DNA of 35,305 bases. Origin: a virus. Positions 1 to 35,305 of this stretch are shown piece after piece; position 1 is the first letter of the stretch; every line of letters starts with the position of its first letter. The translations under genes and the position numbers were made by a program. The stretch covers positions 1 to 35,305 of IMG/VR virus record IMGVR_UViG_3300031251_000071; one strand, given 5' to 3'. The notes under the pieces are model-generated. The model was not told the DNA's origin, searched no databases, and saw nothing but the letters and a program-made list of their open reading frames with translations.

Positions 1-1
1 G

Positions 2-40
2 CAGAACAAGCAGGGGCGGCCGTTCCAGGTTGAGCTCTGA
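2..40 (+). CDS. 3' fragment of a probable host gene, cut at the prophage left end
   Basis: The first bases read QNKQGRPFQVEL followed by TGA at 38-40. That stop lies at the proposed phage terminus, so it may be provided by the phage and not be the native stop. Only 12 codons are visible, which is too short to assign a family. It could be the tail of an intact upstream gene or the left half of an interrupted one. Confidence 0.3.
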   Translation, partial: QNKQGRPFQVEL

Positions 41-193
41 CATTGGGTTTGGGCTACCCCGAAATTTCCTGAATCGCCCGGAAAAACCCTGAATCCACGA
101 GGGAGAACGAGTCGCCCGAACTGAGTCGGCGCACCTCTTTCGAGTTTGGGACTTTCCGGTAGGTCGACCCCCGGAATTGACAACGGTTTGGGC
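38..193. repeat. Left-end array of transposase-site-like repeats (L1, L2, L3)
   Basis: Three copies of a GTTTGGG-centred motif lie in the same orientation. The outer copy at 38-54 reads TGACATTGGGTTTGGGC, a weaker copy lies at about 141-151 (GAGTTTGGGAC), and the inner copy at 178-193 reads TGACAACGGTTTGGGC. The spacing (about 97 bp, then about 42 bp) resembles the well known L1-L2-L3 arrangement of MuA binding sites at the Mu left end. The assignment as transposase sites is inference from repetition, position and family. Confidence 0.6.
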
Positions 194-198
194 CTTTT
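175..198 (+). repeat. Left copy of a 24-bp exact inverted repeat
   Basis: The 24 bases starting AATTGACAACGG and ending GGCCTTTT recur exactly, inverted, at 35161-35184. They contain the inner transposase-site-like motif. An exact inverted match of this length near both ends strongly supports a transposable element boundary. Confidence 0.8.
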
Positions 199-219
199 TG
201 GAGGGGTCCCTGAGGATGG

Positions 220-236
220 CTTAAGGACGCCTTAAA
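220..236. repeat. Left subterminal CTTAAGG/CCTTAAA motif
   Basis: CTTAAGGACGCCTTAAA lies just inside the terminal repeat and overlaps the stop codon of the last early gene. A related inverted copy sits at 35102-35118 inside the right end. The motif has partial dyad symmetry (TTAAGG...CCTTAA), so it may be a second protein-binding site or a bidirectional hairpin. Confidence 0.5.
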
Positions 237-807
237 CATCGAAAAGGAGGGGCTGGTCGGCATCTGATTTCTGAGTCTTCGGCCGCCGGCCGGTGGAGGC
301 AAGAACGCGATGCGCCGCAACCAGTGCCTGGATCGGGTCGGGGCCGGCTACTTGCACAGCCTGCCCACCCTTCAAAAACCGCAGGTCGAGAGCGTTCCGG
401 ATATGCTTTCGCTCCTCATAAAGGGCCTCGCCCTGGTGCACAAACCACTTCCGGACGCAGTCGAAATAGTAGGCCGGGAAGTACCGGATTTTAGCCAGGT
501 CGCCGTGCGTCCGAATGCCCGCCAGGATCTCGCCGTGGATGCCCTCGAGCCGGCTGATCGGCAAACCGATCGCCCGCTGGTTTAGCCAAGTCGCCGGCCA
601 GGTGATCGCCATGAGCAGCGGCTTCTGATCCTGGAGCCAGCGCCGAGCCGGATCGCTGGCATAGAAGTCCCGGTTGATCCTCGCCATCAGGCGCTCGATC
701 ATGGCCTCCGGGGCCTCGCTTGCCTGCCCGGCGGCCCGAGCTGCAGCTGTGGCCCTCTCCTCGCGCCCGAGCTGCTCCAGGTCAGACCGTCCGAGGTTGA
801 ACTTCAT
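232..807 (-). CDS. Hypothetical protein, last gene of the early operon
   Basis: The product is 191 residues from ATG at 807; a TTG at 816 in the same frame is an alternative start. I do not recognise a family. It has a charged, Ala-rich N-terminal third, a central segment rich in Trp and Tyr (around WPATWLNQ and RYFPAYYFDCVRKWF) that suggests a folded core, and a polar tail. It overlaps the preceding gene by 26 bp, so it belongs to the same transcript. Its place after GemA-like and winged-helix genes is where Mu-like phages often keep middle-phase regulators, but nothing in the sequence shows DNA binding. Confidence 0.75.
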   Translation of the reverse strand: MKFNLGRSDLEQLGREERATAAARAAGQASEAPEAMIERLMARINRDFYASDPARRWLQDQKPLLMAITWPATWLNQRAIGLPISRLEGIHGEILAGIRTHGDLAKIRYFPAYYFDCVRKWFVHQGEALYEERKHIRNALDLRFLKGGQAVQVAGPDPIQALVAAHRVLASTGRRPKTQKSDADQPLLFDV

Positions 808-1177
808 TGGGCTCAAGCGACCGCGAATGATAGGCCTCGAGGTAGCCTTTCTTGGTGGCCGTCGCGTCCCGGATCACCGCGTCCCAGGCCGAAATACAGG
901 CGGACAATTCCTGAAGGGTACAATTTCTGAGGAGTTTGTAGCCGGCCGAGTTCGGAAAGCTCACGATTCCGGGTCGCGCCGCCGAGGCGATCGCCCGGAC
1001 CTTCCGCTTGCTGTTCTCGGTCGCTGGCAATCCCAGCTCGGCCGCAATCTCGGCCGCCGTCATCCGCTCAGCCCTGGATAGGATCCCGACAACCTTCTCG
1101 ACGTCTTCGATCGACGCCGAGGCCGCCGGATCAACCGGGACGTCATAGCGCATTTCAAGTTGTCCGGCGTCGACCAT
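782..1177 (-). CDS. Putative winged-helix DNA-binding protein
   Basis: The product is 131 residues. Residues about 25-85 look like a winged helix: a helix from the ILSRAERM stretch, a helix-turn-helix at TAAEIAAELGLP, a basic recognition-like helix (SKRKVRAIASAA) and a wing-like strand pair (GIVSFPNSAGYKL). The ATG shares one base with the TAA of the GemA-like gene, so translation is probably coupled. In Mu the gene after gemA is mor, the middle-operon activator. This protein sits in that position but does not visibly match Mor, so a regulatory role is positional inference. Confidence 0.7.
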   Translation of the reverse strand: MVDAGQLEMRYDVPVDPAASASIEDVEKVVGILSRAERMTAAEIAAELGLPATENSKRKVRAIASAARPGIVSFPNSAGYKLLRNCTLQELSACISAWDAVIRDATATKKGYLEAYHSRSLEPNEVQPRTV

Positions 1178-1830
1178 TAGAATGCCTCGTTTGCCGGAGG
1201 ATGGTATGCCGGATCGGGTTCACGATGAACGGTCTCGTCCTCGACTTCTTCAGCCAGTTGGGCGGCCTCCTCTGCCCTGCCGGCTTCAATCCTCCGATGA
1301 CCTACCCGGTGACCCCAAGCCGCGCGGCTTTTGTTGGATGGATGCAGGTGATCGATGCCGAGCTTGTGTTCGACAGTATGAGTCAGAGCCGCGACGACCA
1401 GGCCGAGATCGAGATCGGGCATCTCGTGCAGTTCGAAGGTCGCTTCGTTCCGACCCTCGCGGCCGCGCTGGACGTTCCGGTAGATTCCGGCGATGTAGGC
1501 CTCGCGATCTACCTCAGCCATATGCAGCTCGTCCAACAGAGGCGCGCAGGCGACCAGTGCCCGCTTCACAGGCTGTGTTTCGATCTCCAGTTGGGCCTCC
1601 AGGCTGCTCGAGTTACTATATCCCCGGCAAATGCCCAGGAATCGATCGAGATCGAGATTGCTGAACCGCGTACTGCTCCTCGGTACGCCCTTACGGTCGA
1701 CGGCGCCGATCCGAACGTGCAGCTGCTTGCGCCAAATTTCTCGGTTTGCGGGTGTTCCGCCGCAACCCAGGCGTGCGGTCCAGGCCTTGCCGAACTCGAT
1801 CCAATACATGCGCTGCTGAGCGGCGTTCAC
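1177..1830 (-). CDS. GemA-like (DUF1018-like) regulatory protein
   Basis: The start is the GTG at 1830, which overlaps the upstream TGA as GTGA and gives 217 residues. The N-terminal 75 residues contain an opening Gln/Trp-rich helix (NAAQQRMYWIEFGKAW), a region with REIWRKQLHVRIG, and an STRFSNLDLDRFLGICRGY segment. That order resembles the GemA/DUF1018 proteins of Mu-like phages, which affect host gene expression or DNA gyrase. The C-terminal half is acidic and Glu/Ala-rich with several His residues. The match is pattern-level only. Position near the end of the early operon agrees with Mu gemA. Confidence 0.55.
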   Translation of the reverse strand: MNAAQQRMYWIEFGKAWTARLGCGGTPANREIWRKQLHVRIGAVDRKGVPRSSTRFSNLDLDRFLGICRGYSNSSSLEAQLEIETQPVKRALVACAPLLDELHMAEVDREAYIAGIYRNVQRGREGRNEATFELHEMPDLDLGLVVAALTHTVEHKLGIDHLHPSNKSRAAWGHRVGHRRIEAGRAEEAAQLAEEVEDETVHREPDPAYHPPANEAF

Positions 1831-2084
1831 GCTGCGATCTCCTTCCCGAGTTTTCGGTATTCGCCAAAGCCAAGGCGCGTCCGAACCTTCTTCAACGCTT
1901 CGCGCTCCATCATATAGACTGCGTCCTTCGTGCAGCCACACCATGCCGCGATATCTTCTTGGGTGAGCTGCTTCCCTGGCTGAGCGAGGATCATCAGGAG
2001 CTCTAGTCCAAGATTCACCCGCTCGGTCTTGCGCTGACCGCAGACGGGCACAGAACGATCGCGAGACTGGAGGCGATCGCTCAT
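1827..2084 (-). CDS. Mini sigma-70 region 4-like DNA-binding protein
   Basis: The product is 85 residues. Residues about 25-70 read like sigma region 4: a first helix with LGLELLMILA, then LTQEDIAAWCGCTKDAVYMM followed by EREALKKVRTRL. The last part closely parallels the recognition helix and RQIE-EALRKLR signature of primary sigma factors. No regions 1-3 are present, so it cannot be a full sigma factor. It could bind a -35 element or the RNA polymerase beta flap, and thus could be a middle- or late-gene activator replacing Mor or C. The ATG overlaps the upstream TGA (ATGA). Confidence 0.65.
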   Translation of the reverse strand: MSDRLQSRDRSVPVCGQRKTERVNLGLELLMILAQPGKQLTQEDIAAWCGCTKDAVYMMEREALKKVRTRLGFGEYRKLGKEIAA

Positions 2085-2329
2085 TGATGGGCCTTTATGT
2101 TCCGAGTGAGCCAGGCACGGAGGGCGGCGATGGTGCCCTTCAATTTCTTGATCCTTACACTCTGCTCTTCGGAGATGCGCTTATACAGATCCCGCTCAGA
2201 AATGATGCTCGAATAGCTCCCGGCCATTTTTTCAACACCATCGGCGATTCGCTGCAGGCTTCCGACGTTGATATGCTCAACGGTCGAGGAGGAATCCCAC
2301 TCCTGTTTCGATGATTGGCGCATGTTCAT
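2081..2329 (-). CDS. Small coiled-coil protein
   Basis: The product is 82 residues. The ATG at 2329 is preceded by GGAGGGTGAA, a good Shine-Dalgarno. Residues about 20-75 form a predicted amphipathic helix with heptad-like hydrophobics (VGSLQRIADGVEKMAG, then RISEEQSVRIKKLKGTIAAL). No signal peptide or membrane segment is seen and no family is recognised. It lies between an RlpA-like gene and the sigma-like gene and overlaps both by 4 bp. Confidence 0.7.
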   Translation of the reverse strand: MNMRQSSKQEWDSSSTVEHINVGSLQRIADGVEKMAGSYSSIISERDLYKRISEEQSVRIKKLKGTIAALRAWLTRNIKAHQ

Positions 2330-2766
2330 TTCACCCTCCGCACGTTGACCTTCCGGCCAGATTGAAGGCGCCCGGTAAATAGCCGGTCATACGCGAGCGG
2401 CGTCAGATCGATCACAGCCTCGTTCGCCTCGACGGCCCACCAGGCCGGACCTCGGTCGGTATTGACGACATAGACCGAGCGTCCGGCCGAACTGACCTCG
2501 AGCACGGCGCCGAGCGGAAACCACCAGCAGGCGCAGGTGAATCCCTCGTGGCGGTAGATGCGACCGTTCGCCATGACCTGGCCGACGTACTTGTCGGCAT
2601 AGAAGGTGGCGCGGCCGCGGAGTACCGCGGGCGCGCTGTTGACGATATAGCTCGGGGCGTCGAGCCGGCCTGTATCGGCCCGGCCTTCGGAGGCCAGCCA
2701 GCCGATCCAGCAGGCGATTGCAGCCGCGAGAGCGATCGTCCGGAAGTTGATCGCGTGCGACTTCAC
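2326..2766 (-). CDS. RlpA-like double-psi beta-barrel protein, exported
   Basis: The product is 146 residues from a GTG at 2766 overlapping the Gam stop (GTGA) with GGAGGAGG just upstream. Residues 8-30 form a signal peptide or anchor ending in EGRA. Residues about 50-130 match the RlpA/DPBB fold: GRATFYADKYVGQVMANGRIY, a proline-glycine strand (FPLGAVLEV), and VNTDRGP with Asp104 at the position of the conserved RlpA Asp. RlpA proteins are septal lytic transglycosylases acting on denuded peptidoglycan. Here it could act as a phage muralytic enzyme in the periplasm, but its place in the early operon and not in the lysis cassette is odd. Confidence 0.75.
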   Translation of the reverse strand: MKSHAINFRTIALAAAIACWIGWLASEGRADTGRLDAPSYIVNSAPAVLRGRATFYADKYVGQVMANGRIYRHEGFTCACWWFPLGAVLEVSSAGRSVYVVNTDRGPAWWAVEANEAVIDLTPLAYDRLFTGRLQSGRKVNVRRVK

Positions 2767-3305
2767 GCCTCCTCCTCGATCGCGCCCTCGTCCAGGATGC
2801 GCGCGACCAGTTTGTCGATCTCGCTGTCGATCGCCTTAATGTAGACGGTGTCGGCCGCGTCCTCGATCGTGACGCCCAGGGCCTTGAGCTCGGCGGCCGG
2901 CAAGAGCCCGAGCGCCTCCTTGGACGGCTTCTCGGTCACGATGATCAGGACGTCGGCCCGCTGCTTGCTGTACTTGTCCTTGATCCGGGCGACGACCTTC
3001 TCCTCGTCGTCCCAGACGAGCTTCCCCTTGCCCTTCTGGAAGCCGACCTTGATGCCGCTGAGGGTCATCGTCCGCGGCTTGACGAAGAGATCCGGCCGGG
3101 GCGCGATGTCGCGAGCGAGTTCGGACTGCAGGTCCTGGCAGCGCGCGGCGGCCTTCCGGATGCCGGGGAGGTACTGCTGGCGCAGCTTGTCGAGCGCCGC
3201 GTTGAAGTCGGCGACATGGCCCGCGAGGACTTCGCGAGCCTGGGAATATTTCTGGGCCTGGCGCTCGATCAGGAGGATCGCGTCGGCGGGTTGTTCGGTG
3301 GTCAT
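2763..3305 (-). CDS. gam: Host-nuclease inhibitor Gam (Mu Gam-like)
   Basis: The product is 180 residues, close to Mu Gam in length. The N-terminal half is a long coiled-coil helix (about residues 10-65). It is followed by the Gam signature region PRTMTLSGIKVGFQKGKGK, then LVWDDEEKVVARIKDKY. Mu Gam is a Ku-like protein that binds double-strand DNA ends and blocks host exonucleases, which protects linear phage DNA before integration. The ATG overlaps the stop of the preceding gene (ATGA). Its place downstream of A and B is the same as in Mu. Confidence 0.88.
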   Translation of the reverse strand: MTTEQPADAILLIERQAQKYSQAREVLAGHVADFNAALDKLRQQYLPGIRKAAARCQDLQSELARDIAPRPDLFVKPRTMTLSGIKVGFQKGKGKLVWDDEEKVVARIKDKYSKQRADVLIIVTEKPSKEALGLLPAAELKALGVTIEDAADTVYIKAIDSEIDKLVARILDEGAIEEEA

Positions 3306-3568
3306 GAGGATTCGGCTTGTTTGATCGTGTGAGTGTAGAAGGCGGACAGGAGACGGGCGTCGTCGGCGTGCGGTGCGAGCCCGAGCGAGGTGCTGCGGCC
3401 GCAGGCCTCGAAACGGCCGTCGGGCAGGAAGCGGGCGAAACCCGCGGAGACTGGCTTAAGCCCAAAGGGAGCGACCTCCTGGGCGAGCTGCTTGTGGGTG
3501 GTCGGCGCGAGCGTGAGACGGATCTCCATCTGGCCGGTCGCCTCGTGTTGAAATACGACGTACTTCAT
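3302..3568 (-). CDS. Hypothetical 88-residue early protein
   Basis: The start is the ATG at 3568, which overlaps the upstream TGA (ATGA); a longer reading frame from 3730 would cover two upstream genes and was not used. The protein has beta-strand-like openings (KYVVFQHEATGQMEIRLTL) and a central PFGLKPVSAGFARFLPDG segment. There is no membrane segment or known motif. The clear operon fit, with 4-bp overlaps on both sides, supports it as a real gene of unknown function. Confidence 0.7.
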   Translation of the reverse strand: MKYVVFQHEATGQMEIRLTLAPTTHKQLAQEVAPFGLKPVSAGFARFLPDGRFEACGRSTSLGLAPHADDARLLSAFYTHTIKQAESS

Positions 3569-3723
3569 TTGAGGAGGTGTTGGCCGATGGCGCAGCCGGC
3601 GATGAAGGACAGGATTTGCAGGGCGACGGCTTGCCAGAACCAGCGCCAGCGCTGGCTCCGAACGTGCGAGACTTCCATGCCCTCGATGCGCACGGTCCCG
3701 CGATTGGACGGATAGTGCTTCAC
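3565..3723 (-). CDS. Small single-TM protein (52 residues)
   Basis: It starts at GTG 3723, overlapping the upstream stop as GTGA, and ends in the ATGA overlap with the next gene. The N-terminus is basic (VRSQRWRW). A hydrophobic segment follows at about residues 30-47 (QAVALQILSFIAGCAIG). The layout suggests a small inner-membrane protein with the N-terminus inside. The function is unknown. An ATG at residue 16 is an alternative start that keeps the membrane segment. Confidence 0.6.
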   Translation of the reverse strand: MKHYPSNRGTVRIEGMEVSHVRSQRWRWFWQAVALQILSFIAGCAIGQHLLK

Positions 3724-3917
3724 GACGCACCCCCTCTGCTCGAGCGGAGCTTCTTCGAGCGCAGGACCAGCAGGGTCTTGCGGACCATCCGGCGGCCGGA
3801 GATCTCCATCGGCACGCTGGCGCCGTCGACGATCACCAGGGAGTTGACCTCGGAAACCTTCGGCAGCGGCTTCGCCGGATCGACGAGGGCGCCGTTGATA
3901 TAGACGCGCTCCTTCAT
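3720..3917 (-). CDS. Hypothetical 65-residue early protein
   Basis: The ATG at 3917 overlaps the upstream TGA (ATGA) and the stop overlaps the GTG of the next gene. The protein begins MKERVYINGALVDP, has an acidic-hydrophobic middle (EVNSLVIVDGASVPMEI) and ends with a very basic tail (KTLLVLRSKKLRSSRG), which could bind nucleic acid. No family is recognised. A longer frame from 4337 reads through the opposite register of the next gene and is rejected. Confidence 0.6.
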   Translation of the reverse strand: MKERVYINGALVDPAKPLPKVSEVNSLVIVDGASVPMEISGRRMVRKTLLVLRSKKLRSSRGGAS

Positions 3918-4306
3918 GCGGCACCGCCTTCCTTGCGGACGTGAGACTTGGCCAGGGCGGGATCCGGATCGGCGAGCGCTTCGCGCGCGAGGACGTCGGC
4001 CGCCAGGAGATCGTTGAGGCTGAACTCGCCGCCAAAGCGTTCGGAGTTCGCAACGGCAAACCGGATCTGTCGGCAGGCTCCGAAGGCCGACTTGATCTGC
4101 GCGACGGTGCGCCCGTCGGCGACCGCGCGGCGGTCGAGGAAGTGCTGCGCGATCGCGATCCAGCCGCGACGCTGCGCTGGCGAGGAATTCTCCCAAGTGA
4201 TGGTCCCCTTGAGGCGGGCCGCCTTTGACCAGGCGCGGGCGCCGACCTGGCGCAGCTCGTCGGCCAGCTGGGCGAGCTCGGGGGAGACGGCAGGCTTGCG
4301 GCTCAT
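3914..4306 (-). CDS. Hypothetical 130-residue early protein
   Basis: The start is the ATG at 4306, preceded by AAGGGG and overlapping the upstream TGA (ATGA). An in-frame start at 4369 would add 21 residues inside the upstream gene and is less likely. The protein is mostly helical: SPELAQLADELRQVGARAW, then a basic patch and TWENSSPAQRRGW, a central RRAVADGRTVAQIKSAFGAC, and a C-terminal Ala/Asp-rich helix. No motif is recognised. The balance of Arg, Trp and Asp suggests a soluble DNA-related accessory protein, but this is weak. Confidence 0.65.
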   Translation of the reverse strand: MSRKPAVSPELAQLADELRQVGARAWSKAARLKGTITWENSSPAQRRGWIAIAQHFLDRRAVADGRTVAQIKSAFGACRQIRFAVANSERFGGEFSLNDLLAADVLAREALADPDPALAKSHVRKEGGAA

Positions 4307-4503
4307 TTTGTCCCCTTTCCGGCGCACCATGCGGCAACGGCGGCCACGCTCGCGAAAAGCAGGGCCCACATGGTCACCTCGCCGGTGACGTAGTTGCGGT
4401 GATCGAAGTCGAATCCGGCCGCCCAGGAGACGGCCGCGAAAAAACCGCAGACGAGGAGGAATGCGCCGGCCGCGGTGATGAATCTATAGAATCCGGAGCT
4501 CAT
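4303..4503 (-). CDS. Small two-TM membrane protein
   Basis: The product is 66 residues with two hydrophobic segments, about residues 8-28 (FITAAGAFLLVCGFFAAVSW) and 43-60 (MWALLFASVAAVAAWCAG), joined by an acidic loop. It overlaps the MuB-like gene by 4 bp at its start and the next gene by 4 bp at its end, so it is in the transposition operon. A small inner-membrane protein here could act in superinfection exclusion, but nothing in the sequence proves it. Confidence 0.65.
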   Translation of the reverse strand: MSSGFYRFITAAGAFLLVCGFFAAVSWAAGFDFDHRNYVTGEVTMWALLFASVAAVAAWCAGKGTK

Positions 4504-5669
4504 GACTCCACCTCCTCGTCCGAACCGCTGCTCTGCGGTTCAAACGCATCGGCGGATCTGAGGTCCTCGAGGGTGACGCGGTCACGGCCGTCGTCCTGGG
4601 CAAACGTGAAGGCGAGCTGGATCTTGTCGAAGACGATCCGGATCCGGCCCTGCTGCCGGCTCCATTTGTGCATCAGCTCCAGGGCGCCCTTGCCCTCGAT
4701 CTTGAGCGTCCGGGCGATGCACCGCAGGTCCGACTCGGGCGCGTATTCAGGGAGCCTTAAGATCGACTTAAGCCCACCCATGCGGCCGATGAACTGCTCG
4801 AAGTAACCCTTCGCCGCGCCGCTCGACAGGTCGTTCAGGAACTCCTCCGTAAACTTGAGGATGATCGTCGGCCGGCGGTCGTCGTAGATCTCGCGCAGCC
4901 AGTTGAAGCAGGGCTGCTGCGCGCCATGCCGCGCCTGGTAGAGGACCTGGGCGTTGTCGATGATGATGGTCCGGGACTCGTTGATGTTCTCGCGGAGTTC
5001 CAGTTCGCGCCGCCGGCTGATGCCAGTGACGCCGACGTGATAAGCCTCGAGGATTTTTCCCTGGAGCGCGGGCAGGCTGCCATTCGCCGGGGATTCGACG
5101 TGAATGACCTGGCCGTGATTGTTGAGCGTCCGGTAGCACTTGAAGCTCTCCGAGGTCTGGCCGCCCGTCGGCGCGATGATCCCGCCGATCCGGCAGACGG
5201 CGCCGATCGCGCGCTTGCTGTCGATGAAGTTCGAAATGCACCGGTAAGTCGGCGTCTGGACGAACGGCAGCTGGCCCGTCCGCTGGACCTGCTGCTCGTA
5301 GCGCCGCAGCGACGAGGCGAGTTCAAGAAATTCGCTCCAGGCGCGGCCGCCGGCGTTCCAGGTGTTGGCCTTCGCGGTGAAGTAATCGCCACAGATCAGG
5401 TTCCGGAAGTACTCCCGCGATTTGTCGTGGCCGAGCTTGGCCGCGATGGCCCGGAGGCTCTCGGTGTTGTTGTGGCAGTGCTCGAGAAAGAATCCCTGCA
5501 CCCAGCGCACCTCGTTCCGGATCATCTCCGGATAGTGCTCGATCGCCTTCTCCAGCTCGCTGATGCTCTTGCTGGTGCGGACCAGGGCGGGCGTGTGGGA
5601 AGTTGAGACCTCGAGCTCAAGTCCGTTGGACTTGGCGTCGGCGGTCGTTTCTGCTGTTGGTTTCGTCAT
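4500..5669 (-). CDS. MuB-like transposition target protein with degenerate Walker motifs
   Basis: The chosen start is the ATG at 5669 with CCAGGAGA nine bases upstream, giving 389 residues; earlier in-frame starts exist at 5693 and 5735. MuB-family AAA+ proteins bind target DNA as ATP-dependent filaments and stimulate MuA. Here residues about 40-120 are a helical N-terminal domain. The P-loop position reads IIAPTGGQTSE (166-172) with Gln171 where the invariant Lys should be. The Walker B position reads TIIIDNAQVL with Asn239 where Glu is expected. A sensor-like strand follows (TIILKFTEEF). It lies directly after the transposase, as in Mu. ATP binding or hydrolysis is therefore doubtful although the fold looks intact. 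Confidence 0.78.
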   Translation of the reverse strand: MTKPTAETTADAKSNGLELEVSTSHTPALVRTSKSISELEKAIEHYPEMIRNEVRWVQGFFLEHCHNNTESLRAIAAKLGHDKSREYFRNLICGDYFTAKANTWNAGGRAWSEFLELASSLRRYEQQVQRTGQLPFVQTPTYRCISNFIDSKRAIGAVCRIGGIIAPTGGQTSESFKCYRTLNNHGQVIHVESPANGSLPALQGKILEAYHVGVTGISRRRELELRENINESRTIIIDNAQVLYQARHGAQQPCFNWLREIYDDRRPTIILKFTEEFLNDLSSGAAKGYFEQFIGRMGGLKSILRLPEYAPESDLRCIARTLKIEGKGALELMHKWSRQQGRIRIVFDKIQLAFTFAQDDGRDRVTLEDLRSADAFEPQSSGSDEEVES

Positions 5670-5713
5670 GTCGGTGGGTCTCCTGGCTGTCATGTTGGTT
5701 GATCTGCTGACTA

Positions 5714-5745
5714 GGGCCGTCCGGTGCTCTAACACCGGGCGGCCC
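5714..5745 (-). promoter_or_regulatory. Strong RNA hairpin between transposase and MuB-like gene
   Basis: A 13-bp stem (12 Watson-Crick pairs and one G-U) with a six-base loop forms from GGGCCGTCCGGTG and CACCGGGCGGCCC. It lies 14 bp after the transposase stop and about 45 bp before the preferred MuB start. On the minus strand it is followed by no T run, so it is not a typical intrinsic terminator. It may be an attenuator, a processing site or a stabiliser that sets the ratio of A to B. Confidence 0.6.
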
Positions 5746-5759
5746 GCCTTTGGTGGTGA

Positions 5760-7763
5760 CTAAAGGGGTTGCTCGAGCTGGGCCCTGGCCCGCTCCGCCA
5801 GGCGTCGCGAACGGTTCGCGTTCTGCTGCACCTGGGCGGCGGTCTGGCGGCGGGTCTGCTGCTTCGCGGCGGCCGCGCCGGCGATCATGGCGGATCCCGC
5901 CCGGTGCGCCTGGATCAGCGCCTCGTTGTGCTGGTCGGCGGCCTCGCGTGCGACCGCGTCGCCGGCGTGGCGCTCGCGGAGCGGCTGCTCGATCAGGGAC
6001 CGATAGTGTGCCTGCTCGGCGAACGCGCGCTCGTGCGCCTGCTCGTCGAACCAGCCGACCCGCTCGGTGCAGCGGACGACGCAGACATGGCTTCCGGCCT
6101 CGTCGAAGAGATGCGCGATGCTGGGATCGGTCTCGAGCACCTTGGCCGTGAAGGCCTCGCGGCGCTCGACGGCGAGCCGCTCGTGTTCGGCCCGGTAGAT
6201 CGTCTTCATGATCCGAACGTGGTACGGCTTGAAGACCTCGACCGACGGGATCGACTTCGCGATGAACGGCAGCAGCGAAATCTCGCTGACCGGAGTGAAC
6301 CGCTCGGCCTGCATCAGACGCTCCCAGCGCTCCTGGGAGGACTCGAGGCGGTGCTTGATCTGGGCGAGCTTGATCTGCTCCCGCGGGTAGCGGGCGAGCT
6401 CCTCAATCGGCCGGAAGGATTCGCGCGGGCTGAACCGGAAGAACGCCCGCTGCTCGAAGCCCTCGAGCTGGTGTTCGACCCGGTTGTTCAGGAGATCGAT
6501 GATCGTTGTCAGGGCGTCGATCGCCTCGTGATACTGCAGGAAGGGCGCCTTCAGCTGGCGGATCACGTCGGCCGAAAGATCGGCCTCGGCCGCGGCCTTG
6601 AGCAGCATGCGGGCCGCTTTCTTCCGGCCCTCGAGTTCGCCGGGCATGAGGGCGTAGCTGGCGCCGGTCTGGCCGGGTACCGTGGCCAGCTCGTTGTGGA
6701 AAAGATTGAAGTAGGACTCCAGCGGCGCCTTGAACCACGGCTGCCCGCTCGTCTCCTCGTAGCCGCCAGGGAGCACGGTCCGATGAGTCATTCCCGAAAG
6801 TTCGGTGATCACCTGGTTGCCCGTGATATGCGCGAGCACTTTCCGCTCCTCGGTGCTCAGGGTCGCCTTCTGGTTCTCAACGATCAGCCGTATCGGGTAA
6901 CCTTCCGGCAACCCGAGCTGAAGAACCGAGCCCACCAGCTGGCGCATCTCGGCGCGAAGCAGCTCCTGGCGCTTGCCCTCGTCGTCGGTCAGGTAGGCCT
7001 TGGCCACCCATGCGACGATCTTCCGGGTCGCGATATCCATCGCCACGAGGAGCCAGAGCTCCACCGGCGTTGGTTGTCCTGGCACGATCACGAGCCAATC
7101 GGTCCGGACGTCGTCAAAGATGACGCCCTCGAGCGGCCGCAGGCCCGCCGTCGTCCGCTCCACCTGGGGGAGCAAGTGGTGCGTGGCCTTGTGGCCATCC
7201 CGCGCGAGCCCGAGCTGCGCATCGCTCGGCAGATAGCGGTAGAGATTCCGGTCGTCCCAGCCGGACGGATAGAAATCCTCGGGGAAGAACTCGGGGATAT
7301 CGCCCCCGTGGATCTTCGCCCAGTGATCCTGCCAGGTGCCGAAACCCGCGATGACCTCGCCGGCGGCCCAGTTACGCCGGATCTGCTTGAAGACGGGCGC
7401 CGCGACCCGGTTGTTCTTCTCAACCAGGCGCTGCAGCTCACGGATGAACTCGGCCGGCTGGGGCTGCGTCGTGCCCTTGTAGTCGTTCAGGAGGACTTTC
7501 CAGTCCTGGGCCCGGCGGTAGTCTCGCCAGAGACGGCGAATCGTCTTGGCTGAAAAGCCGCGGCCCAGGTGGGCGTTGCGCTCAGCCAGTTGTTCCGAGG
7601 CAGCGCGCACGTTCCGCGCGTGGGCCAGCTCGTTGAAGATCGCGAAATAGGCGTCGACGTACTCGCGCCATTTTTTCGGGAGATTGTAGTAGAGCGCCTC
7701 GTCGGATCCCTGAAGGGATCGCAGGGAAAGCAGTCCACCGATGCTGCCAGGAAGCGCGATCAT
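5760..7763 (-). CDS. Mu-like DDE transposase (MuA family)
   Basis: The product is 667 residues, close to MuA (663). The ATG overlaps the upstream TGA and has GGAGG upstream. Residues about 40-135 are a helical DNA-binding region. The RNase H-like core starts at about 212 with VIFDDVRTDW (Asp217/218 as first metal ligand). It continues with MDIATRKIVAW, then IRLIVENQKATLS, and ends with KAPLESYFN (Glu349). The second ligand position holds Glu296 (codon GAG, 6876-6878) and not Asp. The C-terminal 70 residues are Arg/Gln/Ala-rich, as in the MuB-contacting tail of MuA. It would integrate phage DNA and replicate it by transposition. It is co-transcribed with the MuB-like gene. Confidence 0.9.
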   Translation of the reverse strand: MIALPGSIGGLLSLRSLQGSDEALYYNLPKKWREYVDAYFAIFNELAHARNVRAASEQLAERNAHLGRGFSAKTIRRLWRDYRRAQDWKVLLNDYKGTTQPQPAEFIRELQRLVEKNNRVAAPVFKQIRRNWAAGEVIAGFGTWQDHWAKIHGGDIPEFFPEDFYPSGWDDRNLYRYLPSDAQLGLARDGHKATHHLLPQVERTTAGLRPLEGVIFDDVRTDWLVIVPGQPTPVELWLLVAMDIATRKIVAWVAKAYLTDDEGKRQELLRAEMRQLVGSVLQLGLPEGYPIRLIVENQKATLSTEERKVLAHITGNQVITELSGMTHRTVLPGGYEETSGQPWFKAPLESYFNLFHNELATVPGQTGASYALMPGELEGRKKAARMLLKAAAEADLSADVIRQLKAPFLQYHEAIDALTTIIDLLNNRVEHQLEGFEQRAFFRFSPRESFRPIEELARYPREQIKLAQIKHRLESSQERWERLMQAERFTPVSEISLLPFIAKSIPSVEVFKPYHVRIMKTIYRAEHERLAVERREAFTAKVLETDPSIAHLFDEAGSHVCVVRCTERVGWFDEQAHERAFAEQAHYRSLIEQPLRERHAGDAVAREAADQHNEALIQAHRAGSAMIAGAAAAKQQTRRQTAAQVQQNANRSRRLAERARAQLEQPL

Positions 7764-8482
7764 CCTCGGCCTCCCTTCTTTGCGATCTTGGCTTCAGCCG
7801 TCAGACGGAGCGTGATCGCGTGGAACTTCCGTGCGACCTCGGTTAGGTGTTCGTCGGCGCGGAGCAGTTCTCCGGGCGTTAGATGGCGGTAGGCCTTGTC
7901 CCGAATCAGAATCCCCTCGACGCCACCCAAGGCATCCTGGATTGCCGCCAGGGCGGCCTTCCGGACCTCGCGTGCGGCCTCGTCGGCCGAGAGCTTCTTC
8001 GCCGGATAGTGCTTCCGCTTGCCGGTCTCTGAATCGATGTTCTCGGCGCCTCTTAGCACCTGCAGATCGCGAAGCATCTCGGTGCCTGTCCGCTCGCCTG
8101 CAATTTCCTTCACTTTGGCCGCTAGTTCCGCGCGGTATTTCTTATCGGACTCGATTCGTTCGAGAAAAGTGGGAGCCGTCAGCTCCGCCGCCGGCAGTTG
8201 TAACATCGCGTTACAAGTGGCGAGCCGACGGTACCGATGGGCCGTCATTCGATTTAGGCCCTGTTCGTCGAGCCACGCATCAAATTTTCCGTAAGGCAAA
8301 GCCGCCTTGGCCTGTTCGCAGAGGTGACCGTAGCGGACGGCAAAAGCGATAGCTAGCTGGGCATGCTGTTTGGCGAGAGCCTGGGTCTTCCGCATTTCGC
8401 CGCCGATGGAGTCCAGGAGCGGCGTGCTTAATGCGCTCGAGACTGGAGCTGGGATGAGGTCGGTGGGTGTGATATTGGACAT
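7760..8482 (-). CDS. DUF3102-like early protein
   Basis: The product is 240 residues. Residues about 35-90 contain AIAFAVRYGHLCEQAKAALP, YGKFDAWLDEQGLNRMTAHR and YRRLA. This resembles DUF3102-type proteins of plasmids and phages, where a Gly-Lys-Phe/Trp segment precedes a helix ending in Arg-Tyr-Arg-Arg-Leu. The rest is charged and helical and ends in a Lys/Gly-rich tail. It precedes the transposase and overlaps it by 4 bp. Plausible roles are DNA binding or a replication accessory function; none is shown directly. Confidence 0.65.
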   Translation of the reverse strand: MSNITPTDLIPAPVSSALSTPLLDSIGGEMRKTQALAKQHAQLAIAFAVRYGHLCEQAKAALPYGKFDAWLDEQGLNRMTAHRYRRLATCNAMLQLPAAELTAPTFLERIESDKKYRAELAAKVKEIAGERTGTEMLRDLQVLRGAENIDSETGKRKHYPAKKLSADEAAREVRKAALAAIQDALGGVEGILIRDKAYRHLTPGELLRADEHLTEVARKFHAITLRLTAEAKIAKKGGRG

Positions 8483-8487
8483 AGAAA

Positions 8488-8730
8488 TTAGTTCTTTCCG
8501 GTAAACTTGGGGGTCTCGAGTTCCTGCATCGCCGCCTCGCGTCCGGCCATGAACGCGAGTTTGTGGAGAGCTTCGAGTTGCTCTTTGTTGAGCTTCATCT
8601 TCGCGCCGTTGTGCAGATCGTGGCCGCCCTCTCCGGTGAGGATCGCCAGCAAACTCTGCCAGTAGTCTTCAAATGCCTGGTCGGGGATTTCCAGGTAGAC
8701 GGTGAGGTGGTTGTAGTTCTTGAGCGGCAT
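8488..8730 (-). CDS. Hypothetical 80-residue early protein
   Basis: The ATG at 8730 has AAAGAGG upstream. The N-terminus looks beta-rich (NYNHLTVYLEIPDQAFEDYW). A C-terminal helix follows (LNKEQLEALHKLAFMAGREA). No family is recognised. It sits six bases before the next gene in the same direction. Confidence 0.65.
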   Translation of the reverse strand: MPLKNYNHLTVYLEIPDQAFEDYWQSLLAILTGEGGHDLHNGAKMKLNKEQLEALHKLAFMAGREAAMQELETPKFTGKN

Positions 8731-8750
8731 GGTGGTTCGCCTCTTTGGGC

Positions 8751-9155
8751 TCAGTTTTTCCCGGTCGACGTGGCCGATGAAAGGGGGAGACCTCCGGCGA
8801 GCTTCCTCGCCTCCTCCGCGATCAGGAACAGATCCGCGGCGCCGAACTCACGCAGGCACGAGACCAGCGCATCGCGCTTGGTCTCGGCATCGTAGCGGGC
8901 CGACTTGATCAAAAGGGCAACGAGGAAGGTCCGCGGCACGCGCTTCGTCATACGCTCGCCGCGGCCGCCGTTGTATTCGTGGCCGGAGAGCTCGCGGCCG
9001 GCATCGAAGAGTTTCTCGATGAAGCTGTCGGAGAGACCCGTGATCGCGCAGACTTCCTTGAACGAGAACGACGGCTTGTGCGGAACGAGCCAGTCGAACT
9101 GTAGCGTCGATTTCGCGGCGGCGATCCGGACGGGTGCTGGAAGTCTGGCTGTCAC
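8751..9155 (-). CDS. Putative excisionase/MerR-type winged-helix protein
   Basis: The product is 134 residues from a GTG at 9155. Residues about 28-75 show a helix-turn-helix opening typical of excisionase-like proteins (FSFKEVCAITGLSDSFIEKL) followed by a Gly/Arg-rich wing (YNGGRGERMTKRV). Residues 75-125 are helical with a CLREFGAADLFLIAEEARKL stretch. It could be an accessory DNA-binding factor for transposition or a regulator. It lies 20 bp from the next gene with no clear promoter between. Confidence 0.6.
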   Translation of the reverse strand: MTARLPAPVRIAAAKSTLQFDWLVPHKPSFSFKEVCAITGLSDSFIEKLFDAGRELSGHEYNGGRGERMTKRVPRTFLVALLIKSARYDAETKRDALVSCLREFGAADLFLIAEEARKLAGGLPLSSATSTGKN

Positions 9156-9159
9156 AGAA

Positions 9160-9369
9160 TCAAGAGGCCCGCTGAAAGTTTAAGACTAGCTGAACGTGCA
9201 AACGATCGATCCTGTCGCACTCGTCAGCTAAAGCATTTAGCTGTAGCGCTGCTTTTTCATCCGCGATGATCGTTGCGAGCGCACGCGAGAGCCGGGCCCG
9301 CTTGGCAGTCGATTCATCCGGGAGTTTCTCCAGGACGAAACTGTATAGCTCGATGACTTTAGGATCCAT
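9160..9369 (-). CDS. Hypothetical 69-residue early protein
   Basis: The ATG overlaps the end of the Ner-like gene by 11 bp. The protein is all-helical and charged (VIELYSFVLEKLPDESTAKR, then RLSRALATIIADEKAALQLN). It has no membrane segment or recognised motif. It is part of the early operon. Confidence 0.6.
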   Translation of the reverse strand: MDPKVIELYSFVLEKLPDESTAKRARLSRALATIIADEKAALQLNALADECDRIDRLHVQLVLNFQRAS

Positions 9370-9553
9370 GGGGTAGGGTTTTGATGGCAGCGACCACGCG
9401 CTGAGCTTTTGAGCCGTTCCGGGCGCCGTTCACCGCGGCTTTCACAGTGTGCTCGGAAACCTTCATCTCTTGGGCAAAGCTCCGATAGGTGTGCCCGGCG
9501 AGAATCAGTTTTGCGCGCAGGCGCCGGGAATTAGCTCTTGACCGCGAGTCCAT
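9359..9553 (-). CDS. Ner/Cro-like HTH regulator, first gene of the early operon
   Basis: The start is the ATG at 9553 (64 residues); a TTG at 9586 in the same frame would add 11 residues. The protein is basic with an HTH at about residues 14-45: LRAKLILAGHTYRSFAQEMK, then VSEHTVKAAVNGARNGSKA. This is similar in size and layout to Mu Ner and other small Cro-type repressors. It is divergent from the repressor at 9611. In Mu, Ner turns down both the early and repressor promoters, and the same role is likely here. Confidence 0.75.
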   Translation of the reverse strand: MDSRSRANSRRLRAKLILAGHTYRSFAQEMKVSEHTVKAAVNGARNGSKAQRVVAAIKTLPHGS

Positions 9554-9610
9554 TTTTTTGAGAGTGTGCCTAAACCGATACACCAATAAAAACGGACGAC
9601 AAGAAAAATA
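9554..9610. promoter_or_regulatory. Divergent early/repressor control region
   Basis: These 57 bp separate the leftward early operon from the rightward repressor. The stretch is AT-rich compared with its surroundings and holds a partial dyad, GTGT-N12-ACAC at 9564-9583, which could be an operator. On the minus strand TTGTCG and TATCGG are 16 bp apart and could form a weak -35/-10 pair. On the plus strand TTGAGA near 9558 is a possible -35. These assignments are tentative. Confidence 0.5.
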
Positions 9611-10108
9611 ATGGAGTCGGGCACCAAATCTTTCGGAGTACGCCTGCGGGGGCTGATCGAGAAAAAAGGGGAGACGGTTGCCCAGTTCTCAGAGCGGTAC
9701 GGAATAGGTGAATCCCAGGCATTCAACTGGCTCAAACTTCAGAAGCCGCCACCGGCCAAACACTGGCAACGGATCTCCGATTATTTTGGGGTCAGCGAGT
9801 CCTATGTGATCACTGGCACCCCGGATGTTCCGTTCGCTCTAATCCGCGAACCTGAAGACTACCGAGTTTCCGGTAGTGAGCAGGATCGAGAGTTAGGGGC
9901 TCCAACGGATAAGAAACAGGCGATGATTAACCCCCGGCATGCTGCCGCCCCGCAGCAACCGAATCGATCAGACATCGAGGAGCACGTCCGCAAGTACCTC
10001 GATTTGGCAGAGAAGATCCCAGGCGGAATCACCCTTGCATACTATGAGATCAAGGAAGCGATCCCGCTGAAGAAAATGCAATCCAGGCAAGAAGATGTAG
10101 CCCCATGA
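9611..10108 (+). CDS. HTH repressor (CI/c-like)
   Basis: The product is 165 residues. The N-terminal 70 residues contain a lambda-type HTH: LRGLIEKKGETVAQFSERYG, then IGESQAFNWLK, with a following helix ending DYFGVSESYV. The middle is polar and probably a linker. The C-terminal part (EHVRKYLDLAEKIPGGITLA) may serve in oligomerisation. No LexA-type Ser/Lys protease motif is seen, so induction would not be by classical self-cleavage. It is transcribed opposite to the early operon, as expected for the lysogeny repressor. Low-GC codon use sets it apart from the late genes. Confidence 0.75.
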   Translation: MESGTKSFGVRLRGLIEKKGETVAQFSERYGIGESQAFNWLKLQKPPPAKHWQRISDYFGVSESYVITGTPDVPFALIREPEDYRVSGSEQDRELGAPTDKKQAMINPRHAAAPQQPNRSDIEEHVRKYLDLAEKIPGGITLAYYEIKEAIPLKKMQSRQEDVAP

Positions 10109-10467
10109 AAATAGACTCAACGCCCGTGCCGCCTATCGTTCCAGTGACGGACAAACCGGCTGGCGCTCAGCTTACGAATGTCGAGGCCTTGAAGACCAAG
10201 AAGACCAATAAATATTTGGCTCCTGGTATCGTGGGATTCCTTCAGTTTCTTGGATCCAGCCTGATCGCGATCGGCGCAATATCGTTCATCCTTCTCTATG
10301 CGGCCAAGAGATACGATGAACCCGTCACGCCAATCTTCGAAATCTTAGGCATCTACCTTGGAGGTGCGCTCAGTTGTTTCGTGTTTTCTAGCATTATCGA
10401 TTTTCTCGCGCGGAGCTGTGCACACCTGGAGAATATTAATTCCAGACTTGAGTCTCCCGACCGGTAA
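10105..10467 (+). CDS. Two-TM membrane protein co-transcribed with the repressor
   Basis: The product is 120 residues. The ATG overlaps the repressor stop (ATGA). A 38-residue polar N-terminus is followed by TM1 at about residues 41-67 (LQFLGSSLIAIGAISFILLY) and TM2 at about 76-101 (ILGIYLGGALSCFVFSSIID). Because it shares the repressor transcript, it is probably made in the lysogen. Lysogenic conversion or superinfection exclusion at the membrane is a reasonable guess, but no family is recognised. Confidence 0.7.
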   Translation: MKIDSTPVPPIVPVTDKPAGAQLTNVEALKTKKTNKYLAPGIVGFLQFLGSSLIAIGAISFILLYAAKRYDEPVTPIFEILGIYLGGALSCFVFSSIIDFLARSCAHLENINSRLESPDR

Positions 10468-10500
10468 GTCTGCGAAATACTCGTTACCGTTCCCACCTTT

Positions 10501-10532
10501 CCCACCGTAGCCTAACGGCCGGTGGGTTTTTT
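10501..10532 (+). terminator. Intrinsic terminator after the repressor operon
   Basis: CCCACCG (10501-10507) pairs with CGGTGGG (10520-10526), with an inner GCC/GGC extension, and is followed by six T residues. It ends the lysogenic transcript 33 bp after the membrane protein stop and isolates it from the late operon. Confidence 0.88.
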
Positions 10533-10540
10533 CGTCTACG

Positions 10541-10560
10541 GTCGGCATGTCAATGCCGAC
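10541..10560. promoter_or_regulatory. Perfect palindrome over the start of the late regulator gene
   Basis: GTCGGCAT-gtca-ATGCCGAC is a perfect 8-bp inverted repeat with a 4-base centre. It contains both candidate start codons (10547 and 10553) of the downstream HTH gene. It could be an operator for autoregulation or an RNA hairpin that hides the start codon. Confidence 0.6.
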
Positions 10561-11146
10561 CCCCGCACCAAGTCCATTAAAAACCGGACGCCGCATCACG
10601 GATGTGATCGGGACTTTCTTCGCGACCTCGATCGACGTGTGTCGGGCGGGGGATCGGGTGGCGCTGCATCTCGCAACAACTTCCGGGGAAATCGTCATCA
10701 CGCTGGCCGCCCGTGAATTTGTCCTGAAGTGCCGCGGGGTGCGGGACCACAATCTGAATCCGCTGCCGAATCCGATCGACGTGCTGCGCGCTGAGGCGAG
10801 AGAGCGGCAGGCGCGATCGCTGGAACCGGCGCCTCTTCCCACTGAAACCGCGGCGCCCGTTAAGCGTCGGCGGAAGTCTCCGGCCGCGGCCGCTGAATTC
10901 GAGCGCGCCTGGACGATGCTGAAGGCAAGTCCGGCCCTGAGCGTGAGACAGGTCGCGGAGATCTGCGGCGTGAATGCCAGCTGCCTCTCGACCTGGGCAA
11001 CCCGCCGCCACCCCGGAGAACTGGCAGACCTTCGTCGCGCTCTGAATCTCCCGGTGTACGGCCGGCGTCCCGTCCTGCCTGCGAACCTCACCCAGGCCGC
11101 CGCGGCCGGCGTTCCCCTGGTGAAGCCCAGCGGCCAGGTCCTCTGA
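10547..11146 (+). CDS. Candidate late-operon regulator with HTH
   Basis: The product is 199 residues. The first half looks like a small beta-rich domain (VALHLATTSGEIVITLAARE). A basic patch (VKRRRKSP, about 106-112) follows. Residues about 128-155 form an HTH (LSVRQVAEICGVNASCLSTW). It is the first gene after the intrinsic terminator and directly precedes the lysis and head genes, the place of the Mu C activator. It has no Shine-Dalgarno, and the start lies in a perfect palindrome. The activator role is inferred from position and the HTH. Confidence 0.65.
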   Translation: MSMPTPAPSPLKTGRRITDVIGTFFATSIDVCRAGDRVALHLATTSGEIVITLAAREFVLKCRGVRDHNLNPLPNPIDVLRAEARERQARSLEPAPLPTETAAPVKRRRKSPAAAAEFERAWTMLKASPALSVRQVAEICGVNASCLSTWATRRHPGELADLRRALNLPVYGRRPVLPANLTQAAAAGVPLVKPSGQVL

Positions 11147-11157
11147 TTTTTCCACCC

Positions 11158-11595
11158 ATGAACAAACTAAAACATATCATCCGGGCCCTGGCCTTTGAGG
11201 CCGTGGTCATCGCAGCGAGCGTCGGGCTCGCGGCCTTCGTTGTCTCCGCCCACGCTCAGGTTTCCCCCGATAGCGGGATCAGTCAGGTCACGATTGACGC
11301 CGCCTCCGCGGCCGCCGTGCCGTTCATCGTTTCCTTCGCCGAGAAGTATCCCTGGCTCGTGACCGCCCTCGCGGTGATCGCGACCCTGCGGCTGATCTTC
11401 AAGCCGGTCATGTCGGGGATCGAGGCGATCGTGAAGGCGACGCCGAGCACGACCGACGACGAATTTGTCGCGAAGGCCGAAGCCTCCCGCGCGTTCAAGA
11501 TCTTCGCCTGGGGTCTCGACTACCTCGGCTCGATCAAGGTCGGCCCGCAATTCACGGCGAAGCCGGGCGAGACCGCGCCGCCGCCCCAGGCCTGA
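11158..11595 (+). CDS. Holin-like membrane protein with signal sequence
   Basis: The product is 145 residues. Residues 1-33 form a signal or anchor sequence ending VVSAHA. A second hydrophobic segment at about 63-82 (YPWLVTALAVIATLRLIF) is followed by a cytoplasm- or periplasm-facing tail rich in Ala and Pro. It opens the lysis cassette just upstream of the spanin-like pair, so a holin or pinholin-type role fits. No holin family is recognised directly. The ATG follows the leader TGATTTTTCCACCC, with no Shine-Dalgarno. Confidence 0.6.
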   Translation: MNKLKHIIRALAFEAVVIAASVGLAAFVVSAHAQVSPDSGISQVTIDAASAAAVPFIVSFAEKYPWLVTALAVIATLRLIFKPVMSGIEAIVKATPSTTDDEFVAKAEASRAFKIFAWGLDYLGSIKVGPQFTAKPGETAPPPQA

Positions 11596-11616
11596 GCCCG
11601 CAAACCTCCGTTCAAT

Positions 11617-11913
11617 GTGCAACTCGCCCTCGCTGTTCTCGGTCTCCTCGCTGCCCTGGTCCCGTTCCTTTTCTGGTGGGCCAAGCGCAACGCTGCGCCG
11701 ACCGCTGTCGAGCAGCGCCAGGAGACCGACCGGGAATTCGAACTGCTCGAGCAGCAGATACTCGAGGCGGACGCTCGCGGCGATTTTGCCGCTGCTGATG
11801 CTCTTCGTCGCGTCCTGCTCGACCGTGTCGCACCCGAGCGTCCAAGCGTCGGCGACGGGCAACAGCTACCGGCTGCAACTCCCGCCGGGGACCAGGATCA
11901 CCGCACCGGATGA
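11617..11913 (+). CDS. Rz-like inner-membrane spanin candidate
   Basis: The product is 98 residues from GTG 11617. An N-terminal TM segment (residues 2-21, LALAVLGLLAALVPFLFWW) is followed by a charged helical domain (VEQRQETDREFELLEQQILE) that would lie in the periplasm. This is the topology of an i-spanin. Its 3' third overlaps, in the +1 frame, a gene for a lipoprotein, matching the Rz/Rz1 nested arrangement of many Gram-negative phages. Spanins join the inner and outer membranes at the last step of lysis. Confidence 0.6.
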   Translation: MQLALAVLGLLAALVPFLFWWAKRNAAPTAVEQRQETDREFELLEQQILEADARGDFAAADALRRVLLDRVAPERPSVGDGQQLPAATPAGDQDHRTG

Positions 11914-12106
11914 CGCAAGTGCTGCGCAGATCCGGGCGGTCGCCGTCAACGAGCTCGTGCCGGGGTCCGGCCGCGAACTCGTCCTCGCCGCGCCGCTGCA
12001 GCTCGTGAGCCCGACCTACATCGCCGAACGCAACGCGACGGAATCCTCCCTCCTTCAGCTGATCACGAACCTCAAGAACGACCAAGCCCGCGCCCTCGCC
12101 AAATGA
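11798..12106 (+). CDS. Rz1-like outer-membrane lipoprotein spanin candidate
   Basis: In the frame +1 to the Rz-like gene there is a lipobox (FVASC) preceded by a hydrophobic stretch (TLAAILPLLMLFVASC) with Arg-Arg just before it. The ATG at 11798 gives 102 residues but a very short signal peptide. The full signal would need a start further upstream, for example a non-ATG codon near 11750 or the ATG at 11615. The mature part contains LPPGTRI and ends in a helical NLKNDQARALAK tail. It overlaps the next gene by ATGA. The lipobox and the nesting support an o-spanin; the exact start is uncertain. Confidence 0.55.
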   Translation: MLFVASCSTVSHPSVQASATGNSYRLQLPPGTRITAPDDASAAQIRAVAVNELVPGSGRELVLAAPLQLVSPTYIAERNATESSLLQLITNLKNDQARALAK

Positions 12107-12555
12107 CGCCGCTTACCCTCGCCGACCTTTCCGCGCCGCCGCCGCCCGAAATCCTGTCCTCCTGGCTGGCCGTTTTCTTCTATCTGGTCGGAGGCACGAC
12201 CGCGGCCATTATACTATATCGGCAGGTCACTGGGCGGGGATCGAGCACGACGATCAGTGACCAGCCGCTCGAGGTGAAGGAGCATGCGGGCATCGCGACG
12301 CTGCAGCAGCTCGAGGCCGTCAAGAACGAGACCCACGGGCGGATCAAGCGCGAGCGCGGTGAGATCGATGCGCGGATCCAGCGGGTCGAGGAAATCTCCG
12401 AGCGCAAGTTCGATAAGATCGAGGAGAAGATCGACGAAAACACGAAGCTCACCGCCGGCATGAACGGCGAGATGCGCCAGATCAACCAGGCGGTCACCCA
12501 GCTGACGAGTTCGCTCACGAACTTCATGCGCGACCAGGCCAACGATTCCCGATGA
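12103..12555 (+). CDS. Membrane-anchored coiled-coil protein (Mu gp25/DUF2730-like)
   Basis: The product is 150 residues. One TM segment at about 17-40 (LSSWLAVFFYLVGGTTAAII) is followed by a long charged coiled coil (ERGEIDARIQRVEEISERKF and on to about residue 140). The layout and place between lysis genes and the small terminase match the Mu gp25-type (DUF2730) proteins. The topology would also fit a second i-spanin. ATGA overlaps join it to both neighbours. Confidence 0.6.
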   Translation: MTPLTLADLSAPPPPEILSSWLAVFFYLVGGTTAAIILYRQVTGRGSSTTISDQPLEVKEHAGIATLQQLEAVKNETHGRIKRERGEIDARIQRVEEISERKFDKIEEKIDENTKLTAGMNGEMRQINQAVTQLTSSLTNFMRDQANDSR

Positions 12556-12824
12556 ACAACGCCGAACTCGAACGCTTCCGGATCTGTCTCCTGCAGCAGC
12601 TGCGCGAGGTCGGGGCCGACCGGGATCTCCCGCTCGGCACGATCGTCACCGGCGCCAGGCTCGCCGCCTTCGCGGCCGCCAACGACGACACCGTCCGCGG
12701 TGAACTCGTCTATCTCCTGGACAAGGGCCTCGTCACCCGTGTCGAAAAGCAACTCTCCCCCGAGAACAAGCGCTGGAGGATCACGGCCGCGGGCCGCGAC
12801 TTCCTCGCGGAGCAGGGCCTATGA
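12552..12824 (+). CDS. Winged-helix protein (Mu gp26-position)
   Basis: The product is 90 residues. Helices with ELERFRICLLQQLREVG and TIVTGARLAAFAAA are followed by a recognition-like helix (DTVRGELVYLLDKGLVTRVE) and a wing (NKRWRITAAGRDFL), typical of a winged-helix fold. Mu-like phages keep a small winged-helix gene just before the small terminase, and this matches. Its partner is unknown. It overlaps the upstream stop by ATGA. Confidence 0.7.
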   Translation: MNNAELERFRICLLQQLREVGADRDLPLGTIVTGARLAAFAAANDDTVRGELVYLLDKGLVTRVEKQLSPENKRWRITAAGRDFLAEQGL

Positions 12825-12960
12825 CGACCCACTCTCACACTTTCGGCGCCGTGGTGGTCGCCGGATATAACGGTCGGTCGGTGGTCAAAACCCCGGCGGG
12901 TGCGGTTCTTGGTTGCCGGCCCGCCGGGTGTAATTTCGCGCGCGCGGCGCGCTCCCGCTG
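12825..12960 (+). promoter_or_regulatory. Intergenic region with a 9-bp inverted repeat upstream of the terminase genes
   Basis: This is the only sizeable gap in the late operon. It holds CCCGGCGGG (12892-12900) and its exact complement CCCGCCGGG (12920-12928) around a 19-base loop, CGGTCGGTCGGTGG tandem repeats near 12871, and an alternating GCGCGCGCGGCGCGC stretch before the next ATG. No T run follows the hairpin. It could hold a late promoter, a processing site or a packaging-related site. Confidence 0.45.
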
Positions 12961-13623
12961 ATGCCTGGCAAGATCGCCAACTCCCTCAGCCACGACCAGC
13001 TGGTCGCCCTGCTCGACGAGCTGAAGTCGTTGAGCGGCTCGCCGACCCTGGCGCAGATCCAGGGGATCGCGAAGAAGCACGGGATCACGGTCTCCCTCGA
13101 GGGTGCGAAGACTTTCCGTAATACGACCTTCAAGGCGCACCTGGAGCGTTTAGCTTCCGGCCGCGAGAAGTCGGCGCAGATCCTCGCGGCCGTCCGCGAG
13201 GGCGGGGCGCATCCCCTGGACGCGGTCGAAGAAGCCGCGGCCTCAGATCTCCTGGATCTCTACACGTCCGGCGAAGACGTCGACGTTGGCTCGGTCGTGA
13301 AGATCGCGCTGCAGCTGCGCGCCTCTCTCGAACAGCGGAAGGACCGCGACCGCAGCGACCGCGATCTCGATCGCAAGCTCGCCGACAGCGAGGCGCGCCG
13401 CGCCGACGCGGCCGAGCGGCTGCGGGTCCTCTTGGAAAAGCTCGAGCTTGCCCAGCTCGACGCCGCCCAGGCCGTGATCACTCACGCAAAGGAGCTCCGC
13501 TCAGTCACGGCCGACACGAAGCTCGACGCCCAGGAAAAGACCGAGCGCGTCCGGAAGATCCTCTTTGGCGAACGCCCGGCCGACTGGCAGCCGATCAAAC
13601 CTTCGGAGGTCACGAGCAAATGA
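12961..13623 (+). CDS. Small terminase subunit (DUF3486, Mu gp27-like)
   Basis: The product is 220 residues, the usual length for this family. The N-terminus (NSLSHDQLVALLDELKSL) precedes an HTH-like segment (TLAQIQGIAKKHGITVSLE). The long central helical region (KIALQLRASLEQRKDRDRSD) fits the oligomerising part of Mu-type small terminases. It sits directly upstream of TerL with an ATGA overlap, as in Mu. It would recognise phage DNA for headful packaging. Confidence 0.8.
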   Translation: MPGKIANSLSHDQLVALLDELKSLSGSPTLAQIQGIAKKHGITVSLEGAKTFRNTTFKAHLERLASGREKSAQILAAVREGGAHPLDAVEEAAASDLLDLYTSGEDVDVGSVVKIALQLRASLEQRKDRDRSDRDLDRKLADSEARRADAAERLRVLLEKLELAQLDAAQAVITHAKELRSVTADTKLDAQEKTERVRKILFGERPADWQPIKPSEVTSK

Positions 13624-15143
13624 CCGCCGCCACTAACAAGAAGACTTCGGCCAAGGTCGCGAAGGCGATCGCCCTCAGTGCGGCTGTCGCCGTATCGACG
13701 GCCGGCGCCGTCCCGAACGTGGTCGCCGATTCGGCCGCGCTCGTGACCTTCCGCAAGTACCAGGAGCGCGTCTTCTGGGATCACGAGACGAAGACCCAGA
13801 TCCTCCATTGGTCGCGCCAGATTGGGAAGAGCTACACGCTCGCCGCCTGGGCGGTCGACCGGCTGCTCCGTCATCCCGGACGCCTGGTCACGGTCCTTTC
13901 CAATTCCCGCGCTAACGGCCTCGAGTTCGTCCTTAAGTGCCAAGAGGTCTGCCGGAGGCTCGGCCAGGCGATCGAGCTCGAATCGAACCATGCCGAACTC
14001 GACAAGCGCTACGACCTTTCGGAGGACATGAAATACGACATGATGCGGGGCGAAGTCCGCATCACGGTTGCCGGCCAGACCGGCCGCATCCTGGTCCTCG
14101 CCGCCAATCCGCGCACCGCGCGCGGCTTTTCCGGCGATCTGATCCTGGACGAATTCGCGTTTCACCAGGACAGCGCCGCGATCTGGGAGGCGGCCGAGCC
14201 GATCATCTCGTCGAACCCGGACTTCCTTTGCCGGATCGCCTCCACCGGCAACGGCCGGCGGAACATGTTCTATCAGCTGATCAGCGAGGGCCGGATCCCG
14301 TACTACAGGGTCCGCCGCTCGGATGCCTGGAACGCCGGCGAGATCAAGATCTACTCGGCCGTCACGGGCAAGGAGATCACCCCCGACCAAGCCCGCGCCG
14401 AGGCGAGCGACAAGCGCGCCTACGACCAGAACTACGAATGCCTCTTCAACGACGAGGCAATGGCGCTCCTCACCCAGGAGCTGATCAACGCCGCGCAGCG
14501 CGAGGGTGTCGTGATCGAGAACCAGTCCTGGTCGTCGGTGACGATCGAGCGGCTCCTCTCCCAGACGATCGGCGAACTCTTCCTCGGCCAGGACGTCGGC
14601 CGGAACCGGGACCTCTCGGTCCAGACCGTCCTCGAGAAGATCGGCCAGGCTTACCGGGTGGTCGCGATGCTCCGCATGGAGAACATGCGCCTTCCGGCCC
14701 AGCAGGCCGAGCTGCAGCGGATCGCCACCCTGCCCAAGTTCCGCCGCGGTGCGATCGACATGACCGGCATCGGCCTGGGACTCGTCGAGTATTCGCAGGA
14801 GCAGCCCTGGGGCCAGCGGATCGAGGGCGTCAACTTCGGCTCGACCGAGGCCGTCTCCAACCGGCTCCGGGCCGACGGCACCAAGTCCCCGACCGCTCGC
14901 GTGACCGAGATCATGGCGACCGAGATGCTCCAGGTCTTCGAGGATCACCGGATCGAGATCCCGATGGATCCCACCCTTCGGGACTCCCTCAGGAAGCCCG
15001 AGAAGATCACGAGCCCCGGCGGCCGGGTCTCGATCGCCGCCACCAGGGACGAGGCCGGCCACGCCGACGAGTTCTGGTCGGTCGCCCTGTCCATCCGCGC
15101 CGCCTCCCGCGGGGTCGCCTCCTACAGTTCAACCCTCGTCTGA
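13620..15143 (+). CDS. Terminase large subunit (TerL, Mu gp28-like)
   Basis: The product is 507 residues. The ATPase domain shows a Walker A-like SRQIGKS (65-71) and Walker B LILDE (174-178). The RNase H-like nuclease domain shows Asp325 in LGQDVGRNRD, Asp380 in GAIDMTGIG and Asp483 in HADEFWSVAL, the three acidic residues expected for metal binding. The first 40 residues are unusually Ala/Val-rich. TerL pumps DNA into the prohead and cuts it. Upstream is the small terminase, downstream the portal. Confidence 0.92.
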   Translation: MTAATNKKTSAKVAKAIALSAAVAVSTAGAVPNVVADSAALVTFRKYQERVFWDHETKTQILHWSRQIGKSYTLAAWAVDRLLRHPGRLVTVLSNSRANGLEFVLKCQEVCRRLGQAIELESNHAELDKRYDLSEDMKYDMMRGEVRITVAGQTGRILVLAANPRTARGFSGDLILDEFAFHQDSAAIWEAAEPIISSNPDFLCRIASTGNGRRNMFYQLISEGRIPYYRVRRSDAWNAGEIKIYSAVTGKEITPDQARAEASDKRAYDQNYECLFNDEAMALLTQELINAAQREGVVIENQSWSSVTIERLLSQTIGELFLGQDVGRNRDLSVQTVLEKIGQAYRVVAMLRMENMRLPAQQAELQRIATLPKFRRGAIDMTGIGLGLVEYSQEQPWGQRIEGVNFGSTEAVSNRLRADGTKSPTARVTEIMATEMLQVFEDHRIEIPMDPTLRDSLRKPEKITSPGGRVSIAATRDEAGHADEFWSVALSIRAASRGVASYSSTLV

Positions 15144-15149
15144 CCCACC

Positions 15150-15335
15150 ATGCCCACTTTCCCCAAGCCCGAAACCGCGCATTTGCCCGCCAAGGCCCCT
15201 AAGTCGTCCCGGTGGGTAGCTAGACCCCAATTCGCGCCCGGAGCCCGTTCTAGCCTATATTTAATGAAACTTAAAGGGCACCTGGAGGCAGCGCTGACGC
15301 AACCGGACCCGTCCGGAAGGGGGGAGACGGCATGA
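15150..15335 (+). CDS. Small hypothetical protein between TerL and portal
   Basis: The product is 61 residues from ATG 15150. Its stop overlaps the portal ATG (ATGA), and a strong GGGGGGAG motif for the portal lies inside it. The protein is basic and Pro-rich with no motif. Translational coupling supports it as a real leader gene, but it could be an untranslated spacer. Confidence 0.4.
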   Translation: MPTFPKPETAHLPAKAPKSSRWVARPQFAPGARSSLYLMKLKGHLEAALTQPDPSGRGETA

Positions 15336-17602
15336 GCAAGGCGAAGACACCCTTCTTTTCGGCCATGGGTAACCGGCTCGATGCCATCGTCGGTGCCTTC
15401 CGGGCCAAGGCGATCTCCCAGCTGGCACGGGCGTTCCAGACCGGATCTGACACCTATGACGGGATCGGGACCAAGTACTACCAGCCCTATGCCCAGTCGC
15501 CCTGGATCTTCTCGGGCATCAACCTGGTCTCCGGGGAATTCACGGGGCTCCCGCTCAAGTTCTATGCTGGCGCCAAAGAGTACAGCGATCCGAAGCTCGA
15601 GGCCTGGTGGGAGGCGCCGGCGCTCGGGTCCGACAAGAAGCGCCTGAACCGCAGCCAGGTCGACCAGCTGCTGGCCATGTGGCTGCAGCTCGAGGGCGAA
15701 TTCTTCATCCTCTTGGACGCGAGCTGGGCCGTGCCGTTCCCCAAGGGGGACCTGCCTCCGTTCATCATCGGCCGGCCTGACCGGGTCCGTTTGATCGTCC
15801 AGGGCGGAGACCTCCAGGGCTACGTCTGGTCCGACGCCGGCGGTCGCCAGCACGTCTTCCTGCCGGAGCAGGTGATCCATAAGCTCGAGCCGAACCCCTA
15901 CGACGACTGGCGCGGCATCGGCCGGGCGAAGATCGCCACCGTGGCCGCTGAGGGCGCGTTCCTGACCGGCAACTACATCCGCGAGCTGATGCGGAACAAC
16001 GGGGACCAGGGCTTTATCGTGATCGGGAAGAACGGCGTCGCGGACGATACCCAGCGGGCCCAGATCATCGCGGATCTCCGGGCCAAGCGCCAGGCGCTCC
16101 GGGCCGGCATGCCGAAGGACCTCTTCCTGACGGGCGACATCACCATCGATCGTCCCACTGAGCAGGCGGCCGGGGTCGATCTCACGAACACGACCTCGCT
16201 CTCCCACCAGGAGATCTACGTTTCCCTCGGGATCCCGCCGTCGATGACCGCGGTGAAGGCGGCCTATTCGATCGGCAAGGACAGCGATCGCTACCAGCTG
16301 ATCACCGGGACGAGCCAGCCGCTTTCCCGCAAGATCACCGGTGCCTACGGCGAACTCGCTTCCCGGCAGACGAGGAAGGCCCTCACGGCCGAACACTACT
16401 GGGACGATCATCCTGTCATGCAGGAAGTCCGCACCGCGCGGATCGAGACGGCCCTGAAGCTCTGGGCATCCGGCATGTCCTGGATGGACGTGAACGATTA
16501 CCTCGACCTTGGGATGGAGCCGTTCCCCGGCTGGGAGATTCCCTATCTGCCATTCTCCGTGACTCCCGTGGATCTGTCGGGCGCGAAGCCCGCCCCAGCG
16601 GATCCGGGCGAGGATCCCGCCCTCGGAGAAATGAGCCGGCGCCGGTCGGCCGATCTGCCGGAGATCGCAGCCTTGCGCCTCCTCTTCCTCACCCGTTCGC
16701 GCCAGGGGGAAGCCGCTCTGGCGATCCAGGCGAGCGCCACCCAACTCGAGGCGGAAGTCCTCGCGGGCTTCACCTGCAACTGCGGCGCCGGCGTCGTGAC
16801 CCAGAAAGCCGATCGCCCCGCGAAGGAGATCACCCTCTGGCGCCAGCAGATGGCGCAGCGCCGCGAGAGCATCCAGGCATACAAGTCAGCCTTCGGTCGG
16901 CTGCTGACCGAGATCCGGATCGAGACCCTGCGGAACATCGAAGGCGAATCCGGCAAGGCGCTCCTGGCGAAGCGTGTCGCTCCGGACCAGGCAGCGACGA
17001 AGACCGCGGCGAGCGACTTCCTCTTCGACCTGTCCAAGTTCAAGGACCGGTTCACCGCGACCATGCGGAAGCAGGGCACCGCCGCCTTGAACAAGGCCGG
17101 CGAGCAGCTCTTCTCCGAACTCGGCCGCTCGGATCCGTTCACCTTCGCGCCCCAGGAGGTCCTCTCCTTCCTCGGCGACCGCGAGAACCGGATGCGGAAT
17201 GTCCCAGAGGACGTCTTCGGTCGGATCAAGGATTCCCTCCAGGAGGGCCTTGATGCCGGCGACTCGACCACGGATCTCGCGGACCGGGTGCGGGCCGAGT
17301 TCAACAGCCTGGGGAAGGGCGAGGCCCAGCGGATCGCGCAGACGGAAGTCTCCGCGGCCTACGGCTTCGGCCGCCAGGCGGCCATGAAGAAGGCCGGAAT
17401 CAAGTTCAAGCAATGGCTGACGAGCGGCAACGCGAACGTCCGGCCCGCCCATGCCGAGGCCAACCTGCAGACGGTCCCGATCGACGAGCCCTTCATCGTC
17501 GACGGCGAGGAGCTCATGCACCCCGGCGACTCCTCGGGCTCCGCGGGGAACGTCATCAACTGCCACTGCGTGTCCCTCGCGAAGGCCGACGCCGAGTCCT
17601 GA
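15332..17602 (+). CDS. Portal protein fused to Mu F-like head morphogenesis domain
   Basis: The product is 756 residues, much longer than a typical portal. Residues about 35-420 resemble an HK97-type portal: YYQPYAQSPWIFSGINLVSG, then FPKGDLPPFIIGRPDRVRL, and GIPPSMTAVKAAYSIGKDS. Residues about 610-750 match the SPP1 gp7/Mu F family: RIAQTEVSAAYGFGRQAAM, then KQWLTSGNANVRPAHAEAN, and a closing NVINCHCVSL. Between them is a linker with a CNCG pair. In Mu, portal (gp29) and F (gp30) are separate proteins. Here both are in one chain at the head vertex. Confidence 0.88.
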   Translation: MSKAKTPFFSAMGNRLDAIVGAFRAKAISQLARAFQTGSDTYDGIGTKYYQPYAQSPWIFSGINLVSGEFTGLPLKFYAGAKEYSDPKLEAWWEAPALGSDKKRLNRSQVDQLLAMWLQLEGEFFILLDASWAVPFPKGDLPPFIIGRPDRVRLIVQGGDLQGYVWSDAGGRQHVFLPEQVIHKLEPNPYDDWRGIGRAKIATVAAEGAFLTGNYIRELMRNNGDQGFIVIGKNGVADDTQRAQIIADLRAKRQALRAGMPKDLFLTGDITIDRPTEQAAGVDLTNTTSLSHQEIYVSLGIPPSMTAVKAAYSIGKDSDRYQLITGTSQPLSRKITGAYGELASRQTRKALTAEHYWDDHPVMQEVRTARIETALKLWASGMSWMDVNDYLDLGMEPFPGWEIPYLPFSVTPVDLSGAKPAPADPGEDPALGEMSRRRSADLPEIAALRLLFLTRSRQGEAALAIQASATQLEAEVLAGFTCNCGAGVVTQKADRPAKEITLWRQQMAQRRESIQAYKSAFGRLLTEIRIETLRNIEGESGKALLAKRVAPDQAATKTAASDFLFDLSKFKDRFTATMRKQGTAALNKAGEQLFSELGRSDPFTFAPQEVLSFLGDRENRMRNVPEDVFGRIKDSLQEGLDAGDSTTDLADRVRAEFNSLGKGEAQRIAQTEVSAAYGFGRQAAMKKAGIKFKQWLTSGNANVRPAHAEANLQTVPIDEPFIVDGEELMHPGDSSGSAGNVINCHCVSLAKADAES

Positions 17603-17613
17603 TTTTCCATCCC

Positions 17614-18174
17614 ATGAAAAAACTGCTCTCCCTCCTCCTCGCGGTGCTTCTCGCGCCGCTCGTCTCGGCCGCTACCAATGGCGCCGGCGCCGGCTTGGTC
17701 GACGATTACACGACCCGCGTCGTCCTTGGCCAGGGTACGCCGATCACCTTCTACGCGACGAACGCCGCGGCCGGCACGACCACGACGGAAACGGCGATCA
17801 CGCTGACGAAGTCCGCCGGCACGGCCGCCACCTCGACCGCCGTCTCCTTTGTCGTCACGAGCGGGAAGCGCTTCCGGATCACCTCGATTACGATCGCGAC
17901 CAAGGGCCACGCGACCGGCACCGCCCAGGTCACGACCTTCAGTCTGCGGGTGAACACGGCCGGCGCCGTCACGACCTCGAGCACCCCGGTCATCTTCCAG
18001 GCCTCGAGCGCCACGGTCGCCACCTCCGGCGCCTGGGACCGCAGCCACTACTCGTTCGCCGACGGCTACGAGATCCTCGGCGACGGCACGCTCCAGATCG
18101 GGCTCACCGCCGCGGCCACGTACACGACGAACGCCCCGACCTGGTACGCCGTTATCACCGGCTACGAATACTGA
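17614..18174 (+). CDS. Secreted-type Thr/Ala-rich protein in the head module
   Basis: The product is 186 residues. The first 19 residues are a classic signal peptide (MKKLLSLLLAVLLAPLVSA). The rest is rich in Thr, Ala and Val and beta-strand-like (NAAAGTTTTETAITLTKSAG; VTSGKRFRITSITIATKG), similar in style to a surface or decoration protein. It lies between the portal fusion and the prohead protease, which suggests a head-associated role. The ATG follows TGATTTTCCATCCC, with no Shine-Dalgarno. No family is recognised. Confidence 0.7.
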   Translation: MKKLLSLLLAVLLAPLVSAATNGAGAGLVDDYTTRVVLGQGTPITFYATNAAAGTTTTETAITLTKSAGTAATSTAVSFVVTSGKRFRITSITIATKGHATGTAQVTTFSLRVNTAGAVTTSSTPVIFQASSATVATSGAWDRSHYSFADGYEILGDGTLQIGLTAAATYTTNAPTWYAVITGYEY

Positions 18175-18180
18175 TTTCCC

Positions 18181-18906
18181 ATGCACGCGAACCTCCTCTC
18201 CCTCCTCGCCAAGCACAAGCTCACCGGCCCGGTCCGCCGCGAGATCTCCGTCGAGCCGAAGGTGCTCGACGCCAAGAAAGGCATCGTCCGCTACTGCGCG
18301 AGCGACGAGAGCCTCGACTGGCACGGGGAGATCGTCCGCGTGAACGGCTGGCGCTTCGACTACTTTGCGAAGAACGCGCCCTTCGTGAACAGCCACGACT
18401 ACGGCGACATCCGCCAGCTGCTCGGCCAGGTCGTGAACTTTTCGATCCAGGGTCCGGAGCTGATCGAGGACGTGCAATACGCGCTCACCGAGACCGGCGA
18501 CTGCCTAGCCGACTGGGCTTTCAAGATGGCGCGTGACGGGTTCCTCAAGGCCGTCTCGGTCGGCTTTGTCCCAGTCTCCATGTGCTCGAAGTGGGACGGC
18601 GACACGAAGGACTTCCTCGCCCAGATCGCCGAGCTTGGCCTCGACGCCGCCACGGCCGCTAAGCTCCGCGCCGTCTACCGCGAGCAGCAGCAGATCGAGC
18701 TCTCGCAGTGCATCCTCGGGGCGAACCCGAACGCCCTGGCGAAGGCCTACCGCGCCGGAACCCTCACGGAGGAAGACCTCCAGAAATTTTGCGCCATGCA
18801 GGACAGCCTCGAAATCGACAACCCGGCCGATCACTCCGCGCCCGCCGGGACGTCTTCCGCGCGGACGAAGCTCGCCCTCCTGGCGCAGATCCAAGCCCTG
18901 CTCTAA
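18181..18906 (+). CDS. Prohead maturation protease (HK97 gp4/U35-like)
   Basis: The product is 241 residues. Catalytic-looking His72 lies in FVNSHDYGD, and Ser126 lies in FLKAVSVGFVP, the order and spacing of the U35 (S78) proteases. A later IELSQCILGANPNAL segment matches the conserved ExS...NPxA region of this family. It directly precedes the major capsid gene, as in HK97. It would remove the delta domain of the capsid protein during maturation, and so may also remove that protein's signal-like N-terminus. Confidence 0.85.
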   Translation: MHANLLSLLAKHKLTGPVRREISVEPKVLDAKKGIVRYCASDESLDWHGEIVRVNGWRFDYFAKNAPFVNSHDYGDIRQLLGQVVNFSIQGPELIEDVQYALTETGDCLADWAFKMARDGFLKAVSVGFVPVSMCSKWDGDTKDFLAQIAELGLDAATAAKLRAVYREQQQIELSQCILGANPNALAKAYRAGTLTEEDLQKFCAMQDSLEIDNPADHSAPAGTSSARTKLALLAQIQALL

Positions 18907-18913
18907 ATCCAAA

Positions 18914-20407
18914 ATGAAAATTGTCTCTACGCTCCTCGCGTTCTTCGCGGGCCTGTTTGCCGGGATTCCCCTGGTGAACCCGCCCGCCGTCAAGGCCGAC
19001 CGGATCCCGGTCAGCTCGTCCACCGTCTACTTCGAAAACTTCTTCCTGAGCGTCGGCCGGCACCTGGCCGTCGGCCTCCTGAGGATCGAGCTCGCGATCG
19101 ACCGCATGTTCGGTGCGCGGATGCCTGTCCTTGGCTTGGGCGTTGCGCCCGGCCTGGACGAGCAGATCCAGAAGTCGCTCGAGGCTCTCAACGGTCGCCT
19201 CGGCAAACTCGATGAGGTCGAAAAGGCCGTCGCCGCCAACAAGGCCGATGTCGATCAGGTCACCAAGGCCATCAACGAGGTGAAGCTCTCCCTCGATGAG
19301 TCGCGTCGCATGCAGCTTGAGTTCAAGTCGGCCTACCGGGCTCCGGCTCGCGCCGATGGTTCTCCGGCCGACATCAGTGACGAGTGCGCCAAGTTCCTTG
19401 GCTCGCTCACCCTGTGCTCCGCGATCCGCCAGGGTGGCTCGTTCATCGAGGCGGAGAAGCTCAAGAACTTCATGGGCATCGTCGAGCGGAACCTCGGGCC
19501 CGTCGCCAAGTCGGCCCTGACGACTTCCGACATCCCGCTCCCGGTCCAGTATGCCGCGGAAGTGGTCGAGCTCGTCTACGCCTACGGCATCGCCCGCAAG
19601 GTCGGCACCGTGTTCCCGCTGGGTGCGGCCACGGTCAAGCTGCCGAAGCTCGGCACCGACACCGACTGGGGCCTGATCGCCATGAGCGGTACGGTCACCG
19701 AAGTCAGCCCGAGCTTTGCCTGGGTGACGTTCACCGCGGAAAAGTTCGGCGGCCTGATCCGTCTCCCGACGGAACTGGACGAGGACTCCGTCGTCGCGGT
19801 GGGCAAGTTCGTCGCCCGCTACGCCGCCCGCAAGATCGCCAAGGTGGAGGACTACCAGTTCTTCCGCTCGACCGGCGCTGCCAGCGGCGTCAACGGTACG
19901 GCCGAAGGCCTGACCAAGAACGTCGTGACGGACACGATGTTCTACTACAACGGCAACAGCTCGACCTCGGGCAAGACCAAGCAGACGGACGCGACCCTGG
20001 CCGACTTCCGTGGCCTGCGCGGGACGCCGAACGGCGCCGTGCTCGGTAATGCCGCCTACTACATGCACCCGACGTATGAGGCGCTGCTCGTGAGCTTCAA
20101 CACGTCGGCGACGGTCACGCCGTATCTGCGCGGCACCGCCGGTTCCCCCGCGACCCTGGATGGTTTCCCGATCATCTGGGTGCCTGTCCTGCCCGCGCTC
20201 TCCTCGACCGCGAGCGCGAGCCTCGTGCATGCGCTCTTCGGCGATGCGAGCTTCATGTATCTCGCGCCCCGAAACGGTATCCGCTTCGACACCTCGAAGG
20301 ACGCCGCGTTCACGACCGACGAAATCCTGATCCGCGGCATCGAGCGCCTCACGGTGGGCAAGATGGCGACGGACCCGGTGGCCGGTCTCCGGAACGCCGC
20401 CAGCTGA
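18914..20407 (+). CDS. HK97-fold major capsid protein with signal-like N-terminus
   Basis: The product is 497 residues. Residues 1-28 look like a Sec signal or membrane anchor (MKIVSTLLAFFAGLFAGIPL, then VKA). Residues about 80-137 form a coiled coil like the HK97 delta (scaffold) domain (QIQKSLEALNGRLGKLDEVE). From about 150 on the protein reads as HK97 capsid: PLPVQYAAEVVELVYAYG, FPLGAATVKLPKLGTDTDW, GGLIRLPTELDEDSV, then DFRGLRGTPNGAVL. An upstream protease and a downstream terminator fit. The alternative that translation starts later, inside the delta region, is possible, but no better start is seen near the upstream stop. Confidence 0.88.
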   Translation: MKIVSTLLAFFAGLFAGIPLVNPPAVKADRIPVSSSTVYFENFFLSVGRHLAVGLLRIELAIDRMFGARMPVLGLGVAPGLDEQIQKSLEALNGRLGKLDEVEKAVAANKADVDQVTKAINEVKLSLDESRRMQLEFKSAYRAPARADGSPADISDECAKFLGSLTLCSAIRQGGSFIEAEKLKNFMGIVERNLGPVAKSALTTSDIPLPVQYAAEVVELVYAYGIARKVGTVFPLGAATVKLPKLGTDTDWGLIAMSGTVTEVSPSFAWVTFTAEKFGGLIRLPTELDEDSVVAVGKFVARYAARKIAKVEDYQFFRSTGAASGVNGTAEGLTKNVVTDTMFYYNGNSSTSGKTKQTDATLADFRGLRGTPNGAVLGNAAYYMHPTYEALLVSFNTSATVTPYLRGTAGSPATLDGFPIIWVPVLPALSSTASASLVHALFGDASFMYLAPRNGIRFDTSKDAAFTTDEILIRGIERLTVGKMATDPVAGLRNAAS

Positions 20408-20422
20408 ACGAGTCTTCTGCGA

Positions 20423-20452
20423 GGTCCTCCGCCACGGGGCGGAGGGCCTTTT
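20423..20452 (+). terminator. Intrinsic terminator after the major capsid gene
   Basis: An 11-bp stem (GGTCCTCCGCC with GGCGGAGGGCC, one G-U) with loop ACGG is followed by TTTT. It lies 16 bp after the capsid stop. As late genes continue downstream, it probably gives partial termination and raises capsid mRNA relative to tail mRNA. Confidence 0.85.
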
Positions 20453-20463
20453 AGAATCCTCCC

Positions 20464-20517
20464 ATGATCAAGAAACCAATCGTCAAGCGCCCGATCCCCA
20501 CAATCCGCACCAAGTAG
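20464..20517 (+). CDS. Possible 17-residue basic micro-ORF
   Basis: It reads MIKKPIVKRPIPTIRTK and a TAG stop. The leader AGAATCCTCCC before the ATG is like that of other late genes in this phage. It lies between the capsid terminator and the connector gene. It may be a leader peptide or chance; only the leader and position support it. Confidence 0.3.
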   Translation: MIKKPIVKRPIPTIRTK

Positions 20518-20535
20518 CCAGGATACTTTTCCGCC

Positions 20536-21432
20536 ATGAACCTCACCCTCGGGACTCTCGAAGAGCTGAAGATCCACCTGCTGAACGAATCGATGCGCAG
20601 CGCGGACACCTTCGACGCCACGATCGCAGCGATCGGCCGCGGCGTCGCCGCGCGCTTCGAGCAGTACTGCATGCGGAAGTTTCTGCGGACCGTGAACGAT
20701 ACTTTCGAATGCACCGCCGATCGCATGCATGTTTCGCTCCCGCGATACCCGCTCGACGCGGCCCCGACGATCGAGTTGCGCGATGCACTTTCGACGGGCT
20801 ACGTCGCCCAAGTCTACAACGACCTGGTCGTCGATCACGACCTGACGGCCGGACTCATCAAGTTTGCCGCATTCCCTGGTCCCTATTGGTCCCGCCTCCG
20901 GTTTACCTACACGGGCGGCTACTGGTTCAGCGACACGGCCGGGGACAACGGCACGCCCCAGTCCGTCCAGGAGGGCTTCATCACCCTTGTGATCAACGAC
21001 GAGACGGTCGCCATCACCTTCGATTCCGAATACACCTCTCCGCCCGTCGTCACTCCGACCGTCGTATTGCCGGACGCGAACGGGAGCGCCATCTCGGCGA
21101 CGCCCTACGCGATCACGACGACCGGCTGTTTGGTGAAGCTCGGCGCCGCGATCCCAGCCTCTGGCTACCAGCTGTCCTGGGTCGCGACGGGCTCGGTCCC
21201 TGGCGTGGCGACGCCGGCCGACCTGCCGACCGGCGCCACGGCCCGGCCGGACGACCTGTATCTCGCCTGGCTCCTGCAGTGCGAGCGGATCTGGGCCGTT
21301 CGCGACAACCTCGGGATCAACATCGCCGGCGAGAAGTCGGTGACCTTCGTCTCCTCAACCCTCGCCGCCTTGGAACTCGTGCCCGAGGTGAAGAACAAGA
21401 TCGACGGCTATCGCCGCTACGCCCTGACATGA
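20536..21432 (+). CDS. Head-tail connector (gp6-like adaptor)
   Basis: The product is 298 residues. The N-terminal 120 residues resemble gp6-type adaptors: a start with LEELKIHLLNESMRS, the helix DATIAAIGRGVAARFEQYCM, and RYPLDAAPTIELRD. A beta-rich insertion follows at about 145-235 (VINDETVAITFDSEYTSPPV), then a C-terminal helix segment with DDLYLAWLLQCERIWAVRDN. The place just after the capsid gene is usual for the connector that caps the portal. The insertion makes it longer than a minimal adaptor. Confidence 0.75.
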   Translation: MNLTLGTLEELKIHLLNESMRSADTFDATIAAIGRGVAARFEQYCMRKFLRTVNDTFECTADRMHVSLPRYPLDAAPTIELRDALSTGYVAQVYNDLVVDHDLTAGLIKFAAFPGPYWSRLRFTYTGGYWFSDTAGDNGTPQSVQEGFITLVINDETVAITFDSEYTSPPVVTPTVVLPDANGSAISATPYAITTTGCLVKLGAAIPASGYQLSWVATGSVPGVATPADLPTGATARPDDLYLAWLLQCERIWAVRDNLGINIAGEKSVTFVSSTLAALELVPEVKNKIDGYRRYALT

Positions 21433-21992
21433 CCGAGCTCGTCCTCACTGACAACGCGGCCGCGGTCCTGCGGCAGATCAGCACCATGCCCGAGCGCATG
21501 GGCCGGGGGATCGCGCAGGCCTTCGACCAGCAGAACCTGCTCACGATCGCCTATGCCCAGCAGCACAAGCTCTCCGGCCCGCGGCCCGCGGTCCTTGGCG
21601 TCGTCACAAACCGCCTCCGCCTTTCCCTGAATGCGAGCCCGGCTGTCGTCGAGGGCAACACCATCACTTCCGCGATCGGGACCAATGTCCGCTACGCCGG
21701 CGTCCACGAGCGCGGCTTCGAGGGGGACGTCCAGGTCGATGGGTACACCCGGAGGATCTTGAACAAGACGGCCTCCCGCTACACCTTCGACATGGCCACG
21801 GGCCGGACGACGAAGTCGAAGCGGAAGATCCGCGCTGTCTTGGGCCAGGTCACAGTCCGCCCGTTCACGCGGCACATGAACGTGCCGGCCCGGCCGTATC
21901 TCTCCTCGTCGATCGCCGAGCGGCACTACGACTACGGCTTTGCCATCTCGAAGGCGATCGTCACCGCCTGGAAAGAGGGAGGCTCGTCATGA
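21429..21992 (+). CDS. Head-tail joining/virion morphogenesis protein (gpG/gp10-like)
   Basis: The product is 187 residues; the ATG overlaps the upstream TGA (ATGA). It shows AAVLRQISTMPERMGRGIAQ, a VRYAGVHERGFEG segment and a closing PARPYLSSSIAERHYDYGFA. YAxVHExG and the RPYL motif are typical of the HK97 gp10 and Mu gpG virion morphogenesis proteins, which join head and tail. The long middle is basic (GRTTKSKRKIRA). Confidence 0.8.
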   Translation: MTELVLTDNAAAVLRQISTMPERMGRGIAQAFDQQNLLTIAYAQQHKLSGPRPAVLGVVTNRLRLSLNASPAVVEGNTITSAIGTNVRYAGVHERGFEGDVQVDGYTRRILNKTASRYTFDMATGRTTKSKRKIRAVLGQVTVRPFTRHMNVPARPYLSSSIAERHYDYGFAISKAIVTAWKEGGSS

Positions 21993-22696
21993 CCTACATC
22001 CCTTCCCAGATGGAGCGCCTGCAGCTCGACTGCGTCGGCCGCCTCGAGGCGGAATACTACTTCAACGACATCGGCGTCTTTGTCCTGCGGCCGCGCGAGA
22101 ACGACGGCTTCACCCAGATCCAGTCGCGGATCGACCAGCTGGTCGGCGGCCTGGTGAAGAAGAACGGCAAGAGCGGCGCGGCCATCTATGCCCTCATGCC
22201 GACGGCGGATGCGACCGACCTCGATGCGCCGGGCCCGCGCCTGGACAACGCCATCACCTTCCGCTGCCAGGAGCTCCCGGTCGTCAACATGGGGCCGAAC
22301 GGCACGCTCAAGAGCTGCGAGGAGATCGCGATCCGGGTCCTGCAGGTTCTCCACCATTTCAATCCGGGGAAGGGCAATGTCCTCTATGCCGCGCCGGACG
22401 TCTGGACCCCGAGCGCCGCGGCGGATCCCAAGGTCACGATCGACATCAAGCTCATGCAGAAGAGCGGACTCCCGTACTACCAGAAGTGCGCGCCGGTCAC
22501 GATCGCGGCGGCCGGTCTCCTCGTGACGCTCACCTGCGCGACCCCGAGTTCGATCATCCGCTACTCGATCGACGACTCCTACCCGACGCTCACCTACACG
22601 GCGCCCTTCACGCTGCCGGCGGCCGCCACCGTGCGCGCGGCCGCGCACACGACCGACCTGCAGCAGTCCGACCTCCGCGAACTTTCCGTTTCGTAA
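21989..22696 (+). CDS. Tail completion-type protein with chitobiase C-terminal domain
   Basis: The product is 235 residues with GAGGGAGG upstream. The N-terminal 160 residues look like a tail terminator-type protein of siphoviruses (RIDQLVGGLVKKNGKSGAAI; SCEEIAIRVLQVLHHFNPGK). The C-terminal 65 residues (about 168-225) match the chitobiase/beta-hexosaminidase C-terminal fold: APVTIAAAGLLVTLTCATPS, then IIRYSIDDSYPTLTYTAPFT and LPAAATVRAAAH. This domain is common on secreted carbohydrate-active or surface proteins. Its fusion to a tail completion-type protein would put a decoration domain at the neck. Confidence 0.7.
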   Translation: MTYIPSQMERLQLDCVGRLEAEYYFNDIGVFVLRPRENDGFTQIQSRIDQLVGGLVKKNGKSGAAIYALMPTADATDLDAPGPRLDNAITFRCQELPVVNMGPNGTLKSCEEIAIRVLQVLHHFNPGKGNVLYAAPDVWTPSAAADPKVTIDIKLMQKSGLPYYQKCAPVTIAAAGLLVTLTCATPSSIIRYSIDDSYPTLTYTAPFTLPAAATVRAAAHTTDLQQSDLRELSVS

Positions 22697-22715
22697 ACAC
22701 AAACCCGCTCCCGTC

Positions 22716-23906
22716 ATGCCTACTCCCATCAATCCCGCACTCGTGATCGCCGGTCCGGCGTATGTCTTTACCCGGAACAAGGCTTTTTATTCCAAGGGCA
22801 ACGTCGTCGTCTCGCCCAAGATCGAAACCTTCGGCATCGAGCTCGCCGCCTATGGCTCGATCGAGGACCGCGAGAGCAACGCCTCGCTCGAGGTGAAGTT
22901 CACGCCGGTCGGCCGGCTCGACGCCCTCTCGGTCCTCTGGCCCTACGGCATCGTTAGTCCCGGCGAACTCGTCCACGCCGTGGCCCAGATCGTCTCGGTC
23001 GATACCGCGACCGAGATCATTACGTTCAACAGCCTGGCGCGATTCCGTGACGGCGCCCCGATCGTGACGGCCACCCTGGGCACGCTCCCGACCGGTCTCT
23101 CCGCCGGACTCTATTACCTGCACAAGCTCTCGGCGACCACGGGCACCCTGCACACGAGCGAGGCGAATGCCCTCGCCGGCACGAGCGCCGTGAACCTCAC
23201 GGCCTCCGGCACCGGGATCTCGCGGATCATCGAGCAGGAATACCTGAAGATCATCACCCTCACCGGTGACCAGTACATGTTTCACAACACGGCTGTTGTC
23301 GCCTCGCCGGACTTCAACGGTTCGGCCGCCTCCACCGCGATCGGCGAGGTCACCTTTGAGGCCTTCCGGAAGTTCGGCACCGCGCCGACGAACGCCAATT
23401 CGTTCTTCACGAAATCGACCGGCACTACCCTGGACACCTCGTTCGATCCTTCGAACATTGTCACGCAGGCCTACTCGTTGGCCTGGGGTGCAAGCCTGCC
23501 GTGGAGCGCCCTCAGCACCAGGGCCGGCATCAAGGCGACCTTCCCCCTGAGCGTCGAGGCGATCGGCGACGACGCCAGCGGCCTCTCCACCCGGAGGATC
23601 AATTCCGCGGACGCTGCCTTCTCCTGCACGCCGATTGGCGTCACCGAGGACGACGTCTACACGAAGCTCGTCCTCCAGGACACCGGCGCCGGCCGCGGCC
23701 GCCGCCTGACGAGCACGGACAACCTGCTCCTCTCCGACGGCTCGTCGGTCTACCTCCAGCTCTACGGCGCCGTCCTGCAGCCGGGCTCGTTCAACTACGA
23801 CAAGGCCCTGGACCGCGTCGGCGAACTCACCTGGAAGCCGACCCGCACGTTCGCCTCCGGTGTCGCCAAGGCCCTTTACTACGTCGGCGGCACGACTCCC
23901 CCGTGA
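22716..23906 (+). CDS. Major tail tube protein (siphovirus type)
   Basis: The product is 396 residues. It is beta-rich with tube-like features: SPKIETFGIELAAYGSIEDR, VKFTPVGRLDALSVLWPYG, an insertion at about 90-165, then a C-terminal half with SSVYLQLYGAVLQPGSFNYD and GELTWKPTRTFASG. It sits after the tail completion gene in the place of the tube protein. No sheath gene is present, so the tail is likely non-contractile. The central insertion (HKLSATTGTLHTSEANALAG) resembles an exposed domain. Confidence 0.65.
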   Translation: MPTPINPALVIAGPAYVFTRNKAFYSKGNVVVSPKIETFGIELAAYGSIEDRESNASLEVKFTPVGRLDALSVLWPYGIVSPGELVHAVAQIVSVDTATEIITFNSLARFRDGAPIVTATLGTLPTGLSAGLYYLHKLSATTGTLHTSEANALAGTSAVNLTASGTGISRIIEQEYLKIITLTGDQYMFHNTAVVASPDFNGSAASTAIGEVTFEAFRKFGTAPTNANSFFTKSTGTTLDTSFDPSNIVTQAYSLAWGASLPWSALSTRAGIKATFPLSVEAIGDDASGLSTRRINSADAAFSCTPIGVTEDDVYTKLVLQDTGAGRGRRLTSTDNLLLSDGSSVYLQLYGAVLQPGSFNYDKALDRVGELTWKPTRTFASGVAKALYYVGGTTPP

Positions 23907-24319
23907 GCTACGCCCTCGAGACGACCTACGATGGGGTCCTCCTCGCGTCTCCCGATCCGGCCCTCGGCCGGATCGGGCCGTTCGGCATTACGCTCAACGG
24001 TCAGCAGGTCGTCGACGAGCAGGCGCTCTTTCGCGCCGTCCAGTCCTCCTTCCTCGGCCGCGGCGGCCAGGCGACGGAGTTCAAGTTTCGGGTCAACGCG
24101 CAGTTTTCCACGCTGCGCCAGGCCTTCGAGTTCATGTTCACCCACCAGAGCGATCTGTCGGCGAACGGCGATTTGACGATCACGACCGGCCCGACCGGCG
24201 ACACCTCGACCGTCAAGCTCGCGAACGCCGCCTATGCCTCGGTCGCGATCGTCGAGGTGAAGGGCATCTCGATCGTCCTCGAATACACCTTCCGCGGCGG
24301 CCTCTTCGCGATCGTCTGA
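23903..24319 (+). CDS. Small tail-associated protein
   Basis: The GTG at 23903 overlaps the tail tube stop (GTGA), giving 138 residues. The sequence includes LGRIGPFGITLNGQQVVDEQ, TEFKFRVNAQFSTLRQAFEF and VAIVEVKGISIVLEYTFRGG. It is a single soluble beta/alpha domain with no signal peptide. Coupling to the tube gene suggests a tail structural or assembly role. No family is recognised. Confidence 0.6.
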   Translation: MSYALETTYDGVLLASPDPALGRIGPFGITLNGQQVVDEQALFRAVQSSFLGRGGQATEFKFRVNAQFSTLRQAFEFMFTHQSDLSANGDLTITTGPTGDTSTVKLANAAYASVAIVEVKGISIVLEYTFRGGLFAIV

Positions 24320-24327
24320 TTCCTCCC

Positions 24328-27300
24328 ATGAAGTTTAAAGCCATCCTCCTCGGTCTCGCGATCATGCTCCTGGCCGGCGCCGCCCGCGCCCAAGGCCTCT
24401 TCGGCGACCTGACCGTGCAGCGCACGATCACCCTCCAGGGTGCCTTAAGACCGGCTCAAATCACCGCTAACCAGGACGACTATAGCCCGACCGACCTGAA
24501 CAAGGCCGCGCGGCTTTACCTCTCGACGAACGCGACCCGGACGCTGTCTGGCCTGCTCGCCCAGGTCGACGGCCGGCGGATCGTGCTTACGAATAGCGGG
24601 CTCTTCAGCCTGGTCCTGGCAAACGAGAGCAGCTCGAGCGCGGCCGCTAATCGCTTTGCCTTGGGCTCAAGCTTGACGATCACCGCGGGATCCAGTGTCG
24701 AATTGATCTACGACGGCACCGCGGCCCGCTGGCGGCCGGCCGGTGGCGCTGGGTCGGGTGGCGGGAGCGGATCCGGCGACATGCTCGCCGCAAACAATCT
24801 TTCCGACCTCACCGATTTCTCCTTGGCCCGGTCAAACCTCGGCCTCGCAATTGGGAGCAACGTCCAGGCTTACAACTCGACACTGGCCGCGATCGCCGCC
24901 GGCACCTGGACGGGATCGACGAGTCTCACGACTCTCGGCACGATTGCGGCTGGCACCTGGCAGGGAACGCCCATTTCGACGGCCTATATCGCGGATGGTT
25001 CAGTCACCCTAGCCAAGATGGCCAACATGGCCACGGCTTCGATCCTGGGCCGAAATACGGCCGGCACCGGGGCTCCTGAGGTCCTCTCAGCCTCGACGAC
25101 AAAGTCGCTCCTCTCGCTCAACAACGTCGAGAACACGGCCCTCTCGACTTGGGCCGGCACGACCAACGTCACGACGCTCGGCACGATCGCGACCGGCACT
25201 TGGAGCGGGACGGCGATTGCGGCGAACAAAGGCGGCACCGGCCAGACTAGCTACACGATTGGCGACCTATTATACGCTTCGAGCAGCTCGGCCCTGTCAA
25301 AGCTCGCGGCCGTAGCGGTTGGCCAGGTCCTGGTAAGCGGTGGCACCGGTACGGCGCCAGCTTGGTCGGCGACTCCGACGCTGACCTCCATCACGTCGCC
25401 GGCCTCGACTTCTCTGACTCTTGCGACGCTCGACACCAATCAGAATATCATTCTAGACCCACACGGTACGGGATTCACGAGCAGTGACAGCCCGATCGTC
25501 CTGACAGATAACACTAGCTACCGAACCTGGCAGGGTCCTTCCGGAGTCTCGGGTCGCGCCGGTGTGTATACGCAAAAGGAAGCGGCGAGCTCGGCCATAT
25601 ATGTCTTGGGCATCGGGACCGCAGGAACCATCAATGCGAGCTATTTAGGGTATCAGGCGAGCGGATCATTTGCTGCGATGACTGCAACCAGTTCTGGGGC
25701 CAATCTCGTTGGACTGGCTGGAAACTCCTTCGGCGGGACAACCTGGGTAAATACGGCAGGCATGACCGTTAATACAACCGAGGTGCATTCTGAATCTGCG
25801 CGCGGCACCCAGATCTACTTTCGGACGACGCCCAACGGTTCGACGACAGCTGCAATTGTTGGATACTGGAGCAACCAAGGTAACCTCCTCGTCGGTACTT
25901 CGTCGGACAGCGGACTCACAGGTGCTGGAGGCTTTAAAGTCGCTTCGACGACGGCCAGCACGAGCACGACCACCGGCTCTGGCATCTTTGCGGGAGGCAT
26001 TGCCGTTGCAGGTAATTCTTATTTTGGAGGAACTCTGAACGCATACGGGCAGCTGGTTTTAGGAGTCAGCGCGACGACGCTCGGTTCGCTCAAGCTCTTC
26101 GGCAACACGTCCGGCGATGCGACGATTCAACCCGCCGCGGTGGCTGGAACCTCGACCATCGTCACCCTGCCGAACGCTAGCAGCACGCTCCCGATCTTCG
26201 GCCAGCAGATCACCTTCACCGGTCCCACTGCGGCGCGCTCGATTGCGCTGCCTGACGCTTCTTTCACAGTCGCGCGCACCGATGCGGCCAACACCTTCAC
26301 GGGCGCGAGCACGGCGACCTCCTGGACCATGACGACGCCGGTGATCGCCGGCGGCCTTACTGCCTCGGGTTCGGGCGCAAATAACTTCGCCGGATCGACC
26401 GGTACATTTATCACGTCGACCGGCGCGAACACGCTTTCTGGCGCGGTGACGGTCAACGATGCGACGACGCCCTCGATCACGCTCGCGAGCGGCAAGACGA
26501 ACACCGGATTCTTTCTCGTCAACGGCAAGACCTCAGGCGGACTTAAGCTGATCGCGGCCGACGCCGCGGCGCAGACTGTGACCGTGAGCCTCGCCGCGCA
26601 AACGACCGGCGCCAGCACGCAGACGATTCCCGACATGGCGGGAAGCTCCGACACGTTCGTCTTTCTCGCCAAGGCCCAGACGCTGACGAACAAGACGCTC
26701 ACCAGCCCGACGCTCACGACCCCCGCCCTCGGCACGCCCGCGAGCGGCGTGGTCACGAATTTGACCGGAACGGCGTCGATCAATATCAACGGTACGGTCG
26801 GAGCAACCACGCCGATGACGGTCGCCGCCACGACCCTCAGCGCGAGCGGTCTCACTCAACTTCGCACGTCGTCCGGGTATGCTGCTTATATTGGCCGAAG
26901 CGGGACCGATGATCTTCTGGCATTAGCTGGGGGCGCTGCTACGAACGGCTCGTCGATCCTCTCTCTTGATAGCACGGCGACAACGTACCGACCATTTATC
27001 CTCGATGGATCGGCCGTCAGCATTCGCCAGAGCGGAACCAATGTCGGAGTGTTTTCTTCTACCGGCCTCGCGGTGACGGGGGGATTGAGCGCTACGAGCA
27101 GCTCTTGGATCGGGGCCTCGGGTGGCGCCCTCCGCACCTATAACCTGGACATCAACGGCGTCGGGACGAACGACGGAGTCTCCCTGGGCCTGCGGAAAAA
27201 GGGCACGGGGTATTCGACGATCCGGATGTCCACCGTCGGGGATGCGGCTGGCTGGGACATCAACTACAATTTCCCGTCTTCAAATGTTCTGGGATTCTAC

Positions 27301-27933
27301 GACATCGGGAGTACCACCACGATCCTCACCCTGAGCTCTACCGGCCTCGCCGTGACGGGCAACATGGGCGCATCTCGTTCGGGGATCTACGGTCCAAGCC
27401 TGAATCTAACTTCCTCGGATACCGGGGCTCGGTCCTGGTCTTTCACATCATCTGGAACTGGAGATTTGGGAAGCGTCGCGGGCAGATTGAACGTCGTCGA
27501 CGTAACTGGATCGGCCGTCATCGCGTATTTTAACACCGGGGGCCTCGCGGTCGCCGGCACACTCACCGCCGGCTCTAGCGTGATCCAGATCACGACGGCC
27601 GCGGGTTACCTCAAGCCGAACGCGGTGCCTGGCGCCTCCGCCCTCACCGAATCCGCGGGGGCGACGACGATCGACTGCGCGCTGAGCAACGTCTTCACCC
27701 TGACCCTCAATGCGAACCTGGCGACGGTGACCTTCTCGAACTTCGCCGACGGGCAGACGATCATCGTCCACGTCCTGAACACCGCCAGCAACTACACCGT
27801 CACCTGGGGAAATTCGATCAAGTGGGCGACCGCGACCCAGCCGACCCAGACGGTCGGCGCGAAGACCGACACCTGGACCTTCGTGAAGGCCGGCAGCACG
27901 ATCTATGGCGCCGTCGTCCAGAACCAGTCATGA
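24328..27933 (+). CDS. Long repetitive tail fibre-like protein with signal peptide
   Basis: The product is 1201 residues. Residues 1-21 are a signal peptide (MKFKAILLGLAIMLLAGAAR, then A and Gln). A Gly/Ser linker (GSGGGSGSG) lies near residue 145. Fibre-type repeats follow: TTLGTIAAGTWQGT (about 200) and TTLGTIATGTWSGT (about 280), GGTGQTSYTIGDLLYASSSS, and four G-L/I-AV-T/A-G repeats (about 560, 911, 1005, 1071). The C-terminus is a compact beta domain. No S74 chaperone is seen. Base composition changes in blocks, for example more AT-rich at about 25430-26050. It is probably the host-recognition fibre. The leader TGATTCCTCCC lacks a Shine-Dalgarno. Confidence 0.75.
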   Translation: MKFKAILLGLAIMLLAGAARAQGLFGDLTVQRTITLQGALRPAQITANQDDYSPTDLNKAARLYLSTNATRTLSGLLAQVDGRRIVLTNSGLFSLVLANESSSSAAANRFALGSSLTITAGSSVELIYDGTAARWRPAGGAGSGGGSGSGDMLAANNLSDLTDFSLARSNLGLAIGSNVQAYNSTLAAIAAGTWTGSTSLTTLGTIAAGTWQGTPISTAYIADGSVTLAKMANMATASILGRNTAGTGAPEVLSASTTKSLLSLNNVENTALSTWAGTTNVTTLGTIATGTWSGTAIAANKGGTGQTSYTIGDLLYASSSSALSKLAAVAVGQVLVSGGTGTAPAWSATPTLTSITSPASTSLTLATLDTNQNIILDPHGTGFTSSDSPIVLTDNTSYRTWQGPSGVSGRAGVYTQKEAASSAIYVLGIGTAGTINASYLGYQASGSFAAMTATSSGANLVGLAGNSFGGTTWVNTAGMTVNTTEVHSESARGTQIYFRTTPNGSTTAAIVGYWSNQGNLLVGTSSDSGLTGAGGFKVASTTASTSTTTGSGIFAGGIAVAGNSYFGGTLNAYGQLVLGVSATTLGSLKLFGNTSGDATIQPAAVAGTSTIVTLPNASSTLPIFGQQITFTGPTAARSIALPDASFTVARTDAANTFTGASTATSWTMTTPVIAGGLTASGSGANNFAGSTGTFITSTGANTLSGAVTVNDATTPSITLASGKTNTGFFLVNGKTSGGLKLIAADAAAQTVTVSLAAQTTGASTQTIPDMAGSSDTFVFLAKAQTLTNKTLTSPTLTTPALGTPASGVVTNLTGTASININGTVGATTPMTVAATTLSASGLTQLRTSSGYAAYIGRSGTDDLLALAGGAATNGSSILSLDSTATTYRPFILDGSAVSIRQSGTNVGVFSSTGLAVTGGLSATSSSWIGASGGALRTYNLDINGVGTNDGVSLGLRKKGTGYSTIRMSTVGDAAGWDINYNFPSSNVLGFYDIGSTTTILTLSSTGLAVTGNMGASRSGIYGPSLNLTSSDTGARSWSFTSSGTGDLGSVAGRLNVVDVTGSAVIAYFNTGGLAVAGTLTAGSSVIQITTAAGYLKPNAVPGASALTESAGATTIDCALSNVFTLTLNANLATVTFSNFADGQTIIVHVLNTASNYTVTWGNSIKWATATQPTQTVGAKTDTWTFVKAGSTIYGAVVQNQS

Positions 27934-28655
27934 GACGCCTCGGCATGATTCTCCTGGGGCTCGCGCTCCTGCAGGTGGCGGCGATCGCTCCGATCTCGTT
28001 CCTCAATGCGCCGACGGCGGGCGGGGGCGACATTACCACTAGTCTCGTGGCATGGTACAAAATGGACGAAAATACAGGGACATCCACCACCGCCGATTCT
28101 TCCGGGAACAGCCTGACTGCCACCTTAAACAATAGCCCCTCCTGGACTACCGCTCAGATCGGCGTGTCGGCCCTCAGCTTCAACGGGAGCAATCAATATC
28201 TCACGATTTCGGGCACGACGACGCTGAAACCGTCGACTTTTACGATCGCCGCATGGGTTAAGGATTCCGGATCGATTCCGACGCCGACTGCGAGGTGGAT
28301 CGTTTCGCTAAATCAAAACGACGTGCGGCTGATCATGGCAGATAGTGGCGATGGCCACATCGCCTCTGAAATTTACAACGGTTCGGGATTTACGACATTA
28401 GCTGCGGGGACGTTGAACGTAGGAGCCTGGAACCACGTCGTGGTCACCTATGACGGCAGCACTCAGAAGATCTATTTGAACGGCACTCTTTCCGCCAGCG
28501 GCTCAGCGACACTTTCGTGGGAATCAACGGCTTCGTCGAGCATCGGCGCGACCCAAGGCGGAAGCCTGCTTTGGAACGGAAAACTAGACGATGTTCGAAT
28601 CTACAGCCGGCCTCTCTCTCAAACCGATATCGATACTCTTTATGCGTACAGATAA
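27930..28655 (+). CDS. LamG/concanavalin-like lectin domain protein with signal sequence
   Basis: The product is 241 residues. Residues 1-30 are a signal or anchor (MRRLGMILLGLALLQVAAIA). From about 38 on it matches the LamG_3 fold: SLVAWYKMDENTGTSTTADS, GVSALSFNGSNQYLTISG, FTIAAWVKD, WNHVVVTYDGSTQKIYLNG, and KLDDVRIYSRPLSQTDIDTL. Such domains bind glycans. The ATG overlaps the fibre stop (ATGA), and the gene is more AT-rich than its neighbours, which suggests recent exchange. It is probably an adhesin working with the fibre. Confidence 0.85.
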   Translation: MRRLGMILLGLALLQVAAIAPISFLNAPTAGGGDITTSLVAWYKMDENTGTSTTADSSGNSLTATLNNSPSWTTAQIGVSALSFNGSNQYLTISGTTTLKPSTFTIAAWVKDSGSIPTPTARWIVSLNQNDVRLIMADSGDGHIASEIYNGSGFTTLAAGTLNVGAWNHVVVTYDGSTQKIYLNGTLSASGSATLSWESTASSSIGATQGGSLLWNGKLDDVRIYSRPLSQTDIDTLYAYR

Positions 28656-29142
28656 TCCCATTAAGAACCTCCTCCGCGCCCTTTCGATCGTCGCGTGCCT
28701 CTGCGCGCTCGTCGCCGCCGCCATTGCCCAGGACGCTTTCGTCGCCGAGCCGCTCGGCAAGGCCGTCAGCAAGAAGCTCGTGATCACGCGGCTCTATGGT
28801 GAGCCCGCGGCCGATGGCTCGACCTCGCTGACCGCGACGCTCGGCACGCGCCTGGTCACGGCCGACGGTGAAATCGGCACCGCTCCTGGCGGGACCTCCG
28901 TCTCGATCCGCCTCGAGGCCTCCGGCAAGACGACGATCGTCCTCGCCGATGGCACCAAGATCACCGACGGCCAGATCCTCGAGGCCCTCGGGATCCTGAT
29001 CGCCCAGGCGAAAGGCGACCAGGATGTCGCCGTCGCCGAGGCGCAGGCCGCTCGCGCTGCCGAGGTCCAGGCGGCCGCGGCCAAGCTCGAGGCGATCAAA
29101 CCCGCGCCGGCTCCCGTGCAAGCAGTCCCGCCCGGATCCTGA
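28642..29142 (+). CDS. Signal-anchor protein with Ala-rich tail
   Basis: The preferred ATG is 28642 (166 residues), overlapping the LamG gene by 14 bp. Residues 8-30 are hydrophobic (LLRALSIVACLCALVAAAIA) and end AIAQ, so it is a signal peptide or anchor. The middle is beta-rich (LTATLGTRLVTADGEIG; GTSVSIRLEASGKTTIVLAD). The C-terminal 40 residues are an Ala/Glu helix and a Pro-rich end. The function is unknown; it belongs to the fibre cluster. Confidence 0.65.
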   Translation: MRTDNPIKNLLRALSIVACLCALVAAAIAQDAFVAEPLGKAVSKKLVITRLYGEPAADGSTSLTATLGTRLVTADGEIGTAPGGTSVSIRLEASGKTTIVLADGTKITDGQILEALGILIAQAKGDQDVAVAEAQAARAAEVQAAAAKLEAIKPAPAPVQAVPPGS

Positions 29143-29145
29143 GCC

Positions 29146-29265
29146 ATGAGCACAGGCCATGTCGTCCTCATCGTGATCGGCACGATCGTCGGCCTCGTCG
29201 CTGGCGCCGCGCTGCTCCTATGGACATTCGGCAAGATCGTCGAATCCATGTGGGGTAGAAAGTAG
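29146..29265 (+). CDS. 39-residue single-TM protein
   Basis: It starts four bases after the previous stop and encodes one TM helix (VVLIVIGTIVGLVAGAALLL) with a short basic C-terminus ending WGRK. The Gly/Val periodicity is typical of small oligomeric membrane peptides. It could be a small holin-type or assembly peptide; neither is shown. Confidence 0.6.
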   Translation: MSTGHVVLIVIGTIVGLVAGAALLLWTFGKIVESMWGRK

Positions 29266-29279
29266 GACCGGAAAGACCC

Positions 29280-29852
29280 ATGAATCCCGACGGCACCCAG
29301 GATCGGAACCTCGTCACCTTTGTCGGCCCGCGCGACAACGGGGCCCGCGTGGACATGTCCGGCGTGACGGTCTCGGCCGCGCTCGCCTACACGGCGGCCG
29401 TCAAGTGCACGACCCAGCTGCAGGACCTCGAGGCGAACTTCGGGACCGTCGTCGCCGGCAGCGAGAACGCCGCCGACATCAATGACCGCTCGCGGGTCAA
29501 GCTCACCGCCGAGCGGTGGATCCTGACGGGCAGCAAGTACGGTTTCACGGTCAAGGGCATGAGCTCCGCCGAGCTCGTCGGCCTGGTCGAAGGTTCCGGT
29601 CGGGAGTGCGACGTCGACTATGGCAACTACAGCGACCAGTTCCCGCGGGGCAAGGCCTCGGGGAAGTTGAATCTCTGGCGCGAGGATCGCGTGACTCCGA
29701 TCCGGGTCCGCTGCCTCCAGGCCGACGCCCCCGAGCTCGTCCCTGGCTCTGGCCCCTACGTCTTTTTGGCCCCGAACCCCGCCGCCTGGTACCACGATCT
29801 CTTCATCGAGTACTTCCTCTTCATGCGCCGCAACCGGCTGGCGTTCGTCTGA
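29280..29852 (+). CDS. Hypothetical tail-module protein
   Basis: The product is 190 residues with GGAAAG a few bases before the ATG. It is soluble, with segments NLVTFVGPRDNGARVDMSG, KLTAERWILTGSKYGFTVK and YGNYSDQFPRGKASGKLNLW, and ends with an aromatic helix (WYHDLFIEYFLFMRRNRLAF). There is no signal peptide. It lies two genes before the tape measure. A minor tail or assembly role is possible; no family is recognised. Confidence 0.65.
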   Translation: MNPDGTQDRNLVTFVGPRDNGARVDMSGVTVSAALAYTAAVKCTTQLQDLEANFGTVVAGSENAADINDRSRVKLTAERWILTGSKYGFTVKGMSSAELVGLVEGSGRECDVDYGNYSDQFPRGKASGKLNLWREDRVTPIRVRCLQADAPELVPGSGPYVFLAPNPAAWYHDLFIEYFLFMRRNRLAFV

Positions 29853-29860
29853 CTTTTCCC

Positions 29861-30307
29861 ATGAAAACCCACCGCATCCTACTCCTCGCCGCCGGGCTCT
29901 TTGCCCTGGCGTTTTCCGCCCGCGCCGAAACCGTCAAGCTCACCCGCTCCGATGCGGCCGAGCTCTACATCGCGATCGCCTCCACGGAGGCCGGCCTGTC
30001 GCCGGCGAACACCGTGGCGGCCGCCGACAACCTGAATGCCCTCCGCCCCTACGTGGAGGCCCTGGACAAGGGCCGTGCGGCCGCGCAGCGCGCCGCCCGT
30101 AAGCTCGGCCTGGCCAAGCCCGTGCCGGCCGACCTCGAGGACCAGATCCAGCGCCTGAGCGACGACCTCGAGGCCAAGGTCATGAAGGAGGAGATTTCCG
30201 TCGACCTCGCCCCGATCGCGCTCTCCGACGACGAGATCAAGGAGGCGAAGATCAAGCCCACCGTCCTCGCGCAGTTCCGCCGCTGGCTCAAGGCCGCCAA
30301 GAAATAG
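29861..30307 (+). CDS. Helical protein with signal peptide, in the tail-chaperone position
   Basis: The product is 148 residues. Residues 1-22 are a signal peptide (MKTHRILLLAAGLFALAFSA, then RA). The rest is helical and charged (SDAAELYIAIASTEAGLSPA; LEDQIQRLSDDLEAKVMKEE). In siphoviruses the gene before the tape measure is normally a cytoplasmic tail assembly chaperone, so a signal peptide here is unexpected. The leader TGACTTTTCCC precedes the ATG. No frameshift-type slippery site is evident at its end. Confidence 0.65.
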   Translation: MKTHRILLLAAGLFALAFSARAETVKLTRSDAAELYIAIASTEAGLSPANTVAAADNLNALRPYVEALDKGRAAAQRAARKLGLAKPVPADLEDQIQRLSDDLEAKVMKEEISVDLAPIALSDDEIKEAKIKPTVLAQFRRWLKAAKK

Positions 30308-30314
30308 GTACCCG

Positions 30315-31898
30315 ATGGCCAACGATCTCCAGCTGCAGGTCCTGATCAAGTCGGTCGCTGATTCGACCGGCTTCAAGATCACGACCGAACAGGCCCAGAA
30401 GCTCAAGGGGTCGCTCGACGACGCTGCCAAGGGCCAGAAGGGCCTGGCCAAGGAGACGCAGGGGGCCAAGGAGCAGCTCGGCGGCCTGAAGGAGAGCGGC
30501 CGCGGCGCGACCGAGATGCTCGACGGATTCAGCCGCGCGTCCCAGGGCGGCCTGCAGGGGATCCTCGGGGTCGGACAGGCCACGAAGGGTTTCGTCAACG
30601 TGCTGCGGGGCGCAGTCGGTGCCAGCGGCCCGATTGGCCTGGCAATCACCGCGATCGGTATCCTTGCCGGAGCTGCGCTTCTGCTTGCGAAAAACAACCA
30701 GAAGGTAACTGCCTCTGCAGAGGAACTCGCGACAGCGAGCAAACGTGCTGCCGATCGGGCGGCTGAGCTCGAGAAGATCCGCCTCACGAAGTTCAATAAT
30801 ACGATCGAGGATGCCGTCCGCTCCTCTCAGCAGCTCCTGAACAACCTCGTTCAAACGAACGCCCTGATTGATAAGCTCGAGCAGTCGAAGGCAGGCGCTC
30901 AGATCGCAGCCATCGATGCGAACCCGAGCCTCACCGAAACCGAAAAGGTCGCCGCGAAGCAGAAGATTCAGCAGGGCCTAGTGACGGGTCAGCGGGCGCG
31001 CGAAGATCAGAACCTGACGGCTCAACAAGAGGACGCGGCGCGGCAGCTGGACATTCGGATCCAGGCCCAGAAGGACGAGGAGCTCAGAGTCGCAGCGCTA
31101 AAGAGAAAGCGCGAAGAGATCGATGCCGACAAATTTGCAAGGGAGCAGGAGATTGCGGCGCTCTCGAAGAAACAAACTGACCTTGGGGCAAAAGCCGGAC
31201 TCGGTGTATATGCGGGTCTAGCCCTTGCACCATTCGGGGCTGCAGGGACAGCGATCGCTGGTTCGAATATCGACAACGCAAAGAAGTATTTTGCGATCAG
31301 CTCCCAGATCGAAACGCTTAAGGCCCGCCAGGCTGCTGCGACCTCCGAAGATTCGACCCGCAGGGCTGGTTCTCTCGATGAGCAGATCAGAGGCGGAGAA
31401 ACGTCGCTGGCTACCAGTCGCCAGGCCACGCACCTTGCGGGCGAAACCTACAATCAGACCGTGGCCTCAATCGAGGCCCAGCGGAGACTGAATCCCCAGA
31501 TCCGGGCACAGGAAGACGCCAAGATCGCGGTCGAGAACCAAGCCGCCCTGCGCGCCGCGCGTGTCAGCCAGACGGGCTCGGTCGCCGCCCGTGATGTCCT
31601 CTCAGTCGTGGAGAATCTGCCTGGCGATAGATCCAAAGAGCAGAACAGCGCGGTCGCGGCGCGTGCCATCGAAATTAACCGCGCCGCCCTCCAGCAGCCG
31701 GGCATTCAGGCCGGCGAGACGATGGCGGGCGCAGTAGCGGAAGCGATCAAGGAGGTCTTCCCCTTGGTCACGAAAGCCTTTCTCGAGAACCTTCGGAACG
31801 AGATCCGCGGCCTCGACGCTAAGATCCAGACCGACATTCGCGCGGTCTCCGCGGAGAACGCCCGGAATCAGGCGCAAACCCGCGATCTGCGAAACTAG
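30315..31898 (+). CDS. Tail tape measure protein
   Basis: The product is 527 residues, short for a tape measure, which implies a short to medium tail. Long helical, Lys/Gln/Ala-rich segments surround two hydrophobic stretches at about 104-125 (GPIGLAITAIGILAGAALLL) and 295-320 (GVYAGLALAPFGAAGTAIAG). These are the hallmarks of tape measures. Two thirds is coiled coil (AKQKIQQGLVTGQRAREDQN). It lies before the tail hub gene. It sets tail length and helps DNA cross the host envelope. Confidence 0.8.
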   Translation: MANDLQLQVLIKSVADSTGFKITTEQAQKLKGSLDDAAKGQKGLAKETQGAKEQLGGLKESGRGATEMLDGFSRASQGGLQGILGVGQATKGFVNVLRGAVGASGPIGLAITAIGILAGAALLLAKNNQKVTASAEELATASKRAADRAAELEKIRLTKFNNTIEDAVRSSQQLLNNLVQTNALIDKLEQSKAGAQIAAIDANPSLTETEKVAAKQKIQQGLVTGQRAREDQNLTAQQEDAARQLDIRIQAQKDEELRVAALKRKREEIDADKFAREQEIAALSKKQTDLGAKAGLGVYAGLALAPFGAAGTAIAGSNIDNAKKYFAISSQIETLKARQAAATSEDSTRRAGSLDEQIRGGETSLATSRQATHLAGETYNQTVASIEAQRRLNPQIRAQEDAKIAVENQAALRAARVSQTGSVAARDVLSVVENLPGDRSKEQNSAVAARAIEINRAALQQPGIQAGETMAGAVAEAIKEVFPLVTKAFLENLRNEIRGLDAKIQTDIRAVSAENARNQAQTRDLRN

Positions 31899-31913
31899 CG
31901 ATCGCATCGCCCA

Positions 31914-33674
31914 ATGGCCACCATCACCTGGAAGATTAACGACGTCTCCTTTGAGAGCCTCGGCCTGAAGAACCCGGTCCTCGAGCTCGTCAACCGCGCC
32001 GTCGACCGGCTGACTTTCGAGCACGCCACCGCCTTCGACGGGACGGCCGCCTTCGCGGTCGGCGACTCGGTCGTCCTGAAGCGCCAGGTAGACAGCGACA
32101 CGCCAGTCGTCGTTTTCCGTGGAAAGGTCAGGGATATTCCCCGGCTCGGGACCCGCGCCGGCGAGCGCATCACCTACACGGCGAACGGGGCTTGGGAGCA
32201 GCTCGAGCGCCGGGCGTTTCTCCAGACATTCAAGGAGCCGTCGGATCCCGGTGATCCCGACTCGACTCTGGTCGATGTGCCGCGGGGCCAGGTGATCCTC
32301 GGCCAGAATACTCTGGGCGTGAAGATCTCCGTCGAGACATCCATCACGGCGATCATCGAATACGCGGCCGCCTGCGGGGCGGCGGTCGCGGTCGGGGACA
32401 TCGATCTCAACGAGTCGCTGATCTGGCGCCAGGTGAACGACCGCAGCTGCGCCGAGGCGATCAACTTCCTCCTCCGAAACTTTCCGGACGTCGTCGGCTG
32501 GTGGGACTATGCGCCGAATCCTCCGGAGTTTCATCTGGCTCGGCGCTCGGTCCTCGATGCGGTCTCCCTGGCGGTTCAGCCAGTCGGGGCGGCCGATGAT
32601 CCCGGTACCTATGCTCCACTCGAGGAGGTCCGGATCCGGCCGCGCTACGACCTCCTGGTTGACCATGTGGTCCTCCTGTTCCTGCAGACGAACCGGACGA
32701 ACGACGTGATCTGGCAGTACCGGACGCCGCAGGTCTATCCCCCAGGGACGGACGGCACCGAGGACAACGCCTTGGTGCGGACGCTCGAGCTCGCCGGCTC
32801 CAGCTTCGACATGACGATCCTCGAGCAGAAGGTGACGACCGACGCATTCCCGTCCGAGCTCATCATCACTGGCGACACCATTGAAACCTCCGGGGCGACC
32901 TTCGACGCGCTTTCCGACTGGTGGAAGGCACACTTTCCGGCCCTCACCAAGTCGAACGTCACGATCCGCGCCTTCAGCAAGGGCAACCGGCTGACGGCCG
33001 CCGGCGGCGCGATCAATGCGGCCTGCGATCGGGAGCTCCTGACCGGGGCGATCACCGACTGGATGATCGACAACCAGAGCGTCGAGGTGGAGGACCAAAT
33101 CGTCAGCGTGAAGTGCGAGATCCTGATCGCCGATCCCTTCACCAACAACCCGCAGGTGATCTCCCCTGTGCTCCATGCGCGGGTCAAGGCGACGAGCGCC
33201 GACCGCACCCTCTACTCCTTCCTGTCGGGCCTCAGCATCACGGCCGGCGAGGAGATCCCGACGGGCATGGCCCAAGCCCTCTATAATTCGCTCAGCGTCC
33301 TCCAGTACGACGGCTCCCTCCAGCTCACCGAGCGGGACATTTCGTTTCTCGTGACGGTGGGAAAGGTCCTGAACCTGACCGGTTCGCTGACCGCCTGGGC
33401 GACGATGAAGGCTCTGGTCCAGAGCGTCCGCTACGACCTCACCAACGGCCGCAGCGAGGTCACGGTCGGCCCTCCTGGGCAGCTCGGGCCCGACGACCTG
33501 GTCAATATCTACCGGGAGAACCGGAACAGTCCGCCCGTCACCATTGCGCTGACCAGGACAACCGGCCGAATCGGCGGATCTGGCAGCGTTACGAGCCAGT
33601 CCCTTTCGAAGCATCATCCCGAGGCGCCGGGTACACCGGCGACCTTTGAGGACTTCCAGGTGTTCAACCAATAG
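31914..33674 (+). CDS. Tail hub/distal tail protein
   Basis: The product is 586 residues. The N-terminus (ATITWKINDVSFESLGLKN) and the segment VVVFRGKVRDIPRLGTRAGE resemble hub proteins of the gp27/gpD type, in which a strand pair is followed by a YTANGAWEQLERRAF stretch. A late domain includes ERDISFLVTVGKVLNLTG and a C-terminal linker. It follows the tape measure, where siphoviruses keep the distal tail and hub proteins. Assignment is by position and fold-like pattern. Confidence 0.6.
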   Translation: MATITWKINDVSFESLGLKNPVLELVNRAVDRLTFEHATAFDGTAAFAVGDSVVLKRQVDSDTPVVVFRGKVRDIPRLGTRAGERITYTANGAWEQLERRAFLQTFKEPSDPGDPDSTLVDVPRGQVILGQNTLGVKISVETSITAIIEYAAACGAAVAVGDIDLNESLIWRQVNDRSCAEAINFLLRNFPDVVGWWDYAPNPPEFHLARRSVLDAVSLAVQPVGAADDPGTYAPLEEVRIRPRYDLLVDHVVLLFLQTNRTNDVIWQYRTPQVYPPGTDGTEDNALVRTLELAGSSFDMTILEQKVTTDAFPSELIITGDTIETSGATFDALSDWWKAHFPALTKSNVTIRAFSKGNRLTAAGGAINAACDRELLTGAITDWMIDNQSVEVEDQIVSVKCEILIADPFTNNPQVISPVLHARVKATSADRTLYSFLSGLSITAGEEIPTGMAQALYNSLSVLQYDGSLQLTERDISFLVTVGKVLNLTGSLTAWATMKALVQSVRYDLTNGRSEVTVGPPGQLGPDDLVNIYRENRNSPPVTIALTRTTGRIGGSGSVTSQSLSKHHPEAPGTPATFEDFQVFNQ

Positions 33675-33680
33675 GCCGCC

Positions 33681-34310
33681 ATGCCCCTCTCTGCCTCAGC
33701 GATCACCAGCCTCCTCGAGACGGCCTTTGCCACGACCCGGCCGATCTCCGGCTACTGGGTCAACCTGATCGACGGCGGGGTTGTCGTCTGCCGGGCCCAG
33801 GTGACCAAAACGAACCCCGGCGGGGTCGACGGGGTCAGCACGGCGAACGTGAGTTTCACGATCTCGTCCGAGACCTGGTACGCGATGATCTTTCCCGCCG
33901 GATCTTCCGCCGGCGGCGGGCTCAGCTACTTGCCGAAGTTTCAAGTGGTCGACGCCAGCTCAGGCGGCGCGGCTAAGGTCACTGTGACCTTTGGCCAGGT
34001 GAACAGCATCACCCCGACGATCGGGGGAACCTCGATCGCGGCCGGCACGCCTCCGACCCTGGCCATCGGCAGCGGCACCGCGCGGGTGGTCTATCTCCGG
34101 TTCGAGATCGATCCCTCCGATTGGTCGAATGTCGGCTGTATCATCGCCGAGGCCTCGAGCCTGCCGGCCGACGACAACACCTACGGCTATCTCACCCTGG
34201 CCGAGGTCGACGCGAGCGGCTCGGCCGTGACGGCCATCCGCCAGAGCGTCCTCTTTTCCCTGCAGCACGACATGGTCGGCAATGGTGCCCACGAATGGTG
34301 CTCGGTCTAG
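33681..34310 (+). CDS. Distal tail protein of unknown family
   Basis: The product is 209 residues. It opens with a helix (ASAITSLLETAFATTRPISG) and continues beta-rich (YWVNLIDGGVVVCRAQVTKT; AARVVYLRFEIDPSDWSN in part). It ends QHDMVGNGAHEWCSV. There is no signal peptide. It is closely spaced between the hub gene and the last late gene, so a tail tip role is likely but unproven. Confidence 0.6.
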   Translation: MPLSASAITSLLETAFATTRPISGYWVNLIDGGVVVCRAQVTKTNPGGVDGVSTANVSFTISSETWYAMIFPAGSSAGGGLSYLPKFQVVDASSGGAAKVTVTFGQVNSITPTIGGTSIAAGTPPTLAIGSGTARVVYLRFEIDPSDWSNVGCIIAEASSLPADDNTYGYLTLAEVDASGSAVTAIRQSVLFSLQHDMVGNGAHEWCSV

Positions 34311-34313
34311 GCC

Positions 34314-35084
34314 ATGCCCTTCACACCCGGAGGCGATACCGACTGGCGGACGCGGGGCAACAGCATCGGCCTCCTCTCCACCAACACCCTGGACAAGGCC
34401 TATGTCTACGAGAGCACGGGCCTTCGGACTTACCTCATGGGAGGCTTCTGTTTTGCGACCCGTGACGGGGTAAAACGCTGGCGCACGAAGACGACGACTT
34501 TCAGCCCAACCGGCAGCGCCTCAGAGACGGCGACGGTGAGGGTAACCTTCCATCTGAGCGGGACGGCCTACAACGCCTCCGAAGTCTGGGCGGTAGGTGC
34601 GATCGACTCAGAGGGATTCACGCCTTCTGGGGGCACGACGACGCCCAGTAATGGCTACCTGACCGAGACCCTAACGAACCAGCAGCTGCCCGCCGATATG
34701 CTGTCCAGGGCTCAATCTGAGGCCGTCTCCGCAGGCTGGTCGGCCGGCACTGATCTGACCCGGCAGTACGAGGGAAACGACGAGAACTTCAACTACCAGA
34801 AGGTGAGGGCCAAGGTTCGGCACCAGGTCCCTTTCGGGCCCCGCGGCCGCGTGTGCAATTTCGACCTCAAGATCTACGAGCGGGACCTGTCCTATGTGGA
34901 CACCCTGATCTCGACCACGCCCTACTCTTGGGGCGGATCGGTGCCTGGCGGTTATGACCCGGACACCAATACCACCTGGCCGGATTCCGGGTGGATCACC
35001 TACCCGCTGCCGACGGCCTATGATAGCTACTGCTTCCTGCAGACCATTACGGCCCGCGACACGTTCATCCGGGCGAGCATCTAG
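34314..35084 (+). CDS. Last late gene, distal tail or tip protein
   Basis: The product is 256 residues and ends 97 bp before the proposed right terminus. It begins with an extended Gly/Asn/Thr-rich stretch and has beta-rich segments (ETATVRVTFHLSGTAYNASE; VWAVGAIDSEGFTPSGG) and an aromatic C-terminus (YDSYCFLQTITARDTFIRAS). It is not a recognised fibre or chaperone. The position after the tail hub suggests a tip or receptor-binding part. Confidence 0.6.
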   Translation: MPFTPGGDTDWRTRGNSIGLLSTNTLDKAYVYESTGLRTYLMGGFCFATRDGVKRWRTKTTTFSPTGSASETATVRVTFHLSGTAYNASEVWAVGAIDSEGFTPSGGTTTPSNGYLTETLTNQQLPADMLSRAQSEAVSAGWSAGTDLTRQYEGNDENFNYQKVRAKVRHQVPFGPRGRVCNFDLKIYERDLSYVDTLISTTPYSWGGSVPGGYDPDTNTTWPDSGWITYPLPTAYDSYCFLQTITARDTFIRASI

Positions 35085-35101
35085 GCGCTCCCGGAGCCTG
35101 C

Positions 35102-35118
35102 TTTAAGGACGGCTTAAG
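35102..35118. repeat. Right subterminal TTTAAGG/CTTAAG motif
   Basis: TTTAAGGACGGCTTAAG is the inverted partner of the left motif at 220-236, with one base of spacing difference. It lies 18 bp after the last late gene and inside the terminal repeats. It is probably a second protein-binding site at both ends. Confidence 0.5.
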
Positions 35119-35139
35119 GACCTCTCCGACGTCTTCTAG

Positions 35140-35184
35140 AATTGACGACTTTGGGGTCGGAAAAGGCCCAAACCGTTGTCAATT
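35140..35184. repeat. Right-end palindrome including the exact 24-bp inverted repeat
   Basis: Bases 35161-35184 are the exact inverted copy of 175-198. Just upstream, AATTGACGACTTTGGGG (35140-35156) is a second, imperfect copy in the opposite orientation, so the two form a large dyad: AATTGAC pairs with GTCAATT and TTTGGG with CCCAAA. This gives two transposase-site-like motifs at the right end. The proposed terminus is the CA at 35180-35181. Confidence 0.7.
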
Positions 35185-35305
35185 GTGCCCAAACCCGATT
35201 TCGCCTTACAGCCGTTGGCCGCAGGGGAGAGTTCGTGGTTCATCGCGGCCCACAATCTTGCGCCGCGGTTTGCACTCGGTGTGGTGCTGCTGGTCGCCGT
35301 GTATG
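35185..35305 (+). CDS. 5' part of a probable host gene, cut by the window end
   Basis: From GTG 35185 the frame is open to the window end and reads VPKPDFALQPLAAGESSWFI, followed by a membrane-like segment (FALGVVLLVAVY). The frame opens just beyond the phage terminus, so the native start may lie in the displaced left flank. Whether this is the same gene as the left fragment cannot be told without a target duplication. Confidence 0.4.
   Translation, partial: MPKPDFALQPLAAGESSWFIAAHNLAPRFALGVVLLVAVY

Follow-up and report, generated by a model that had tools for sequence, protein, structure and literature searches.

In a group of Mu-like tailed phages, capsid, cement and tail-fibre proteins have repeatedly gained N-terminal leaders of the membrane-anchor or export type, a pattern suggesting that part of the particle is built at the cell membrane. 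Two kinds of module can be recognised, both apparently real and selected, i.e., anchors on the head proteins and Sec signals on the fibre, the LamG protein and the products of genes 17614, 28642 and 29861 (genes are named by their first nucleotide); judged from sequence, this main reading is given a probability of about one half. By the textbook account the capsids and fibres of tailed phages assemble in the cytoplasm, and a sequence-only reading of the DNA had claimed that no tailed phage with such a pattern had been described. The open-access literature, which omits most subscription journals, gave no counter-example: no tailed phage with a signal-bearing capsid or signal-bearing fibres was found in it.

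The phage and its relatives

The window, i.e., the whole 35.3-kb stretch of DNA that was analysed (an IMG/VR record), is by its gene content a Mu-like transposable tailed phage of the B3 type. Besides the transposase it encodes a MuB-type ATPase (phrog_296, E 9e-8; PF09077, the MuB C-terminal domain, at 22 bits against a cut-off of 25), and the terminase, portal/Mu F-like and capsid families listed below (PF03237, PF17289, PF04860, PF04233, PF05065) were all matched above cut-off. The terminase has 30% identity with its counterpart in Pseudomonas phage B3, and the window shares with B3, StopSmel, vB_RhkS_P1 and Lsp-JY19 the order of Mu-type terminase, portal/Mu F, protease and capsid. The genes that matter here are the following.

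5760 to 7763, minus strand: MuA-type transposase (phrog_310, E 1e-25), which marks the phage type
11158 to 11595, plus strand: predicted late-region membrane or exported protein with a signal-like N-terminus (weak phrog_9685)
13620 to 15143, plus strand: large terminase (PF03237, PF17289) with a basic/hydrophobic N-terminal extension (residues ~1-38)
15332 to 17602, plus strand: portal fused to a Mu F-like domain (PF04860, PF04233), without leader, an internal control
17614 to 18174, plus strand: small beta-rich protein of 186 aa, predicted Sec signal MKKLLSLLLAVLLAPLVSA/A
18181 to 18906, plus strand: probable prohead protease (phrog_617, E 4e-10), without leader
18914 to 20407, plus strand: major capsid protein (PF05065, E 6e-23)
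22716 to 23906, plus strand: probable tail tube (by position), without leader, a further internal control
24328 to 27933, plus strand: tail fibre, predicted Sec signal MKFKAILLGLAIMLLAGAARA/Q
27930 to 28655, plus strand: LamG/ConA-like protein (PF13385, E 1e-30), signal-like N-terminus without a clear A-x-A site
28642 to 29142, plus strand: 166-aa protein of no family, signal AAAIA/Q
29861 to 30307, plus strand: 148-aa protein directly before the putative tape-measure gene, signal FSARA/E

The position of the probable protease matches that of the "capsid maturation protease" of StopSmel, and a family search with the tail tube candidate gave no match. Two other genes deserve mention: an early one on the minus strand (2326-2766) encodes a DPBB/RlpA-like protein with a signal peptide, and the product of 21989-22696 has at its C-terminus a CHB_HEX_C_1/Fn3-associated domain (PF13290, E 3e-8), which is unusual for the head-tail connector region.

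The close relatives, found by a terminase search and a capsid alignment search, are metagenomic viral contigs only; scans for close relatives that used the capsid or the portal protein of the window as query returned none. Repeat-like peptides and PEP-CTERM proteins adjoining some of the relatives faintly hint at a Verrucomicrobia-like host. Verrucophage P8625, a siphophage whose host phylum is possibly similar, differs from the window phage in that its authors predicted a signal peptide in no protein (PMC4642752).

The hydrophobic N-termini are coding

The sequence-only reading had assigned signal-peptide-like N-termini to six proteins (17614, 18914, 24328, 27930, 28642 and 29861), and all six were found at the starts it gave and are coding. 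Of the three forward frames only the annotated one has positive codon log-odds in each segment, both others being negative (+20.5 versus -28.7 and -12.0 for the capsid leader), third-position GC is high, and the six starts lie 7-12 nt past the preceding stop or overlap it, as does the ATG of 27930 with the stop of the fibre gene. Directly before the ATG of 17614, 18181, 20536, 24328, 29861 and 11158 there is a TTTTCC-like pyrimidine-rich leader and no obvious Shine-Dalgarno sequence.

Leaders were called with a simple hydropathy-based rule calibrated on E. coli K-12 proteins, of which it called 13/13 exported, 1/34 listed-cytosolic (PlsB) and 7/13 membrane proteins; it thus detects Sec signals and N-terminal membrane segments and cannot tell a signal from an anchor. 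The rule calls six of the 19 window late genes of at least 100 aa (13620, 17614, 18914, 24328, 28642 and 29861), and 27930 is absent from these calls only because the gene caller placed its start at 27945; from the upstream start (MRRLGMILLGLALLQVAAIAPISFLNA) it is signal-like and would be the seventh. Beyond the six proteins first noticed, the large terminase and 11158 have signal-like N-termini as well. In four proteins the predicted Sec/SPase I signal is of the textbook kind, with a basic n-region, an h-region of 10-18 residues and an A-x-A-like c-region (17614 LVSA/A, 24328 ARA/Q, 28642 AIA/Q, 29861 SARA/E; the slash marks the predicted cleavage).

That the leaders are an artefact, either of wrong start codons or of the chance hydrophobicity of an Ala/Leu/Val-rich proteome, might be argued from the high G+C and from the fact that some homologues begin downstream. 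It is contradicted by the codon statistics of the leaders and their tight spacing to the preceding gene, by the internal protein windows, only 0.7-1.6% of which pass a closely similar rule, and by two results described below, the specificity of leaders for protein roles and the excess of dS over dN within them; this explanation is hardly credible and was rejected.

Leaders as a trait of the lineage

Clade A was defined as the terminase relatives at 48% identity or more, and the controls were the relatives at 30-36% together with the classical B3-like phages (B3, StopSmel, vB_RhkS_P1 and Lsp-JY19); only late genes of at least 100 aa were counted. Signal-like N-termini were called in 71 of 469 late genes in clade A versus 5/181 (2.8%) in the distant relatives and 5/93 (5.4%) in the classical B3-like phages, and in the downstream parts of 20 clade A genomes a further 30 of 156 late genes are signal-like. 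Compared with the pooled controls (10/274), the odds ratio for clade A is 4.7, with a p value of 3e-7 that serves as a guide only, since late genes are not independent of each other. The pattern is a trait of the phage lineage, and in 32 of 37 phages a hydrophobic N-terminus is present on one or more of three proteins, the capsid protein and its two neighbours. The B3-like phages differ from the window in this respect and also in their terminases, which are without the extension: terminase-spanning matches to the classical phages start at residue 33-44 of the window protein.

Leaders are also specific to role, clustering on capsid, cement and fibre/tailspike proteins. Hydrophobic N-termini occur in type-1 capsids (6/7), type-2 capsids (5/30), cement proteins (PF09956; 15/22), terminases (7/46) and the small protein encoded after the capsid gene (4/4), versus 0/41 small terminases, 0/24 tail tubes, 0/7 proteases and 1/37 and 2/9 portals; in the adaptor they are rare or absent. 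One gene after the capsid gene (L020:16513-17019) opens with a type IV pseudopilin-like start (KKSGFTPVQIMVLIAIIGLL) followed by an A-x-A site, like a captured host leader. A type-2 major capsid protein (L015:16432-17907) has an N-terminal extension of ~195 residues that itself opens with a classical signal, MPAQA/A.

The capsid leader and the cement anchors

The window capsid protein consists of a hydrophobic leader (residues ~1-27), a conserved amphipathic segment (~38-66), a delta-like coil (~80-200) and the HK97 domain (209-479). A profile search gave 80 capsid loci, from which 69 complete and distinct proteins were kept; 33 of these are signal-like, three more have an N-terminal membrane-type segment, and about half start downstream. 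The homologues do not, therefore, consistently begin beyond the hydrophobic segment, the outcome that the sequence-only reading had named as telling against it, and with half of them bearing it and half not, the leader is best described as an optional added module. On a tree built from the HK97 domain alone, where 37 of the 69 count as leader-bearing by the tree's own rule (a slightly different set, which includes the window), at least 14 gains or losses are needed, nine of them forced by well-supported branches, so that the leader has been repeatedly gained or lost.

A charge-free hydrophobic run is present in 38 leaders. In 18 of them it spans 34-42 residues, with a basic flank on the N-terminal side in 18/18 and on the C-terminal side in 15/18, and often with Pro or Gly in mid-run. 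Unlike cleavable signals, these long leaders look like helical hairpins with both ends predicted to be cytoplasmic. The window leader, in contrast to the many homologues spanning 34-42 residues, has a single charge-free run of 24 residues, a possible VKA/D site and then the amphipathic segment; it is the least classical of the six, and a variant rather than a clean hairpin.

The leader of the window is homologous to that of the relative L190, and the amphipathic segment is conserved there too (dN 0.38, dS 1.49 over capsid residues 35-70), while the hydrophobic stretch is under weak constraint (dN 0.63, dS 0.77, 31 codons). Where capsid relatives bear a leader, it has changed far more quickly than the shell domain, e.g., between the window and L002, where 10/33 leader residues are identical versus 229/342 in the HK97 domain. 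An AlphaFold model of the window capsid (pLDDT 38) was set aside.

The anchors of the cement proteins are mostly of membrane length, i.e., segments of 18-27 residues with oriented charge, and the basic flank is mostly on the domain side (N-out/C-in in 11 versus two in reverse), from which the cement domains are predicted to be cytoplasmic.

The hydrophobic segments of capsid and cement might alternatively be assembly elements that never enter a membrane, forming a scaffold core within the prohead until the prohead protease removes them. That the capsid leader precedes a delta-like coiled region, and that leaders are freely replaced while their hydrophobicity is retained, would fit such a role, yet charge-free spans of 34-42 residues with basic flanks and charge-oriented cement segments of 18-27 residues are features of membrane insertion, and cement proteins are expected outside the shell; the scaffold-core explanation is regarded as distinctly unlikely. 

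The sequence-only reading had proposed that virions are assembled either on the inner membrane or across it. The flanks of the capsid hairpins and the charge of the cement anchors both imply cytoplasmic domains, which favours the first half of this proposal, assembly on the membrane, and speaks against the second, export across it. The extreme form of the latter, in which whole virions or all shell proteins are exported by Sec and assembled in the periplasm, would explain why capsid, terminase and fibre all have signal-like N-termini, and has a precedent of sorts in the anammox encapsulin, for which assembly in an organelle was proposed. It leaves the portal, protease, adaptor, tail tube and small terminase without signals, however, DNA packaging requires ATP and DNA, and the capsid and cement domains are predicted from their charge patterns to be cytoplasmic. 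Export of the whole virion is thus very improbable and was rejected on the unsignalled proteins and the charge patterns.

Probably exported fibres, tailspikes and small beta-proteins

Most of the 20 extended genomes encode between one and four proteins with a signal in the slot that precedes the tape-measure gene, and representatives of the slot match alpha-galactosidase (Melibiase_2), an SGNH esterase family, a tail-fibre family and LamG. A putative tailspike at L085:765-3656, for instance, combines a signal peptide with an alpha-galactosidase (Melibiase_2) domain, and in L021 a LamG protein with a signal occupies the same slot as 27930 in the window. Over residues ~36-136 the window fibre matches the annotated tail fibre of a Bradyrhizobium phage.

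The small protein 17614 has a homologue adjoining the capsid gene in L190 (L190:3491, the gene after it), which retains the signal; its domain also occurs at 57-69% identity in L191, L192 and L193, inside proteins without a signal, L190 being the closer relative. The fold model of 17614, of modest confidence (pLDDT 54), has beta-strands from residue 75; searched with the model, BFVD gave a single uncharacterised phage protein at 57% identity, and the PDB no significant fold match. A search for relatives of 29861 returned none.

From their classical cleavable Sec signals, the fibres, tailspikes and small beta-proteins are probably exported, and in the window the classical or near-classical signals of the fibre, the LamG protein and the small beta-protein are better explained by export than by anchoring. 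A rival explanation starts from the same signals and takes 17614, 24328, 27930, 28642 and 29861 for secreted or envelope proteins (glycan-degrading enzymes, adhesins or superinfection exclusion factors) that are encoded in the late operon and are not virion parts, so that only the capsid leader would need a virion explanation. The enzyme and lectin domains (alpha-galactosidase, SGNH esterase, LamG) suit it, as do the patchy presence of the small genes and the lack of relatives of 29861. Against it, a signal-bearing protein of fibre/tailspike type recurs directly before the tape-measure gene in most relatives, the fibre domains match annotated tail fibres, and the 17614 domain is found in proteins of other phages that have no signal; the non-virion explanation is considered somewhat unlikely.

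A possible assembly pathway

If the head leaders are anchors, as their charge and hydropathy suggest, those on the capsid (in the window), on the cement protein (in sister phages) and, more weakly, on the terminase would keep the prohead attached to the inner membrane, on its cytoplasmic side, while the prohead grows, with a topology predicted by the positive-inside rule. The sequence-only reading had also considered removal of the segments by the prohead protease, which is plausible for the capsid because its leader sits ahead of the delta-like region; protease 18181 would probably cut the two away together and so release the head. An awkward point is that, should the delta domain be located within the prohead as it is in HK97, an anchor attached to it would face inward and fit poorly with tethering from outside. 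The fibre 24328, the LamG protein 27930, 17614, 28642 and 29861 would be exported by Sec to the periplasm, where fibres and tailspikes would fold, and they would then be added to virions at the time of lysis or later, or would act on envelope glycans. The virion would thus be assembled in two compartments, from heads held on the inner membrane by hairpin or single-pass anchors that are removed at maturation, and from fibres and tailspikes delivered through Sec, the two meeting in the periplasm or at lysis. This pathway is put forward tentatively, as possible rather than probable; if true, it would be one so far undescribed for tailed phages.

Relation to known systems

T4 is the classic case of tailed-phage head assembly at the cytoplasmic face of the inner membrane, and the window phage is likened to it for a membrane-docked prohead, which in the latter is predicted from charge and hydropathy. 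The T4 prohead is tethered through the portal gp20 and gp40 and is not known to use hydrophobic capsid leaders, and T4 fibres are not known to be exported. The nearest precedent found for a leader on the shell protein itself is the encapsulin of anammox Planctomycetes, likewise an HK97-fold protein with an N-terminal Sec-like signal, for which translocation before shell assembly was proposed (PMC8346489). It is, however, a cellular nanocompartment and not a phage, whereas in these phages many leaders look cytoplasm-facing and the fibres are signalled too.

The repeated gain and loss of a leader on one capsid fold, together with Sec-signalled fibres, makes this a lineage in which membrane-coupled or split-compartment assembly can be put to a direct test, with leader-bearing and leaderless capsid homologues as ready-made controls, and it bears on the membrane targeting of HK97-fold shells of the kind proposed for the anammox encapsulin. 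Isolated signal-bearing cases exist outside the clade as well, as two proteins of the Sinorhizobium phage StopSmel (L104) demonstrate: a signal-like protein encoded between protease and capsid (6292-6783) and a 931-aa tail protein (16255-19050).
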